Source of the DNA: Orenia metallireducens
GTDB taxonomy: Bacteria; Bacillota; Halanaerobiia; Halobacteroidales; Halobacteroidaceae
Length of the DNA: 64,000 nt
NCBI RefSeq assembly: GCF_003001995.1
Contig: NZ_PVNB01000012.1
Span: 1 to 64,000, forward strand
Direction: 5' to 3'
This document shows positions 1 to 64,000 of this stretch, piece by piece. How positions within the stretch are numbered: the first letter of the stretch is position 1; every line of letters starts with the position of its first letter. The translations under genes and the position numbers were made by a program. The notes beneath the pieces are model-generated. The model worked only from the letters and a program-made list of their open reading frames with translations, was not told where the DNA came from and searched no databases.

Positions 1-207
<207 letters not shown>

Positions 208-258
208 GTTTAAAATAAAATTAATTAGGAAGTATGAATAATTCATAAATTAGTATTT

Positions 259-295
259 GCTGAGTTCTTTAACCAAGGGCTTAGCTTTTTTATTT
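259..295 (+). terminator. Rho-independent terminator downstream of the IS element
   Basis: An 11-bp stem with three G-U pairs (GCTGAGTTCTT with AAGGGCTTAGC) is closed by a 5-nt loop and followed at once by TTTTTTATTT. It would stop transcription leaving the insertion sequence, or may belong to a gene the element interrupted, before the germination permease. Confidence 0.65.
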
Positions 296-346
296 GCTAG
301 AAGAAATTTAATTAATAACTATTTATTAACCTCATACGAATAAATT

Positions 347-374
347 TACATCAATTGTAAAATCTAATTATAAT
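347..374 (+). promoter_or_regulatory. Putative promoter of the GerAB-type permease
   Basis: TTTACA (347-352) and TATAAT (369-374) are 16 bp apart. The predicted start falls near 381, only a few bases before the ribosome site GAGGTG at 385, so the leader would be very short. A forespore sigma factor would be expected for a germination gene, but the boxes look like ordinary sigma-A boxes. Confidence 0.4.
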
Positions 375-395
375 AAATAACTATGAGGTGTTTTG

Positions 396-1481
396 ATGAA
401 GAAGATATCTGGCTTTCAATTTCTATTAACCATGACTAACTTTATGATAGGTGGAACAATTATATTCCCAATTGGTATTGACGCAAAACAAGATGCTTGG
501 CTAGCTATTTTAGTTGGGATGACTTACGGAATATTTCTATGTTTGTTATTTGTAAAAATAAATTCATTATATCCTGGTGCTACATTTATTGGGATAACCC
601 AAGAGATATTTGGTAAATACTTGGGCTGGTTTGTGGGATTTATCTATGCGACTTGGTGTATTTATATTTCGATTAGAAATATTAGAGATTTTGCTGAGCA
701 AATTACCCATAATTTTTTATCTGATATTAACATTGTGGTGATTCTTACCCTAATGGTCATTTTGATGATATATGCTTTATATCAAGGAATAGAGGTGCTG
801 ATTAGAGTTACTTGTTTTATCTTTCCTGTCGTTTTTGTATATATACTAATTTCCGATTCTTATCTTATGATGGTTAGTGGTGATTTTAATAATTTAAAGC
901 CTATCTTACATGAAGGATTAGTCTTAAGTACAGTTCATTCTAAGCTTATGGGCTTTCCTTATGCTGAGTTAACTGTTTCTATGATGATTATTCCTCATGT
1001 TAATATTACTTTTAATAAAATAAAGAATCTATTAATTTTAGCTAATATTTGGGGCTCTTTAATAATACTATTTGATACTGTAATGTTAATTTCAGTTTTA
1101 GGAATATATCTAGCAGAAAATTTAAGTTTTCCTATTATTCAAGCAACTCAGCTTACTCAAGGTGACTTATTAAAGTTTAATATTATTATTGTTTTAGTAA
1201 CTAATTTGGTTTTAATTGTAAAGGCATCAGTTTTGGCTTATGCTGGGATTAAAGGCTATTCCCAACTTTTCCAAGTTTCTTATAAAAAGATGGTATTTTT
1301 TGTTCTTATAATATCTATTTATTTAGCCAATATTGTAGCTAAGAGTTATTGGCAACATGTTCAATTTGGACTTGGAATTAGTTTAATATCTAATGTTGTA
1401 ATTGGTATTTATATTCCTCTAATTACGCTAATTTTTTATTATTTGAAGAGATATATGAAGAAATTAATAAATTATTGCTGA
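396..1481 (+). CDS. GerAB/YndE-type spore germination permease (orphan)
   Basis: A 361-residue integral membrane protein of the spore permease family, a branch of the APC amino-acid transporter superfamily. In germinant receptors the B subunit sits in the inner spore membrane and helps sense nutrients. About ten hydrophobic segments cover almost the whole chain, and the N-terminus (GFQFLLTMTNFMIGGTII) follows the family pattern. The ATG at 396 is chosen over the adjacent TTG at 393 because it is 5 bases after GAGGTG. The usual A and C subunits are absent on both sides, so this is a stand-alone B subunit or an amino-acid permease of the same fold. Family confident, role uncertain. Confidence 0.8.
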   Translation: MKKISGFQFLLTMTNFMIGGTIIFPIGIDAKQDAWLAILVGMTYGIFLCLLFVKINSLYPGATFIGITQEIFGKYLGWFVGFIYATWCIYISIRNIRDFAEQITHNFLSDINIVVILTLMVILMIYALYQGIEVLIRVTCFIFPVVFVYILISDSYLMMVSGDFNNLKPILHEGLVLSTVHSKLMGFPYAELTVSMMIIPHVNITFNKIKNLLILANIWGSLIILFDTVMLISVLGIYLAENLSFPIIQATQLTQGDLLKFNIIIVLVTNLVLIVKASVLAYAGIKGYSQLFQVSYKKMVFFVLIISIYLANIVAKSYWQHVQFGLGISLISNVVIGIYIPLITLIFYYLKRYMKKLINYC

Positions 1482-1527
1482 CCTTTTTTGATTAAAGTCT
1501 AACAAGAGGAGCAATCTTTGTTTTCCT

Positions 1528-2367
1528 TTATTTATTATATAAGTCCTTTCTGTATTTTGATGGGGGGATTCCTTTGATTTTTTTAAAGGTCTTGGAGAAG
1601 GTTAAAGGGTCTTGGTAGCCTACAGAGCGGGATATATCAGCGATTGATAAGTTCTTTTTTTTCATCAGTTCACAGGATTTATCTATTCTAAAGTTAATTA
1701 AAAACTGTTGTGGTGAAGTATGAAGACTTTCATTAAAAATTGACCACATATAACTTCTATCTAGACCAATGTGATCAGCTATTTCAGTAATGCTAATCTT
1801 CCGATAATAATTTTTAGCAATAAAATTTATTATCTCTTTAATATACAGTTCAGTTCTATCAATATCATTGTTATCAGATGAATTATTCTCTCTTATTTCA
1901 ATAAGATGGGATAAAAAGATATACAAAAGACCTGTTAATCTGATTTCTCTACTTCTTATTAGCTCTTGTGTAGAGATCATTTTAGTAAAACATTTTTTAA
2001 TAAAAGAAGTCTCTGTAACTGAAAATATAGGATTGTTCAGTGTTAAGTTTGCTTGCTTGAGGTAAGATTCTGCTTTAATTCCATTAAATCCTACCCAAGC
2101 GTAATGCCATGGATTATCTCTTTTAGCTTCATAATAGGTAATTGTATCTGGGGGGATTAGAAAGCCATCTCCTGCTTGCAGTTGATAAGTTTTATTATTA
2201 ATTTCAAAAATACCTTCTCCTTCAAAAATATAATGGATTAAAAAATGATCTCTAATTCCAGGTCCCCAGGAATGATTAGGGCGACAAATTTGCATCCCAC
2301 ATTGATACATATCTAAATCAGTAAGATTTAATCTGTTAATATCTATATCCATAAGATCATAGGGCAT
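1528..2367 (-). CDS. AraC-family transcriptional regulator 1 (alpha-galactoside type)
   Basis: A 279-residue regulator with an N-terminal cupin-like sugar-sensing domain (roughly residues 20-100; GEGIFEINNKTYQL, then GDGFLIPPD) and a C-terminal pair of helix-turn-helix motifs (roughly 180-275). The second has the AraC signature ISRSVGYQDPLTFSKTFKK. It is transcribed away from melA and shares a 131-bp promoter region with it, so control of melA is likely. It is a close paralogue of the regulator at 4213-5064 (both carry the DIDINRLNLTD start). The start at 2367 has an AAAGGAGAGG ribosome site. Family assignment is secure; the inducer (melibiose or raffinose) is inferred from the neighbours. 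Confidence 0.9.
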   Translation of the reverse strand: MPYDLMDIDINRLNLTDLDMYQCGMQICRPNHSWGPGIRDHFLIHYIFEGEGIFEINNKTYQLQAGDGFLIPPDTITYYEAKRDNPWHYAWVGFNGIKAESYLKQANLTLNNPIFSVTETSFIKKCFTKMISTQELIRSREIRLTGLLYIFLSHLIEIRENNSSDNNDIDRTELYIKEIINFIAKNYYRKISITEIADHIGLDRSYMWSIFNESLHTSPQQFLINFRIDKSCELMKKKNLSIADISRSVGYQDPLTFSKTFKKIKGIPPSKYRKDLYNK

Positions 2368-2394
2368 ATAAATCCTCTCCTTTCAATTTTTATT

Positions 2395-2462
2395 ATATCT
2401 AACATTATACCATAAGCAACTAACATAGTTCCATTCAAATTATGATAATAAAAGAGTAGAAT
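2395..2462 (+). promoter_or_regulatory. melA promoter with AraC-type tandem half-sites
   Basis: AACATT at 2401 and AACATA at 2422 are direct repeats exactly 21 bp apart, the two-turn spacing of AraC-family half-sites. They are followed by a weak -35 (TTCAAA, 2434-2439) and a -10 (TAGAAT, 2457-2462) with a 17-bp spacer. The block 2395-2443 aligns without gaps to 5096-5144, in front of the second operon, with about 34 of 49 identical positions and the same offset to the -35. The weak boxes fit activator dependence. Confidence 0.6.
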
Positions 2463-2498
2463 ATAAATAAGCTAATAATTCAAAGGAGGAATATAATT

Positions 2499-3794
2499 AT
2501 GAGAAAGATTACTTTTATGGGAGCAGGAAGTACAGTTTTTGCTAAGAATATTTTAGGAGATTGTATCTTATCACCAGCACTAAGGGATTCTCACATTGCT
2601 TTATACGATATTGACCAGCAAAGATTAAAAGATTCTGAGATGATGCTCAATAATATTAATAAAAATCACGGAGACTATGCAGAAATAGTTGCTTATACAG
2701 ACCGTAAAGAGGCTTTAAGAGATGCCAACTATGTAATAAATGCTATTCAAGTAGGTGGCTATAAACCTTGTACAGTAACTGATTTTGAGATACCTAAAGA
2801 ATATGGATTAAAACAAACAATAGGTGATACCTTAGGGATTGGTGGTATCTTTAGAGCTTTAAGAACAATCCCAGTTTTACTTGATTTTGCTAAGGATATG
2901 GAAGAGGTCTGTCCTGATGCTTGGTTTTTAAATTATACAAATCCAATGTCAATTTTAACAGGTGCTATGTTAAAGGCTACTGAGATTAAAACAGTTGGTC
3001 TTTGCCATAGTGTTCAAAAATGTGTCCCTGAACTTTTGGAACCATTAGGAATGGATACAGAAGGATTACAATCTAAGATTGCGGGAATTAACCATATGTC
3101 ATGGCTTTTAGAAATTACTGATAATGGAAAAGATCTTTATCCAGAGATTAAGAAGAGAGTATTAGAGAGAGGGGCTCCTCATGATGACATGGTCCGTTAT
3201 GAAATTATGAAGCGTTTTGGCTATTATGTAACAGAATCTAGTGAGCATAATGCAGAGTATCTGCCTTACTTTATTAAAAATAATTATCCTGAATTAATTG
3301 AAAAATTTAACATTCCTTTAGATGAGTATCCACGTCGTTGTGAAGAGCAGATTAAGAGGTGGGAAACAATGAGAGATGAATTAGTTAATAATCAGGATTT
3401 AGAGCATGAACGCAGTAATGAATATGGTTCTTATATTATAGAAGCAATGGAAACTGGAAAGCCTTATAAGATTGGTGCTAATGTTTTAAATACTGGATTG
3501 ATTACTAATTTACCTAGTGATGCTGTTGTAGAAGTACCGTGTTTAGTAGATAAAAGTGGGGTCACACCTTGTTATGTTGGAGAGTTACCACCACAATTAG
3601 CTGCTTTAAATAGAAGCAATATTAATGTTCATTTATTAACAATAGAAGCTGCCTTAACTCAAAAGAAGGAATATATTTATCAAGCGGCTATGTTAGACCC
3701 ACATACTTCTGCAGAGTTATCAATAGACGATATAGTTGCTTTGTGTGATGATTTAATTGAAGCACATAGTGATTGGTTACCTGAATTTAAATAA
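2499..3794 (+). CDS. melA: Alpha-galactosidase, glycoside hydrolase family 4
   Basis: A 431-residue MelA-type enzyme that hydrolyses alpha-1,6-galactosides such as melibiose. GH4 enzymes work by an NAD+ and divalent-metal dependent redox-elimination mechanism in the cytoplasm. Visible are the Rossmann nucleotide motif GAGSTVFAKN (7-16), NYTNPM, GLCHSVQ with the expected metal-binding Cys169 and neighbouring His170, and GINHM with His199. Length is normal for the family, and the ribosome site CAAAGGAGG precedes the ATG. It lies between two AraC paralogues and ahead of a SemiSWEET gene, and its galactose product would feed galK further on. No signal peptide. Alpha-glucosidase or glucuronidase GH4 relatives are less likely given this context. 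Confidence 0.9.
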   Translation: MRKITFMGAGSTVFAKNILGDCILSPALRDSHIALYDIDQQRLKDSEMMLNNINKNHGDYAEIVAYTDRKEALRDANYVINAIQVGGYKPCTVTDFEIPKEYGLKQTIGDTLGIGGIFRALRTIPVLLDFAKDMEEVCPDAWFLNYTNPMSILTGAMLKATEIKTVGLCHSVQKCVPELLEPLGMDTEGLQSKIAGINHMSWLLEITDNGKDLYPEIKKRVLERGAPHDDMVRYEIMKRFGYYVTESSEHNAEYLPYFIKNNYPELIEKFNIPLDEYPRRCEEQIKRWETMRDELVNNQDLEHERSNEYGSYIIEAMETGKPYKIGANVLNTGLITNLPSDAVVEVPCLVDKSGVTPCYVGELPPQLAALNRSNINVHLLTIEAALTQKKEYIYQAAMLDPHTSAELSIDDIVALCDDLIEAHSDWLPEFK

Positions 3795-3807
3795 AGCTAT
3801 ACTATTG

Positions 3808-3850
3808 CTGAGCTTCTTCTTAATTAAGAAGTTCAGTTTTATTTTATTGT
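3808..3850 (+). terminator. Terminator after melA
   Basis: The segment CTGAGCTT...AAGTTCAG encloses the inner palindrome CTTAATTAAG and is followed by TTTTATTTTATTG. The stem contains a G-U pair and a short bulge. It would separate melA from the SemiSWEET gene or attenuate read-through. Confidence 0.65.
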
Positions 3851-3878
3851 AATTGTTAAAGAAGAGGAGGTGTTTAGT

Positions 3879-4139
3879 ATGGTTGAATTTATTGGTAATA
3901 TGGCAGCTGTTTTGACCACAACTGCTTTTCTACCTCAAGTAATCAAAACATTAAAGAGCAAATCAACAGATGATATGTCTTGGAGTTGGTTGCTTATGTT
4001 CATCACAGGGGTCTTTTTATGGCTGATCTATGGTTTAAGTATCAATGTATTTCCAATAACTGCTGCAAATGCCTTTACTTTTGTCTGTTTAGTAATTTTA
4101 TTATTTATTAAGGTTAATAATTTATTTAAAAGTAGATAA
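3879..4139 (+). CDS. SemiSWEET sugar transporter (PQ-loop/MtN3 family)
   Basis: An 86-residue protein with three membrane helices and the PQ motif (FLPQVIKTLKSKS near residues 20-32), followed by a WSWLLMF helix and an N-rich third helix. Bacterial SemiSWEETs dimerise to form a bidirectional, energy-independent sugar pore. The ATG at 3879 is preferred to the in-frame GTG at 3870, because that GTG overlaps the ribosome site GAGGAGG. Its place after melA suggests it moves galactosides or releases the glucose or galactose product. Family confident, substrate inferred. Confidence 0.85.
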   Translation: MVEFIGNMAAVLTTTAFLPQVIKTLKSKSTDDMSWSWLLMFITGVFLWLIYGLSINVFPITAANAFTFVCLVILLFIKVNNLFKSR

Positions 4140-4169
4140 AGTCAGAATATATGATTTGATCTTTAGCAA

Positions 4170-4211
4170 AACTAAGCTTAAAGTCTTTAGCTAAAGACTT
4201 TAAGCTTAGTT
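4170..4211. terminator. Bidirectional terminator between the SemiSWEET gene and araC2
   Basis: Perfect 21-bp inverted repeat centred on CTTTAG/CTAAAG (between 4190 and 4191), with A-rich and T-rich flanks. It ends one base before the stop codon of the convergent AraC gene, so it can serve both transcripts. Confidence 0.85.
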
Positions 4212-4212
4212 T

Positions 4213-5064
4213 CTATTTGTTATCAGTCTCTTTTTTATATTTTGATGGGGCGACTCCCTTGATTTTTTTAAAAATCTTGGAGAAGGTTAAAGGATCTTGA
4301 TATCCTACAGAGCGAGAAATATCTCCGATTGATAATTTTTTATTTTTCATTAATCTACATGCTTTATCTATTCTAAATTCAATTAGAAACTGTTGAGGTG
4401 ATAAGTTAAGGTAACTTTTGAAGATAGACCAGAGATAAGTTCTATCTACTCCAATATATTCAGCTATTTGAGAGACTGTTAAATTATATCTATTATAATT
4501 TTTATGAATATACTTTATAGCTTCTTTCAAATAAATTTCTTTAGGATTTTCTTTATCAGAATTTAAATTATCATTGTCTTTAATGAGTTTAGATAAAAAT
4601 AAATATAGCAGTCCAAGTAGTTCTAGTTCTTTACCTTTTTTTAGATCATTAACTACTTTCATTTTATCAAATATTTTTTTGATTGAATTTTCCTTTTCTG
4701 TGGTGGAGAAGATAGGATTATCTTGGGTTAGATTTGCTTGTTCTAGATAAGTTTTAGCTTTTAAGCCATTAAAACCAATCCAAGCATAAGTCCAAGGATC
4801 ATTACTATCAGCTTCATAGTAGGTAACTATATCTGGACAGATTAGAAACCCTTGTCCTGCACTTAAGTAATATGTCTTATTGTTTACTATGAACTTCCCT
4901 TTTCCTTTATAGATATAATGAACTAGAAAATAATCTCTAACAGCGGGTCCAAAAGAGTGATTGGTTTTACAGTTTTGAAATCCGCTTACGTATATATCCA
5001 TATCTGTGAGGTTTAATCTATTAATCTCAATATCTAGTGCTTGATGTCCATAGTTATTTAACAT
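4213..5064 (-). CDS. AraC-family transcriptional regulator 2
   Basis: A 283-residue paralogue of the regulator at 1528-2367, with an N-terminal cupin sensor (GKGKFIVNNKTYYLSAG, about residues 50-70) and two C-terminal helix-turn-helix motifs ending with ISRSVGYQDPLTFSKIFKK. The ATG has the ribosome site ATGGAGGA. It is divergent from the sugar ABC operon at 5592, and their shared spacer carries the same tandem half-sites found before melA. Either paralogue could bind both sites. It probably activates transport and hydrolysis of alpha-galactosides. Not truncated. Confidence 0.9.
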   Translation of the reverse strand: MLNNYGHQALDIEINRLNLTDMDIYVSGFQNCKTNHSFGPAVRDYFLVHYIYKGKGKFIVNNKTYYLSAGQGFLICPDIVTYYEADSNDPWTYAWIGFNGLKAKTYLEQANLTQDNPIFSTTEKENSIKKIFDKMKVVNDLKKGKELELLGLLYLFLSKLIKDNDNLNSDKENPKEIYLKEAIKYIHKNYNRYNLTVSQIAEYIGVDRTYLWSIFKSYLNLSPQQFLIEFRIDKACRLMKNKKLSIGDISRSVGYQDPLTFSKIFKKIKGVAPSKYKKETDNK

Positions 5065-5095
5065 AGTGATCCTCCATTATTATTAGTTTTAATAT

Positions 5096-5163
5096 ATATT
5101 CAACATTAAGTCATATTCAGTCAACATACTATCATTTACATTATTCAGTCAAATAGATATAAT
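5096..5163 (+). promoter_or_regulatory. Promoter of the sugar ABC/GH36 operon with AraC-type tandem half-sites
   Basis: AACATT at 5102 and AACATA at 5123 are 21 bp apart. They are followed by TTTACA (5135-5140), a 17-bp spacer and TATAAT (5158-5163). Layout and register match the melA promoter. A separate 10-bp direct repeat, ATTCAGTCAA, occurs at 5115 and 5143 and straddles the -35. Predicted transcription start near 5170. Confidence 0.65.
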
Positions 5164-5591
5164 GCAAGTATAAGGTAATAGTTAATCTAATTAATTAAGT
5201 GGCAGATAAAAGCAATATTACTAATTAATAAGGATAATTTTATAAGCAGATAAGATATTATTAATTTAAAATCTTATGTCTACATTATATCAATAACTTT
5301 AAGATGATGTAAACATAAGATAATAATTATTAGATTGATCATTCTATAATAATAGAGCATAATAGGTATAATTCTATAAGTATATAATCCCATACCCTAT
5401 TTTTAATAGTAGATAATTTTTCTTGCTTTGGATACTATTAAAAATGGGGTATTTATCAACTAGCTAAAAAAAGGAGGAGAGAGGGGGTATAAATTAGATA
5501 AGTTAGTATTAAAATTTATTTTATTAATCACTTTATTTACTTTTTTAACAAAGTTGCTAATTGTTAGCTTATATAAAAAAAGGAGGATATT
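5164..5591 (+). other. Long untranslated leader of the sugar ABC operon
   Basis: About 420 bases between the predicted transcription start and the binding-protein gene. They hold one strong stem-loop (5392-5452, listed separately) and two purine-rich AGGAGG stretches, at 5471 and just before the gene. I see no known riboswitch consensus. An open frame beginning near 5480 encodes a hydrophobic peptide but has no ATG, GTG or TTG near the AGGAGG, so I do not call a gene. Confidence 0.4.
5392..5452 (+). other. Long stem-loop in the ABC operon leader
   Basis: ATACCCTATTTTTAATAGTA pairs with TACTATTAAAAATGGGGTAT over 20 bp with one G-U pair, around a 21-nt loop. No U-run follows, so it is not a standard terminator. 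It could affect mRNA stability or protect the long leader. Confidence 0.5.
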
Positions 5592-6836
5592 ATGAAAAAA
5601 ATCATCAGTACCTTAGCAGTCTTTTTACTAGTAGGGATATTGTTGACTGGATGTGGTGGAAATCAAGAAGCTAGTAATAAAGATGGGCAGATAACTTTAG
5701 AGTTTTTCCAATATAAACAAGAAGCAGTAGGGACTTTTGATCATTTGATTGCTGAGTTCGAGAAGGAAAATCCAAATATTAAGATTGAACAGAATAATGT
5801 TCCAGAAGCTGATACAGTATTAAGGTCAAGGCTGGCTAAAAATGATATTCCAGCTATTATGACAGTTAATGGAGGAGCTATCTATCGTGAATTAGCTAGT
5901 TCAGGAATATACGCTGATTTCACTAATGATCCTATTTTAGAAGATGTTCAAGAGGCTTATATCAAGATGATACGAGAGTTACATGGTGATGCTGATACAA
6001 GTTATGGAATACCCTATACGGCAAATGCTGTTCCTATTATTTATAATAAAGACAAATTCGAAGAGTTAGGTTTAGAAATTCCAAAAACTTGGAATCAATT
6101 GATTGCTACAGCAGAGAAGATTAAAGAAGCTGGCGAAACTCCATTTTATTTAACATTTAGAGAGGCTTGGACGACATTACCTAGTTGGAATGCATTAGCC
6201 TCTAATCTAGCTGGAATAGATTTTGTCAAAGCTAAAGTAGAGGGTGAAGCTACCTTTAAAGAAGGTTATCGTGAAGTTGCTAAGAGAATGTATTCTCTAT
6301 TAGAGTATGGTCATAATGATAACTTTGGAAATGGATATAATCAAGGAAATATAGCCTTTGCTAATGGTAAATCTGTTATGTATTTACAAGGTATTTGGGC
6401 GCTTGGACAGATTAAACAGGCTAATCCTGATATTAATCTAGGAGTTTTTGCCTATCCAGCAGTTAATGATGCAAGTCAAAATAAACTTGTTTCAGGGGTA
6501 GATACTGTGTTGACTATGTCTGCTAAACTCAAAGGAGAAGAAGCTAAGGCAGCTAAGAAGTTTATTCATTTCTTATTAGAAAAAGAGAGTACAAAATATT
6601 ATATAGAGCAACAGAAGCTATTTTCAACTCTTAAGGGGGTTTATCAGCAAGATCCAATTTTAGCAAGTCTTCAAGAGTATTTTGAAACTGGGCGTTTAGT
6701 TCCATTTTCAGATCACTACTATCCAGCAGGGCTACAAATGGCTAATTTGATTCAAGAGTTCCTATTAAAGGGTGATGTTGATGCCTTCTTAGAGAAATTG
6801 GATAATGAATGGGATAAAGTACAGGCTAGACAGTAA
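5592..6836 (+). CDS. Sugar ABC transporter substrate-binding lipoprotein (CUT1 family)
   Basis: A 414-residue family-1 solute-binding protein with a lipoprotein signal peptide (lipobox LLTGC, lipidated Cys21). The mature part has the usual two-lobe features: PNIKIEQNNVP near residue 60, AIMTVNGGAIYRELA, and GIPYTANAVPIIYNKD near 135-150. It would hold the sugar on the periplasmic face for the two permeases that follow. With a GH36 gene as the last member of the operon, raffinose, melibiose or similar alpha-galactosides are the likely ligands (inference). AAAGGAGG ribosome site. No ATPase gene in the operon. Confidence 0.9.
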   Translation: MKKIISTLAVFLLVGILLTGCGGNQEASNKDGQITLEFFQYKQEAVGTFDHLIAEFEKENPNIKIEQNNVPEADTVLRSRLAKNDIPAIMTVNGGAIYRELASSGIYADFTNDPILEDVQEAYIKMIRELHGDADTSYGIPYTANAVPIIYNKDKFEELGLEIPKTWNQLIATAEKIKEAGETPFYLTFREAWTTLPSWNALASNLAGIDFVKAKVEGEATFKEGYREVAKRMYSLLEYGHNDNFGNGYNQGNIAFANGKSVMYLQGIWALGQIKQANPDINLGVFAYPAVNDASQNKLVSGVDTVLTMSAKLKGEEAKAAKKFIHFLLEKESTKYYIEQQKLFSTLKGVYQQDPILASLQEYFETGRLVPFSDHYYPAGLQMANLIQEFLLKGDVDAFLEKLDNEWDKVQARQ

Positions 6837-6846
6837 GAGATAAAGC

Positions 6847-6921
6847 ATAATTGGCAATTGATAATCAATTAAAAACTATTAATTTTTTACTGTAAATTCT
6901 AGATTGTCGATTGTCAATTAT
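6847..6921. repeat. Imperfect inverted repeat between binding protein and permease genes
   Basis: ATAATTGGCAATTGATAATC (6847-6866) pairs with the segment at 6902-6921 with three mismatches in 20. The loop is AT-rich. It resembles the AATTGA-rich sequence after uvrA at about 47500. It may be a decayed repeat unit or an intra-operon stem that raises binding-protein over permease expression. Confidence 0.5.
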
Positions 6922-6943
6922 TATTATCAAAGGAGGTATTAAA

Positions 6944-7810
6944 TTGCAGAATAAGTGTAATAAAACATTTTATTTGATGACAATTCCAGCCTTAGTCTTA
7001 TTTTTTACTTTTCATACTTTACCAGCATTAACTGGAATCCTGTATAGTTTTACTGATTGGAAGGGATATGGGACTTGGGATTTTGTAGGCTTCAAAAATT
7101 ATATTAATTTATTTAAGGATAGTCGTGCTTTAGATTCTTATATCTTTACTTTTAAATTTGCAGTTATAGCTACTATCTTAGTTAATATAATCAGTCTATT
7201 AATTGCTATGGGTTTAAATGCAAAGATTAAATTTAAGACTGCTCTTAGAGCTATTTATTTTACACCTTATATCTTAAGCATTTTGGTTGTTGGATATATC
7301 TTTAATTATATCTTTACTTTCTTCTTACCAGATATTGCTCAAACCTTAGGGATTAATACTTTAACTAAGAGTATTTTAGGAAACCCAGATTTGGCTTGGA
7401 TTGGTGTAGTAATTTTAGCAGTATGGCAATCATGTGGATTTAATACTTTATTATATTTATCTGGATTACAGACAATCCCAGATAACTTATATGAAGCTGC
7501 AAGTATTGATGGTGCAGGCAGATGGAGGCAATTTACTAACATTACTTTCCCATTAATTTCACCATTTTTTACTATCAATATGGTACTAGCTATGAAAGGA
7601 TTTTTGATGGTCTTTGATCATGTTATGGCTTTAACAAGTGGTGGACCAGGTCGAGCTACAGAATCAATCTCTTTGTTAATCTACCGTGGAGGATTTGCAG
7701 GTGGGGAGTTTGCTTATCAGACAGCTAACGCCGTTATTTATTTTATTGTTATCTTAGTTGTATCAGTCTTCCAAATTAAAGTACTACAAAAAAGGGAGGT
7801 AGAGCTATAG
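6944..7810 (+). CDS. Sugar ABC transporter permease (MalF/UgpA type)
   Basis: A 288-residue inner-membrane permease with six predicted helices and the cytoplasmic ATPase-docking (EAA) loop YEAASIDGAGRWRQFTNITF. The TTG at 6944 is chosen because it is 7 bases after the ribosome site AAAGGAGG; a longer frame from 6911 would begin inside the spacer repeat. Its last base is shared with the GTG start of the next permease, indicating translational coupling. Confidence 0.9.
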   Translation: MQNKCNKTFYLMTIPALVLFFTFHTLPALTGILYSFTDWKGYGTWDFVGFKNYINLFKDSRALDSYIFTFKFAVIATILVNIISLLIAMGLNAKIKFKTALRAIYFTPYILSILVVGYIFNYIFTFFLPDIAQTLGINTLTKSILGNPDLAWIGVVILAVWQSCGFNTLLYLSGLQTIPDNLYEAASIDGAGRWRQFTNITFPLISPFFTINMVLAMKGFLMVFDHVMALTSGGPGRATESISLLIYRGGFAGGEFAYQTANAVIYFIVILVVSVFQIKVLQKREVEL

Positions 7811-8715
7811 TGATTAGCCAAGAAGAAGCTACTTTAGAAACTAATTTAAAAAGTAAAGAAAGTAAGGAATCAAATCGTTCTTTTAAATTTTTTGAAGATA
7901 ATGATATAAATTGGATAGCTACTATCTTATTATTAATCGGCTCACTAGCTATATTATTTCCTCTCTATTTGGCAATAAATGTAGCATTAAAAAGTCCCCA
8001 ACAATTAGCCCAATCTATACTTGCATTCCCAAAAGAACTTCATTGGGAGAACTTTACTAAGGCAATGGAGTTAACCCATTATTTTAGGAGTTTTAAGAAT
8101 AGTAGTTTGGTTACTGTTCCAACTGTAATTATAACATTACTAACAAATTCTATGGTTGCTTATGCTATTGCTAGAAATTTAGATAAAAAATTCTTCAAAT
8201 TTCTGTACTATTACTTTATTGCTGCCTTATTTATTCCTTTTCCAATTATTATGTTACCTATTGTAAAAGAGATGAGTTTTTTAGGTTTAGATAATAGGCT
8301 GGGATTAACGATCTTATATATTGTTTATGGATTGTCAATGAATATCTTTATCTATATCAGCTATATTAAATCACTACCTGGTTCTTTAGAGGAAGCAGCA
8401 ATTATAGATGGAGCTAGTACTTGGCAGATTTTTTGGAAGATTATCTTTCCACTATTAAAACCTATTAATGCTACAATAGCTATTTTAACTGCTTTATGGG
8501 CCTGGAATGATTTTATGTTACCATTAATTATGTTAAATGATCGAAAATTAATGACCTTACCCTTAGTCCAATATGTATTTCAGTCTCAATTTAGTACAAA
8601 TTACAATTTAGCATTTGCTTCTTATCTCTTGGCATTAGCGCCAATGATACTTGTCTATATTTTTGCTCAAAAATGGATTATTAGTGGTGTAATGAAGGGG
8701 TCAGTTAAGGGTTAA
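7810..8715 (+). CDS. Sugar ABC transporter permease (MalG type)
   Basis: A 301-residue second permease of the CUT1 importer. An unusual polar, Lys/Glu-rich N-terminal tail of about 35 residues precedes the first helix. The EAA loop LEEAAIIDGASTWQIFWKII and the C-terminal GVMKGSVKG are typical of MalG. The GTG start overlaps the upstream stop (TAGTG), with GGGAGG about 10 bases before. It pairs with the gene at 6944; the missing ATPase is presumably an MsmX/MsmK-like protein encoded elsewhere. Confidence 0.9.
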   Translation: MISQEEATLETNLKSKESKESNRSFKFFEDNDINWIATILLLIGSLAILFPLYLAINVALKSPQQLAQSILAFPKELHWENFTKAMELTHYFRSFKNSSLVTVPTVIITLLTNSMVAYAIARNLDKKFFKFLYYYFIAALFIPFPIIMLPIVKEMSFLGLDNRLGLTILYIVYGLSMNIFIYISYIKSLPGSLEEAAIIDGASTWQIFWKIIFPLLKPINATIAILTALWAWNDFMLPLIMLNDRKLMTLPLVQYVFQSQFSTNYNLAFASYLLALAPMILVYIFAQKWIISGVMKGSVKG

Positions 8716-8761
8716 TACGAGAAATAATTAATTAACTAATAGTTAAATTAGGAGGAAGGTT

Positions 8762-10957
8762 ATGGGAATCTATTATAATAAACAGAATAATATGTTTCAC
8801 TTACAAGCTAATGATACAAGTTATCTGATTAAAATTTTGGACAATGGAGAGTTAGCACATGGATATTGGGGTAAAAAAATCAAATCAACAGAGTTGAAAG
8901 ATTATCATGAATTAGCATTAAACCCTTATTTATTATCACAAAAAGAGGGACATTCCTTTGCGATGGATGTGATCTCAAAAGAATACCCAAGCTATGGAAA
9001 TTCTGATTTTCGCCAACCTGCTTATCAAGTTAAGTTGGAGAATGGTTCTAGAATCTCTGAGCTAAAGTATTTAGAACATGATATTTTTAAAGGCAAGAAG
9101 AAGCTAAAGGGCTTACCAGCAACTTATGTAGAAGATGAGTCAGAAGCTGAAAGCTTAGAGATAACACTAATTGATAAAGTAACTAAGCTTAAGGCAAGAC
9201 TTTCTTATACAGTCTATGAAGATTTGGATGCTATTACCAGGTCAGTTTACTTTATTAATGAAGGAAATGAGGCTATTAATTTATCTCGTGCTTTAAGTTC
9301 TAGTCTTGATTTTAAAGATAGTGATTTTGAATTATTACAGCTGTCTGGAGCTTGGGCTAGAGAAAGGCATATTAAAACAAGACCTTTAGTACAAGGACTA
9401 CAAGCAATTGAAAGTAAAAGAGGAGCTAGCAGCCACTCTCAAAATCCTTTTATTGCATTACTAAGGGATAATACAACTGAATATCAAGGTGAAGTTTATG
9501 GTTTTAGTCTTGTCTATAGTGGAAGCTTTTTAGCTCAGATTGAGGTTAATAAATATAGTCAAACAAGAGTTTCTATGGGAATTAATTCCTTTGATTTTAA
9601 TTGGTTATTAGAACCGCAAGAAGATTTTCAAACTCCAGAAGTAGTTATGGTTTATTCAGATCAAGGGGTTAATAAGATGTCCCAGACTTATCATAAGCTA
9701 TATAGAACTCGTCTTGCTCGTGGTAAATTTAGAGATAAGGTCAGACCGATCTTGATTAATAATTGGGAAGCAACTTATTTTGACTTTGATGAAGATAAGA
9801 TTCTAGAGATAGCTAAATCAGGAAAAGAGCTGGGCTTGGAGTTATTTGTATTAGATGATGGTTGGTTTGGTAAAAGAGATGATGATACAAGTTCTTTAGG
9901 TGATTGGTTTGTAGATAAGAATAAACTTCCTAATGGCTTAGGTAAGCTAGGTCAACAGATAAATAATTTAGGAATGGAGTTTGGTCTGTGGTTTGAACCT
10001 GAGATGGTCTCACCAGATAGTGATTTATATCGTGCTCATCCTGATTGGTGCCTTCATGTTCCAAATCGAAAGCGTTCAACAGCAAGGGATCAATTGATCT
10101 TGGATTTATCCCGTGAAGATGTATGTGACTATATTATAGAAAAGATTTCGGCTATTTTAGAAAGTGCTCCAATTACCTATGTTAAATGGGATATGAATCG
10201 GAATATGTCGGAGATCGGTTCTGCTAAGTTGCCACCAGAAAGGCAACAAGAGACTGCTCATCGGTATATGCTAGGACTATATAGAATTTTAGAAGAGTTA
10301 ACTACTAGGTTTTCTGATATCTTATTTGAAAGTTGCTCTGGTGGTGGTGGAAGGTTTGACCCAGGTATGCTTTATTATATGCCCCAAACCTGGACTAGTG
10401 ATGATACTGATGCTGTAGAGAGGCTACAGATTCAGTATGGAACAAGTATTGTCTATCCATTAAGTGCTATCGGTGCTCATGTTTCAGCAGTGCCAAATCA
10501 TCAGGTACAAAGAATTACTTCTTTAGATATGCGGGGGCATGTAGCGATGTTTGGTAACTTTGGTTATGAGTTAGATTTGACTAAAATGACAACAGAAGAA
10601 AAAGAGCTTGTTAAAGAGCAGGTAGCAGAATATAAAGAGCTAAGAAAATTGGTGCAGCATGGTAATTTTTATAGATTATTAAGTCCTTTTGAAGGTAATG
10701 AAACAGCTTGGAGTGTGGTCTCTGCTGATCAACAAGAAGCCTATATTGGATACTATAAAGTATTAGCAGAAGCAAACGTTGGCTGTAGAGCCTTGAAGAT
10801 TAAGGGATTAAATCCAGAGTTTAAATATCAATTAGTAGGTACTGAGAAGACTTATGATGGAGATTTCTTAATGCATATTGGAATAAATATTCCTGATGAA
10901 TTATTAAATGGTGGGGATTTTAGAAGTATTGTTTGGAAGTTAAAAGCTACTAAATAG
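8762..10957 (+). CDS. Alpha-galactosidase, glycoside hydrolase family 36
   Basis: A 731-residue enzyme matching AgaA/RafA-type cytoplasmic alpha-galactosidases in length. It has an N-terminal beta-supersandwich (about 1-320), a TIM barrel (about 330-640) and a C-terminal beta domain. The nucleophile is Asp477 in KWDMNR and the acid/base aspartate lies in WTSDDTDA (Asp547/548); FVLDDGWFG and ESCSGGGGRFD are further family motifs. It releases galactose from raffinose, stachyose or melibiose imported by the transporter just upstream (46-bp gap, GGAGGAAGG ribosome site). No signal peptide. It differs mechanistically from the GH4 enzyme at 2499, so the cell has two unrelated routes for the same bond. 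Confidence 0.95.
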   Translation: MGIYYNKQNNMFHLQANDTSYLIKILDNGELAHGYWGKKIKSTELKDYHELALNPYLLSQKEGHSFAMDVISKEYPSYGNSDFRQPAYQVKLENGSRISELKYLEHDIFKGKKKLKGLPATYVEDESEAESLEITLIDKVTKLKARLSYTVYEDLDAITRSVYFINEGNEAINLSRALSSSLDFKDSDFELLQLSGAWARERHIKTRPLVQGLQAIESKRGASSHSQNPFIALLRDNTTEYQGEVYGFSLVYSGSFLAQIEVNKYSQTRVSMGINSFDFNWLLEPQEDFQTPEVVMVYSDQGVNKMSQTYHKLYRTRLARGKFRDKVRPILINNWEATYFDFDEDKILEIAKSGKELGLELFVLDDGWFGKRDDDTSSLGDWFVDKNKLPNGLGKLGQQINNLGMEFGLWFEPEMVSPDSDLYRAHPDWCLHVPNRKRSTARDQLILDLSREDVCDYIIEKISAILESAPITYVKWDMNRNMSEIGSAKLPPERQQETAHRYMLGLYRILEELTTRFSDILFESCSGGGGRFDPGMLYYMPQTWTSDDTDAVERLQIQYGTSIVYPLSAIGAHVSAVPNHQVQRITSLDMRGHVAMFGNFGYELDLTKMTTEEKELVKEQVAEYKELRKLVQHGNFYRLLSPFEGNETAWSVVSADQQEAYIGYYKVLAEANVGCRALKIKGLNPEFKYQLVGTEKTYDGDFLMHIGINIPDELLNGGDFRSIVWKLKATK

Positions 10958-10980
10958 ATGGTAATTAGATTTTAAGAAGG

Positions 10981-11034
10981 CTCATTTATGTTGGCTTATA
11001 ATTATATTATTAAAGCAAGTCTAACATAAATGAG
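10981..11034 (+). terminator. Stem-loop, probable terminator after the GH36 gene
   Basis: A 12-bp perfect stem (CTCATTTATGTT at 10981 with AACATAAATGAG at 11023-11034). Further pairing of GGCTT with AAGC lies inside. The downstream TTGTAAATTTATTTT is only moderately T-rich, so termination efficiency is uncertain. Confidence 0.55.
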
Positions 11035-11129
11035 TTGTAAATTTATTTTAGAAAAATAAGACATAATCTTTTAATATAGATATATTTTGAGAATTGATTC
11101 CTAAACTTAGTTTCTTTAATTAAAAAAGT

Positions 11130-11158
11130 TTGACGTTGCTTTAAAATTAAGCTATAAT
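11130..11158 (+). promoter_or_regulatory. galE promoter
   Basis: TTGACG (11130-11135), a 17-bp spacer and TATAAT (11153-11158) form a near-consensus sigma-A promoter. The predicted start near 11165 gives a leader of about 200 bases before galE. No AraC half-site or AAACCGGTTT operator is visible, so the Leloir genes look constitutive or controlled otherwise. Confidence 0.7.
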
Positions 11159-11362
11159 ATAATTAATAAATAATATTATAGAAGGGTATAATCTCTAAGA
11201 ATTTAATCCACTATAAGATAGGTTAAATTTTTATGCAATATTATTTTTATTTATCGTCTTTATTAAAATAATTAATTAAGTTGATTAGAGCTAGTAATTT
11301 AACGAAAGAAAAACTGATGATTAAAGAGTCAAAGAGATTATTAACAAAGGGGGAATTAAGTA

Positions 11363-12349
11363 ATGAATATTTTAGTAACTGGTGGTGCTGGATATATTGG
11401 GAGTCATGTAGTGAAAGAATTGTTAGAGACTGACCATCAAGTTGTAGTCTATGATAATTTGCAAAAGGGTCATAAGGAAGCTGTTTTAGGAGGAGTATTT
11501 GTTGAAGGTGATTTAGCTGATAGAGAATTATTAGATAGAACTTTTAGTAAGTATGATATTGAAGCAGTAATTCACTTGGCTGCTGATAGTCTAGTAGGGG
11601 AGTCGATGGAGAATCCAGCTAAATATTATCGTAATAATCTAGTTAATGGATTAAATCTGTTAGATGCAATGGTCAAGCATAATGTGAAAAAGATTGTCTT
11701 TTCATCTACTGCAGCAGTTTATGGAGATGTAGAAGAGGTACCGATTACAGAAGATTTACCTAAAGATCCAACCAGTGTTTATGGTAAATCAAAGCTATTC
11801 TTTGAAGAGATAATGAAGGATTATGATCAAGCTTATGGTCTAAAATTTGTCTCTTTAAGATATTTTAATGCAAGTGGTGCTGATGAATCTGGAAAGATTG
11901 GAGAAGACCATAATCCAGAGAGCCATTTAATTCCGATTGTATTACAGAAGGCTTTAGGTTTAAGAGATAAGTTAGCTATCTTTGGTACTGATTATCCAAC
12001 TAGAGATGGAAGCTGTGTTAGAGACTATATCCATGTTACAGACTTAGCTCAAGCTCATATTCTAGGAATTGAGGCTTTGGAAGCTGGTAAAGAGAGTGAG
12101 ATTTATAACTTGGGTAATGGTGATGGTTATTCAGTAAAAGAGGTAATTAACGTAGCCAGTGAGGTTGTAGGTAAAGAGATTGAAGCAGTAGAGGGTGATA
12201 GAAGAGCAGGAGACCCTGCCACCTTAATTGCTAGTTCTGATAGAATCAGAGAAGATTTAGCTTGGAATCCTCAGTATGGTGATTTAAAGACGATCATTGA
12301 GACGGCTTGGAAGTGGCATATGAATCATCCGGCAGGCTTTAAGAAATAG
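11363..12349 (+). CDS. galE: UDP-glucose 4-epimerase
   Basis: A 328-residue short-chain dehydrogenase/reductase that interconverts UDP-galactose and UDP-glucose with bound NAD+. The Rossmann motif GGAGYIGS is at residues 7-14. The catalytic YxxxK is Tyr140-Lys144 in VYGKSK, preceded by the FSSTAAVYG serine region. RYFNASGAD and CVRDYIHVTDLA are typical of GalE. It closes the Leloir cycle by regenerating UDP-glucose for GalT. It is separated from galT by about 750 bases that contain two repeat units and a small zinc-ribbon gene. The start has an AAAGGGGG ribosome site. Confidence 0.95.
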   Translation: MNILVTGGAGYIGSHVVKELLETDHQVVVYDNLQKGHKEAVLGGVFVEGDLADRELLDRTFSKYDIEAVIHLAADSLVGESMENPAKYYRNNLVNGLNLLDAMVKHNVKKIVFSSTAAVYGDVEEVPITEDLPKDPTSVYGKSKLFFEEIMKDYDQAYGLKFVSLRYFNASGADESGKIGEDHNPESHLIPIVLQKALGLRDKLAIFGTDYPTRDGSCVRDYIHVTDLAQAHILGIEALEAGKESEIYNLGNGDGYSVKEVINVASEVVGKEIEAVEGDRRAGDPATLIASSDRIREDLAWNPQYGDLKTIIETAWKWHMNHPAGFKK

Positions 12350-12435
12350 TAATAGCTTTGCGATGTTTAAATATAAAGCTATATTGATCTGTTGTGCTAG
12401 TTTAATTTAAATATTAATAGTGTCTTTTTATGGGT

Positions 12436-12720
12436 ATATTGCGATATTTTTGCTTTTTAAAAGCGAACAAAAATCTTAGGTTCCGCCTAAGGGCGGGTTA
12501 CGTTTTTCCTTGATGAAAAAGTAACCAAAAAATCAAGAAGAAAATTTAACTCTCTCAGCAACCAATATCTCTTGAAAATTAAAAATATAGTACTTCTACT
12601 TCAGAGATAACGCTATAATTATTGTTGTTCGAGAATATTTGCTTCGTTCAAACAGAAATTTTTTTCGGCTTAAAAAACCTTAAAATCTTTTTAAGTTTAA
12701 ATTCAAAAGTGTCGTAATAT
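12436..12720. repeat. Dispersed repeat, ATATTGCGA family, copy 1
   Basis: About 285 bases that start ATATTGCGATATTTTTGC and end GTGTCGTAATAT, so the ends are inverted copies. Inside is TCTTAGGTTCCGCCTAAGGG followed by GCGGGTT and a stretch reading TTCCTTGATGAAAAAGTAACC. These are nearly identical to 50168-50504. I see no open reading frame of note. Similar pieces occur in several other intergenic regions of this window. Confidence 0.75.
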
Positions 12721-12767
12721 CTCTCTGTTGTATCGGTTCTTCTACGAGCACACGGCGTTATATTGAT

Positions 12768-12852
12768 ATATTGCGACACTTTGGATGTTTAGATAGTTAG
12801 ACAGTTCTTAACCGCCTACCACCTGTCTACCTAATAAGCAAAGTGTTTTAAT
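12768..12852. repeat. Short member of the ATATTGCGA repeat family
   Basis: An 85-base unit with ends ATATTGCGACACTTT and AAAGTGTTTTAATAT in inverted orientation. Its interior has CCGCCTACCACCTGTCTACC, similar to the interior of the copy that ends at 44540. It lies immediately upstream of the small zinc-ribbon gene. Confidence 0.6.
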
Positions 12853-12899
12853 ATCTATCTAAAGTTTAAGTTTATACATCTATAAGGGGAGGGGCTATA

Positions 12900-13058
12900 A
12901 TGCAGATTAGAGGACGTGTAAGGTATTATGGTATGGGAAAGAATGAAGATGGGACTAGAATTTGTCCCAAATGCCGAGTTAAAATTAAATCTAAGTATAA
13001 AAAGGCTGCTAAAGAAGATGGTTGCCCTTATTGTGGATATAATTATGTTGCCAGTTAA
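12900..13058 (+). CDS. Small zinc-ribbon protein of unknown function
   Basis: A 52-codon gene with an ATG nine bases after a strong ribosome site (AAGGGGAGGGG). The product is basic (about a dozen Lys/Arg) and has two Cys pairs, CPKC at residues 22-25 and CPYC at 42-45, spaced as in a treble-clef or rubredoxin-like zinc ribbon. The G-rich N-terminus (RVRYYGMGKNEDGT) is not one I recognise. It lies 47 bases before galT and may be cotranscribed with it. Function unknown; a structural zinc site is the only inference. Confidence 0.7.
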   Translation: MQIRGRVRYYGMGKNEDGTRICPKCRVKIKSKYKKAAKEDGCPYCGYNYVAS

Positions 13059-13105
13059 AAAGAATTTTTGTTGGTTGAACATATTAAAATAAGGAGGTTG
13101 AAGAG

Positions 13106-14662
13106 ATGGCTAAGATTAATATTGCTTTAGAGATAGAAAAGTTACTAAAGTATGGAGAGGAAAAAGGATTATTGGCTAAATGGGACCTAGTTCCTATAAG
13201 AAATAGTATTATGGATTTATTAGAGTTGCCAGAGCCTTATGAGGGAGAGGTTGATTATGAAGTTGGTGATTCCCCTCAAGAAATTTTAGATAATATGCTT
13301 GATTATGCAGCGGAGAAAGGAATTTTAGAAGATAATACAATAACCTATCGGGATCTATTAGATACTGAGATTATGGGATTGATGATGCCTCGGGAATCTG
13401 AAGTAGTAAAGGAGTTTTGGACTAGAGCTGAAGAGGATATAAGAGAAGCTACAGATTATTTCTATAACCTATCCCAAGACTCCAACTATATCCGTAGAGA
13501 TAGAATAGCTAAGAATATGCATTGGTTGGCTAAAACCGATTATGGTGATTTAGAGATAACTGTTAATCTATCTAAGCCAGAAAAAGACCCTAAAGCGATT
13601 GCTGCTGCTAAGCAGATGAAGCAGAGTAGTTATCCTAAGTGTTTTTTATGCTTTGAAAATGTAGGATATCCAGGTAGAGTAAATCATCCTGCTCGTCAAA
13701 ACCACAGAGTTATTCCAATTACTTTAAATGATAAGCAGTGGTTTTTACAATATTCACCCTATGTCTATTATAATGAACATTCAATAGTTTTTTCTGAAAA
13801 ACATGAGCCAATGAGAATAGATAAGGATACTTTTGTCAATCTACTTGATTTTGTAGATCAACTTCCTCATTATTTCTTAGGTTCAAATGCTGACTTACCT
13901 TTAGTAGGTGGTTCGATTTTAAGCCATGACCATTTCCAAGGAGGACATCATATCTTTCCTATGGAAAGAGCAGAGGCTGAGGAAGAGTTCACTCATCCAG
14001 AGTTTATAGAGGTAAAGACAGGTATAGTAAATTGGCCGATGTCTGTACTGAGATTAAGTTCAGAGGATAAGGAGAAATTGATTGCATTAGCAACGACTAT
14101 TTTAAAAGAGTGGAGAACTTATAGTGATCAAGCTAGAGGTATAGTAGCTTTTTCAGAAGTAGAGGGAGAGAAAGAGCCCCATAACACTATAACTCCAATT
14201 GCTCGCAAGAAGGATGGAGTCTTTGAATTGGATTTAGTCCTACGGAATAATAGGACTTCTAAAGAATATCCAGATGGTATCTTCCATCCCCATCAAGAGC
14301 TACATCACATCAAAAAAGAGAATATAGGTTTAATAGAGGTGATGGGATTAGCGGTATTACCAGGTAGATTGAAGCAGGAGTTAGAAGAGGTAGCAAGGTA
14401 CCTAACTGGAGAAGAAGTCTTTGACCGAGAGGATATCCTAAATAAAGAGGATATAGCTAAGCATGTTGATTGGATAGCAGAAATGGTAGAGAGTTATGGT
14501 AGTAATTTAGAAGCAACAGAGGCTAAAGATACCTTAGAAAGAGAAGTAGGAATGAAGTTTATGAAAGTGCTTGAGCATGCAGGGGTCTTCAAACGAGATG
14601 AGGCTGGTAAGGAAGGCTTTAGAGAATTTTTAAGGAGTATAGGAATGGATGATAGCAATTAA
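13106..14662 (+). CDS. galT: UDP-glucose--hexose-1-phosphate uridylyltransferase (Firmicutes-type GalT)
   Basis: A 518-residue enzyme of the long Gram-positive GalT class, about 150 residues longer than the E. coli type. It swaps UMP from UDP-glucose to galactose-1-phosphate. Visible landmarks are PKCFLCFENVGYPGR (a Cys pair), HPARQNHRVIP, and the conserved GGSILSHDHFQGG block that supplies active-site histidines. The region FHPHQELHHIKKENIG is also typical. AAGGAGG ribosome site. It is followed 52 bases later by galK, forming the core of the Leloir pathway. Confidence 0.95.
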   Translation: MAKINIALEIEKLLKYGEEKGLLAKWDLVPIRNSIMDLLELPEPYEGEVDYEVGDSPQEILDNMLDYAAEKGILEDNTITYRDLLDTEIMGLMMPRESEVVKEFWTRAEEDIREATDYFYNLSQDSNYIRRDRIAKNMHWLAKTDYGDLEITVNLSKPEKDPKAIAAAKQMKQSSYPKCFLCFENVGYPGRVNHPARQNHRVIPITLNDKQWFLQYSPYVYYNEHSIVFSEKHEPMRIDKDTFVNLLDFVDQLPHYFLGSNADLPLVGGSILSHDHFQGGHHIFPMERAEAEEEFTHPEFIEVKTGIVNWPMSVLRLSSEDKEKLIALATTILKEWRTYSDQARGIVAFSEVEGEKEPHNTITPIARKKDGVFELDLVLRNNRTSKEYPDGIFHPHQELHHIKKENIGLIEVMGLAVLPGRLKQELEEVARYLTGEEVFDREDILNKEDIAKHVDWIAEMVESYGSNLEATEAKDTLEREVGMKFMKVLEHAGVFKRDEAGKEGFREFLRSIGMDDSN

Positions 14663-14714
14663 ATCAAGTCAAATAAAAATTAATTATATAGAAGATAAAT
14701 GGGGAGGGAATTAG

Positions 14715-15881
14715 ATGGAAGGATTAAAAAAAATATTCATTGATTATTTTGGAGATAATGGTAGTCCAATTAAATATGTTAAAGCCCCAGGACGGGTTAA
14801 TCTAATTGGGGAGCATACCGATTATAATGACGGATTTGTCTTACCAATTGCTATTGATAGAGATATTAGTATAGTGGCTCAAAAGCGAGAGGATAAAGAG
14901 GTTAAAATCTATTCTCTAGATTATAAAACAGAAGGGTCATTCTCCTTAGATAATATTCAATATAGTGAAGAAGAAAATTGGATTAATTATTTACAGGGTG
15001 TAGCTCAAATGATATTAGATGAGGGGTATCAGCTACAGGGAATGAATTTAGTCTTGACAGGAACTATCCCACAAGGAGCAGGGCTAAGTTCTTCGGCTGC
15101 TTTAGAAGTGGCTACAGCGCTGGCTTTTCAAGTGCTAAGTGGTTTTGAGTTAGATAGAGTAGAGATAGCTAAGCTTTGTCAGAAGGCTGAAAACAAATTT
15201 GTGGGAGTTAATTGTGGGATTATGGATCAATTTATCTCTGCATTAGGTCAACAGGATAATGCTCTATTCGTGGATTGTCGCTCTCATGAGTATAAGTTAG
15301 TTCCAATCGATACAAGTGAGATTAAGATAGTAATAGCTAATACTAATGTAGAACATAGCCTAGTGGATTCAGCTTATAATCAACGCTTAAGAGAATGTGC
15401 TAAAGCTGTTGACTATTTTAATAATGTGTTAGATAGAGAGATTCAGGCATTAAGAGATGTTGATATCAAGGAGTTTGAAGAGTATAAGAATGGATTAGAA
15501 GAGGTTATTAAAAAGAGAGCAGAGCATGTTATTTATGAAAATAAACGTGTTCAAGATACTATTGAAGCCTTTGCTCAGGATGATTTGAATAAAGTTGGAG
15601 AGTTGATGATTAAGTCCCATGAAAGCTTAAGAGATTTATATGAGGTTAGTTGTAAAGAGTTGGATATTATTGTTGATTTAGCCTTGGGTGTTGAGGGTGT
15701 CTTAGGTGCAAGGATGACAGGAGCAGGTTTTGGAGGATGTGTGGTAAGTTTAGTTAAAAAGGATGCAGTAGCTGAATTTAAAGAGAGAGTAGCTAAGAAT
15801 TATCAAGAGAAGACAGGGATTGAGACTGATATCTATATTTGTAATATAGAAGATGGAGCCCATGAAGTGATTAGCGTTTAA
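14715..15881 (+). CDS. galK: Galactokinase
   Basis: A 388-residue GHMP kinase that phosphorylates galactose on C1 with ATP. All three family motifs are present: the galactose signature GRVNLIGEHTDYNDGFVLP near residues 25-43, the ATP loop GAGLSSSAAL, and the C-terminal MTGAGFGGCVVSL. The catalytic aspartate is in NCGIMDQF. It is the last gene of the Leloir set, followed by a strong terminator at 15993. Galactose released by GH4, GH36 and GH2 enters metabolism here. Confidence 0.97.
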   Translation: MEGLKKIFIDYFGDNGSPIKYVKAPGRVNLIGEHTDYNDGFVLPIAIDRDISIVAQKREDKEVKIYSLDYKTEGSFSLDNIQYSEEENWINYLQGVAQMILDEGYQLQGMNLVLTGTIPQGAGLSSSAALEVATALAFQVLSGFELDRVEIAKLCQKAENKFVGVNCGIMDQFISALGQQDNALFVDCRSHEYKLVPIDTSEIKIVIANTNVEHSLVDSAYNQRLRECAKAVDYFNNVLDREIQALRDVDIKEFEEYKNGLEEVIKKRAEHVIYENKRVQDTIEAFAQDDLNKVGELMIKSHESLRDLYEVSCKELDIIVDLALGVEGVLGARMTGAGFGGCVVSLVKKDAVAEFKERVAKNYQEKTGIETDIYICNIEDGAHEVISV

Positions 15882-15992
15882 CTTTTTAAGGTATAGAACT
15901 GATAGGTGAATTATTTTAATAAATAGATTTTTAGATATGTGTAATTTTATAAAGAATGTATTAATTTTAAAATAAAAAAATAAGAATATTAT

Positions 15993-16030
15993 AAAATTCC
16001 TTCTGGAATTCCTGAAGGAATTTTATTTTC
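15993..16030 (+). terminator. galK terminator
   Basis: An 11-bp perfect stem (AAAATTCCTTC with GAAGGAATTTT) with a 10-nt loop is followed by ATTTTC. It ends the Leloir genes. Confidence 0.85.
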
Positions 16031-16074
16031 AATAATAAGCTAATTTTTAATAGTAAAATGGTAAGCTATTGATT

Positions 16075-16239
16075 AATGATGATTTGGAAGAGTTGTTAGC
16101 AGAGATAAAAGAAAAGTATGCTTATAATGATAAAGATGATCTATTTATTAGGGATAGTATCAAAGTAGCAATGATGCTTAACCTTAGTCAAAATAAGTCA
16201 ACTACTTATAAATTGTATTTAGGGATGAAGGCAAATTGA
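16075..16239 (+). pseudogene. Fragment of the hydrogenase-like gene (N-terminal region)
   Basis: A 55-codon open stretch whose translation (NDDLEELLAEIKEKYAYNDK, then DDLFIRDSIKVAMMLN, LSQNKSTTYKL) matches residues about 31-80 of the [FeFe]-hydrogenase-like protein at 28551 at roughly 70 percent identity. It then diverges and stops at 16237. The DNA just before it also matches the sequence before that gene (AATAATAAGCTAATTTTTAA). It has no start codon of its own in register and no ribosome site, so it is a relic of a partial duplication. Confidence 0.75.
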
Positions 16240-16279
16240 TGTTAAATAATACATTGAATCTATAGATGTAAAATAATAT

Positions 16280-16308
16280 TTGACAACACCATCAATGTAT
16301 ACTATAAT
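16280..16308 (+). promoter_or_regulatory. Consensus promoter upstream of lacI
   Basis: TTGACA (16280-16285), a 17-bp spacer and TATAAT (16303-16308) are both perfect consensus boxes. TACATTGA (16250-16257) and TCAATGTA (16292-16299) are inverted copies that flank the -35 and could be a repressor site. The leader to lacI would be about 390 bases. It contains a short stem (TGTAAG with CTTACA near 16400) but no gene I can support. Confidence 0.65.
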
Positions 16309-16673
16309 ATATCTAATAAATGTAATTAATAACATAAGCAATTGTATTGTTTTTTTTAGATTTCTTACTTTATTTAATTAATTAAGTTTCTCTGAAAATG
16401 TAAGTTACTTTACCTTACAAGAGGCTTATTAGGTTGAGAAGATAAGAGAATGTCAGAAATAAAATATAAGATTATAATTATATGTTAAATAATAGATAGG
16501 ATATAATTGATGGATTAGTCGCTTTTATTCTAATAAAGCTAATTTTGAATGACAAATAGGGCAAAATAGAAATCAGATGAAAAAATAGCTGATTTGTCAA
16601 TTCTCATTTAAAATTAGTGTCTAAGAAGATTGCTGATTAACATATAATGGTATCTTTTATTTTTAATAATAAC

Positions 16674-16685
16674 TAAACCGGTTTA
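16674..16685. promoter_or_regulatory. LacI-type operator O1
   Basis: The 12-bp palindrome TAAACCGGTTTA has the central CG core typical of LacI/GalR-family operators. It lies 20 bases before the lacI start and would overlap the ribosome-site region, suggesting autoregulation. The same core occurs twice after the gene (17713-17740). Confidence 0.8.
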
Positions 16686-16705
16686 AGTGAAAGGAATATG
16701 ATAAT

Positions 16706-17704
16706 ATGGTAACTTTAAGAGATGTGGCTAAGGAAGCAGGGGTTTCTGCTGCTACAGCTTCGTTAGCACTTAATAATAGTGATAAAGTTAATATCGATAC
16801 ACTAAAGAAGGTTCAGAAGATAGCTAGAGAACTTAATTACATTCCAGATGCTAGGGCAAAAGCATTAACCAAAAAGTCAACTAAGATTATTGGTTTAGTT
16901 GTACCAGAGATAAATAATCCTTTTTTTGCTGATTTGGCACAAGCTATAAAGATGAAATTAAATGAATCAGATTATAGTATTATTTTATGTGGAACACAAA
17001 ATGATCCCAAAGAAGAGAAAAAATATATAGATATGTTTAGAAGTGGAATGGTTGATGGGGCTATCTTTACATGTTTAACAGAAGTAAATAATAGTTTTAT
17101 AACTGAACTTGCATCTAACCATATACCTGTTGTTTATATTGATAGAATAGGTGATGATGGTGGAATTATACCTATAGTAAAATCTAATTTAAAGGATGGT
17201 GGTTATCAAATAACTCGCCATTTGATAAAGTTGGGTCATAAAAAGATTGCTTATATTGGTAGAAAAGATGAAGAGAGATATGCTGGTTTTAAAGATGCGA
17301 TGTTAGAGTTTGGCTGTGAGATTAATAAAGATTATATTTTTGATAAATATCATGCATTTGAATCTGGGGTCAAAGCAGGTTTTATGTTAAATAATTTAGA
17401 AGATAAGCCAACAGGTATTATCTGTTTTAATGATGAAACAGCTATTGGATTAATGCAGACTCTAATAAAATTTGATTTTAATATTCCAAAGGATTTCTCA
17501 GTATGTGGTATTGATAATATAGATGTAGCCAAATATTATAGTCCTTCTTTAACAACTATAGATATTCCTAAAAAGAAGATGGGTAAGAAAGCAGCTGAAA
17601 TATTATTGAAATTAATAGCTGGCAAAGAAGTGGAAAAAGAAGATTATTTCATCAATTATCAAGTAAAATTAATTGAACGGGATTCCAGTTCTAAATTAGA
17701 ATAA
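16706..17704 (+). CDS. LacI/GalR-family transcriptional regulator of the galactan operon
   Basis: A 332-residue repressor with an N-terminal helix-turn-helix (TLRDVAKEAGVSAATASLAL, residues 3-22), the hinge helix region ARAKALTKKS, and a periplasmic-binding-like effector domain (KIIGLVVPEINNPFFADL onward to about 330). Three AAACCGGTTT operators flank the gene, one before and two after, so it probably represses itself and the transport and hydrolase genes downstream. The ATG at 16706 follows GAAAGGA. The inducer is likely galactose or a galacto-oligosaccharide (inference). Confidence 0.93.
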   Translation: MVTLRDVAKEAGVSAATASLALNNSDKVNIDTLKKVQKIARELNYIPDARAKALTKKSTKIIGLVVPEINNPFFADLAQAIKMKLNESDYSIILCGTQNDPKEEKKYIDMFRSGMVDGAIFTCLTEVNNSFITELASNHIPVVYIDRIGDDGGIIPIVKSNLKDGGYQITRHLIKLGHKKIAYIGRKDEERYAGFKDAMLEFGCEINKDYIFDKYHAFESGVKAGFMLNNLEDKPTGIICFNDETAIGLMQTLIKFDFNIPKDFSVCGIDNIDVAKYYSPSLTTIDIPKKKMGKKAAEILLKLIAGKEVEKEDYFINYQVKLIERDSSSKLE

Positions 17705-17752
17705 TCTCTTATTTAAACCGGTTTAATTAAACCGGTTTAAATAAGAGATTAT
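17701..17752. promoter_or_regulatory. Double LacI operator inside a perfect 52-bp palindrome
   Basis: Two copies of TTAAACCGGTTTAA abut at 17713-17726 and 17727-17740. The flanks (ATAATCTCTTAT and ATAAGAGATTAT) continue the symmetry, giving 26-bp perfect arms that start inside the lacI stop codon. It can act as tandem operators for the downstream operon. As RNA it would fold into a long hairpin that could end or slow read-through from lacI. Confidence 0.85.
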
Positions 17753-17891
17753 AAGATCATAAGGGAGTATAAGAGATCATAAGACTATAAGAAAACATAT
17801 GGCTTAATTTTAAAGAATAGATACAACCAATTTAATCCTATAAGTTTATAAGGTTTTGGAATCTAAATAACTTAATTAGGAGAGTGAGAGA

Positions 17892-19196
17892 ATGAAAAGA
17901 TATTCAATAATGATTCTAGTTGGATTGTTAGCGTTAAGTATCATTGTAAGTGGGTGTGGTAATAAAGGTGCTAGTAACACAGGTGCTAATGATAATGAAA
18001 AGGGTAAACCTGCTGAGATTTCTATTGCATCTTGGAACTTGCAAGCTGATGCTTTAGAGGAAGCTGCAGAAAAGTTTAATAAAAGTCAATCAGAGGTTAA
18101 AGTTAATGTGCGAAGAGTTTCTAATAGTTATGACTCAATTGTTCCAGCACTAACTGCTGGGATAGGAGCACCTGATATTGTTGCGGTTCAAATGAGAGAT
18201 TTTGCGAACTTCATGGGTAAATTTCCTGATCAATTCGTTGACTTAAGTGATGAATTAATGCCTAGAAAAGATGAATTTTCTGATGCTGGATGGGGTGCTT
18301 CAACTAAAGATGGTAAAATATATGCTATCCCAGTTGATATTGCTCCAACTGCAGTTTATTATCGTAAAGATTATTTTGAAGAAGCTGGAATTAATCCAGA
18401 TAATTTAACAACTTGGGACAAATTCATGAAAGCCGGAAAGAAATTGCAAAGTAAGTTAGATGGAGTAAAAATGACTACGTTCTCTTTAACAAGTAATGAG
18501 ACCTATGATTTCTGGCAGATGATAGCTAATCAATTAGGTGGACGTTTTTATGATGAGCAAGGTAAGATTGATTTTACCAATGAGGCTAATATTAAAGCAA
18601 TGAAATTAGTCAAAGAGTTAAAAGAGAAAGATTTAGTTGTTGATTCACCATCATGGAATGATAGAGTTCGTGCAGTAGTTAATGGTGAGACTGCTACAAT
18701 AGTTTATCCAATCTGGTGGGCTGGTACTGTTAAGACCCAAGCAGCTGACCAAGCTGGCAAGTGGGGTATTATGCCATTACCTGCATTTACTGAAGGTGGA
18801 CCAAATCAAGCCAATCTTGGTGGATCGGTTTTTGCAGTAACAACACAATCTGAGCATCCAGAGGCTGCGTGGAAATTCTTAAAATACTTATTGTTAACAG
18901 AAGAAGGGCAGAAAATTCAGATGGACTATGGACTATTCCCAGCTTGGAAACCATTCTATAAATCAGAATCCTTTGCTACTGTAGATAAGTACTTTGGCTT
19001 CTCTTTAGCTAAAAGGTTCAGTGAATTAGCTACTGATATTCCGGCTATGAAATTTGGAGAGCACTTTTATGATGTCTCTCGACCATTAGAAACTGCTTTT
19101 GGGCAGATATTAAATGGGAAAAAAGATATTAAAGAGGCTTTTAAAGATGCTGAAAAGGCTGCTTCTAAAGCGAGTGGTTTACCAGTTAGCAAATAA
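17892..19196 (+). CDS. Sugar ABC transporter substrate-binding lipoprotein (galacto-oligosaccharide type)
   Basis: A 434-residue family-1 binding protein with lipobox IVSGC (Cys22). The mature protein shows IPVDIAPTAVYYRKDYFEEA, YPIWWAGTV and GGSVFAVTTQSEHPEAAWKF, the standard landmarks of CUT1 receptors. It is the first gene of the LacI-controlled operon, with the ribosome site AGGAGAG. Together with GH53, GH2 and a porin, its ligand is probably beta-1,4-galacto-oligosaccharide, like B. subtilis GanS (inference). It is only distantly similar to the receptor at 5592. A stem-loop follows that may raise its expression relative to the permeases. Confidence 0.92.
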   Translation: MKRYSIMILVGLLALSIIVSGCGNKGASNTGANDNEKGKPAEISIASWNLQADALEEAAEKFNKSQSEVKVNVRRVSNSYDSIVPALTAGIGAPDIVAVQMRDFANFMGKFPDQFVDLSDELMPRKDEFSDAGWGASTKDGKIYAIPVDIAPTAVYYRKDYFEEAGINPDNLTTWDKFMKAGKKLQSKLDGVKMTTFSLTSNETYDFWQMIANQLGGRFYDEQGKIDFTNEANIKAMKLVKELKEKDLVVDSPSWNDRVRAVVNGETATIVYPIWWAGTVKTQAADQAGKWGIMPLPAFTEGGPNQANLGGSVFAVTTQSEHPEAAWKFLKYLLLTEEGQKIQMDYGLFPAWKPFYKSESFATVDKYFGFSLAKRFSELATDIPAMKFGEHFYDVSRPLETAFGQILNGKKDIKEAFKDAEKAASKASGLPVSK

Positions 19197-19205
19197 TATT
19201 TTTAC

Positions 19206-19231
19206 TCCCCTCTTGAATTTTCAAGAGGGGG
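19206..19231 (+). other. Intra-operon stem-loop after the binding-protein gene
   Basis: CCCCTCTTGAA pairs with TTCAAGAGGGG around a tiny loop, giving a stable GC-rich hairpin without a T-run. Such hairpins after binding-protein genes commonly protect the upstream mRNA segment; here this is inference. Confidence 0.65.
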
Positions 19232-19272
19232 ACTTAAAAATATTATAGAATCCAAACTAGGAGGAAAAGAAT

Positions 19273-20151
19273 ATGAAAGATTTTTTTCGTAAGAATATGA
19301 AGAATATAAGCCCTTATTTATTCATAGCACCATTTTTTATGTTATTTATAGTCTTTTTTCTATACCCAATCTTTTATTCATTGGTTCTTAGTTTTAGTAA
19401 ATGGACATCAGGCGGTTTAGAGTTTGTAGGTATTCAAAATTATCTTTATTTATTGACTGATCCGGTGTTTTGGAAATCATTATTGAATACAGGACAGATA
19501 TTAGTTATTCAGGTTCCTATTATGCTGTTGTTAGCCTGTGTTGTTGCTGTTTTAATTAATTCTAAACATACCAAGTATAAAGCATTATTTCGCTTAGGTT
19601 TTTTTGTTCCAGTTATTATAGATCTTGTTACTTATTCTCTTGTATTCTCTTTAATGTTCAATGAACGTTATGGGATAATCAATCAATTCCTTACTTCTAT
19701 TGGAATGAAGGGGATACCATGGTTTAGTAATGGTATTTGGGCTAAGGTAATGATAGCTATAGCTATGACCTGGAGGTGGACTGGCTACAATAGCATCATC
19801 ATATTATCAGGATTACAGTCGATACCAGGGACTATCTATGAAGCAGCTACTATTGATGGAGCCAATAAAATAGATACCTTCTTTAAGATTACCATACCGA
19901 TGTTAAAGCCTGTATTACTCTTTTGTATGATCTTATCTACTATTGGGACACTTCAATTGTTTACAGAGCCTTATATGTTAACTAAAGGTGGTCCCAATAA
20001 TGAAACTTTAACAGCTATATATTATATTTATGATCGGGCTTTTGGATCATTTAAGTTTGGTTTAGCTTCTGCTGGAGCTTATATTGTTACAACGATAATA
20101 GGTATCCTATCATATATACAATTAAAAGTATCTGACGGAGGGGAGATTTAA
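19273..20151 (+). CDS. Sugar ABC transporter permease (MalF type)
   Basis: A 292-residue inner-membrane permease with six predicted helices (the first from about residue 13, YLFIAPFFMLFIVFF). The EAA loop is YEAATIDGANKIDTFFKITI near residues 190-210. GGAGG lies 8 bases before the ATG, and the next permease begins at the base after this gene's stop. It is the B-subunit partner of the galacto-oligosaccharide importer. Confidence 0.92.
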   Translation: MKDFFRKNMKNISPYLFIAPFFMLFIVFFLYPIFYSLVLSFSKWTSGGLEFVGIQNYLYLLTDPVFWKSLLNTGQILVIQVPIMLLLACVVAVLINSKHTKYKALFRLGFFVPVIIDLVTYSLVFSLMFNERYGIINQFLTSIGMKGIPWFSNGIWAKVMIAIAMTWRWTGYNSIIILSGLQSIPGTIYEAATIDGANKIDTFFKITIPMLKPVLLFCMILSTIGTLQLFTEPYMLTKGGPNNETLTAIYYIYDRAFGSFKFGLASAGAYIVTTIIGILSYIQLKVSDGGEI

Positions 20152-20982
20152 ATGAATAATAAAAAAGAATTTACAAAAATATTAGTATATATTTTTCTTG
20201 GCTTAGGTTTAGTTATCTCGATCTATCCCTTTTATTGGATGTTGACAGCTTCAACCTTAAATGAAGCTCAGATATTTAAAACGCCTCCCAAGATGATACC
20301 AGCTGGTAATTTCCTAGATAATCTTTCAATGTTATTGGATCAGATGCCTATCTGGAATGGTCTTTTCAATAGCTTATTTGTTTCAACAGTTACTACCGCA
20401 AGTATAGTTTTATTATCTGCTTTAGCAGGCTATGCCTTTTCAAAATTTCATTTTAAAGGTAGCAAAATTTTATTTGCGATTATCTTATTAACGATGATGA
20501 TTCCATATCAAGTTACAATCGTTCCACTATTTATTATTATGATGAAGTTAGGATGGATTAATAGTTATAAAGCTCTGATAATTCCATACTTAGTTACTCC
20601 TTTTGGTGTGTTTTTAATGAGACAGCAGATGTTTGCTTTTCCAGAGGAGCTGATTGAGTCAGCTCGTGTAGATGGCTGTAGTGAGTTAGGAATATTCTTT
20701 AAAATTGTATTACCCAATATGTTACCTGCCTGTGCAGCTTTAGCAATAATAACCTTTTTACAGCAATGGGGTAATTTTATGTGGCCATTAATAGTTATGA
20801 ATACTCAAGAGAAATTTACTATGCCTTTGATGCTGTCAATGTTAGTAGCACCAGGTCAGGTTACCAAGTACGGACCGATCATGGTAGGGTCAGTTATTGG
20901 AATTATTCCAATAGCAATACTATTTATCTTCTTCCAGAAGCAGTTTGTATCAGGGATGTTTAATGGTTCAGTTAAGGGATAG
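20152..20982 (+). CDS. Sugar ABC transporter permease (MalG type)
   Basis: A 276-residue permease, the usual MalG size, with the EAA loop IESARVDGCSELGIFFKIVL and the typical C-terminus GMFNGSVKG. It starts directly after the previous stop, with GGAGGGG about 8 bases upstream, implying coupled translation. No ATP-binding subunit follows. A chemoreceptor gene comes next, 43 bases downstream, apparently in the same operon. Confidence 0.92.
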   Translation: MNNKKEFTKILVYIFLGLGLVISIYPFYWMLTASTLNEAQIFKTPPKMIPAGNFLDNLSMLLDQMPIWNGLFNSLFVSTVTTASIVLLSALAGYAFSKFHFKGSKILFAIILLTMMIPYQVTIVPLFIIMMKLGWINSYKALIIPYLVTPFGVFLMRQQMFAFPEELIESARVDGCSELGIFFKIVLPNMLPACAALAIITFLQQWGNFMWPLIVMNTQEKFTMPLMLSMLVAPGQVTKYGPIMVGSVIGIIPIAILFIFFQKQFVSGMFNGSVKG

Positions 20983-21025
20983 AGTTTGATATTCGAACTC
21001 CAAAATTGCTAAAAGGAGTGAGAAG

Positions 21026-22720
21026 ATGAATAAAGATAAAATTTCTAATTATTTTCTGAAAATTTTTAGAATTAATGATTGGACTATTATGAGCAAATAT
21101 ATGGCTTCATTATTTTTCGTAATCTTATTATTTTTCGTTTCATTTACAATTATCCTTACCTTATTATTGGATATTAAAGCTGAAAATAACAAGGTTAAGG
21201 AGATAGGAAATGAATTAATTACTATCTCTAAAATGGAAAGTTTGATGATGCAGAAGAAAACAATAGTAATAAATTATATTAATGATTTTAATGAGCAAAA
21301 TTCAAGTGGAGAGAATTATAACAATCGTCAGGCCAATTTGCTAGAGTTTAATAAGATTAAGACAGAGTATGACGGCTTGAAAGACAAACTCAACAGGGAA
21401 GTAAATAATGAAAAATTAAAAAGACTTTTTAATACTATTCAAGAGTATGATGAGAATTTTAATGAGGTTTTTTTAAAAAAGATTGTCCCCTTATTTAAAG
21501 AGAATTCTAAGTTAAATAGCTGGAGTGTAAACTCAAATCTATCAAAAGGATTTGAAAATGCAAATCAAAATATATTCTTATTAGAGACAGCTAAAGAAAT
21601 TTTAATAGAAGATAGAGAGGTTATTGCTAAAGGTTCTAAAGAAAAGATAAAAATGACAATCATAACTTTAATATCTGCTATTATCATCTCTTCGGTACTG
21701 GGGTTTGTACTAATTTTAATAATAAGTACCCGAATTAAAAATAATTTGAAAAAAGTTATAAAAGTCAGTAATGAAATAGCTAAGGGCAATCTAGCTGTGG
21801 AAAAGTTAAATTATAAGGGCAAAGATGAAATTGGATTACTGGCTAAGTCAATTAATATGATGATAGATAACTTAAAAGAGGTTATCTATAAGACATTAAA
21901 TGCTTCTAATAATACTTTAGTAACTACCGAAGAAATATCTGCTGCTACTGAAGAGAATAGTGCTTCAATAGAGGATGTTGCAGATGTAGTTAAAGACTTT
22001 GTTTTAACTAGCAATAAGTTAGCAAAAGTATCAACTGATATAAGTAATCTTATAGACAAGAGTGTTGAGCTTGTTGGAACTGGATTCCAAGAGATACAAG
22101 ATACAGAAGGTAAGATGAATAAAATAATTAACTCTTCACAAAAATCAACAAGCAGGATGGTTGAGCTTAATGCTGAGACTGAAGAGGTGGTTAAGATAGT
22201 AGAGGTGATCTCTGAAATTGCTGAGCAGACCAATTTATTGGCTTTAAATGCATCTATAGAAGCTGCTAGGGCAAATTTTATTACGGAGGGTTCTAGCGGA
22301 ACCCGTAGGGGGAAGCATGGTTCTGGTTTTGCTGTTGTAGCAGATGAGATTAGAGGGTTGGCTGCTAGAACTAAAAATTCAGTTGGTGACATTAGAAGTA
22401 TCATAGATAGGGTTACTGCTAATACAGACAACGTAGTAACTAGTATTCAAAAGAATAATTTAGAGGTTGAAGCAGGTGCTCAAAGCTTGGTTCAAGCTAA
22501 AGAGACCTTTAATAAAATAGATAGCAAAATTAAGTTAATTGCCAACCAGATAAGAGAAGTGGCTAATTTAGGGAAAGAAATTTACTCTAAAAGTGCAGGA
22601 GTATCTGTAATGACAGAAGAGCAATCGGCAACTATACAGCAGATATCTACTTCTATGGATGAATTGTCAGTTATGGCAAGTAACTTAAATAATATAGTAG
22701 AGAGGTTTAATTTAGATTAA
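21026..22720 (+). CDS. Methyl-accepting chemotaxis protein in the galactan operon
   Basis: A 564-residue receptor with a first membrane helix at about 25-48, a helical periplasmic sensor (about 50-208) of four-helix-bundle type, a second helix at about 210-233, HAMP to about 285, and a signalling domain to the end. The conserved tip starts normally ([20 protein letters not shown]). It then carries 14 residues (417-430, [14 protein letters not shown]) in place of the usual two before [13 protein letters not shown]. Gaps of 43 and 42 bases to its neighbours place it in the operon. It probably steers the cell towards galacto-oligosaccharides, perhaps through the binding protein at 17892 (inference). 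Confidence 0.93.
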
Positions 22721-22762
22721 GTATAGTCTTTAGTAGTTATAAACTGAGCTGGAGGTAAACAT

Positions 22763-24979
22763 ATGAGGAGAATAATTTCATTAAATAGAGATTGGAGATA
22801 TATCAGTGATTATAAGCAAGAGTATCTAAGGACTGAATATAATGATGAGATATGTGAGATTGTAAATATCCCACATGCTAATAAAACGCTTCCTTTTAAT
22901 TACACCAAGGAGAAGGATTATCAATTTGTCTCCTTTTATCAAAAAGATATCTTTATTCCCAAAGAGTATAGAGATCAGAATATCTTCATCAAATTTGAAG
23001 GTGTTATGACTTATGCTAAGGTCTTCTTAAATGGAGAATATCTAGGAGAGCATAAGGGAGGATATACAGGCTTTGAAATATTATTGAATTCAGCTGTGAA
23101 ATTTGAGGCTAATAATACTTTGTCAGTTGTAGTTGATTCTACAGAGAGAGCAGATATTCCCCCTTTTGGGGACAAGATAGATTATTTGACCTATGGTGGA
23201 ATCTATAGAGAGGTTGAGCTGAAGGTAGTTGATAAGGTGTTTATCGAGAATATCTTTGCTAAGCCTACTGATGTATTAGAGGATAAGAAGAGGGTTGATG
23301 TAGATATAGCTATAGCCAATAGTGAAGCAGCTACAGCAGTAATTCCTATAGCTGTAACCCTCAAAGATGGTGACAGGGTTATTGAAGAGAAGAGCATAGA
23401 CTATAGCTTAAGTGGTAAACTGGAGGAAGTTATTTCACTAGAATTAGAAAATTTAGAGGATATAGAACTGTGGGATATAGATAATCCTAAGTTATATCAA
23501 TTAGAGGTTGAGTTAAGGAGTCTAGATAAAGATCAGAGAAGAATTGGTTTTAGAACAGCGGAGTTTAAGGCAGAAGGATTTTATCTAAATGGAGAAAAAG
23601 TAAAGATCAAAGGAATGAACAGGCATCAATCCTATCCTTATGTTGGCTATGCAATGCCTGAAAGAATCCAGAAGAAGGATGCCGATATTTTAAAGGATTT
23701 TTTAAGATTGAATTTAGTCAGAACCTCCCATTATCCCCAATCAAAACATTTTCTAGATAGATGTGATGAGATTGGATTATTGGTTTTTGAAGAATTACCA
23801 GGCTGGCAGCATATCGGTGATGATGAGTGGAAAGAGGTAGCTAAAGAGAACATAAGAGAGATGATAAAGAGAGATTTTAATAGACCATCAATTATTCTAT
23901 GGGGAGTAAGAATTAATGAATCAGCTGATGACCATGATTTTTATATAGATACAAATAGGATTGCTAAAGAGTTAGACCCTACTAGACAGACCGGAGGGGT
24001 GAGGTGTATTACTGATAGTGAATTACTAGAGGATGTATATACCTTCAATGATTTTATCTTGGGTAATGGAGAGACTATTTTAAGAGAGCAAGAAGAGGTA
24101 ACTGGCTTATCTAAGAAGGTACCTTATTTAGTTACAGAGTACTCTGGACATATGTATCCAACTAGAAGATATGATACAGAGGAGAGGCAGACAGAGCATA
24201 CTTTAAGGCATTATAAGATCTTAAACCAAGGTAATTTAGATGATTATATCTCTGGTGTGATTGGTTGGTGTGCCTTTGACTATAATACTCACAGAGATTT
24301 TGGTTCAGAAGATAGAATCTGTTATCATGGTGTAATGGATATATTTAGAATACCTAAGTTTGCTGCCTATGTCTATCATTCTCAAGTCTCACCAGAAGTA
24401 GAAACAGTATTAGAACCAATTACAGTTTGGACTAGAGGAGAGAGAAGTGAAGCAATTATTAATCCGTTGGTGATTGCTACCAATTGTGATAAGGTTAATT
24501 TTTATTATGGTGATGAACTCTATGGAACCTATTATCCAGATGATCAGAAATTTAAAGCTTTAGAGTATCCACCAATTATTATTGAGGATTTTGGTAGTCA
24601 ATGGGGTAAAACTTGGCAAGATGCTAAATTCATTGGCTATTACAATGGTGTTGAAGTCATTAATAAGAAATTGTCTTGTGAATCCTATTTGGCTGATATA
24701 GAAGTAGTTGCAGATGACTATCAGTTAAATAGTGGTGATTGGGATGCAACAAGAGTTGTGATTAAAGCTGTCGATAATCAGAATAATCAGTTGAAGTTCT
24801 ATAATGGTATAGTAGAGTTGGAAATAACAGGTGTTGGTGAGATCATTGGACCGAAGTTGACCACTCTTCATGGTGGAAGTCTATCGACTTGGCTTAAGAC
24901 TTCTGGAGCAGCTGGAAAGATAGAACTTAAAGTAAAGGTAGAAGACCATATTAAGCAGATTGAGATTGATGTAGTTTAA
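22763..24979 (+). CDS. Glycoside hydrolase family 2, probable beta-galactosidase
   Basis: A 738-residue cytoplasmic enzyme without signal peptide. It has an N-terminal sugar-binding jelly roll (about 1-165), an immunoglobulin-like sandwich (about 175-270), a TIM barrel (about 275-580) and C-terminal beta domains. The acid/base is Glu386 in WGVRINES and the nucleophile is Glu459 in VTEYSG. KIKGMNRHQSYPYVG is the usual barrel entry motif. GH2 also contains beta-glucuronidases and mannosidases, but the galactan context favours cleavage of imported galacto-oligosaccharides to galactose. It is much shorter than LacZ (about 1020). Ribosome site GGAGG 8 bases before the ATG. Confidence 0.88.
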   Translation: MRRIISLNRDWRYISDYKQEYLRTEYNDEICEIVNIPHANKTLPFNYTKEKDYQFVSFYQKDIFIPKEYRDQNIFIKFEGVMTYAKVFLNGEYLGEHKGGYTGFEILLNSAVKFEANNTLSVVVDSTERADIPPFGDKIDYLTYGGIYREVELKVVDKVFIENIFAKPTDVLEDKKRVDVDIAIANSEAATAVIPIAVTLKDGDRVIEEKSIDYSLSGKLEEVISLELENLEDIELWDIDNPKLYQLEVELRSLDKDQRRIGFRTAEFKAEGFYLNGEKVKIKGMNRHQSYPYVGYAMPERIQKKDADILKDFLRLNLVRTSHYPQSKHFLDRCDEIGLLVFEELPGWQHIGDDEWKEVAKENIREMIKRDFNRPSIILWGVRINESADDHDFYIDTNRIAKELDPTRQTGGVRCITDSELLEDVYTFNDFILGNGETILREQEEVTGLSKKVPYLVTEYSGHMYPTRRYDTEERQTEHTLRHYKILNQGNLDDYISGVIGWCAFDYNTHRDFGSEDRICYHGVMDIFRIPKFAAYVYHSQVSPEVETVLEPITVWTRGERSEAIINPLVIATNCDKVNFYYGDELYGTYYPDDQKFKALEYPPIIIEDFGSQWGKTWQDAKFIGYYNGVEVINKKLSCESYLADIEVVADDYQLNSGDWDATRVVIKAVDNQNNQLKFYNGIVELEITGVGEIIGPKLTTLHGGSLSTWLKTSGAAGKIELKVKVEDHIKQIEIDVV

Positions 24980-25251
24980 AGATAAATTAACGAGATAATC
25001 AACTTTATAAGGCTATAAGTTTATATAAAGTTTATAATAATATAATTAAACCATTAATAGAAAGGGGGTGTAACACTTATTGGTTAGAATCATCCTTTTA
25101 TAAGTTTATAACTTTCTTTAATAAATTAAGTAAGGTGCTAAAGCAAATACTAGACTTAAGAAATCTTTTATTAGAATCAATTCCCCATGATTCAATAAAT
25201 TAATCAATATTATTTTAATATTGATATTTTTACAGGATTAAACTTTTGATT

Positions 25252-25293
25252 TATTAGCTTATTAGTGCTTAATTGAGAATTAATAAGCTAATA
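25252..25293. other. Stem-loop in the 370-bp gap before the porin gene
   Basis: TATTAGCTTATTA and TAATAAGCTAATA form 13-bp perfect arms. The rest of the gap (24980-25349) holds a smaller hairpin (GAATCA/TGATTC near 25177), TATAAG-rich stretches and no gene or clear terminator. The porin has its own ribosome site AAGGAGGAG at 25335. Confidence 0.5.
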
Positions 25294-25349
25294 ATATAAG
25301 TTTCGATTATATTAAGAGTCGATGATTAATTTTAAGGAGGAGATAAGTA

Positions 25350-26645
25350 ATGTTGGCAAAGAAAAAAATAGGAAGTTCTCTTTTTAATCTTATGTTACTA
25401 AGCTTGGTTCTGTTACTATTAAGTGGAGGAGCTTATGCAGATGAATCTGTTGAGCAGAGACTGACTCAAGTTGAGGAAAAACTATCTATCCTAGAAGATG
25501 GATTTGAATATAATGGTTATGCTCGAGCAGGGTATACAATGTCTATCAATGGTGGTGCAGCAAATAGTAATTTTGATTCTGATTTTGGGTTAGGGCATTT
25601 TAGATTGGGAAATGAAGTAGATACTTATGTAGAGCAGACATTTTCTAAGAAGTGGACTAAAGAAAATGGTTCTTGGATGAGAGCACAATTCTTACTTACT
25701 AATCAAAATCATGGAGACTCAACTTGGGAGACTGATGGTGCTACTGGATTACTTAGTAATGCTTATGTAGAGGCTGGTAATCTTAGCTATCTTCCAGAAA
25801 ATTCTAGCATTTGGGTAGGACAGAGATTTTATGGTCGTGATGACATCCATATTATAGATTTCAAATGGCGGGCAATGGATGGATATGGAGCAGGAATTGA
25901 AAATCTTAAAACTGATTTAGGAACTTTTGATATTGCCTTTATTGGTCGTGGACATGATTCAGATGTTAGATATGACCTAGGAGAAATTTCACAGCAGAAT
26001 ATTGATATTAGATTAAAAGGTGTTAAGGTATTAAATGGTACTATGGATTTTGCAGTTACTCCATCTTGGGCTAAGGATAATGACTATGATGAGTATGGTT
26101 TAGGCTTAGCAGCAGTATATAATAAAGGTGACTTCTATAACTTATTACCAGGATTTAGTAAGTTTGCAATTCAGTATGGAAATAGATTAGGGGCTAGTTT
26201 AGGCGGTCCTGATGGAACATGGTTAGATACTGATGATCCTCAAAGTATTAGATTATTAACTTATGGTGTCGGTAATATAAGTGATAAGACACAGATTATG
26301 CCTGAATTTATCTATCAAATGGATGATAGAGATGATAATGATATTAATACTATTTCAGTAGGTGCTAGATTGGAGCACTTCTATAATGATACTTTTGCAA
26401 TGCAATATGAATATGGTTTTGAATATCAAGATCAAGATACTTGGGATGATGCCCAAACAATTAATAAGTTTACAGTAGCTCCAACGATTACTTGGGAGAG
26501 TGATTTCTGGTCACGTCCACAATTACGTGCATTTGTTACTTATGCTACTGTTAGTGATGATGTTGATTTGGATGGTGGAAGTGCTGAGTATAAAGCAGGC
26601 GAGAGTGGTATGACTTATGGTTTTCAAACAGAGCTATGGTGGTAA
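25350..26645 (+). CDS. LamB/maltoporin-like outer-membrane sugar porin
   Basis: A 431-residue protein with a Sec signal peptide (cleavage likely near GGAYA-DE, residue 31) and a short coiled-coil segment (VEQRLTQVEEKLSILEDG). A long stretch of alternating beta-strand sequence rich in Tyr, Gly and Asp follows. FYGRDDIHIIDFKW and the following DGYGAGIENL closely recall LamB, and the C-terminal FQTELWW has the aromatic last residue that BAM recognises. It should form a trimeric 18-strand pore for oligosaccharides in an outer membrane. It lies between GH2 and GH53, so galacto-oligosaccharides are the likely cargo. An outer-membrane porin in a Firmicute implies a diderm host. Confidence 0.85.
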   Translation: MLAKKKIGSSLFNLMLLSLVLLLLSGGAYADESVEQRLTQVEEKLSILEDGFEYNGYARAGYTMSINGGAANSNFDSDFGLGHFRLGNEVDTYVEQTFSKKWTKENGSWMRAQFLLTNQNHGDSTWETDGATGLLSNAYVEAGNLSYLPENSSIWVGQRFYGRDDIHIIDFKWRAMDGYGAGIENLKTDLGTFDIAFIGRGHDSDVRYDLGEISQQNIDIRLKGVKVLNGTMDFAVTPSWAKDNDYDEYGLGLAAVYNKGDFYNLLPGFSKFAIQYGNRLGASLGGPDGTWLDTDDPQSIRLLTYGVGNISDKTQIMPEFIYQMDDRDDNDINTISVGARLEHFYNDTFAMQYEYGFEYQDQDTWDDAQTINKFTVAPTITWESDFWSRPQLRAFVTYATVSDDVDLDGGSAEYKAGESGMTYGFQTELWW

Positions 26646-26690
26646 TAAGCTAGAAGTTGTTTAATAAGACAGGAAATTAGGTGATATTAG

Positions 26691-26741
26691 GGGAAGCTTA
26701 AAATAATAAGGTTAGATATCTTATTTTATTATAGGCTTCCC
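26691..26741 (+). terminator. Long stem-loop after the porin gene
   Basis: GGGAAGC at 26691 pairs with GCTTCCC ending at 26741, and AATAAG/CTTATT pair inside; one side bulges by a base or two. TTTAATATT follows. It likely ends the porin message or partly insulates GH53. Confidence 0.65.
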
Positions 26742-26899
26742 TTTAATATTAAATTATCTAAGTTAATTGGTAACTAGTAGTGATATGTTATATAAGTATA
26801 TAATTAAAGCCTTTAATGCAAAGAAGACTAAATCTTTTATCAGCCTTATAAGACTATAATATTATAATTTTGCTAAAATAATATTGTGGAGGTAAGAGG

Positions 26900-28429
26900 A
26901 TGAAAAAATTATTAGTATTATTGTTAGTAGCGGGATTACTTGTAATATCAGTTGCTTGTTCTTCAGACAAAGATGATGTTAGTGCTGCAGAAAATAGCAG
27001 CTATAATATTAACGGTCAAGTTATAGCAGAAACTAATGATATAGATCTAAGTAAAATAAAAGTGAAGATATCAGGAAATGAGATAGAAGATAGTACTTCT
27101 GAATTAGATGAAGAAGATATGTGGTCGGCAACTGGATTAAAAGGAGAAGTAACAGTAACTCCAGTAGATGATAGTAATCAATATACCTTTATTCCCTCAA
27201 AAGTAGTGCTGACTTCAAATTCAGAGGAGATAAGCTTTACAGTAACAGAAAGGGTTCAAATTGAACCGATTAGTGGTGTAAGTGATGATTTTATTAGAGG
27301 GATGGATGTTTCTGCACTAAAAGCAATTGAGGAGAGTGGCGGAAAGTATTATGAAAATGGAGAAGAAAAAGATTTACTAGAAATATTAAAAGGTCGTGGT
27401 GTTAACTACATTAGGTTAAGATTATGGAATGATCCATCTGGAAAAGGTGGAGGAGAGACTGATCTGGAAACAGTAAAAGAATTAGCCAAGCGAGCAAAGG
27501 ATTTAGAGATGAAAGTATTCTTAGATTTTCATTATAGTGACTTCTGGGCAGATCCAGGAAAGCAAAATAAACCTGCTGCGTGGGAAGAGCTAAGCTTTGA
27601 AGAATTAAAGCAAGCAATTTATGATTTTACCTATAATTCTCTTAATGAATTAAATACTGCAGGTGCTCTGCCTGATATGGTGCAGATTGGAAATGAAGTG
27701 AATAACGGTATGTTGTGGCCTGATGGAATGTTATGGCCATATCTAGATGAGTTTCCTGATTATACTGAAGATGTTATCGGGGGCTGGAGTGGATTTGGTG
27801 CATTATTACAAGAGGGTTTAGATGCTATTGATCAGATAGAAGCAGAGACAGGGGAAGAAATAAAATCAGTCATTCATAAAGCAGATGCTGGAGAAGGAGT
27901 TGACTGGTTCATTAAAGATCTTGAAGAGAAAGCCGGCGTTATAGGGTTTGATGTAGTAGGAATTTCTTATTATCCTTATTGGGAGAAGCATGGAGGGCTT
28001 CGTGATAATTATACGGGGTGGACTAACCTTTTACAGGAGATGACAGCCTTAGCGAATAGAGGTTATGAAGTTGCAGTTGTAGAGACATCTTATGGCTTTA
28101 CATTAGAAGGAGCTGATGATGAGCCAAATCATCTGGATCAAGAGAGACTTGATACAATTGCTGCACTTGATGATGGTCGATATCTACCAACTCCAAGTAT
28201 TCAAGGCCAAGCTGATCTGGTTAGAGAAGTAATGGAAGTAGTCAATGAAGTCCCTGATAATAAGGGTCTTGGAATCTTTTATTGGGGGGGAGAATTAATT
28301 CCTTCCGAAGGTGCCACTTGGAAAGCTGGTGAAGAATATGGTAATGGATATGAAAATCAAGCACTGTTTGATTTTAAAGGTAATGCATTACCTTCTTTAG
28401 ATGTCTTTAATAAGGTAATAGATAATTAA
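26900..28429 (+). CDS. Arabinogalactan endo-beta-1,4-galactanase (GH53), lipoprotein
   Basis: A 509-residue lipoprotein (lipobox ISVAC, Cys20, followed by Ser-Ser). Residues about 30-120 form a small beta-rich N-terminal domain, and a GH53 TIM barrel runs from about 130 (RGMDVSALKAIEESGG) to the end. The acid/base is Glu266 in QIGNEVNNG and the nucleophile is Glu395 in VVETSYG. KVFLDFHYSDFWADPGKQ and YYPYW are family hallmarks. It cuts beta-1,4-galactan (pectic type I arabinogalactan) outside the cytoplasm into oligomers for the porin and ABC importer. The Ser after the Cys would favour outer-membrane sorting in Lol-type systems (inference). Confidence 0.95.
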   Translation: MKKLLVLLLVAGLLVISVACSSDKDDVSAAENSSYNINGQVIAETNDIDLSKIKVKISGNEIEDSTSELDEEDMWSATGLKGEVTVTPVDDSNQYTFIPSKVVLTSNSEEISFTVTERVQIEPISGVSDDFIRGMDVSALKAIEESGGKYYENGEEKDLLEILKGRGVNYIRLRLWNDPSGKGGGETDLETVKELAKRAKDLEMKVFLDFHYSDFWADPGKQNKPAAWEELSFEELKQAIYDFTYNSLNELNTAGALPDMVQIGNEVNNGMLWPDGMLWPYLDEFPDYTEDVIGGWSGFGALLQEGLDAIDQIEAETGEEIKSVIHKADAGEGVDWFIKDLEEKAGVIGFDVVGISYYPYWEKHGGLRDNYTGWTNLLQEMTALANRGYEVAVVETSYGFTLEGADDEPNHLDQERLDTIAALDDGRYLPTPSIQGQADLVREVMEVVNEVPDNKGLGIFYWGGELIPSEGATWKAGEEYGNGYENQALFDFKGNALPSLDVFNKVIDN

Positions 28430-28443
28430 GTATTAATTCTTTA

Positions 28444-28484
28444 AAATTGTCCTCAGATTTCATGGGGGCAATTTTTATTTTTAA
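28444..28484 (+). terminator. Terminator after the galactanase gene
   Basis: AAATTGTCCTC pairs with GGGGGCAATTT (two G-U pairs), followed by TTTATTTTTAA. It closes the galactan cluster. Confidence 0.8.
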
Positions 28485-28550
28485 TAATAAGCTAATTTTT
28501 AATGGTAAATAGGGCAAAATAGGAGTAAAGCGAAGGAAAAGGTGATTTTT

Positions 28551-29954
28551 ATGGTAGAAAAGTTTACAGAATTTCAAGCTAAGAGGATGGAAATATTTAG
28601 AGAAGTCGTTAAACGGGAATGGAATGGAAAGCTGTTGACCAATGATGATTTAGAAGAGCTGGTAGCAGAGATAAAGAAGAAGTATGATTATAATGATGAA
28701 GATGACCTCTTTATTAGAGATCATATCAGAGTAGCAATGGGTCTTAACCCTAGTCAAAGTAAGTCCTTTACTTATGAATTAGAGGATATCAAGAACTTAG
28801 ATCATATAGAAAAGCCGATTGTAACTAAGATAGAAGGAAGATGTGAATCCTGTGGCAAGGAGCTTGAAGAGAGGGACTGCTATAATAGTTGTAAGTATGA
28901 AGCCCACATGTATAAGAGAAGTAAAGGACCGATAATAGTCAATGAGAAGTGTTTAAATTGTGGTAGCTGTGTGAGCAGCTGTTCCTTTGGAGCTATCGCT
29001 GATAAGATAGAGTTTCTTCCTATTACTAATCTATTGAAGGATGAAGAGACCACTGTTTATGCAGCAGTTGCTCCCTCAATTGTAGGGCAATTTGGTGATG
29101 ATATTACTATGGGGCAAATTAGGACAGCTCTTAAGTATATGGGTTTTCAAGATATGATTGAAGTAGCCTTGTTTGCTGACATGTTAACTATCAAGGAGGC
29201 CTTTGAATTTGATCATTTAGTCAAGAAGGAGGATGACTTTTTCTTAACAAGTTGTTGTTGTCCAGTCTGGATTAGACTTGTAGAGAACAATTATCCTGAG
29301 GTCTTTGAACATATGTCGCCCTCAGTTTCACCTATGGTCTTATCAGGGAGAATGCTCAAAAAGCTTTACCCCGACTCTAAGGTAGTCTTTATTGGGCCTT
29401 GTATTGCTAAAAAATCTGAAGCAAAGGAGCCAGAGCTGGCTGGAGCAATTGATTTTGTCTTAACTTATAGTGAGCTTGATGAGATCTTTAAAGCCTTAGA
29501 TATTAACTTAGCTGAGTTACCTTCTGATGAGAAGGATCAAGCATCCTTTGCAGGCAGGGTTTATGCTAGGACTGGTGGGGTTAGCTTCTCTGTTAAAACA
29601 GTAGTAAATCGGATCGCTCCTAGAAGGTTGGTTAAACTTCGGGCTAAAAAAGTCGATGGTGTTAAGGAATGTAAGCAGATATTAGAGGATTTATTAGCAG
29701 CTAAGGAGAGAGAAGCCAACTTTGTAGAAGGTATGGGCTGTGATGGTGGTTGTGTTGGTGGACCTAGAACCAATATCGATACAGATAAAGCAACTAAGAT
29801 TGTAAATGAATATGGAGAGGATTCATTGATCATGACTCCCTTTGATAATATGAATATAATTAAGATATTACAAGAGCTAGGTTCCGATAGAATAGAGGAT
29901 TTGATGGATGAAGGAAATGAAGTAGGTAGATTATTGATCAGGGAAAAGCAGTGA
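28551..29954 (+). CDS. [FeFe]-hydrogenase-like protein with noncanonical H-cluster motifs
   Basis: A 467-residue protein. An acidic N-terminal region (about 1-85) precedes a Cys-rich patch (CESC...CYNSC), then one 4Fe-4S ferredoxin motif CLNCGSCVSSC (about 140), then the H-cluster domain. The three signature loops are present but shifted from the classic forms: TSCCCPVW (extra Cys), GPCIAKKSE (Gly where Met is usual) and EGMGCDGGCVGG. It may evolve or oxidise H2 at low rate, or act as a redox sensor. No maturase or electron-partner genes are adjacent. The ATG at 28551 fits the ribosome site AAAAGGTGA better than the GTG at 28542. Part of its N-terminus is duplicated at 16075. Confidence 0.88.
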   Translation: MVEKFTEFQAKRMEIFREVVKREWNGKLLTNDDLEELVAEIKKKYDYNDEDDLFIRDHIRVAMGLNPSQSKSFTYELEDIKNLDHIEKPIVTKIEGRCESCGKELEERDCYNSCKYEAHMYKRSKGPIIVNEKCLNCGSCVSSCSFGAIADKIEFLPITNLLKDEETTVYAAVAPSIVGQFGDDITMGQIRTALKYMGFQDMIEVALFADMLTIKEAFEFDHLVKKEDDFFLTSCCCPVWIRLVENNYPEVFEHMSPSVSPMVLSGRMLKKLYPDSKVVFIGPCIAKKSEAKEPELAGAIDFVLTYSELDEIFKALDINLAELPSDEKDQASFAGRVYARTGGVSFSVKTVVNRIAPRRLVKLRAKKVDGVKECKQILEDLLAAKEREANFVEGMGCDGGCVGGPRTNIDTDKATKIVNEYGEDSLIMTPFDNMNIIKILQELGSDRIEDLMDEGNEVGRLLIREKQ

Positions 29955-29969
29955 TTGATACATAAGGTG

Positions 29970-30017
29970 GATGTTACGATAGCAATTATTGATTTATCAT
30001 TAAAGCATCGTAACATC
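29970..30017. terminator. Stem-loop between convergent genes
   Basis: GATGTTACGAT (29970-29980) and ATCGTAACATC (30007-30017) form an 11-bp perfect stem between two convergent genes. T-runs are poor on both sides, so its role as a terminator is plausible but not certain. Confidence 0.5.
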
Positions 30018-30031
30018 TCTATAAACTAATA

Positions 30032-31390
30032 TTATCTATTGACCAGTTCATTTAATCTTTCAGCTAATTCTGTTAACTCTTGTGAAGAGTGATTTATTTC
30101 ATCTGACATATTGCTAATTTCAAAGGTAGCATTTAAAACTTCATCGCTATCTTTGGCTAAAAGTTGAGTAGCAGAGTTTGTCTGTTCAACATTTATTGAG
30201 GTATTTTCAATAGAGTTTTTGATAACTTCAAAGGCCTTTCCTGTTTCTAGAATTATTTTTTTACCATGTTTAGCTTTATCCTCTACTTCTTTAGCAGCAC
30301 TTAAACTGTTTTGTGATTGTTTTTGTGTTTCCTTAATTAAATTAGCAATATCTTTAGTAGCCTTGGAGGTCTCTTCAGCTAATGATCTAATCTCTTCGGC
30401 TACAACAGCAAAGCCATGACCATGTTCTCCAGCTCGTGCTGCTTCGATAGCAGCATTCAGAGCTAACAAATTAGTCTGTTCAGCAATATTATTAATCAAC
30501 TCTATAATCTGACCGATCTCTTTAGAGTTTTGGTCCAAATTATTTATAATAACTACTGTATTGGCAATAGAATTGCTGATATCTTCGATACTTTGTATAG
30601 TCTCCTTGATATTGCTACTACCAGTCTTACTTTGTTTGTTGGCCTCTTGGGCAAAGGCAGCTACTTCTTTAGTACTGCTAGAAATTTCTTGTATATTATT
30701 TGACATCTTCTCTATCAAAGAAGAGGTTGTTTCAATTGAAGCACTACCTTCCTCAGCAGCAGCAGATAGCTCTTGGCTAGTTGCTGTTGTTCTTTCTATA
30801 ACATCTTTGATATTATCCATAATTGTGCTTAGGTTAGTTGCTAATTGATTTGATTCTAACTCCTTATCTTCTGCCAACTTTATTAATCTAGTAGCTTTTT
30901 CTACTAAAAAGACATCTAGAATACCTGCAAATAAGAAGATAACTCCTAGTAATATCCAAGTTGTAGGGTCGATGATTAGTGAAAATCTATCTTCAAATAT
31001 AAAAAATTCAGTACTATACAGTATAATTGTAGGTATTACATAGAAATATATAGCTTTTTTATCAAAGTACATTGAAATTGCAATAAGGTACAAAAAGCAA
31101 GTATATAATGCAGCGGGAACGTTTTGTCCAAAATTAACAACAAATATGTTATTTCCTATAAATAGAATTAAGCCATATAGATATTTACATAAATGTTCGT
31201 ACTTACTTCCATGTAATAATCTCAAACTAAAGCTTGATAGTGCCATAATAGAGACAACTGTATCCCTAAAGAGATTAGTTCCATTTAGAAGGATTAATAG
31301 TGGAATAAATCCTAATAGTAAAATAGGCATAATAATATTAACTGTTTTATTCACCTTAGACTGATGGTCAGATAGAATTGAATTATTCAT
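30032..31390 (-). CDS. Methyl-accepting chemotaxis protein with a multi-helix membrane anchor
   Basis: A 452-residue receptor. The first ~185 residues contain about six closely spaced membrane helices and no sizeable external domain, followed directly by a coiled-coil signalling domain with an intact tip ([20 protein letters not shown], then [19 protein letters not shown]). Such receptors probably sense a membrane-linked or cytoplasmic signal. No HAMP domain is evident. The ATG at 31390 is preferred over a longer frame because AAGGGGGG lies 8 bases upstream. It is convergent with the hydrogenase-like gene and divergent from the YhcH gene. Confidence 0.9.
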
Positions 31391-31564
31391 ATTTATCGCC
31401 CCCCTTAAAATTATAAAGATCTTTGCAACAATAAATTTCGACAAAATAATCTAAAAAACCTCTTTTTAGGTCAAATATATATTATTTAGAGGTCATAAAA
31501 TTTTAAAATAGTTGAGTAAAATATTTAATCAATTAATTTATTTTTAAATACTCAAGCTTGCTGA

Positions 31565-31570
31565 TATAAT
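31565..31570 (+). promoter_or_regulatory. Extended -10 promoter of the YhcH-family gene
   Basis: TGATATAAT is an extended -10 (TG-n-TATAAT) about 30 bases before the ribosome site AGAGGTGG. The -35 (TTTTTA region near 31541) is weak, as is common with extended -10 promoters. Confidence 0.5.
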
Positions 31571-31604
31571 TAAAGATAATTAAAGAGATAAAAGAGGTGG
31601 AATA

Positions 31605-32057
31605 ATGATAATTGATAATTTGAAAAATGCCAAGCTTTATTATAATTTAAATGATAGAATGGCTACAGCTTTTAATTTTTTGGCAGAAAGGGATTTATCC
31701 AATCTAGAAGTAGGGAAGTATGAAATAGCTGGCGATGATATTTACGCTTCAGTTGAAGAGTATCAGACCAAGCCTAAAGAGGAAGGTCGTTGGGAAGGGC
31801 ACCGCAAGTATTTAGATATTCAGTATATAATTGAAGGTCAAGAGTTAATGGGCTGTAGTGATTTAGAGGGAATGAAGATTCTTGAAGATTATAATCAAAA
31901 GAAGGATATCTTATTCTTAGAAGGGGAAGGTGATTTCTTTACCATTAAAGCAGGAAACTTTGCCGTTTTTATGCCCCAAGATATACATATGCCTGGTCGA
32001 GCAGTAGATAAAGCAGAAAGAGTTAAAAAGGTAGTAGTTAAGGTTAAATTAGACTAA
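31605..32057 (+). CDS. YhcH/YjgK/YiaL family protein (EbgC-like cupin)
   Basis: A 150-residue single-domain beta-barrel protein (DUF386). HRKYLDIQYIIEGQE and MPQDIHMPGRA carry the conserved His and acidic residues that bind a metal in the family. Members accompany sugar acid and beta-galactoside pathways; EbgC is the small subunit of the evolved beta-galactosidase, and YiaL-type proteins are suspected sugar isomerases or epimerases. Being 3 kb from the galactan cluster, a role in anomer conversion of galactose or its derivatives is possible (inference). Monocistronic, with a strong terminator. Confidence 0.85.
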   Translation: MIIDNLKNAKLYYNLNDRMATAFNFLAERDLSNLEVGKYEIAGDDIYASVEEYQTKPKEEGRWEGHRKYLDIQYIIEGQELMGCSDLEGMKILEDYNQKKDILFLEGEGDFFTIKAGNFAVFMPQDIHMPGRAVDKAERVKKVVVKVKLD

Positions 32058-32096
32058 AAGAAACCCTCTAGAATATTCTAGAGGGTTTCTTTGTTT
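32058..32096 (+). terminator. Terminator after the YhcH-family gene
   Basis: AAGAAACCCTCTAGAA and TTCTAGAGGGTTTCTT are perfect 16-bp arms with a 2-nt centre, followed by TGTTTT. The stem starts immediately after the stop codon. Confidence 0.92.
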
Positions 32097-32114
32097 TACA
32101 TTTAAGCAATATAT

Positions 32115-32154
32115 AGTGAGTAATAAGAAGTTATTTTACTTGTTACTGGTCACT
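32115..32154. repeat. AGTGA/GTAAC intergenic hairpin repeat
   Basis: AGTGAGTAATAAGAAGT pairs imperfectly with ACTTGTTACTGGTCACT. Related sequences occur at 44330, 49720 and 61597, always between genes. It abuts the end of the alcohol dehydrogenase gene and may help end its transcript. Confidence 0.5.
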
Positions 32155-32163
32155 CTTTACTGC

Positions 32164-33327
32164 TTACAAACACATCTTATAAATCTCTACTATATCATTT
32201 TTATCTAATACCTTATAGCTACCTCTAGTACCTTTAGCTGTAGCCTTTTGAGCCATTAGCTCTAGGTTCTCATCACTTATATCATAATCTGCCAAAGAAG
32301 AAGGTGCACCCATTTCATTAAACCACTCTCTAGTCTTCTCGATTCCCTCTAAAGCGATCTCTTTGTCAGACTTACCTGCTGGATCTATATCCCAAACCCT
32401 TGTAGCATATTGTACAAACTTATCTGTACCTTCATCTAACACATACTTCATCCAGTTTGGGAAGATGATTGCTAATCCACCACCATGGGGGATATCATAG
32501 ACAGCACTAACAGCATGTTCAATACCATGGCTTGCCCAATCTGTCTCTTTGCCCATAGAAAGTAAACCATTTAGTGCCAGCGTTCCTGCTAACATGATAT
32601 TTGCTCTAGCATCATAATCTTCAGGATCAGCAAGAACCTTGACACTCTCTTCTCTTAGAGTCTTTAAGATGCTTTCTGCCCATCTATCTTGGATAGGTGT
32701 AGATTCAGTATGGCTGAAATATTGTTCGTAGACATGGGCTGCTATATCTATAATTCCATATACAGTATGTTCTTTTGGTACAGTAAAGGTATTGACGGGA
32801 TCTAAGATTGAAAACTTAGGATAAAGCAGTTGACTACCAGCACCTACCTTCTCTTCAGTCTTTAGGTTAGAGATAACGAAGTTTGGATTCATTTCAGAGC
32901 CTGTGGCAGCTAAAGTCAGGATTGTACCTACAGGAAGGGCTTTCTTAATTCTGATTCCTTTAGAAAATAAATCCCAAGGATCACCATCATAAAAGACTGC
33001 TCCAGCAATTGCTTTACTAGCATCAATAGTACTACCTCCACCAACTGCTAAAACCAGGTCTATATCATTTTCTCTACAGATTTTAACACCTTCTCTGACA
33101 CTAGTTACTCTAGGGTTGGGTTTAATCCCTGAAAGCTCATAAATATCTAGATCCTTTTCTTGTAGTGAAGCAATAACCTGATCATATAAACCAATTCTTT
33201 TGACACTACCTCCACCTGTAACTACTAATACTTTATCACCATATTCCTTAACCTTCTTACCTACTTTTTCAACTTGACCTTTACCAAAAATTAATTCAGT
33301 GGGGTTATGGAATTTAAAGTTATTCAT
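32164..33327 (-). CDS. Iron-containing alcohol dehydrogenase (BdhA/YqhD type)
   Basis: A 387-residue group-III alcohol dehydrogenase, probably NAD(P)H-dependent, reducing aldehydes such as acetaldehyde or butyraldehyde during fermentation. The nucleotide motif is AVGGGSTIDASKAIAG (about 95-110), TLAATGSEMNP follows, and the metal-binding Asp/His residues lie in GIIDIAAHVYEQYF, GIEHAVSAVYDIPHGGGLA. The family fold and length are complete. AAAGGAGG lies upstream of the ATG. Transcribed alone, opposite to its left neighbour. Confidence 0.92.
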   Translation of the reverse strand: MNNFKFHNPTELIFGKGQVEKVGKKVKEYGDKVLVVTGGGSVKRIGLYDQVIASLQEKDLDIYELSGIKPNPRVTSVREGVKICRENDIDLVLAVGGGSTIDASKAIAGAVFYDGDPWDLFSKGIRIKKALPVGTILTLAATGSEMNPNFVISNLKTEEKVGAGSQLLYPKFSILDPVNTFTVPKEHTVYGIIDIAAHVYEQYFSHTESTPIQDRWAESILKTLREESVKVLADPEDYDARANIMLAGTLALNGLLSMGKETDWASHGIEHAVSAVYDIPHGGGLAIIFPNWMKYVLDEGTDKFVQYATRVWDIDPAGKSDKEIALEGIEKTREWFNEMGAPSSLADYDISDENLELMAQKATAKGTRGSYKVLDKNDIVEIYKMCL

Positions 33328-33425
33328 TATGTAAAATCCTCCTTTTAAATGATATATCTTAGTTTTGGTTTAAGTAAGGTTCTTTCTTATAATTTACGCA
33401 GTCTTATACTTAACCTTAAGCTTAG

Positions 33426-33686
33426 TTATTCATTCTCAATTTCAAAATATCTAGTATCTACGACACTTCTTGAACGTACTTCATTACAGTTATGGCAGAA
33501 GAAGCTGACACTACCACAAGCTTGTAATAGCTCTAACTCATCTCCACATTTGTCACAGAAGTTTTTAACATTCTTAATCTCATAATCGGTAAAGTCATCA
33601 CAGTATTTACAGAAATATTTCTTCTCACCAGCTTCAAAGACTGTTCTCATAATCTTATTACATTCTTGGCAGATAGCCTTCTTCAT
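33426..33686 (-). CDS. Small four-CxxC zinc-ribbon protein
   Basis: An 86-residue protein with four CxxC pairs (CQEC, CKYC, CDKC, CHNC) at regular spacing, suggesting two zinc ribbons. The C-terminal 20 residues are polar. I do not recognise a named family. The ATG at 33686 is preferred to the upstream GTG because GAGGTGAT is the ribosome site. It is transcribed in the same direction as the alcohol dehydrogenase but about 100 bases before it, so cotranscription is possible. Confidence 0.75.
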   Translation of the reverse strand: MKKAICQECNKIMRTVFEAGEKKYFCKYCDDFTDYEIKNVKNFCDKCGDELELLQACGSVSFFCHNCNEVRSRSVVDTRYFEIENE

Positions 33687-34015
33687 GCATATCACCTCAC
33701 TTTATTTAACTACTTTTAATTATATCAAATCTGTGGCTTTTATCAAATTAAGAAAAAGTAAAGACATCCTTTCTTTTATTAAATCTTAATATCTATATTC
33801 TGTCCAAGATGTAACTCTGATAATCTTTTTAGATTTTTCACAGCTGTATTCAACAGCTGTATTCAATGGAACTATTAAATTTATTCCTTGATTTTGGGAT
33901 CGATTTTAAAGTATCGCAATATCTATAAAAACAGACTTAGATATAACTTTGGAGCTACAAATCTACAATCAAATAATTTAGTCTAAAGCTTAAGAATTAA
34001 AATTCTAATAAATTA

Positions 34016-34044
34016 TTGCATAAATAAAATGAGTGATGTATAAT
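34016..34044 (+). promoter_or_regulatory. Promoter of the polar amino acid ABC genes
   Basis: TTGCAT (34016-34021), 17-bp spacer, TATAAT (34039-34044). It lies in a 595-bp gap (33687-34281) that also holds a lone ATCGCAATAT repeat end at 33913-33922 and otherwise no gene or strong hairpin that I can support. The leader to the permease would be about 230 bases. Confidence 0.6.
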
Positions 34045-34281
34045 TATAAGGAAAATGATTAAAAATGGTCAAAAAAGGGAAAGGGATTAATATATCGTCG
34101 TTACTAACTTTATTAAGTATGTTATTGCTTTGGTTAATATCTACTTAATTATAATTAACAGTGAAATTGATATTCTAGTCCACTTCTCTAAGGAAGTATA
34201 TTTATAATGAAATTTATATTGGTTGATTTAAATAATTTATTAAAAAATTAGTGAAAATAAACTAGAAAGGATGTGTATTGA

Positions 34282-34941
34282 TTGCTAGCTGATAAGATGG
34301 AGATTTTAAAAGAGTCAATTCCCTTTTTACTCAAAGGGGCTTTTATGACTATAGAATTAACTACATTTGCTGTAGTAATCGGTATTATTTTAGGTACGAT
34401 TTTAGGACTAGCAAGGGTCTCCCATAACAAATTACTTAATGGTATTGCAAAGGCTTATATTGAGTTTTTTAGAGGGACTCCATTATTGGTTCAATTATTC
34501 CTATTATATTTTGGGTTACCAAACATAGGAATTGATATTAGTGCTTATTTTGCAGCTATTTTGGGATTGGGGTTAAATAGTGGAGCATATGTAGGTGAGG
34601 TGGTGCGTTCTGGAATTAAATCTATTGATAAAGGGCAGATGGAAGCAGCTCGTTCAGTAGGGATGAGCTATCCTCAGGCTATGCAATATGTAATCTTACC
34701 TCAGGCTATTAAGAGAGTAATTCCACCTTTAGGTAATGAATTTATTGCTCTATTAAAGGATTCTTCTTTAGTATCGGTAATTGCTGTTAAGGATTTAACT
34801 AGACAAGGGCGATTAATTATTAGTAGAACCTATGAATCTTTTTTAATTTTTGCAGCAGTAGCAGTATTATACTTTATCATGACCTTTATTATGACACGGA
34901 TAGTTAATTATGCTGAAAGGAGGTTAAGCATCAGTGATTAA
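34282..34941 (+). CDS. Polar amino acid ABC transporter permease (GlnP/HisM type)
   Basis: A 219-residue permease of the His/Glu/Gln type, with an N-terminal helix ([20 protein letters not shown]), the motif [19 protein letters not shown] and the EAA-like loop [20 protein letters not shown]. The TTG start at 34282 is 10 bases after AAAGGA; no ATG near it fits better. It overlaps the ATPase gene by 8 bases. No binding-protein gene is present on either side, so the receptor must be encoded elsewhere or fused to another system. Confidence 0.9.
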
Positions 34942-35656
34942 GGTAGAGGATTTACACAAGAGCTTTGGAGAATTGGAAGTTTTAAAAGGTATTAATGAAG
35001 AGGTAAAGCAAGGAGAGGTTGTTGTTGTGATTGGACCTAGTGGCTCTGGAAAGAGTACCTTCTTAAGATGCTTAAACCTCTTAGAGGATATTACTGCAGG
35101 AAAGGTCTATATTGAAGGAGAGCAGATCAATTCACCTCAAGCAGATATTGATTTGATCCGTCAAGAGACAGGAATGGTATTTCAGCACTTTAACCTCTTT
35201 CCCCATAAGACGGTTTTAGATAATATAACCTTAGCACCGATTAAGGTTAAAAGGCTTAATAAAAAAGAGGCAGAGAAGATAGCTTATGAGCTATTAGAAA
35301 AGGTTGGTTTAAAGGATAAAGCTGATTCATATCCAAGCCAATTATCTGGCGGACAGAAGCAGAGAATTGCTATTGCTAGAGCTTTAGCAATGCAGCCAAA
35401 GGTAATGTTATTTGATGAACCTACTTCTGCTTTAGATCCAGAGATGGTAGGAGAGGTATTAGGGGTTATGAAGGATTTAGCCAATGAAGGTATGACAATG
35501 GTAGTTGTGACTCATGAGATGGGGTTTGCTCGTGAGGTAGGGGATCGGGTATTATTTATGGATCATGGGATAGTTGTTGAAGAAGGAGATCCAGAGCAGA
35601 TATTTACTAATCCCCAAGAAGAGAGAACTAAAGAGTTTTTAGCCAAGATATTATAA
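34934..35656 (+). CDS. Polar amino acid ABC transporter ATPase (GlnQ/HisP type)
   Basis: A 240-residue ATP-binding subunit with Walker [10 protein letters not shown] (about 33-41), Q-loop [15 protein letters not shown], signature [14 protein letters not shown], Walker [15 protein letters not shown] and switch His in [10 protein letters not shown]. The GTG start lies within the end of the permease gene, 10 bases after AAGGAGG. All motifs are intact. It powers the permease at 34282; the sequence is of the amino-acid rather than the sugar (MsmX) class, so it is unlikely to serve the two sugar importers. Confidence 0.95.
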
Positions 35657-35764
35657 ATGATATAGTGTGAGTCTAAGGTTGAGTTTAAGTAGAGCTATAA
35701 GGGAAATTTAAAGCTTAAACTTAGACTTCATCTTATTCTTAATCCAAATCTTTGCTCGATATTG

Positions 35765-35793
35765 TTGACAATTTTTGTTTATTATGTTATAGT
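35765..35793 (+). promoter_or_regulatory. Cold-shock gene promoter
   Basis: TTGACA (35765-35770), a 17-bp spacer and TATAGT (35788-35793). The predicted start is near 35800, giving a leader of about 57 bases with the ribosome site TAGGAGG. Confidence 0.7.
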
Positions 35794-35856
35794 TTTAGCT
35801 GGAAAGTGATAAAATCACTAAAATTTTTTTAGCAATTTTTTAGGAGGAATGCAAGA

Positions 35857-36060
35857 ATGAGATTAGAAGGAAACGTAAAATGGTTTGACAATGAAAAAGG
35901 TTATGGATTTATTGAAAGAGAAGGTGGAGATGACGTATTTGTACACTTCTCTGCAATTGAAGGAGATGGATTCAAAAGCTTAGAAGAAGGTCAAGCTGTT
36001 GAATTTGAAATCGTTGAGGGAGAAAGAGGACCTCAAGCTGATAATGTAGTTAAGCTTTAA
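35857..36060 (+). CDS. Cold-shock domain protein (CspA/CspB family)
   Basis: A 67-residue single OB-fold protein with RNP1 (KGYGFIE, residues about 13-19) and RNP2 (DVFVHFSAI, about 27-35). It binds single-stranded RNA and DNA and keeps mRNA unfolded in the cold. Length and acidic character are typical of Firmicutes Csp proteins. It has its own promoter and terminator, so it is a single-gene transcript. Confidence 0.97.
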
Positions 36061-36092
36061 TTCTATACATAGGTAATTAGAGCATTATGTGT

Positions 36093-36128
36093 GACCCCAG
36101 ATTAATCTGGGGTCTTTAGTATTTTTTG
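36093..36128 (+). terminator. Cold-shock gene terminator
   Basis: GACCCCAGATT and AATCTGGGGTC form a perfect 22-base palindrome, followed by TTTAGTATTTTTT. The TT-rich tail runs into the convergent gene that ends at 36139. Confidence 0.9.
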
Positions 36129-36138
36129 AAGGACTAAT

Positions 36139-36936
36139 TCATTTTTCTTTTAAAATTAGAAGGTCTACAACAACAGGGTAATGGTCTGAGGCAGACGAAG
36201 AGAAGGTTTTTAATGCTTTAATAGGCATCTTTGTTGATAAGTATATATTATCAACTTTGAGATTTTGATCTATTAAGGTCTCTCCAATATCCTTGTTGCT
36301 TAACTCTTCAACCTCAAAGAAGCTTTGACTTATGGGTTCTAATTCAGTAGAGCCTTTATTGACATTAAAATCACCCATTAAAAGGCTAGGATTACTCTTT
36401 GCTTTCATAGTTATATAATTTAAGATATCTTTTATTTGAGCTTGGCGATCTTTAGTTGACAGACCTAAATGAGTATTATATACATTAAGAGTAATATCAT
36501 TAATTTTAACCTCTAGAGCTAATAGAACTCTCTGTTCTAAAGTACTAGATAGATATTTTGTTTCTATATTGCTGATGGGGAATCTGCTTAAAACGCCTAG
36601 TCCATACTGACCAATTTTTCTATCTAAAGCTGGAGCAAAAGCAGAATACATATTAAGCTCTTTAGCTAAGATATCTAATTGTTTATCATAATTACTTCTA
36701 ATACCCCACCCTTGATCAACCTCTTGTAATGCTATAATGTCTGCATCTAGGTTTTTAAGTGTAGCTGCTATCCCTTGTAGATTATAGATATCACCTTGAT
36801 TAACACCGTGATGAATATTATAGGTTGCTACTCTAATTTGAGCTATTGAATCTTCTTTCACCTGACACCCCCCAATAAGTATAAGTTCCATCAAAATTAT
36901 AAGAAGTACTATCAATATGAATTTGTAATCCTTCAA
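36139..36936 (-). CDS. Endonuclease/exonuclease/phosphatase-family lipoprotein
   Basis: A 265-residue member of the EEP fold with an N-terminal lipoprotein signal (lipobox ILIGGC, Cys24). Catalytic landmarks are ATYNIHHG, IIALQEVDQG (metal-binding Glu), NTHLGL, LLMGDFNVN and SASDHYPVVV near the C-terminus. The family includes nucleases, sphingomyelinases and inositol phosphatases; the substrate here cannot be told. It acts outside the cytoplasm, attached to a membrane. Monocistronic and convergent with the cold-shock gene. Confidence 0.88.
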   Translation of the reverse strand: MKDYKFILIVLLIILMELILIGGCQVKEDSIAQIRVATYNIHHGVNQGDIYNLQGIAATLKNLDADIIALQEVDQGWGIRSNYDKQLDILAKELNMYSAFAPALDRKIGQYGLGVLSRFPISNIETKYLSSTLEQRVLLALEVKINDITLNVYNTHLGLSTKDRQAQIKDILNYITMKAKSNPSLLMGDFNVNKGSTELEPISQSFFEVEELSNKDIGETLIDQNLKVDNIYLSTKMPIKALKTFSSSASDHYPVVVDLLILKEK

Positions 36937-37205
36937 TTTTTTCTGCTCCTTATATGAGTTTATTAATATTTGATTTGTTGATTAAATTCTTGAATCAGTT
37001 AGTTGAAACCTGCTGGTAAATTTATTAATTTAGAGGTTAATCTATTTAATAATAGCAAATAAATTGATATAATAATATTAATAATTCCAGAGTATTACAG
37101 TTTGACTTGATCTTTTGAGTTCAATTATTAACTTAAAAAGTGGAGTGGTATTATCTATTGATTTTGATATATATAAATTTTTAGATCTGATTGGAGGTGA
37201 TTGAT

Positions 37206-38264
37206 TTGTTTAACGATAGATTTTTTAAAATAGCTCTTAAAATAATTCTAATTTTGTTAATTATCTTTTTAGCAGGACAAATTCCTTATATAGTTGATCC
37301 TATAATAAAGGTCTTATCTCTTGTACTATTTCCTTTATTATTAGGAGGATTTCTCTATTATCTCTTAAGACCTATAGTCAGATTTTTATCAATTAGGATA
37401 AAGTATAAGTCACTGGCCATTTTAATTACCTTTTTGTTGGTCATTACTTTAATTATCTTTATTATCTATTTTGGTGGTAGTATTATTTATGGTGAAATTA
37501 GAGAGTTGATAAAATACTTCTCTCTTAATTATGCAAGCATTAAAGTTAGCATCAATAAAATTATCGAATTTGGTAATGGTAAGCTTGACTTTTTAGCTAA
37601 CTTTAACCTCCAAAGTAGAGCCGCTGATTTTATTCAAGGAATTTTAGATAAGCTCAGTAATTACAATTTAATGGGGACCTTTTCATCATTGACTAACTTT
37701 GGAACTATTATAGTCTTAATTCCTTTTGTTTTATTTTACTTTTTAAAGGATGATACTAAGATTAGTCAAGCAATTATCTCTTTTTTTGCTGATAAAGATG
37801 AAAAGAAAGTAGAAAAGGTTTTAAAGGAGATCGACCAGGTCTTAGCTGCATATATTAGCTCCCAATTACTGGTGGCTTTATTATTAGGACTAGCTATGTT
37901 TATTGGGTTTTTAATTATTGGTCTACCAAACTCCTTTGCTTTAGCTTTAATTGCGATGATTACTTCTTTGATTCCAATTTTAGGTCCTACTTTAGGGATT
38001 CTACCTGCTTTATTTATAGCAACAACAAGTAATTGGTTAATGCTGGTGAAGGTGCTCATTGTACTAGCTATTTCTCAGTATTTAGAGGGAAATTTAATTA
38101 GACCTCTTATCCAAGGGGAGAAGTTGAATATCCATCCCTTGATAGTACTTTTTGTAGTTTTAAGCTCTATCTTACTATTTGGGGTGGTAGGAGCTTTATT
38201 TGCAGTTCCAGCCTATGCAGTAGCTAGGATTTTGGTTAAAAACTTTGGGATAATGGGTAAGTGA
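37206..38264 (+). CDS. AI-2E family transporter (PerM/YtvI type)
   Basis: A 352-residue membrane protein with about eight helices. It has the family arrangement of paired N-terminal helices, a soluble middle part (about 120-170) and the conserved block LIGLPNSFALALIAMITSLI followed by PILGPTLGILPA. Members export autoinducer-2 or act as Na+(Li+)/H+ antiporters; in a likely halophile the latter is worth considering (inference). The TTG at 37206, 5 bases after GGAGGTGA, is chosen over an earlier TTG at 37191 that lies in front of that ribosome site. Confidence 0.88.
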   Translation: MFNDRFFKIALKIILILLIIFLAGQIPYIVDPIIKVLSLVLFPLLLGGFLYYLLRPIVRFLSIRIKYKSLAILITFLLVITLIIFIIYFGGSIIYGEIRELIKYFSLNYASIKVSINKIIEFGNGKLDFLANFNLQSRAADFIQGILDKLSNYNLMGTFSSLTNFGTIIVLIPFVLFYFLKDDTKISQAIISFFADKDEKKVEKVLKEIDQVLAAYISSQLLVALLLGLAMFIGFLIIGLPNSFALALIAMITSLIPILGPTLGILPALFIATTSNWLMLVKVLIVLAISQYLEGNLIRPLIQGEKLNIHPLIVLFVVLSSILLFGVVGALFAVPAYAVARILVKNFGIMGK

Positions 38265-38338
38265 GCTAACAGATAATAGAGAATAAGATTATTTTTAAAG
38301 AATATATATATTATAAATTGATATGAGGAGGAATTATT

Positions 38339-38842
38339 TTGAAGAAGATTGCTTATGATGATTATATTCAAAAGGCTACTAGAGCTTTAAGCAAAGGTGC
38401 TTTCTTAACAGTTAAATCTAATGATAAGGTCAATACTATGACGATTGGTTGGGGAAGTATCGGTTATTGTTGGGGGAAACCAGTTTTTATGGTAATGGTC
38501 AGAGATTCACGTTATACATATGAATTAATAGAGAAGAGTGATGAATTTACTGTAAGTATCCCACTAAAGGGTCAACTTAAAGAAGCCTTAAAGTTTTGTG
38601 GAACTAAGTCAGGAAGGGATTATGACAAATTTAGCGAGTCTAGTCTATCAATTCAAGCAGGTCAAGATGTTAATACCCCAATTATTAAAGGATGTGATCT
38701 CCATTATGAATGTAAGATTAAGTTTAAACAGGTGATGAACCCTAATAATTTGGATCAAAAATATAACAAAGACTGGTATCCTCAAAAAGATTACCATACT
38801 CTTTATTTTGGAGAGATTGTTGGAACCTATCTAGAAGAATAG
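38339..38842 (+). CDS. Flavin reductase-like (flavoredoxin) protein
   Basis: A 167-residue FMN-binding split-barrel protein. NTMTIGWGSIGYCWGKPVF near residues 31-50 and RDSRYTYELI contribute to FMN binding, and FCGTKSGRDYDKF is a family marker. Members transfer electrons or reduce flavin with NAD(P)H. The TTG start follows GAGGAGGA. It sits 74 bases behind the AI-2E transporter gene but may be transcribed separately. The partner is unknown. Confidence 0.88.
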   Translation: MKKIAYDDYIQKATRALSKGAFLTVKSNDKVNTMTIGWGSIGYCWGKPVFMVMVRDSRYTYELIEKSDEFTVSIPLKGQLKEALKFCGTKSGRDYDKFSESSLSIQAGQDVNTPIIKGCDLHYECKIKFKQVMNPNNLDQKYNKDWYPQKDYHTLYFGEIVGTYLEE

Positions 38843-38850
38843 CAGCTATA

Positions 38851-38898
38851 AAAGAGGCTAAAAACTGAGATTTTTTCTTGGTTTATAGCCTTTTTATT
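38851..38898 (+). terminator. Terminator after the flavin reductase gene
   Basis: AGGCTAAAAAC and GTTTATAGCCT pair with one mismatch, followed by TTTTTATTATT. Confidence 0.75.
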
Positions 38899-39205
38899 AT
38901 TAGCTGTAGCTGTTGTTAAGATAGAGATTGATAGAATGGAATGATAAAGCGATACTTTTTTAATTAAGAATGAACTTGTTTTTAAAGAAATGCAAGCGGT
39001 ATTTGGGTTATAATCTAATATTATTTTAAACTCAAAAATTTAAAATAAATTTAATATTTCTTATATAAGTATAGCGTGTTTCGTTGGGAAAGTAAGCGGT
39101 CTAGTGAGAAGGAATTAATGCATAATGGAATTACTGTAATTAATTTAATTGCTCCAATTTTAGTTATAAGTTCTAGCGTTTTCCCTGTTTTTAAAATGAT
39201 TTTTT

Positions 39206-39315
39206 GCCTACTTTTTTATCTATGGAAAAAAGGTAGGTCGCCTTTTAGGCGAAACCTAAACTATGGTAAAGCAGAGTTTTTTATAAAAACTCAAAAAGTA
39301 AAAGTGTTGCAATAT
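39206..39315. repeat. ATATTGCGA-family repeat, reverse-oriented copy
   Basis: TGCCTACTTTTTTATCTATGG, GCCTTTTAGGCGAAACCT and the end AAAGTGTTGCAATATT align with the reverse complement of 50168-50300 and with 47740-47840. The 500-base gap 38843-39338 otherwise has only a terminator; an open frame from 39076 runs through this repeat and is not believed. Confidence 0.65.
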
Positions 39316-39338
39316 TCCCACATTAAGATGAATAAACT

Positions 39339-39980
39339 TTAGAATCTCAAATAAGAATTACCATCCAACGGAATTAGCATCTGTAATGGTGGAGTATCTC
39401 TTAATAAACCAATAATATAAAGGGTATAGAAGCGGTCTCTTGTCAACCTGGCATTAGGAACATAAAGGATAGTCTTATCACTGCCTAGAGATTTTACTTC
39501 AAAGGTATAAGTTTCTGGTCTTAAGGAGAGATAATCGGTAACCTCCTTATAGGCAATATTTTCAAATAAGAGTATGCCATTTTCTTGACTAATATTTACA
39601 TTGGGGGCATTTGGAGAGAGATGTGCTACTCTAATATAGGCTCTATTAGGACGGATAGGTATGCGAGGCTCTTCAACAGGCAATAGGCTTAATTTAGGAA
39701 ATTCCCCAATAGCAGCTATAGTAGAGATTGTATTGGAGATAATATTAACAGAGGTATCTATAACTGGAGCTGTCTTCTTACCTGCTGGATATACTTTGAT
39801 ATTATAGCGACCAGCCATAACAGAAATATACTCAGTAAAATTTCTATATTTTAAATTTTCAGCGATTAAATTATCATTAGCATAAATATCAACAGCAGGT
39901 GCTTTTGGAGCAGCATGTAAGATTCTGATATAAGCTTGAGCATTATTTTCATTGATTAAATAATAAGGTTCATGATACAT
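39339..39980 (-). CDS. DUF4397 domain protein (two repeats)
   Basis: A 213-residue protein made of two related beta-sandwich repeats, each opening with an A-Y-I-R-x-x-H-x-x-P motif: AYIRILHAAPKAPAVDIY and AYIRVAHLSPNAPNVNIS. This matches DUF4397, found in cell-surface and spore-associated proteins of Firmicutes. There is no signal peptide, so export is not evident; the YHEPYY start is Tyr-rich. The ATG at 39980 is chosen because AAAGGAGT lies upstream. Function unknown. Confidence 0.85.
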   Translation of the reverse strand: MYHEPYYLINENNAQAYIRILHAAPKAPAVDIYANDNLIAENLKYRNFTEYISVMAGRYNIKVYPAGKKTAPVIDTSVNIISNTISTIAAIGEFPKLSLLPVEEPRIPIRPNRAYIRVAHLSPNAPNVNISQENGILLFENIAYKEVTDYLSLRPETYTFEVKSLGSDKTILYVPNARLTRDRFYTLYIIGLLRDTPPLQMLIPLDGNSYLRF

Positions 39981-40165
39981 TATTATTACTCCTTTCTTAA
40001 TTATCATTACAATATTATATGTATTGGTAGTAAAAGGGTGATATTTTAATTGAGGGATTTTATTTCAACTTTCTCTTAAAATTTAACTGTTATTTCTGAT
40101 GAAACAATAGTTTCTATTCAAAAAATCATAGGGTTAGTAGCAGGATTTAAGGGTTAAAGATTATT

Positions 40166-40207
40166 AAATTTCTATGGCTTAATAGCCATAGAAATTTTTA
40201 TTTTTTG
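40166..40207 (+). terminator. Strong terminator with no visible gene before it
   Basis: AAATTTCTATGGCT and AGCCATAGAAATTT are perfect 14-bp arms around TAAT, followed by TTATTTTTT. On this strand the nearest upstream gene is more than a kilobase away. The opposite direction lacks a T-run. Confidence 0.8.
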
Positions 40208-40333
40208 GAAATCTTTATATTTAGTTTTAATATTTTATTCGCTTAAGTATATATGAAGAGAGAAGCTATATCTTTAGAAGTACTAATGATTTTATTTATA
40301 AAGTTGAACCATTTTAGCTGAAAGGAGAATATT

Positions 40334-41131
40334 ATGTTTAATTGGTATCTGTTTTTGGTTATTTTATTTGTATCTATTCCTGGAGTTCTTCTTAATACAC
40401 CAATATTTTTAAGAAGGAAACTAGTTAATAAGCAGATCTCTTGGCTAAAGAGGTTTCTAATCAGTTTCTTTTCAATTATATATTCTATTTTGAAGAATCT
40501 GCTTATAGTTAGCATCTTTATAGTAATAGGTGTATTGTTGAATCCCATTATTAAAAGCGATGTACCAGTCTTTATGGCTGCAATAAAGAAGGAGAATTTA
40601 TGGCAGATATTAAGAATAGAGCTATTTTATGCTTCTGTTTTTGGGATTATAGGAGCAATAATCTTTATCTATTTTTACTATATATTTTTTAGATTAAGGG
40701 TCAATAAAGAGAGTGTAGCTATTATGGAGAATTTGCGGTTAAAGAGGTATCTATTTGGCAGAGTGATTTATGATGGGATGATAGCAGAGATTATAATGAG
40801 GTGGGGGCTTTTAAGCACAATTATTTGGGCTTTCAATATTTGTTTAGGAAAGATAGATAACTATATAGTCTTTATTTCTATAATTACTTTAGGGATTATG
40901 TCGGGGCTGAAAAGGTTATTATTATATTTTAAAGAAGGTTGTGAGCTGACTAAGCCCTTTATAGCTATAGTTTACTTTTCTAATCTCATGACAACTTTAA
41001 TCTTTGGAATATTATTCTGGTGGAGAGGATTGGTCTCAGCAATGATAGCCCATATGTTCTTTAATCTATTATGGTATCCCTTTGATCTTTATTGTTATAA
41101 ACAGAGAAAATATAATAAGAATAAGAGATAA
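40334..41131 (+). CDS. CPBP-like membrane protein with a degenerate protease motif
   Basis: A 265-residue protein with about seven membrane helices. The C-terminal half resembles CPBP (Abi/CAAX-like) glutamic intramembrane proteases: AEIIMRWGLLS at the EExxxR position, and GLVSAMIAHMFFNL at the second His-containing motif. The first glutamate of the pair is Ala here, so catalysis is doubtful or altered. Basic C-terminal tail. No neighbour hints at a role. A weak family assignment. Confidence 0.6.
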   Translation: MFNWYLFLVILFVSIPGVLLNTPIFLRRKLVNKQISWLKRFLISFFSIIYSILKNLLIVSIFIVIGVLLNPIIKSDVPVFMAAIKKENLWQILRIELFYASVFGIIGAIIFIYFYYIFFRLRVNKESVAIMENLRLKRYLFGRVIYDGMIAEIIMRWGLLSTIIWAFNICLGKIDNYIVFISIITLGIMSGLKRLLLYFKEGCELTKPFIAIVYFSNLMTTLIFGILFWWRGLVSAMIAHMFFNLLWYPFDLYCYKQRKYNKNKR

Positions 41132-41282
41132 TAATAGATGAGATAGTAGTTTAAAAAATACTGTATAATATTACAAAAGGTATTATACTAATATATACAG
41201 TAATGGTATTGTATCTTAAACCTTAAAGTGCTATACTGTAACCAAGTAATGAAAAAAGAAGTTTATTTGGAGTTGAATTAAA

Positions 41283-42539
41283 TTGATAGAAAAAACCAAT
41301 ATCTCTTTATATGAATTATTGTTCAGCCTCTCTCATGTTATAGATATGGTTGATACAAATTTAAATAGTCACCATGAGCAAGTTGCTTATATAAGTTTTA
41401 GATTAGCCCAAGAACTTAGTTTAGAAGAACATCAAAAGAAGGATTTGATCCTATCAGCAGCACTTCATGATATTGGAGCTTTTTCAATGAAGCGTAGATT
41501 AGAGACCTTGACCTTTGAAACCAATAATGGTTTTGAGCATGCTGAAGCAGGGGCTTACTTAGTAAGTACTTTTGATTCTTTTGCTAATCTGGTACCTATA
41601 ATCAGATATCATCATTTGGAATGGAATTATGGTAGAGGAAATAAATTTAAGGGTGAAGCTGTTCCTTTAGCTAGCCATCTACTTCATTTAGCAGATAGAG
41701 TAGCAATTTTAATTAATAAAAGAGAGAATATATTAAGTCAGAGAAATAGCATAGTAAAGATTATTAAGGATTATTCTGAAAATATGCTCCACCCTAATTT
41801 AGTTAAAGTCTTTGAAAAATTATCTTATAAAGATGATTTCTGGTTTTCAGTTATAAATACTGATATAATTAGGAAGGATTTAAAGAAAATATTCAAGAAT
41901 TGGGGATTGGAGTTAAACCTTGCTGATTTATTAGATTTGAGTAAGTTTTATAGTAGAATTATAGATTTTAGGAGTAATTTTACAGCAACACATTCTAAAG
42001 GGGTGGCTGTAACAGCAAGAGAGATAGCTAATTTATTGGGGTGGTCTCAAACGAAGGCTATAAAATTAGAGATAGCTGGTTATCTACATGATTTAGGTAA
42101 GTTAGCAGTACCTGCTGAAATTTTAGAGAAACCAGGCAAATTAACTGCTGATGAGATGAATATTATTAAAAGCCATACCTTTTATACTTACCATGCACTA
42201 GATTCAATAGAAGGACTGGGAGAGATTAAAGAATGGGCAGCTTTTCACCATGAGCGCTTAGATGGTACTGGTTATCCTTTCAAACATGATGAAAAGAGGT
42301 TATCGGTTGGTAGTAGGGTTTTATCAGTTGCTGATATCTTTACAGCTCTTACTGAAGACCGACCTTATCGAGCAGGAATGGATAAGGATAAGACCTTATT
42401 AATTCTAGACTCTATGGCTAAGGAGAATGCTATAGATGGAAATATAGTAGCAAAGGTAATGGAGAATTATGATCTAATAGATAATATACGAGAGTTGGGG
42501 CAGAATAATATCAAAAAAGATTATAATCTCTTACGCTAA
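41283..42539 (+). CDS. Tandem HD / HD-GYP domain protein
   Basis: A 418-residue soluble protein with two phosphohydrolase domains. The N-terminal HD domain (about 25-190) has HHEQVAYISFRLA, AALHDIGAFS and IRYHHLEW. The C-terminal HD-GYP domain (about 225-400) has THSKGVAVTA, GYLHDLGKLAVP, HHERLDGTGYP and DIFTALTEDRPYR, so the cyclic-di-GMP phosphodiesterase residues are complete. No receiver or membrane part. The pairing suggests turnover of c-di-GMP by the second domain and sensing or hydrolysis of another nucleotide by the first (inference). The start is a TTG at 41283, and a terminator follows. Confidence 0.9.
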   Translation: MIEKTNISLYELLFSLSHVIDMVDTNLNSHHEQVAYISFRLAQELSLEEHQKKDLILSAALHDIGAFSMKRRLETLTFETNNGFEHAEAGAYLVSTFDSFANLVPIIRYHHLEWNYGRGNKFKGEAVPLASHLLHLADRVAILINKRENILSQRNSIVKIIKDYSENMLHPNLVKVFEKLSYKDDFWFSVINTDIIRKDLKKIFKNWGLELNLADLLDLSKFYSRIIDFRSNFTATHSKGVAVTAREIANLLGWSQTKAIKLEIAGYLHDLGKLAVPAEILEKPGKLTADEMNIIKSHTFYTYHALDSIEGLGEIKEWAAFHHERLDGTGYPFKHDEKRLSVGSRVLSVADIFTALTEDRPYRAGMDKDKTLLILDSMAKENAIDGNIVAKVMENYDLIDNIRELGQNNIKKDYNLLR

Positions 42540-42551
42540 TATCTATACCTT

Positions 42552-42582
42552 AAACTGGGGACTTACTTCCTCGGTTTTTTTA
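42552..42582 (+). terminator. Terminator after the HD-GYP gene
   Basis: AAACTGGGG pairs with CCTCGGTTT through two G-U pairs, followed by TTTTATTTT. Confidence 0.75.
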
Positions 42583-42645
42583 TTTTGTCAATTGTAGTGG
42601 GAAGGGATAGAGGAGCTTATAATTTTAATTAGTAGGGGGCAAGTT

Positions 42646-43557
42646 ATGAAAATAGATAGATTGTTAGCAATTATAATCTTATTAATTAATAAAGAAAAGA
42701 TGACTGCTAAAGAGTTAGCAGATAATTTTGAGGTTTCTAGAAGAACGATTTATAGAGATGTAGAAACATTAAATAAAGCGGGTATACCAGTTGTAACGAC
42801 TAAAGGGGTAGATGGTGGGATTAGTATCTTAGATAATTATAAAATGGATAAAAATATATTTAAGATAGAAGAGCTAGAAACAATTATAAAGGCTTTAGAA
42901 GGAGTTAGTAAAGTTTTACCTGATTCTGATTTAGAAAATACTTTAGAAAAATTGAAAGGATTTAATCCAGATTTAGAGGAGAAAGAAGAGACTTTCATTA
43001 TTGATTATAGTCCTTGGGGTAATGATGAAGAATTAACAGAAAAGGTTAATTTAATTAAAAACGCAATTAAAAATAATTTTTTAATAGAATTTTCTTACCT
43101 AAGTAATAAAAATCAAAGAACTTCAAGAAAATTAGAGCCATTGACTATAATTTTAAAAGGACATTCATGGTATATTTATGGTTATTGTAGATTGAGGAAG
43201 GACTTTAGAATTTTTAGGGTCTCTAGAATAAGAGATTTGACTATTAATCAGGAAAAATTCATTAGAAAGAAAGGAACTCCTCAAGAATGTTTAGATTCCA
43301 ATAATATAACTGATAAAGTAAAACTGGTCTTAAAGGTAGATAAAGAGTATATTGAAAGATCTTATGAATATTTTCCAAGGGGATCCTTCGAAATATTGGA
43401 AGATGACTCAGCGATAATTAAAACAGAAATTTGGGAGAATGAATGGTTGTATGAGTTTTTACTTGGTCTTGGAGAATATATTGAAGTTATAGAACCGATG
43501 AGAATAAGAGATATAATAAAGGCTAAGTTAGAAAAAACCTTAAAAAAATATTTTTAA
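42646..43557 (+). CDS. HTH-WYL (YafY-type) transcriptional regulator
   Basis: A 303-residue regulator with an N-terminal winged helix (MTAKELADNFEVSRRTIYRD, about 19-38), a middle helical part and a WYL domain (about 135-220; SWYIYGYCRLRKDFRIFRVSRI) that binds ligands or nucleic acid. A C-terminal WCX-type extension ends the protein. The gene lies 106 bases after the HD-GYP gene and 63 before a DUF3795 gene. Local targets are not evident. Confidence 0.92.
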   Translation: MKIDRLLAIIILLINKEKMTAKELADNFEVSRRTIYRDVETLNKAGIPVVTTKGVDGGISILDNYKMDKNIFKIEELETIIKALEGVSKVLPDSDLENTLEKLKGFNPDLEEKEETFIIDYSPWGNDEELTEKVNLIKNAIKNNFLIEFSYLSNKNQRTSRKLEPLTIILKGHSWYIYGYCRLRKDFRIFRVSRIRDLTINQEKFIRKKGTPQECLDSNNITDKVKLVLKVDKEYIERSYEYFPRGSFEILEDDSAIIKTEIWENEWLYEFLLGLGEYIEVIEPMRIRDIIKAKLEKTLKKYF

Positions 43558-43629
43558 ATATGACATACTGATGTCTAATTTCCTCTGTTATAATTTAGAT
43601 AAGTTAGGTATAATAGGGGGATGATGGTT

Positions 43630-43977
43630 TTGAAGAAGATAGCTGCTGATAAAAGCTTGATAGCTTACTGTGGTCTGTATTGTGGGGCTTGTAAGAAATA
43701 CTTAAAGGGAAGATGTTCAGGTTGTCATAAGAATGAAGGAGCTACTTGGTGTAAGGTTAGAAATTGTTGTATAGAGAATAGTTACTTAAGTTGTGCTGAT
43801 TGTAAAGAATTTTCTGATCAGAGTAAATGTAGGAGGTTTAATAATTTTATATCTAAAGTATTTGCTTTGATTTTTCGTTCTGATAGACAGGCTTGTATTG
43901 ATTTAATAAGGGAGAAGGGATATGAGAATTATGCTCAGAAGATGACAAGTACAGAGGAGATGGTGATTAAAAGGTGA
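43630..43977 (+). CDS. DUF3795 cysteine-rich protein
   Basis: A 115-residue protein with 13 cysteines, most in pairs (YCGLYCGACKKY, RCSGCHKNEG, WCKVRNCC, CADCKEF, KCRRF), the pattern of DUF3795. A metal cluster or zinc is likely; function unknown. The TTG at 43630 is 9 bases after the GGGGG ribosome site; the ATGs at 43621 and 43624 touch or nearly touch that site and are less likely. It is followed directly by a terminator. Confidence 0.8.
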   Translation: MKKIAADKSLIAYCGLYCGACKKYLKGRCSGCHKNEGATWCKVRNCCIENSYLSCADCKEFSDQSKCRRFNNFISKVFALIFRSDRQACIDLIREKGYENYAQKMTSTEEMVIKR

Positions 43978-44010
43978 AAAACTGACCATTGAGCAATGGT
44001 TAGTTTTTTG
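43977..44010 (+). terminator. Terminator after the DUF3795 gene
   Basis: AAAAACTGACCATT and AATGGTTAGTTTTT form a 14-bp stem with one G-U pair and a 4-nt loop, with TGATTTTTAT after it. The stem begins at the last base of the gene. Confidence 0.85.
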
Positions 44011-44066
44011 ATTTTTATCATTAGAAAAAAGAGTTTTGGGTTTCTAAATAGAATACTTGAAAGAAT

Positions 44067-44264
44067 TGAGTTTCTTATCCTATCTGACACAATGATTTTA
44101 ATTAGTTGGATAAGATAACTCATATAGTTAGATCAATTGATAAGTTGTAATCAGTAATAATTACTGATATAATGATTAAGTAATTGCTAATTGATTCTCA
44201 GAGAACGATAGATATAGTTATCCAACTTTAGAATGAAATTAAAATTAAAGTAAAGTTGGATAAC
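44067..44264. other. Two long stem-loops in the gap before uvrA
   Basis: TGAGTTTCTTATCC (44067) pairs with the segment at 44108-44122 with one inserted base. GTTATCCAACTTTA (44217-44230) pairs perfectly with TAAAGTTGGATAAC (44251-44264). A small palindrome ATCAGTAAT/AATTACTGAT lies between them. None is followed by a T-run. Both stems contain TTATCC/GGATAA, so they may be halves of a related repeat. No gene is supported in 44011-44691. Confidence 0.5.
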
Positions 44265-44274
44265 AGTGGATAGG

Positions 44275-44540
44275 AAAAATTCGTTTGGGTATTTTTCCAT
44301 CACAAAGAGTTCAAAGAACTCGTAGGATGAGTAACAAGTAATGAGTGACAAGTTAAAATCCAAAACATAAAAACACTATAAATTACACTTTAGACTTGGA
44401 GATCTATATAGATGCATGAATTTAAAATTAAACTTTATAGAGAAAAAGCGACGTTTAGGCGATAGGTGGGTAGGAGGTAGGAAAATCCAACTACCTAACC
44501 ACCCAACCCCTAACTATCTAATAAAAAACTGTCGCAATAT
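44275..44540. repeat. ATATTGCGA-family repeat upstream of uvrA
   Basis: The element ends with CTGTCGCAATAT at 44540. TTGGGTATTTTTCCATCACA, then GAGTTCAAAGAACTCGTAGG, aligns with the reverse complement of 50255-50310 and with 47690-47735. TAGGTGGGTAGGAGGTAGG pairs with ACTACCTAACCACCC inside it. The left end is unclear; AGTAACAAGTAATGAGTGAC of the other repeat type is embedded at about 44335. Confidence 0.6.
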
Positions 44541-44691
44541 ACTCATTAAGTTTCACTTTATTATTGGGTACCTATAGAGATATATTTATTGAGTGTATTA
44601 TTTTAGATTAAAATAATAATTAATATATAAAGGATTAAAATGTCTACTAATTATAAAAAAGAATTAATAAACTCAAAAGAGGTGAAGATGA

Positions 44692-47502
44692 ATGGCTAAA
44701 GATAAGATTATAATCAAAGGAGCAAAGGAACATAATTTGCAGAATATAGATGTGGAGATCCCCCGTGATAAGCTGGTGGTTATTACTGGGTTGAGTGGTT
44801 CAGGTAAGTCTTCTCTGGCCTTTGATACTATTTATGCTGAAGGGCAGAGAAGGTATGTAGAGAGCTTATCTGCTTATGCTCGCCAATTCTTAGGACAGAT
44901 GGAGAAGCCTAAGGTGGAGTATATAGAAGGTTTATCACCATCAATCTCGATAGATCAAAAGACTACCAGTAAGAATCCAAGGTCAACAGTGGGAACAGTA
45001 ACAGAGATTCATGATTACTTGAGGTTATTATATGCCCGTATCGGTACTCCTCATTGTCCAAGCTGTGGACAAGAAATCACATCCCAGACAGTTCAGGAGA
45101 TTGTTGATCAGGTAATGGAGTTGCCAGAGAGGACTAAGTTTCAGATTTTAGCTCCTATTGTTAGGGGAAGGAAGGGTGAATATAAAGAGCTTTTAGCTAG
45201 GATACAGCGCGAAGGTTTTGTAAGAGTTAGAGTTGATGGTGAAATAAGAGATATAGCAGAAGAGATTGAATTGGATAAGAATAAGAAGCACTCTATTGAG
45301 GTTGTAGTAGATCGTTTGATCATGAAAGCAGATTTAGAGGCAAGGCTTGCTGAATCTTTGGAGAGGGCTTTGGAGTTAGCAGAAGGGTTAGTAGTTATAG
45401 ATGTTATTGATGGAGAGGAGCAGTTATTTAGTGAGAACTTTGCTTGTCCTGATTGTGGAATCAGTTTAGAAGAGTTATCACCGAGAATGTTCTCCTTTAA
45501 TAGCCCTTATGGGGCCTGTGACACTTGTGATGGCTTGGGAAATAAACGGGAATTTGATCCTGATTTAATCTTAGACTATGATAAGTCACTCAATGGAGGA
45601 GCTATTATCCCTTGGCAAGGTTCAAGTAGTACCTATTATCCACAGATTATCAATGCTTTAGCTCACAAGTATGATGTTGACCCTGATGCTCCTCTAAAAG
45701 AGGTTGATAGTAAATTTATAAATATCCTACTCTATGGAGATACAGGCTATGTAGAATTTGAATATACCAATCGGCGAGGTAGAACTAGAACCCATGAAAC
45801 AGAATTTGAAGGTTTAATTGGTCTGTTTCATAGGAGAGCAAGAGAGAGTAAGTCAGAGAGTGCCCGTAAGAGGTTGGAGAACTATATGAGTATTAGACCT
45901 TGCCCTGATTGTGGAGGGAATCGCTTAAGACCAGAGAGTTTAGCTGTTACTGTTAGTGATAAGTCTATTGCTGAAATTAGTAATCTATCTATTGAAGATG
46001 CTTATAATTTTTTTACTGACCTTGAATTAGTAGGTTCTAAGAAGGTTATCGCTACTGAAATCTTAAAGGAGATTAGAGCAAGGTTGAGTTTCTTATTCAA
46101 TGTAGGTTTAGGATACTTAAACCTTAGCCGTAATTCTGGAACATTATCTGGTGGTGAAGCTCAACGGATTAGATTGGCTACTCAGATTGGTTCTAGTTTG
46201 GTAGGAGTTATTTATATCTTAGATGAACCAAGTATTGGGTTGCATCAACGGGACAATGAGCGTTTAATCAATACTTTAGAGCATCTTCGTGATGTAGGAA
46301 ATACAGTAATAGTTGTAGAGCATGATGAGGATACTATTAGGACAGCAGACCATATTCTTGATATCGGTCCTAAGGCTGGTCGCCATGGAGGAAAGGTAGT
46401 AGCAGCAGGTACTGCTAAGGAGATCATGGAGGTAGAAGAGTCTATTACAGGGCAATATCTATCTGGGAAGAAGAAGATTGAGGTACCTGTAGAGAGATTG
46501 AAGCCCAATGGCAAATATCTTGAAGTTAAAGGGGCTAAGGAGCATAACTTAAAAGATATAGATATAAAAATACCTTTAGGAACCTTTACTTGTGTAACTG
46601 GAGTTTCAGGATCTGGTAAGAGTACCTTGGTCAATAAGATTTTAAATCGTAAATTGATGCAGGAATTCTATAAATCTAAATTAAGACCTGGTAAACATGA
46701 TGAAATTCTAGGTATAGATCAAGTGGATAAGGTAATCAATATCGACCAGTCACCGATAGGTAGAACACCTCGTTCTAATCCTGCAACTTATACCAAGGTC
46801 TTTGATTATATCCGTGATGTCTTTACCAAGGTACCTTTATCACAAGAACGTGGTTATAAGAAAGGGCGTTTTAGCTTCAATGTTAAAGGGGGACGCTGTG
46901 AAGCCTGTAAAGGTGATGGAATTATTAAGATTGAGATGCACTTCTTAGCTGATGTCTATGTTCCTTGTGAAGTATGTAAGGGAGAGCGTTATAATCGAGA
47001 GACTCTAGATATTAAATATAAAGGTAAGACCATTGCTGATGTATTGGATATGACAGTAGAAGAAGCCTTAGAATTCTTTGAGAATATTCCTACTATTAAA
47101 CGCAGACTTCAGACATTATATGATGTAGGATTAAGCTATATCAGATTGGGACAACCTTCGACTACCTTATCAGGAGGAGAAGCCCAAAGAATCAAGTTAG
47201 CTACTGAATTGAGTAAGATGAATACAGGAAATACTATCTATATCTTAGATGAGCCGACAACAGGACTTCACTTTGAAGATGTAAATAAACTGTTACAAGT
47301 ATTACAGAGATTAAAAGAAGGTGGCAATACTATCCTAGTAATCGAGCATAATCTAGATGTAATTAAATCTGCCGACTATATCATTGATTTAGGTCCTGAA
47401 GGTGGAGTCAATGGTGGAGAGGTGATTGCTACAGGAAGTCCAGAGGAAGTAGCAGAGGTAGAAGGGTCGTATACAGGACAGTTTCTTAAAAAGATACTTT
47501 AA
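44692..47502 (+). CDS. uvrA: Excinuclease ABC subunit A
   Basis: A 936-residue nucleotide-excision-repair damage sensor. Two ABC modules are complete: Walker [10 protein letters not shown] near residue 32 and GVSGSGKST near 640, signatures [18 protein letters not shown] and [15 protein letters not shown], and Walker [15 protein letters not shown] and [14 protein letters not shown]. Zinc modules appear at CPSCG (near 122), CPDCG and CEACKGDG. It recruits UvrB, whose gene is not in this window; uvrC follows 400 bases later. The ATG at 44692 follows AAGAGGTGA. No SOS box (GAAC-N4-GTTC) is evident before it. Confidence 0.98.
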
Positions 47503-47602
47503 TAATTGAAAATTGAGAATGTAGAATTGAGAATTCTTAAGTCTTTTGAACTTTAAATAAAAAATTACTGTTTGAAATAAGTAAATCTTAATCTAAATTT
47601 TG

Positions 47603-47640
47603 AGTTAAATTAAAGCTCTGAGCAGAGCTTTAATTTAACT
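47603..47640 (+). terminator. Stem-loop after uvrA
   Basis: AGTTAAATTAAAGCTCT and AGAGCTTTAATTTAACT are perfect 17-bp arms around GAGC. The tail ATTTATTATAC is only partly T-rich. AATTGA-type repeat sequence lies between the uvrA stop and this hairpin. Confidence 0.7.
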
Positions 47641-47685
47641 ATTTATTATACAATTATAATTGCTTATTGAGTTTAATTTTTTAAA

Positions 47686-47852
47686 TGATTGGGCTAGTTT
47701 TGCCACGAAGAGTTTTCTCTTTTTAAAACTCGTAGGTTTGCTTACTTTTTTATCTATGGAAAAAAGGTAAGTCACCTTTTAGGCGCGCCCTGAAGGTGGT
47801 TTTCCTGAGGAAGTACTCTTGGGGTGAAACCTGAACTATGGTTAAGTAAAAA
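47686..47852. repeat. ATATTGCGA-family repeat between uvrA and uvrC (reverse orientation)
   Basis: TTGGGCTAGTTTTGCCACGA, an inner hairpin ending AAAACTCGTAGGTTTG, CTTACTTTTTTATCTATGG and CCTTTTAGGCGCGCCCTGAAGG follow the order of the reverse complement of 50168-50310. GAAGTACTCTTGGGG is shared with 63300. The ATATTGCGAC end itself is missing here. Confidence 0.6.
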
Positions 47853-47898
47853 TTTTGATAAAATCATCAATAATTACTGAACTCAAAGGATGATTTAT

Positions 47899-49713
47899 AT
47901 GAAACTAAAAGAAAAAGTAAAGAACCTCCCTAAAGAACCTGGTGTTTATTTGATGAAGGATAATCTAGGCAAGATTATCTATGTTGGTAAGGCAAAATCT
48001 TTAAAAAATAGAGTTGGTTCTTACTTTCAAAGCTCTAAGCATCAGAGATTTAAGACCAAGGTATTGGTAGAGAATATTATTGACTTCGATTATATCATCA
48101 CAGATACTGAAGTAGAAGCTTTAATCTTAGAGAATAATCTAATCAAGAAATATCATCCCAAATATAACATTCAACTTAAGGATGATAAGACTTATCCTTA
48201 TATTAAAGTAACCTTAGATGAGGTCTATCCTAGAATCTTTAAGACTAGAATAGTCAAAAGTGATGGTGCCAGATATTTTGGACCCTATACTGATGCTAAG
48301 GCTGTCAATGATATTATAGAGCTGTTACATGATATGTTTAAGCTAAGAACCTGTAAAAGGAGTTTGACAGAAAAGAAAGAAAAGAGAGCCTGTCTTAACT
48401 TTCATATTAAAAAATGTGTAGCACCTTGTATTAACGAAATCAGTGTTGAGGAATATAATAGATTGATAGAGAAATCTATCATGATTTTAGAAGGAAAAGA
48501 GGGTAATTTAGTCAAGGAATTAGAAAGTCAGATGGAGAAGGCAGCAGCAGATTTGAACTTTGAGGCTGCTGCTAAATTGAGGGATCAGATTAGGGCAATA
48601 GATAAGGTTACCCAAAAGCAGAAGATAGTCTCTGATAAATTAATCAACCAAGATATTATAGCATTGGCTCAGGCTGATAATGATATCTGTGTACAATTAT
48701 TGATAGTTAGAAGTGGTAGATTGATTGGCAAAGAGGACTTTATTTTTAAAGAGAGTGATGATTTAAAAGAGACCTTAACTGCTTTCTTGCAACAATACTA
48801 TGATAATTCTTATTATATCCCTGAGGAGATTCTCTTAGAGATTGAGATTGAAGATCTAGAATTGATTAATCAATGGTTAACGGAACGTAAAGGGAGTAAA
48901 GTCGAATTAAAGGTTCCAAAGATTGGAGAGAAGAAAGAGCTAGTACAGATGGCTTATCGTAATGCTCGTTATAATCTTAAGGAGTATCGTTTTAAGCAGA
49001 AGTTTCAATCCCTCAAGGCAAGTACAGGAGTTGTAGAATTGCAGGAGTATTTAGGGTTAGAAGAGATGCCTTATCGAATTGAAGGCTTTGATATCTCTCA
49101 TGTACAAGGAACCGATACTGTAGCTTCGATGGTGGTTTTTGAGAATGGTGAACCTAAAAAGAGTGATTATCGCCGCTTTAAGATCAAGCATGGGCAGGGA
49201 AATAATGATTTTCTCTCGATGAGTGAGGTTGTTACCCGTCGTTATTCTAGACTATTAGAGGGAGGTAAGAAGTTTCCTGACTTGATTTTGATTGATGGTG
49301 GAAAAGGTCAATTGGCTGCTGCTGTAGAAATATTAAATAACCTAGGTAGACCAGGAGAACAGATAATTGGTCTGGCTAAAAGAGAAGAAGAGGTCTTTTT
49401 ACCAGGTCAGAGTGAACCGATTATTCTGCCTAGAAATTCTCAGGCATTATACCTAATTCAACGGGTACGTGATGAGGCTCATCGTTTTGCTGTCAGTTAT
49501 CATCGTAAGTTACGTTCACGCCGTCTAACCCATTCGATGATAGATGAAATTCCAGGGGTAGGACCAAAGCGAAGAGAGTCATTATTAAAGTACTTTGGAT
49601 CTCTAGGAAAGATTAAGCAGGCAACAATAGAAGAGTTATCAGAGGTTGAAGGAATTAGTGATAAGACTGCTAGTCAGATTAGAGAGTATTTAGATAAGCA
49701 TATTGAACCTTAA
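47899..49713 (+). CDS. uvrC: Excinuclease ABC subunit C
   Basis: A 604-residue dual-incision nuclease of nucleotide excision repair. The N-terminal GIY-YIG domain (PGVYLMKD, IIYVGKAKSLKNRV) makes the 3' cut. A UvrB-binding UVR helix pair lies near residue 205-230, the RNase H-like domain that makes the 5' cut is in the centre (IEGFDISHVQGTDTVASMVV, LILIDGGKGQ), and helix-hairpin-helix motifs close the chain (IPGVGPKRRESLLKYFGS). All parts are present. The ATG at 47899 is chosen over 47890, which overlaps the AAAGGATGA ribosome site. Confidence 0.97.
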   Translation: MKLKEKVKNLPKEPGVYLMKDNLGKIIYVGKAKSLKNRVGSYFQSSKHQRFKTKVLVENIIDFDYIITDTEVEALILENNLIKKYHPKYNIQLKDDKTYPYIKVTLDEVYPRIFKTRIVKSDGARYFGPYTDAKAVNDIIELLHDMFKLRTCKRSLTEKKEKRACLNFHIKKCVAPCINEISVEEYNRLIEKSIMILEGKEGNLVKELESQMEKAAADLNFEAAAKLRDQIRAIDKVTQKQKIVSDKLINQDIIALAQADNDICVQLLIVRSGRLIGKEDFIFKESDDLKETLTAFLQQYYDNSYYIPEEILLEIEIEDLELINQWLTERKGSKVELKVPKIGEKKELVQMAYRNARYNLKEYRFKQKFQSLKASTGVVELQEYLGLEEMPYRIEGFDISHVQGTDTVASMVVFENGEPKKSDYRRFKIKHGQGNNDFLSMSEVVTRRYSRLLEGGKKFPDLILIDGGKGQLAAAVEILNNLGRPGEQIIGLAKREEEVFLPGQSEPIILPRNSQALYLIQRVRDEAHRFAVSYHRKLRSRRLTHSMIDEIPGVGPKRRESLLKYFGSLGKIKQATIEELSEVEGISDKTASQIREYLDKHIEP

Positions 49714-49719
49714 TAATAG

Positions 49720-49802
49720 TGTGAGTGGTCTGTGTGAGTAAAGAGTAATGATATTAAACTAAGAAGTTAACTCGTTACCTGTCACTCCATCACTCGTCAC
49801 TG
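49720..49802. repeat. AGTGA/GTAAC intergenic hairpin repeat after uvrC
   Basis: GTGTGAGTGG...GTGTGAGTAAAGAGTAATG is followed by the roughly complementary GTTACCTGTCACTCCATCAC and TCGTCACTGA. AACTAAGAAGTTAACTCGTTAC lies between. It resembles 32115-32154, 44330 and 61597-61681. Confidence 0.5.
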
Positions 49803-49823
49803 AAATTAAAAGGAGTGATTATT

Positions 49824-50162
49824 TTGAAGGCAATAGCTAGATTGTTAATTACTATGTTGGCTTTGATATTGACAGCGAAGATAGTTCCAGGGATTGTTAT
49901 CGGGAGTTTAGGTGCAGGTTTTTGGGCAGCTTTAATTTTAGGTCTTGTAAATACCTTTATTAAACCTGTATTTACCTTACTTACTCTTCCATTAACTATT
50001 TTAAGTTTTGGACTATTTTTATTTGTAATCAATGGACTTATGTTATTAATTACAGCAAGTTTAGTGGCTAATTTTCATGTATCAGGTTTATTGGCAGCTA
50101 TTTTTGGTTCTATTATTTTAAGTATTATTAATAGTTTTATGTTAGATGTTCTTTATGATTAA
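49824..50162 (+). CDS. Small membrane protein of the YvlD/phage-holin-4 superfamily
   Basis: A 112-residue protein with four hydrophobic helices, matching the YvlD-type family: AKIVPGIVIGS, then WAALILGLVNTFIKPVFTLL, and a FGLFLFVINGLMLLITASLV helix. Its role is unknown; the holin name is historical and no phage genes are near. The TTG at 49824 follows AAAGGAGTGA, in which an alternative GTG is buried. Confidence 0.85.
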   Translation: MKAIARLLITMLALILTAKIVPGIVIGSLGAGFWAALILGLVNTFIKPVFTLLTLPLTILSFGLFLFVINGLMLLITASLVANFHVSGLLAAIFGSIILSIINSFMLDVLYD

Positions 50163-50167
50163 TGGGG

Positions 50168-50504
50168 ATATTGCGACAGTTTTACTTTTTAAAAAGCAAG
50201 TAAAAATCTTAGGTTCCGCCTAAGGGCGGGTTGCGTTTTTCCTTGATGAAAAAGTAACCAAACCTACAGGTTCATAGAACCTTCCGTGGCAAAAACAGCC
50301 CAATCAAGAAGAAAATTAAACTCGCTACGCAATCAACATTAATTGAAAATAAGATAGCTAAGAGTCCTACTTCAAAGATTATCTTATTAACTATTATTTT
50401 TTTAGAATACTTGCTTCGCTCAAACATTAATTTCCTTCGCGTTTAAGGTCTTTTAAATATTAACTTTTAACTCTTAATTTTTAACTATAAAAATATCGCA
50501 ATAT
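50168..50504. repeat. Dispersed repeat, ATATTGCGA family, copy 2
   Basis: Starts ATATTGCGACAGTTTTAC and ends AATATCGCAATAT, so the two ends are inverted copies. It shares TCTTAGGTTCCGCCTAAGGG, GCGTTTTTCCTTGATG, AAAAAGTAACC and CTTGCTTCGCTCAAAC-type segments with 12436-12720 in the same order. It adds a block AGGTTCATAGAACCTTCCGTGG absent from that copy but present in the 44 and 47 kb copies. No gene inside. Confidence 0.75.
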
Positions 50505-50655
50505 TATTCAATTATCTCAATTTCTATACTATCATAAACAACAATATAATATTAAATAAAGTTATCAAGGTGACCATAGTCGGTCATCTTTTCTTTTTAT
50601 CACTATCTAATCTTTCTGCATATAATGCTAATAAGGAAAGAAAGGAGGAGCTAAT

Positions 50656-50760
50656 ATGGCAAAAAGCAGAATGAACTTTAGACCTAGACTGATCAAAAGG
50701 GTGATTCATCTCCAAAGGGAAGAGAGGGATAAGAGAGATGCCAAACAGGATTCCAATTGA
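50656..50760 (+). CDS. Small basic protein of 34 residues upstream of the SPOCS/LysM gene
   Basis: ATG seven bases after a strong AAAGGAGGAG ribosome site; the product is MAKSRMNFRPRLIKRVIHLQ followed by REERDKRD and AKQDSN, with 11 Lys/Arg. It overlaps the next gene by 23 bases in another frame, which suggests translational coupling. I do not recognise it. A small sporulation protein or a leader for the downstream gene are both possible. Confidence 0.5.
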   Translation: MAKSRMNFRPRLIKRVIHLQREERDKRDAKQDSN

Positions 50761-52243
50761 GAAGTTGGTAGAGATTAATGAGTATAGTCGTGAGATTGAA
50801 AGGACTATAAATATACCATCAGATTTACCAGACATAGATGAGATTATAGATAGTGGAGCAAGGCTAGAGGTGATTAGGGCTACTCCAAGAAGTGGAGAGG
50901 TTAAGATAGATGGAGTATTGCAGTGGTTTATTACTTATCGCCCACTAGATGATAGAAGTAGAGTTATAACTTATCAACGTACTGTGCAATTTGATGAGAT
51001 AGTAACCTTTGAAGGAGCAAGATCAACGATGGAGGTAGATGTAGATATAATTCCAAGCCAAGTAGATGCAACACAGGTTGGTGACAGGAGGGTGAGATTA
51101 ATCTTTCCTGTAAGATATGAGGTTACAATCTATAGACAGGACAATTTAAGTTATATAGTTAAGGAGGATGGCTATAAGATAATTACTCAGCCCTATCAGG
51201 TACAGAGAGGGGTTATTGAGACAGAAAGGGAGTTAACTATTAGTAGAACAGAGACCTTAGCTGAGACTATAGAGAGTTCTAGGGATATATTAGCGATGGA
51301 ATCGGAGCTAATAATCAATACTGTAGATACTAGAAGGAATAGAGTCATTGTTAGAGGTGAGGTTATAACGACGGTTCTTTATATAAGTGATAATGGAGAG
51401 ATTATTAGTAGAGAGTTAAGGAATTATTTTGAGGAGAGATTAGAGGTAGATGGTGTCAGAGATGAGATGGAAGCTTATGTAGAAGGTATTATTCTCCAAG
51501 AAAATAATATCTTCCAAGGGGCAAACAGGGTTAGATTTAACTATACAGTACAATTTAATATATTAGTAATTACTGAAGAACAAGTAGAGTTACCTGTTGA
51601 GATTATAGAGACAGATTTATACCCTAGAAGAGAGTATATCTTGGTAGAGAGGTCAATCAAAGAAGAGAAGACCAAGTTTTTAGTTAATAAAGAGACGGTT
51701 ATTCCTGAAAATCAACCTGAGGCTGCTAAGGTGATTAGAAGCTCAGCACAGATCAATCAGGTAGATGTTGATAGATTAGATGATGGGGTTATTATAGATG
51801 GGCAAGGAGAGATTAATCATTTATATGTTTCTACTGCTCCTGAGCAACCTGTGTATGCAGTTAGAGATAGCTTTTCCTTTAGCCAATTTATCGATATTCC
51901 TCAATTAGATGAAGATAATAGAGTATATGTAGAGGCAAGGGTAGACAGAATAAGAGCAACCTTAGAAGATAATAGAACTATCAATAATAGCATAATTATA
52001 GAAGCTAAGATAATGGTTACAGAGCTAGTGCGAGTACCTGTTGTTGTAGATGTGACTGATGAAGAAGAGGTAGATAGTGGAGAATTAGGAGAAGGTAATC
52101 TTAGATATGTAGTTAAAAGTGGAGATTCCTTATGGTTAATTGCCAGAAAGTTTAATACAACTGTAGAAGCCTTAATAGCTTTAAATAATATAAGTGATCC
52201 ATCTAGCTTACAGGTAGGTCAAGAACTATTGATTCCAGAATAA
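50738..52243 (+). CDS. SPOCS (DUF3794) and LysM protein, spore-envelope associated
   Basis: A 501-residue protein with three SPOCS/DUF3794 beta repeats (about 25-150, 180-285, 315-430), each with a pattern such as VRLIFPVRYEVTIY or VRFNYTVQFNILVI. A C-terminal LysM domain follows (about 455-500; YVVKSGDSLWLIARKFNTTV, then GQELLIPE). Proteins of this layout occur across endospore-forming Clostridia and Halanaerobiales and are thought to sit in the spore coat or cortex interface, with LysM holding peptidoglycan. No signal peptide. AAGAGAG lies before the ATG. Confidence 0.9.
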   Translation: MPNRIPIEKLVEINEYSREIERTINIPSDLPDIDEIIDSGARLEVIRATPRSGEVKIDGVLQWFITYRPLDDRSRVITYQRTVQFDEIVTFEGARSTMEVDVDIIPSQVDATQVGDRRVRLIFPVRYEVTIYRQDNLSYIVKEDGYKIITQPYQVQRGVIETERELTISRTETLAETIESSRDILAMESELIINTVDTRRNRVIVRGEVITTVLYISDNGEIISRELRNYFEERLEVDGVRDEMEAYVEGIILQENNIFQGANRVRFNYTVQFNILVITEEQVELPVEIIETDLYPRREYILVERSIKEEKTKFLVNKETVIPENQPEAAKVIRSSAQINQVDVDRLDDGVIIDGQGEINHLYVSTAPEQPVYAVRDSFSFSQFIDIPQLDEDNRVYVEARVDRIRATLEDNRTINNSIIIEAKIMVTELVRVPVVVDVTDEEEVDSGELGEGNLRYVVKSGDSLWLIARKFNTTVEALIALNNISDPSSLQVGQELLIPE

Positions 52244-52284
52244 GCCTTTATTAGAGAGAAATAAATTATATCTTTAGAATTTAA

Positions 52285-52312
52285 TTGAAAATTTGATTTA
52301 ATAGTGTATAAA
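52285..52312 (+). promoter_or_regulatory. Promoter of a small transcription unit
   Basis: TTGAAA (52285-52290), a 16-bp spacer and TATAAA (52307-52312). The predicted start is near 52319. A terminator ends the unit about 118 bases later. Confidence 0.5.
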
Positions 52313-52318
52313 TAAATT

Positions 52319-52437
52319 ATTACAGGTGATAATATTTAGTGGACGCACGCAAATGGGTGATAGCTTGCATCTCCAAGTAAAAAAACATTATCCTAGACAA
52401 GAGAAGTCACAACAATGTGGCTTCTTTTTGTTTTTGT
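52319..52437 (+). ncRNA. Candidate small RNA or attenuator with a 13-codon open frame
   Basis: Between promoter and terminator, GATAATATTT (52328) and AAACATTATC (52383) can form a closing stem. Inside lies a possible GTG-started frame (52339-52380, VDARKWVIACISK) with CAGGTGAT as ribosome site 8 bases before it. GGACGCACGCAAATGGG is unusually GC-rich for this genome. I could not match it to a known riboswitch, although ACGCA elements occur in c-di-GMP riboswitches. It may be an attenuator for the chemoreceptor gene downstream or an independent small RNA. Confidence 0.4.
52402..52437 (+). terminator. Terminator of the small unit
   Basis: AGAAGTCACA and TGTGGCTTCT pair over 10 bp with one G-U pair around ACAA, followed by TTTTTGTTTTTG. 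Confidence 0.85.
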
Positions 52438-52596
52438 CTAAATAAGCCTTTATTTTTAGCTTACTGATAAAGATTATTATGGCAATATTATGTATAATTT
52501 ATCGATTAGAATATAGAAAATCACCAATACATATTAATCTTATAGCAAGAAGAAGTTAATGATTTTAATATTTTGTGCTATAAGGAGGAAAATAAT

Positions 52597-54378
52597 ATGT
52601 TCTTACAAAAAAGTTTAAAATTAAAGTTGAACTTAATAATAGTAATAGTGATGCTATTACCATTATTGATTACAAATTCTATTATTATAAAGAGGGTCAT
52701 AGATAATACCCATCAATCTATCAATCGAGAGCAGAAGCAAATGCTTAATAATGTAAAGAGTCAATTGGAGATTATAATTAATGATACAGAAAGCTTGATG
52801 AAAATGGTAGCTGATAATGAAGTCATTAAGGGGATGAACCCTAATTTTGAAATGGGGAGATTACTAAAAGGAGTTGTAGAAGAGTATGATGCCATTCCTA
52901 ATATATCTGTATTGAATAAGGAAGGTAAGCAGATCTATAAGGTAATTGGCCAACTAGGTGACAGAAATGATAGAGAATATTATAAACAAGGGATTAGAGG
53001 TGAAGTTTATTATTCTAAGGTAATATATTCAAGAAGCCGTCATGTTCCAACTGTTATTTTGGCTATCCCAATCAAAAATGAAGGTCAAGTAGTAGGGGTG
53101 ATTGCTACTGAACTTGATCTATCCTTTCTAAGAGCTTTAGCTTCTCAAATTAAATTTAGAGAATCTGAATATCTCTATATAGTATCGGAAGATGGGAGGA
53201 CGATTTATCATCCAGATAAGAGTTTGGTAGAAGATATGTATGATGCCTCCCACTTAGCACCTGTTAAGGAGGTTATGCAAGGAAGAGAGGGGGTAGTGGA
53301 GTATGTCTATGAAGGTGTAGATAAGATAGTGGCTTATGCTCCTGTACCAAAGGTGAGATGGGGGCTTGGAATAACTATTGAGGATAAGGTTGTACATTCA
53401 GAGATTGCTAGAGAAACCAATAAAGTAATATATGCTCTGCTGATATCATTATTAATAGCTATAGTACTAGGTTATTTTCTAGCTAATCATATAGTAACAC
53501 CTATTTCTAAATCTATTCATTTTGCTCAAAAGATAGCCGATGGAGAGCTAACTAATAATAATCTGAAGATAAATAGTCAAGATGAGATTGGTAATTTGGC
53601 TCAAGCCTTAAATATTATGAAGAGTAATTTAAGAGAGGTAATAATTAATTTAAGGAACTCTGTAGAGCATCTATCATCTTATAGTCAGGAGTTATCTGCT
53701 TCGGCAGAGGAAGGTAGTGCTATCGTCTCTAATACCAGTGATAGGATTAATGATATAGTAGTAGATATAGAACAGATATCAGCTAGTAGTCAAGAGACGG
53801 CCAGTCTAGCACAGGTGGCTAGTAATAAGAGTGAAGAAAATAGTATGAATGTTAAAGATACAATGTCTAAGACTGTAGAGATTATTAAAGACTTAAATAA
53901 TAGCTCTAATCAGATAGGCAAAGTAGTAGAGCTGATCACTAACATAGCAGAACAAATCAATCTATTAGCACTTAATGCTGCAATTGAAGCAGCTAGAGCA
54001 GGTGAAGCAGGGCGCGGATTTGCAGTGGTAGCAGATGAAATTAGAGGATTGGCTGAACAGACTGCTAAGTCAACAGAAGATATAAAAAACTTAATCAATA
54101 CTATACAGAAAAAAGCAAAGCTAGGTTTGAGTTCTGTAGAGCATGTATTAGAAGAGACAGAAGAATTATTTGTAGAGATAAAGGAGAATGGAGAAAAGAC
54201 TGTAGAGCATATTAATGAAGTTGCTATTTCAGCCCAGAACCTTGCTCAAAATAGTGATGATTTATCTAACTCTTCTTTGGAGATGGGAAAGGTATCAGAA
54301 GAGATTGCAACATCTTCACAGGAGCTAGCCCACATGTCCCAGAGATTGCAACAAATGGTGGAAAAGTTTAAGGTATGA
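52597..54378 (+). CDS. Methyl-accepting chemotaxis protein with a Cache sensor
   Basis: A 593-residue receptor with a membrane helix at about 12-32 and a periplasmic double-Cache sensor (about 35-275; [46 protein letters not shown]). A second helix lies at about 280-302, then HAMP and a complete signalling domain with an intact tip ([20 protein letters not shown], then [19 protein letters not shown]). Cache receptors usually bind amino acids or organic acids. The ATG at 52597 follows AAGGAGGA. A possible attenuator precedes it. A separate -10 (TATAAT at 52493) could also drive it. Confidence 0.93.
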
Positions 54379-54476
54379 TTAATTAACAACGAGTACAGAA
54401 TAATTAATAGATAAATAACAAGCGATAGTTAGAGGTAGGTTACCCATATAATATAATTAATCTAGGAGGATAAATA

Positions 54477-54683
54477 ATGAGAACTGAAACTTTTGAAGTA
54501 AAGGGAATGTCTTGTCAACATTGTAAAGCTGCTGTTAAATCTGCCTTAGAGAATGTAAAAGGGGTAGAAGAAGCTAGAGTCAACTTAGAAATGGGGAAGG
54601 TAGAAGTAAAGTTTAATAAGGATGAGAGTAAATTGGATAAATTAAAAGATGAAGTTAGAGCAGCAGGTTATGAGGTCAGTTAG
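54477..54683 (+). CDS. copZ: Copper chaperone / heavy-metal-associated domain protein
   Basis: A 68-residue HMA-fold protein with the metal motif GMSCQHC (residues 10-16) and the usual second half (VNLEMGKVEVKF, then AAGYEVS). It binds Cu(I) through the two cysteines and hands it to a copper ATPase or regulator. The His between the cysteines differs from the more frequent Thr or Ser but is common in Firmicutes. No CopA ATPase gene is adjacent; a CsoR-family regulator gene follows at 54818. Confidence 0.9.
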   Translation: MRTETFEVKGMSCQHCKAAVKSALENVKGVEEARVNLEMGKVEVKFNKDESKLDKLKDEVRAAGYEVS

Positions 54684-54687
54684 AGAG

Positions 54688-54720
54688 AAAACCCTACCTT
54701 TGAAGGTGGGGTTTTTGTTT
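54688..54720 (+). terminator. Terminator after copZ
   Basis: AAAACCCTACCTT and AAGGTGGGGTTTT pair around a short TG loop with one G-U pair, then TGTTT. It separates copZ from the regulator gene. Confidence 0.85.
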
Positions 54721-54817
54721 TAAATTTAAGGTTAGTGCAAAGTTAAATTTTAAATTTCTCTGATTATATTGTATAATTTTAATATAGAATAGATTAATGA
54801 TTTTGGGAGGTAAAAAT

Positions 54818-55090
54818 ATGAGTTCATATAGTTCTGATAAAGAACAATTAATTAATAGATTAAAGAGGGTTGAAGGTCAAGTTCGTGGTATACAGCGGAT
54901 GATAGATGAGGAGAAGTATTGTGTAGATGTTTTAACACAGATTGCTGCTGTAAAAGGAGCATTGACCAAGGTAGGAATGACTATCTTAGAGAAGCATACC
55001 CATGGTTGTGTGCAGAATGCTGTAGCTAATGAAGATGGTGATGAGGTTATTAATGAATTGATGGAGGTAATATTTAAATTTACAAAATAA
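54818..55090 (+). CDS. csoR: CsoR-family metal-sensing repressor
   Basis: A 90-residue all-helical repressor (DUF156). LINRLKRVEGQVRGIQRMID is the DNA-binding helix region. The Cu(I) ligands C-H-C are visible as Cys in EEKYCVDVL and as His and Cys in KHTHGC. Copper sensing is supported by the neighbouring copZ; nickel or sulfide-sensing relatives differ at the first ligand or lack the His. The ATG at 54818 is chosen because GGGAGG lies 8 bases before it. Its own operator is not identified. Confidence 0.88.
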   Translation: MSSYSSDKEQLINRLKRVEGQVRGIQRMIDEEKYCVDVLTQIAAVKGALTKVGMTILEKHTHGCVQNAVANEDGDEVINELMEVIFKFTK

Positions 55091-55162
55091 TAAAACTATA
55101 TGATAAAGAATGATGATAAATTTTGATTAATAATCAGTAATTTTAAGAAAAGGGGAATTAAT

Positions 55163-55561
55163 ATGAGACAGTTTGCTCAGGTAGTATCTGTTTTAGATAA
55201 TGAGCATAAAGTAGAGGTAGTAATTAAAAAGCATTCTGCTTGTGGTAAATGTGGTGGTTGTCATAAAGGTGATGATATGAAATTGATAGTTGATAATGAT
55301 CTCAAGGCTAAATTAGGAGATATGGTAATCTTAGAGATGAAGGAGAGTAATCTTCTAAATGCAGCCTTATTTATCTATTTATTGCCCTTAGTAGGATTAG
55401 TAATAGGATATCTAGCTGGAGTAGCTTTAGGAATAGATACAGAATTGGGTAGAATAGGATTGGGATTTTTATTATTTTTAGCATCATTTTTAATTGCAAG
55501 AGGATTTGGCAAGGTACAAGAGAATAAGTATAACTTAAAGCTAACAGGTATTTTAGATTAG
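55163..55561 (+). CDS. RseC/MucC-family (SoxR-reducing) membrane protein
   Basis: A 132-residue protein with an N-terminal Cys-rich part (SACGKCGGCHKG, about 28-39) and two central helices (about 65-110), as in RseC. Family members are linked to SoxR reduction or sigma-E control, and in anaerobes often accompany Rnf electron-transport genes. No rnf gene is present here. AAAAGGGG ribosome site. A redox role at the inner membrane is inferred from the cysteines. Confidence 0.85.
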   Translation: MRQFAQVVSVLDNEHKVEVVIKKHSACGKCGGCHKGDDMKLIVDNDLKAKLGDMVILEMKESNLLNAALFIYLLPLVGLVIGYLAGVALGIDTELGRIGLGFLLFLASFLIARGFGKVQENKYNLKLTGILD

Positions 55562-55631
55562 TTATATTTAGTGAGATTAGATTAATGGCTGAATAATCAA
55601 ATTTATAATAAATTTGAAGTTAAGCTTAACT

Positions 55632-55655
55632 AGACCTACTTAGATAGGTCTTTTT
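55632..55655 (+). terminator. Terminator after the RseC-like gene
   Basis: AGACCTA and TAGGTCT form a short 7-bp stem with a 6-nt loop, followed by TTTTATAAA. Confidence 0.7.
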
Positions 55656-55706
55656 ATAAATATCTCAAGATAATTATTGAGAAAAATATAAGGAGGATCA
55701 AATAAG

Positions 55707-56516
55707 ATGAAATATAAGTTAATAGCAATTGATATGGATGATACTCTATTACCAAGTGGTTTAAGTATTTCAGCTAGAACTAAAGAGGCTATTAAAGCAG
55801 CAGAGGATAAGGGGGTTAAGGTTTTAATTGCAACTGGACGAATGTTCTCTTCAGCATTACCCCATTTAAAGGAGATGGGATTGCATGGTGAAGTCATTAC
55901 ATATAATGGAGCTTTAGTTAAGGAGATAGATTCAGCTAATACAATCTTACATAAACCAGTTGACTTAGTTTCTGCCCATAAGATTATTGATATCGTCAAA
56001 AAAGAAGACTTGCATTTGAATATTTATCTTGATGATATTTTATATGTCAATAAATTAGGTGCTGAAGCAGATTATTATGAGCAGATCTCAGGGATAAAGC
56101 CTGTCTTGATTAAGGATGATCTTAATGATTTTCTGGAAAGCCCTTCAACTAAGCTATTGATAGTAGAAGAAGATATTGAGAAAGCAGATGCTATAGAGGA
56201 GAGTTTAGAAAAGGAGTTTGGAGATATACTAAATATAACTCGTTCCAAACCTAAATTTATAGAAATTATAAATAAAGAAGTCTCTAAAGGTAACACTTTA
56301 GCCCAAATAGTAGAAGATTTAGGTCTTAGCTCTGAAGAGGTAATTGCTGTTGGTGATAGCTTTAATGATTTAGAGATGATAGAATATGCGGGATTGGGAG
56401 TAGCTGTAGCTAATGCTAGGGAGAAGATAAAAGAACGAGCAGATTATATTACTAAATCAAATGATGAAGATGGCGTAGCGGAGCTGATTGAGAAGTTCAT
56501 CTTAGCTGAAGAATAA
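55707..56516 (+). CDS. HAD-superfamily Cof-type phosphatase
   Basis: A 269-residue class IIB HAD hydrolase with motif I IDMDDTLLPSG (Asp nucleophile at about residue 9), motif II IATGR, motif III Lys in EIINKEVSKG, and motif IV GDSFNDLEMIEYAG. It dephosphorylates sugar phosphates or flavin precursors in the cytoplasm; the family has broad specificity and the exact substrate cannot be told. AAGGAGGA ribosome site. Alone in its transcript. Confidence 0.93.
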   Translation: MKYKLIAIDMDDTLLPSGLSISARTKEAIKAAEDKGVKVLIATGRMFSSALPHLKEMGLHGEVITYNGALVKEIDSANTILHKPVDLVSAHKIIDIVKKEDLHLNIYLDDILYVNKLGAEADYYEQISGIKPVLIKDDLNDFLESPSTKLLIVEEDIEKADAIEESLEKEFGDILNITRSKPKFIEIINKEVSKGNTLAQIVEDLGLSSEEVIAVGDSFNDLEMIEYAGLGVAVANAREKIKERADYITKSNDEDGVAELIEKFILAEE

Positions 56517-56773
56517 AGAATTAATATTTTAAATGGTTAATTTTAGCATAAATGGTTTTTGCTTTTAATAAAATAAATTAAGAGAAGAGAAGGGAAATTG
56601 ATTGGTCCGTTGATAATTTATAGAAAGCTAAATAGATGATTAGATATTTAAAAATATAATTAAATTTATACTTAAGCTGAGGACAGTTCAATATGAGTTA
56701 AAATCTTTTAAAATATAGATTTCTTATAAAGGAGCAAATAAACCATAATGATATATAGGAGGAGGGGTTTAGA

Positions 56774-57799
56774 ATGGAGTTGAATCAGATTTATAATAAT
56801 GCTAGAGAAAAGATGAAGGGCTATTGCAAGGTATGCCCCTTTTGTGATGGAAAGGCCTGTCGGGGAGAGGTTCCAGGTATGGGGGGAGCTGGTACTGGAT
56901 CAGCTTTTCAAGCAAATATAGAGGCTTGGCAGAGGTATAAATTGGAGATGAGAACAATTCATCAGGTTCAAAATCCTAGCACTGAATTAGAGCTGTTTGG
57001 AGTAAAATTAACTACCCCAATCATTAAGGCACCAGTAACAGGGAGTAGCTATAATATGGGAGGATCACTTTCTGAAGAGGAGTATGCCGATATAGTGGTT
57101 GAAGGAAGTAAAGAGTTTGGTACAATAGCTATGACTGGTGATGGTGCAGACCCTACTATGTATAATTCAGGGCTAGAAGCGATTAAACAGGCTGATGGTT
57201 TTGGTATAGCAATTATCAAACCAAGGTCACAAAAAGAGATTATTAAGAGGATAAAAGAAGCAGAGAAGGTAGGAGCCCTAGCGGTAGGAGTTGATATTGA
57301 TGGAGCAGGGCTGATTACCATGGCTTTAAAGGGGCAACCTGTAGGACCTAAGAGTAAAGAAGAGATAGAAGAGTTGGTTAATAGTACTGATTTACCTTTT
57401 ATTTTGAAAGGAATTATGACCTTAGATGAAGCAAGAATAGCAGCTGAGGCTGGAGTAGATGCTATTGTTGTTTCTAATCATGGTGGACGAGTCTTGGATA
57501 GTACGCCTGGAACTGCTGATGTTTTAGCAGAGATTGTTAGCGAAGTAGGTGGAAGGATTAAGATATTAGTAGATGGAGGAATTAGATCAGGGGTAGATGT
57601 CTTGAAAGCTTTGGCTTTAGGTGCCAATGGGGTTTTAGTTGCTAGACCCTTGATTATTGGTGTCTTTGGCGGAGAGAAAGAAGGATTTAAGATGATTTTA
57701 GAAAAGATGACCACTGAGCTTAAGAAAGCTATGATTTTGACAGGCTGTGAAAGCCTTGGAGCAGTTAAAGGTAATATTTTGAGAAAGCTTAATGATTAA
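56774..57799 (+). CDS. FMN-dependent alpha-hydroxy-acid dehydrogenase relative
   Basis: A 341-residue TIM-barrel flavoprotein. FMN and substrate residues are visible in APVTGSSYNMGG, PFILKGIMTLDEA, VSNHGGRVLD (catalytic His) and KILVDGGIRSGVDVLKALAL. The N-terminal 35 residues differ from lactate oxidase: a Cys-rich CKVCPFCDGKACRG suggests a metal or iron-sulfur site. The substrate may be lactate or another 2-hydroxy acid, and in an anaerobe the electron acceptor is unlikely to be oxygen (inference). GGAGGAGGGG ribosome site. Confidence 0.85.
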   Translation: MELNQIYNNAREKMKGYCKVCPFCDGKACRGEVPGMGGAGTGSAFQANIEAWQRYKLEMRTIHQVQNPSTELELFGVKLTTPIIKAPVTGSSYNMGGSLSEEEYADIVVEGSKEFGTIAMTGDGADPTMYNSGLEAIKQADGFGIAIIKPRSQKEIIKRIKEAEKVGALAVGVDIDGAGLITMALKGQPVGPKSKEEIEELVNSTDLPFILKGIMTLDEARIAAEAGVDAIVVSNHGGRVLDSTPGTADVLAEIVSEVGGRIKILVDGGIRSGVDVLKALALGANGVLVARPLIIGVFGGEKEGFKMILEKMTTELKKAMILTGCESLGAVKGNILRKLND

Positions 57800-57956
57800 C
57801 TTTCATTTTAAGCAGGATAACTTCTTTCTATTATAGAAATTAAAGAAGTATGTACTTATTATTAAATATAAGTTAAGATTAAGCTAAATAATTTATACTA
57901 TAATTAGATATTCAGTCTTTAAAATATTATTTATAGAAGGGGAAGGAAGATATAGG

Positions 57957-58997
57957 ATGACTGACAAAGAATTAAAGACATTAGACGATGTAAATAATTT
58001 CAAAGTAGATGAAGGTAGAGATTTATTCTCTGCAACCCATGAAGAGATAGAAATTGGAGCAACAACAGATATTTACTTTATTAGAACCAAAGAAATATTA
58101 GAGAAGATGAATTTAGAGGGGACTGAAATTGTAGCTGAAATCTTTGCAGGGGGAGCTGGAATTGTAGCAGGAATTGATGAAGCATTGAATCTACTAAAGA
58201 AGAAGGATGTTAAGGTATGGGCTTTAGAAGAAGGAAGTCAAGTTGAAAGAAAAGATGTTGTAATGAGAATTGAAGGTGCTTATAGTGATTTTGGTATCTT
58301 TGAGACTGCTATTTTAGGGATATTGGCTAGCTCTAGTGGGTGGGCTACTGCAGCAAGAGAGTGTAAACAGGCCTGTGGTGAGATACCAATGTTATGCTTT
58401 GGTGCTAGACATGTACATCCAGCTATTGCACCAGTAATGGAGAGAGCAGCTTTGGTTGGAGGAGCTGATGGTGCCAGCTGTATTTTAGGGGCAAAGTTAT
58501 TTGGAAAAAAACCTTCAGGTACTGTTCCTCATGCTTTAATCTTAACTGTTGGTGACACTTTAGAAGTGGCTAAGGCTTATGATGAATTTATGCCTGATGA
58601 TGCTGCAAGAATAATCTTGGTTGATACCTTCCAAGATGAAGCTGTTGAAGCAGTAAGGCTTGCAGATGCGCTAAAGGAGAATCTTGATGGAATCCGGTTA
58701 GATACAGCTTCTGAACGAGGCGGAGTAACACCAGGATTGGTTAAAGAGGTAAGGGCTAGGTTGGACCAAGCAGGACATAATCATGTAAATATCTTCGTAT
58801 CTGGTGGTCTAACTCCAGAGCGAATTATAGAGTTGAAGAGTTTAGGGGTTAATGGTTTTGGTGTAGGTAGCTATATCTCAGGTGCTAAGGCTATTGATAT
58901 GACTATGGATATTAAAGAGATTAACGGTAAACCTATCGCTAAAAGAGGGAGAATCCCAGGTAAGACTGATAGTCCAAATTTAAAAAGGGTATTATAA
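57957..58997 (+). CDS. pncB: Nicotinate phosphoribosyltransferase
   Basis: A 346-residue enzyme of the short NAPRTase class, which joins nicotinate to phosphoribosyl pyrophosphate for NAD salvage. Residues such as GILASSSGWATAARECKQA, CFGARHVHPAIAP, GTVPHALI, RLDTASERGG and VSGGLTPERI mark the type-II PRTase active site. Length fits the short archaeal/clostridial type rather than the long E. coli PncB. GGGGAAGG ribosome site before the ATG. Confidence 0.9.
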   Translation: MTDKELKTLDDVNNFKVDEGRDLFSATHEEIEIGATTDIYFIRTKEILEKMNLEGTEIVAEIFAGGAGIVAGIDEALNLLKKKDVKVWALEEGSQVERKDVVMRIEGAYSDFGIFETAILGILASSSGWATAARECKQACGEIPMLCFGARHVHPAIAPVMERAALVGGADGASCILGAKLFGKKPSGTVPHALILTVGDTLEVAKAYDEFMPDDAARIILVDTFQDEAVEAVRLADALKENLDGIRLDTASERGGVTPGLVKEVRARLDQAGHNHVNIFVSGGLTPERIIELKSLGVNGFGVGSYISGAKAIDMTMDIKEINGKPIAKRGRIPGKTDSPNLKRVL

Positions 58998-59102
58998 TTG
59001 ATAGGTTTTAATAGTGAAAAAGTAAGAGAGACTATTAGCCAATAAAAAAATAAATTCAATTTTTGATATAGACATATACTTATTAAATGAGATTTAATAA
59101 GT

Positions 59103-59181
59103 ATATTGTGACACTTTTAGAAATCAGTTCTTAGGAATCGGGGATCTATTAAAAACAAGGGTTCTTGATTCCTGATTTCTG
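59103..59181. repeat. ATATTGTGACA-ended repeat fragment with hairpin
   Basis: ATATTGTGACACTTTTAGAAAT at its start resembles the ends of the ATATTGCGAC family. AGAAATCAG...GGAATC then pairs with GATTCCTGATTTCT. It lies in the 450-base gap before the YesL-like gene, where I see no gene or clear promoter. Confidence 0.5.
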
Positions 59182-59450
59182 ACAGCTAAATTTTGGAATC
59201 ATCTTTAAATGATATCATATTTAAATTTTACTAAAATTATATGATTATAGCTAAATTAGTTATAAAATAAAATATTTATTTTCAAAGTTGCAGGATGTAA
59301 AGTAGATTATGTAGAAGTATTTAGAGTTGTAGGATATAGATTTAATTTATTGAATTTAAAGTAATTTAGTAAGTAAACTATTGTTTTAATGGATAGATAC
59401 CTTGTTAAATTCATTTATTTTATAATGATTGTAGTAAAAGGATGGAGATT

Positions 59451-60167
59451 ATGACTGTTTGGAGTTTAATTAAGAAGAGCTATAAAGAGATATATAGAAA
59501 TCTTTTTTCCATATTACTTAGTAGTATGTTATGGTTTTTGACTGCAGGACTAGTGATTATGTTCGGTTACATAAGTATTCAGGTTAAATTTTATCTTCCT
59601 ATTATAATAGGGTTAGTTATAGTTGGACCTATGACTGCTCAGTCTTTTTATGTTAGCAATAAGATTGTTAATTATAAGCAAGTTTCACTAAAGGACTTTT
59701 GGATTGGAATAAAAAAATATTTTCTTAAGTCTTTATTTATTACATTAATATTGGTTTTGATAGTTTTTATTTTAACTATAGACTTTAAATTTTTAATGGA
59801 TTACCAATATAAGGTTGGGATTATATTGACTCCTTTGTATATTTATCTGTTGATTTTTTTGGGTATGATGAGTATTTATTGCTTCCCTTTGATGATAGAA
59901 TTAGGGGAAGAGAATGAAAACGATTCTATTAGAAGTATATTAAAGTACTCATTTTCTTTGACTATTAATAATTTATTATATACTTTATTTATTTTTTTAA
60001 ATATCATAATTTTCGGTACTTTAAACATAGCTCTTGTATTTGGTCTGCTTATATTATTTATGGGGGGGATAGCTTTAATAGCTAATAATGCTACTCTTAA
60101 CCTGTTAGTAAAGTATGGTATTAAGAAACAGGTTAATGGACCCTATGATTTTAAGAATAATCAATAG
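59451..60167 (+). CDS. YesL-like (DUF624) membrane protein
   Basis: A 238-residue protein with five or six membrane helices (YRNLFSILLSSMLWFLTAGL, FYLPIIIGLVIVGPMTAQ and others). DUF624 proteins often sit beside sugar-binding or hydrolase genes; this one precedes a glucokinase gene by 53 bases, probably in one operon. Function unknown. The ATG at 59451, eight bases after AAGGA, is chosen over 59442, which overlaps the site. Confidence 0.75.
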   Translation: MTVWSLIKKSYKEIYRNLFSILLSSMLWFLTAGLVIMFGYISIQVKFYLPIIIGLVIVGPMTAQSFYVSNKIVNYKQVSLKDFWIGIKKYFLKSLFITLILVLIVFILTIDFKFLMDYQYKVGIILTPLYIYLLIFLGMMSIYCFPLMIELGEENENDSIRSILKYSFSLTINNLLYTLFIFLNIIIFGTLNIALVFGLLILFMGGIALIANNATLNLLVKYGIKKQVNGPYDFKNNQ

Positions 60168-60220
60168 TTCAATTATTGATTATTAATTTTATAATTATAC
60201 ATATTGAGGAGGGAATTTTT

Positions 60221-61189
60221 TTGCAAAAAGAATATGTAGTTGGTGTAGATTTGGGTGGGACAAAGATTTTAACTGCAGTAGCTGATTTGGAGGGTAATAT
60301 TTTAGCTAGAGTAAGAAAGGATACAGAGGCTAAAAAGGGTAAGGAGGTAGTTATCCAAAAGATCAAAGATACAGTCTATGAAGCTGTACAAGAGGTTGGC
60401 ATAGAGCTATCCCAAGTCAAAGGGATTGGTTTAGGGGTACCAGGACCTGTTGATATCAAAAAAGGTATTATTAAGCATACTCCTAATTTAGATTTAGATA
60501 ATATTAATATTGTTGAAGAATTGAGAGAATTAGATACTCCTATCTTCTTAGAAAATGATGCTAATGCAGCTGCTTTAGGTGAGAAGTGGTTTGGTGCAGG
60601 AAAAGAAGCAGAAAATATGGTTTATATGACTGTAAGTACTGGAATAGGTGGAGGAATTATAATCAATAAAGAGATATTCCATGGTGCTGGTGATGCTGCT
60701 GGTGAGATAGGTCACATGACTATTCTTCCTGATAGTAAACTTCAGTGTGGCTGTGGTAATTATGGCTGCTGGGAAGCTATTGCTTCTGGAACTGCTTTAA
60801 GTAAACTAGGAAAAGAAGCAGTTGAGTCTGGTAAAGATACTTTAATGAGTGACCTGGTTGCTGATTCTACAAAGGTTAATGGAGCAGTTGTGGCTAAAGC
60901 AGCAGAGCAAGGTGATAAAGTAGCTAAAGAGATTATGGATAAGATTGCTGGTTATTTAGGAATTGGAATGGCAAATCTAATTAATATCTTCAATCCTGAT
61001 ACTATAGTTATAGGTGGTGGTGTATCCCAATCCTGGGGGTTGATTGAAGATAAAGTAAATTCAACTATACAAGCAAGGGCAATGGATTCTTTGGTAGAAG
61101 ATGTTGATGTTGTTATAGCTGAGTTAGGTAGTGATGTTGGTGTATTAGGAGCAGTAGCTACTGCTTTAGCTGAATTAGATTTATTTTAG
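60221..61189 (+). CDS. ROK-family glucokinase
   Basis: A 322-residue ROK kinase. The phosphate loop is VGVDLGGTKILTAV (about 7-20), the sugar motif ENDANAAALGEKW holds the catalytic Asp, and the zinc site is CGCGNYGCWEA. GAGDAAGEIGHM supplies the sugar-binding His and Glu. It phosphorylates glucose or a related hexose on C6, fitting glucose released from raffinose or melibiose by the GH4/GH36 enzymes. The TTG at 60221 is chosen because GAGGAGGG lies 6 bases upstream; an earlier frame start at 60176 precedes that site. Confidence 0.92.
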   Translation: MQKEYVVGVDLGGTKILTAVADLEGNILARVRKDTEAKKGKEVVIQKIKDTVYEAVQEVGIELSQVKGIGLGVPGPVDIKKGIIKHTPNLDLDNINIVEELRELDTPIFLENDANAAALGEKWFGAGKEAENMVYMTVSTGIGGGIIINKEIFHGAGDAAGEIGHMTILPDSKLQCGCGNYGCWEAIASGTALSKLGKEAVESGKDTLMSDLVADSTKVNGAVVAKAAEQGDKVAKEIMDKIAGYLGIGMANLINIFNPDTIVIGGGVSQSWGLIEDKVNSTIQARAMDSLVEDVDVVIAELGSDVGVLGAVATALAELDLF

Positions 61190-61272
61190 TATTTTTAAAG
61201 TTGCTTATATCAGAAGTATTTATAATTCTTCTGATTTTAATAAATTAAATAAATTTTAAGGGGGTTTTTGGT

Positions 61273-61590
61273 ATGGAGAATATAAATCTAGACAAAACTG
61301 CTTTTCAAATCACGTTACATGGTGGAAATGCTAAGGATTTAGCCAATGATGCATTAGTTGCAGCCAAAAAGGGAGACTATGAACAAGCTGAACAATTATT
61401 AGCAGAAGCTAATAAGGAATTTGATCTTGGTCATCAAGTACAATCTAAGGCTATGCAAAAAGATGATAGTGATAATAGAATAGTACCTACTCTATTATTA
61501 GTTCATGCAAAGGATCATTTAATGGCTGCTAAAACAGAAATTAAATTAATCAATGAATTGATTGATTTACACAAAAAATTAGATAAATAA
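61273..61590 (+). CDS. Orphan PTS EIIA of the lactose/cellobiose type
   Basis: A 105-residue helical protein matching the LacF/ChbA EIIA family. LHGGNAKDLANDALVAAKKG (about 15-34) and LLVHAKDHLMAAKTEI carry the conserved phospho-His, in VHAKDHLM (about residue 77). No EIIB or EIIC gene is near. With hprK 109 bases downstream it may be a regulatory phosphoprotein, or it may partner distant EIIB/C genes for beta-galactosides or cellobiose (inference). GGGGG ribosome site. Confidence 0.9.
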   Translation: MENINLDKTAFQITLHGGNAKDLANDALVAAKKGDYEQAEQLLAEANKEFDLGHQVQSKAMQKDDSDNRIVPTLLLVHAKDHLMAAKTEIKLINELIDLHKKLDK

Positions 61591-61596
61591 TAAGTA

Positions 61597-61681
61597 GCTA
61601 AAGGTAAGTAGCTAAAAGTGAGTAGTGAAGAATAAATAATTATGCTATTCCTACTCACTAATTACCACTTATTACTTACTG
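61597..61681. repeat. AGTGA/GTAAC intergenic hairpin repeat before hprK
   Basis: AAGTAGCTAAAGGTAAGTAGC and AAAAGTGAGTAG pair imperfectly with CTACTCACTAATTACCAC and TTATTACTTACT. It looks like the elements at 32115 and 49720. Confidence 0.5.
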
Positions 61682-61698
61682 AATTAAGAGGTGGAATA

Positions 61699-62619
61699 AT
61701 GAATAGTATATCTGTAGAAAAAATATTAGAACATTTTCATTTGCAACAGATTAATCAAACACCAATTGAAAATATGATACTGGTTAGTGATATTAAAAGA
61801 CCAGGTTTAGAGTTGGCTGGATTTTTTGATTACTTTACTCCTGATAGAGTACAAGTTTTAGGAAGAACAGAACTCTCATTTCTACAAGAATTACCGAAAG
61901 AGCTATTGACTGAGAGATTAGATAAATTTTGTAGCTACGATATTCCCTGTATTGTTGTTACTAGAGGGTTAGAACCACCACAAGAGCTAATAGATCTATC
62001 TCAGAAAAATCAAATTCCATTACTTGCTACAGACTATTCAACAACTAGCTTTGTTAGTAGGTTGACTGATTATTTAGAGGGTGAATTTGCACCTGAAGTT
62101 ACTAAACATGGAGTCTTAGTAGAGGTTTATGGTGTCGGAGTATTCATTAAAGGGGATAGTGGAATTGGTAAGAGTGAAAGTGCCTTAGATTTAGTAAAGA
62201 GGGGACATCGACTGGTAGCTGATGATGCAGTTATCATAAGAAGGTTTATGAGAGGAGCACTTGTTGGTCGTTCTCCTAAAATTTCTAAACATTATATGGA
62301 ATTAAGAGGTTTAGGAATTATTAATGTAAGAACGCTTTTTGGTGCTGGGGCTGTTAGAGAAGAGCAGTCTATAGATTTAATTGCTGAATTAGAAAAATGG
62401 GATGATACCAAAAATTACGATAGATTGGGTATTCAAGATGATACTGAAGAGATTTTAAAGGTTACTGTACCTAAGGTGACTATACCAGTAAGACCTGGTA
62501 GAAACTTGGCTATGGTTATGGAAGTAGCAGCAATGAATTATAGGTTAAAGAGTACAGGATATAATGCTGCACAGGAGTTTACTAAGAGGTTAGAAGAGAC
62601 TCTTAGAAATGGAAATTAA
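61699..62619 (+). CDS. hprK: HPr kinase/phosphorylase
   Basis: A 306-residue bifunctional enzyme that phosphorylates and dephosphorylates Ser46 of HPr, the switch for CcpA-type catabolite control. The Walker A loop GDSGIGKSE is near residue 152, KHGVLVEVYGVGVFIKG precedes it, and the HprK signature MELRGLGIINVRTLFG follows; PVRPGRNLAMVMEVAAMN is the C-terminal helix. Length is normal (310-320). The ATG at 61699 follows AGAGGTGG; the longer frame reads through the upstream repeat. It probably links the sugar genes in this window to carbon status. Confidence 0.96.
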   Translation: MNSISVEKILEHFHLQQINQTPIENMILVSDIKRPGLELAGFFDYFTPDRVQVLGRTELSFLQELPKELLTERLDKFCSYDIPCIVVTRGLEPPQELIDLSQKNQIPLLATDYSTTSFVSRLTDYLEGEFAPEVTKHGVLVEVYGVGVFIKGDSGIGKSESALDLVKRGHRLVADDAVIIRRFMRGALVGRSPKISKHYMELRGLGIINVRTLFGAGAVREEQSIDLIAELEKWDDTKNYDRLGIQDDTEEILKVTVPKVTIPVRPGRNLAMVMEVAAMNYRLKSTGYNAAQEFTKRLEETLRNGN

Positions 62620-62676
62620 CCATAAGTTAATAAGGCTTACCTATAATAAAAATAAGAACAATGGGGTGAATATAAG

Positions 62677-63147
62677 TTGAAATTAAATCAATTTACAGTA
62701 GAGGATATTGTTAGAATGGATGGCGGAAGAGAATTAGGAAAGCTTGCTACAGTCTTATCTATGGTCGATGACCAACATGATGATAAAATAGTAGAAGCTA
62801 TAATTAATGAAGGCTTTGGAGCTGTTATTACTCGTGCAGGAGGTAAAGGAGAAGATCTAAAGAATAAAGTATTACGTAATGCTTTAGGTGCTGCTGTTAA
62901 GGGTAATGTAATAGATGATGGTATTCAAGACCGTCGGGTATTGACTAGATGCGTTGAGCGTGCATTGGTTGGACTGAATGGACCAATGAGTAGTATTTCT
63001 GGTGCAGGAATTAAGATTGGAATAGTAAAGAAAGACACTCATTTAGCTGTTGCTATTCATGGTAAGATTGGAATACCAGGTTTAGATATTGATCATGAAA
63101 TTTCTGGTCTTGGTGTTCATTATTATGGTTTAGTTAGTAATAAATAA
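62677..63147 (+). CDS. hutP: HutP-family RNA-binding antiterminator
   Basis: A 156-residue protein like B. subtilis HutP, which binds hut mRNA with histidine and Mg2+ to prevent termination. The C-terminal signature DHEISGLGVHYYG, with metal-binding His residues, and VAIHGKIGIPGLD match the family; the N-terminal part is longer than in Bacillus. No hut genes are near, so the regulated operon lies elsewhere or its role differs. The TTG start follows GGGGTGA. It may be cotranscribed with hprK (57-base gap). Confidence 0.88.
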   Translation: MKLNQFTVEDIVRMDGGRELGKLATVLSMVDDQHDDKIVEAIINEGFGAVITRAGGKGEDLKNKVLRNALGAAVKGNVIDDGIQDRRVLTRCVERALVGLNGPMSSISGAGIKIGIVKKDTHLAVAIHGKIGIPGLDIDHEISGLGVHYYGLVSNK

Positions 63148-63249
63148 ATATCTTAAATTTAGATTTAATTATAAAAAATTTTATTAAAAATTTAAATATA
63201 TATTAGGAACTGATAAAGATCTTATATTAGCAATTATAAATGAAGTTAG

Positions 63250-63315
63250 AAAGCTATAAAGGGTTTTTGGCCACAGTTGCCCTAAGTGGTACCTTTTGCT
63301 AAGAAGTACTCTTGG
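63250..63315. repeat. Fragment of the ATATTGCGA-family repeat interior
   Basis: GGGTTTTTGGCCACAGTTGCCC and GAAGTACTCTTGGG resemble parts of 47690-47820. The end motifs are missing, so this is a decayed piece. It contains AAGTGGTACC, which looks like a T-box by chance. Confidence 0.45.
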
Positions 63316-63759
63316 GTACTAAACATTGATTGTCACTGATTAAGATAAAATAAATTATAATATTTATCTTTTTTAATTAATTTCTTATTTTTGTGTATAT
63401 CTTTGTTGACCTGTGGCTAATTATTTAATTTTTCTGTCCTATAATATATGAAGTTTTTATTAGGATTTAGATAATTATTAGAGAATTTCTTACTAGTAGA
63501 TTATAAAAGAGGAAATTATTGGAAATAAGTTTTAAGCTCAATTATGCTAAAATTATTTAGCTGGGTTGGTTAATTTTTTAGACAAATGAAAATAATAAAA
63601 AAAATTAAAATTTAAGCAGGTATTTGAGATAATATCAAGAAGTATATAATTACAGTAAAAATAATTTATTATACTATAAGATTATAAATATAATTTTACT
63701 GTCTATTTTAATTAAAATTGGATAATAAAAAAATATATACTAAATAATATGAAATAATA

Positions 63760-63788
63760 TTGCAAGGAAATGTGTTTTATGGTATAAT
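63760..63788 (+). promoter_or_regulatory. Promoter in the right-hand gene-free region
   Basis: TTGCAA (63760-63765), a 17-bp spacer and TATAAT (63783-63788), well formed. The predicted start is near 63796; a terminator lies about 110 bases later. No gene is supported in 63148-64000. Confidence 0.6.
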
Positions 63789-63795
63789 AATCACA

Positions 63796-63962
63796 TAATG
63801 TAATAAGTTTAGTGCTTGTTCTTTTTCTGTATAGTATAATTATTTTAGATATCAGTTTTTAATAACTAAATAGGGATAAGTTTTTAATATAAGTTTAGAA
63901 TACCCAGATAATAGATCTATTTAACTATAAGATCAATTAATATCGGGTATTTTTTGTTTTGT
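63796..63962 (+). ncRNA. Candidate small RNA or leader ending in a terminator
   Basis: A stretch of about 165 bases lies between the promoter above and the terminator at 63898-63962, with no open reading frame worth naming. It could be a small RNA, or an attenuated leader of a gene beyond the window. I could not match it to a known RNA class. Confidence 0.35.
63898..63962 (+). terminator. Terminator near the right edge
   Basis: AATACCC (63899) pairs with GGGTATT (about 63946-63952), and GATC/GATC lies inside; TTTTGTTTTG follows. The stem is interrupted, so it may be an attenuator. Confidence 0.65.
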
Positions 63963-64000
63963 TTAATAATATAATTCTAGATTTTATATAGCGTTATTCT

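Follow-up and report, generated by a model that had tools for sequence, protein, structure and literature searches.

The window analysed here, a stretch of 64,000 nucleotides from Orenia metallireducens (contig NZ_PVNB01000012.1), carries a gene cluster in the order LacI–SBP–permease–permease–MCP–GH2–LamB–GH53, with all genes on the + strand. The gene for the LamB-family porin, whose product we call P0001, lies between the GH2 and GH53 genes and is co-directional with them. The cluster and its neighbours comprise the following features; no Rfam elements were found within the window.

8762..15881, + strand: GH36 alpha-galactosidase (by Pfam), galE, galT and galK (by their translations)
16673..16686, no strand: operator-like palindrome with one mismatch, 5' of lacI
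16706..17704, + strand: LacI-family regulator (Pfam LacI and Peripla_BP)
17713..17740, no strand: two tandem exact TTAAACCGGTTTAA palindromes, ahead of the gene for the binding protein
17892..19196, + strand: ABC solute-binding lipoprotein, GanS/MalE-like (SBP_bac_1, E=1.3e-41)
19273..20982, + strand: two ABC sugar permeases of MalF/MalG type (ORFs; 27-31% identity to gan-locus permeases)
21026..22720, + strand: methyl-accepting chemotaxis protein inside the cluster (Pfam MCPsignal, HAMP)
22763..24979, + strand: GH2 beta-galactosidase-like enzyme (Pfam GH2 domains; NCBIfam GalA-like, under the cut-off)
25350..26645, + strand: P0001, LamB-family sugar porin of 431 aa (PF02264, AlphaFold2 barrel, Foldseek)
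26900..28429, + strand: GH53 endo-beta-1,4-galactanase, probable lipoprotein (Glyco_hydro_53, E=4.8e-100)
28542-29954: Fe-only hydrogenase C-terminal-domain protein with 4Fe-4S motifs, beside the cluster

GH53 together with the Leloir route constitutes a beta-1,4-galactan pathway, and the position of its gene suggests that P0001 belongs to this pathway. The GH53 enzyme has a lipobox (...ISVAC/SS, read by eye), and a signal peptide is not evident in the GH2 enzyme. A second sugar ABC unit also lies upstream of the gan cluster, with GH36 and galE/galT/galK. The 4.1-Mb genome contains only two exact copies of the LacI operator-like TTAAACCGGTTTAA palindrome, both at 17713-17740; the palindrome ahead of lacI differs from it at one position. 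The palindrome search found no operator copy at the porin promoter and none belonging to GH53 itself. The abutting TTAAACCGGTTTAA palindromes are part of a larger perfect inverted repeat of 44 bp. The MCP gene sits between the permease and GH2 genes of the galactan cluster, and chemotaxis to galactan sugars is the likely role of its product.

The P0001 reading frame starts with ATG, ends with TAA and is immediately preceded by a strong ribosome-binding site, AAGGAGGAG. It can be divided as follows.

25350..25439, + strand: signal peptide, residues about 1-30 (MLAKKK...GGAYA/DES, by direct reading, with a putative cleavage site at the slash)
25443..25496, + strand: short N-terminal helix, residues 32-49 (AlphaFold2, low confidence)
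25500..26642, + strand: 18-stranded beta-barrel, residues 51-431, with a C-terminal W (Pfam, AlphaFold2, Foldseek)
25863..25865, + strand: codon of Lys172, aligned with the LamB constriction residue Tyr118

A sequence-only reading of this DNA had proposed a LamB-type sugar porin from a signal peptide, FYGRDDIHIIDFKW, GAGIENL and a C-terminal FQTELWW, all of which we found in P0001. The profile search that it called for gave a Pfam match to PF02264 with E=1.2e-86 and 292.5 bits (curated cut-off 25.1) over profile positions 1-378 of 378. Among solved structures, phmmer against the PDB placed ScrY closest (6.5e-25), followed by maltoporins (about 1e-20), and these matches together with the full-length Pfam match exclude a chance match. 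However, P0001 missed the NCBIfam maltoporin cut-offs, scoring 189 vs 394 bits for NF006860 and 97 vs 765 for the equivalog NF009061, and we therefore regard it as a LamB-family porin that is non-canonical as a maltoporin. With 30 aligned sequences as input, AlphaFold2 predicted exactly 18 strands, from 51-65 to 419-430 (pLDDT 80.6, pTM 0.78), as had been anticipated, and the model superposes on ScrY; Foldseek ranked ScrY first (TM 0.78-0.82) and maltoporin next. The full-length match, the 18-strand model and the Foldseek ranking thus bear out the porin assignment and confirm P0001 as a genuine member of the maltoporin family of outer-membrane sugar channels, with a predicted barrel. The presence of an outer membrane in the host, which that reading took as known for Halanaerobiales, is supported by four Omp85/BamA-type matches in the genome and by the nearest P0001 relatives, which occur in Halanaerobium and Halanaerobacter. 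Relatives, among them Halanaerobacter jeridensis of the same family, put the host in the Halobacteroidaceae.

LamB is rare in the class Halanaerobiia, with PF02264 present in 5/59 genomes. Outside the class, identity to P0001 reached at most 32% among the best 80 loci of a pattern-seeded scan that covered one genome per species in 84,980 species. All six LamBs of Halanaerobiia group in a single clade (100/98 support) adjoining Cetobacterium and ScrY-type porins, and the closest relatives of P0001 in this clade are LamBs with an N-terminal CBM48 or SLH domain. A recent duplication of the second LamB gene of the same genome as the source of P0001 was unsupported, the two proteins being 46% identical. 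Two Halanaerobiia genomes have a full-length GH53 and no LamB, implying that the porin is dispensable for galactan use in the class.

ScrY (1a0s/1a0t) is the best PDB match to P0001 by both sequence and fold, and both proteins have an N-terminal helical extension. The coiled coil of ScrY is long and its 118 position is occupied by Asp, whereas P0001 has a short helix, Lys at that position and a LamB-like Arg at 109. P0001 residues 32-49 align with the ScrY-type coiled-coil extension in much shortened form, with ScrY relatives having SIEARLAALEQRLQ there, and the stretch looks like a shortened version of this known feature; despite this by-eye alignment, the Sugarporin_N profile (PF11471) had no match in P0001 at E<=10. 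The sequence-only reading had also suggested an N-terminal coiled coil that might reach into the periplasm or cell wall. A short heptad-like stretch, ESVEQRLTQVEEKLSILEDG, is indeed present, but the part of the claim concerning the wall did not hold, as P0001 has a single 18-residue helix, no SLH domain by Pfam and no Sugarporin_N match. OmpM is tethered to the wall by SLH domains (PMC10628300, PMC5007114); five SLH matches occur elsewhere in the host genome, and P0001, without SLH, is not an OmpM-like tethering porin with SLH plus stalk.

In contrast to P0001, its relatives in Halanaerobiia carry CBM48 (PF16561/PF02922) or SLH (PF00395) at the N-terminus.

G000:C12:65023-66222 (L009:9577-11226): second LamB of the host genome, CBM48/AMPK1_CBM N-terminus
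L010:9809-11512, L011:9261-10925, L012:9129-10745: CBM48/AMPK1_CBM-LamB relatives
L015:7533-9206 (= L014:2284-3960): SLH-LamB of Halanaerobium saccharolyticum MSL 17.2, with a long stalk (PF00395, 6.5e-11)

In four LamBs, CBM48 sits between signal peptide and barrel with scores over the Pfam cut-offs; outside the host these fusions occur in Halanaerobacter jeridensis (G006), G011 and G012. All four genes adjoin amylase- or pullulanase-type lipoprotein genes, an assignment tested by Pfam for L009 only, and the CBM48 part is possibly a periplasmic starch-binding module on a maltoporin. AlphaFold2 of one CBM48-LamB (L016) gave a fine barrel, with pLDDT <50 for the CBM48 part, which had few homologues in the alignment. 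No paper on a CBM48-LamB fusion was found in a literature search that covered few subscription journals. The H. saccharolyticum SLH-LamB can be likened to a LamB barrel with an OmpM-like tether, and its gene has a glucosidase-like gene and a sugar ABC unit nearby. These fusions suggest exchangeable periplasmic modules on diderm Firmicute porins, which would bear on both the tethering and the feeding of their outer membranes.

The aromatic lane of LamB has been listed, and control of the central constriction ascribed to Tyr118 (PMC3558487). We aligned P0001 to E. coli LamB and use LamB mature numbering for pore positions. The fourth lane residue of LamB we take to be F227, printed as F229 in PMC3558487. 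All six greasy-slide aromatics are identical in P0001 (Y57, Y93, W126, F269, W387 and W430), and the polar residues R59, R85, E95, R163 and D170 are kept (LamB R8, R33, E43, R109 and D116), so that P0001 has in common with E. coli LamB the 18 strands, the six slide aromatics and most of the polar track. Three pore positions are changed, namely R82 to S136, Y118 to K172 and D121 to A175; at position 82, nearly all LamBs, GanL included, have Arg or Lys.

GanL reportedly belongs to the gan locus of Dickeya and Pectobacterium, which are soft-rot bacteria (Delangle et al. 2007, J Bacteriol 189:7053, cited in PMC7492773). A passage of PMC7492773 describes Dickeya GanL as an outer-membrane porin for oligogalactans. 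In three Pectobacterium/Brenneria genomes, the gan loci contain LacI, LamB, SBP, two permeases and GH53. Like the genes of GanL-type galactan porins, that of P0001 has GH53 and a gan ABC transporter as neighbours; P0001 and GanL are both LamB-family proteins encoded near GH53, SBP, permease and LacI genes, and both have Lys at LamB position 118. However, GanL is only 26% identical to P0001, is placed on the same side of the tree as E. coli LamB and has no N-terminal helix, no P0001-type GH2 or MCP was found near it, and most GanLs are missing slide aromatics that P0001 retains.

To place the shared Lys in context, we turned to an order-wide survey, since an earlier GH53 survey of the class of G061 had given too few matches. 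Among 395 genomes of the Pectobacterium/Brenneria order, 38 were GH53-positive and their GH53 surroundings were examined. Lys occupied position 118 in 17/17 GH53-linked LamBs, compared with 5 of 77 control LamBs without GH53 linkage, taken from 22 of the GH53-positive genomes (the others: F 29, Y 25, D 10, E 4, H 4), and the closest unlinked relatives of GanL (L195-L198, L218, L235) have Tyr there. Six of 98 other LamBs have this Lys, giving a chance of roughly 6% for a random LamB. Of 129 GanL-conserved columns, P0001 shares 62, only four of which are rare elsewhere (LamB 70, 115, 118 and 261), and among these 118 alone has a known constriction role. A Fisher test of the Lys/GH53 association gave 1e-18 but ignores ancestry, and the effective count is two origins. 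With column 118 removed from the alignment for both the topology test and the count of changes, a tree with P0001 and GanL as one clade within LamB was rejected (p-AU 8.9e-7), indicating that P0001 gained its Lys separately from GanL; three changes on the tree are required to account for the residue, including one in the unrelated L060. The same test, with the 26% identity, rejects P0001 as a GanL orthologue and, for the porin, co-transfer of the whole gan locus with GanL from enterobacteria. The association of Lys118 with GH53, with two independent origins, is suggestive, not proof. Lys at position 118 without GH53 linkage occurs in these data in L255 (G774:C5) and L060 (Biostraticola tofi). 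We found no paper on Lys at this position in GanL, in a search covering few subscription journals.

Taking these results together, we consider it probable that P0001 is a LamB-family 18-strand channel that would trimerize in the outer membrane and pass beta-1,4-galacto-oligosaccharides to the periplasm. The galacto-oligosaccharide substrate, already put forward in the sequence-only reading, is well supported by the gene context and the Lys172/GanL parallel, short of proof. The GH53 lipoprotein, presumably exposed at the surface, would cut galactan, and the galacto-oligosaccharides would move through P0001 along the aromatic greasy slide and an eyelet with Lys in place of Tyr118. Uptake from the periplasm would then be the task of the binding protein and ABC permeases, GH2 and the Leloir enzymes would complete the breakdown of the sugars, and LacI may control the system via the palindromes upstream of the cluster. 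P0001 would fill the same role as Dickeya GanL, having been recruited independently.

P0001 might instead be a broad-specificity LamB porin for malto-, galacto- and other oligosaccharides that is merely located in the gan cluster, with Lys172 a product of neutral drift. LamB and ScrY themselves admit several sugars, P0001 retains the full maltoporin slide, and the sporadic Lys in 6/98 LamBs would fit drift as well. Nevertheless, the maltodextrin role is already filled by the second LamB, whose gene lies beside amylase genes, and Lys is invariant in GH53-linked LamBs while the nearest unlinked relatives of GanL have Tyr, making this explanation rather unlikely. Far less probable still is a role for P0001 in carrying another galactoside, such as lactose or melibiose/raffinose-type alpha-galactosides, on behalf of the GH36/AraC/ABC unit nearby. 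GH36 and the second sugar ABC transporter do lie 10-20 kb upstream, but an AraC-type regulator of its own accompanies that unit, whereas the porin gene is flanked by GH2 and GH53, shares their orientation and is located downstream of the LacI-operator unit.

Sugar-specific LamB-type porins are known mainly from Gram-negative groups. P0001 is a well-formed predicted LamB porin within a complete galactan cluster of a Firmicutes lineage that retains an outer membrane. A galactan porin function has a precedent in Dickeya GanL, and the Lys common to both proteins, at the site that governs the constriction in LamB (PMC3558487), provides a one-residue, testable hypothesis on sugar choice by LamB. A more general proposal, which we put forward tentatively and at slightly below an even chance, is that Lys118 is a convergent beta-1,4-galacto-oligosaccharide switch in GanL and P0001, combined in Halanaerobiia with a LamB chassis whose N-terminus is swapped among helix, SLH and CBM48.

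The hydrogenase-like gene at 28542-29954 is kept in close relatives. A decayed 158-bp copy (83%) of its 5' end lies at 16057-16214 and a further 37 bp of the gene is repeated at 16021-16057, so that, through this truncated copy, the gan cluster is flanked by direct repeats (16021-16214 and 28473-28780). The sister genome G012 also has the hydrogenase gene, with 95% protein identity, but neither gal nor gan genes occur in the 17 kb upstream of it. It follows that the galactoside region, missing at the same place in G012, belongs to the accessory part of this strain's genome, either gained here or lost in G012.
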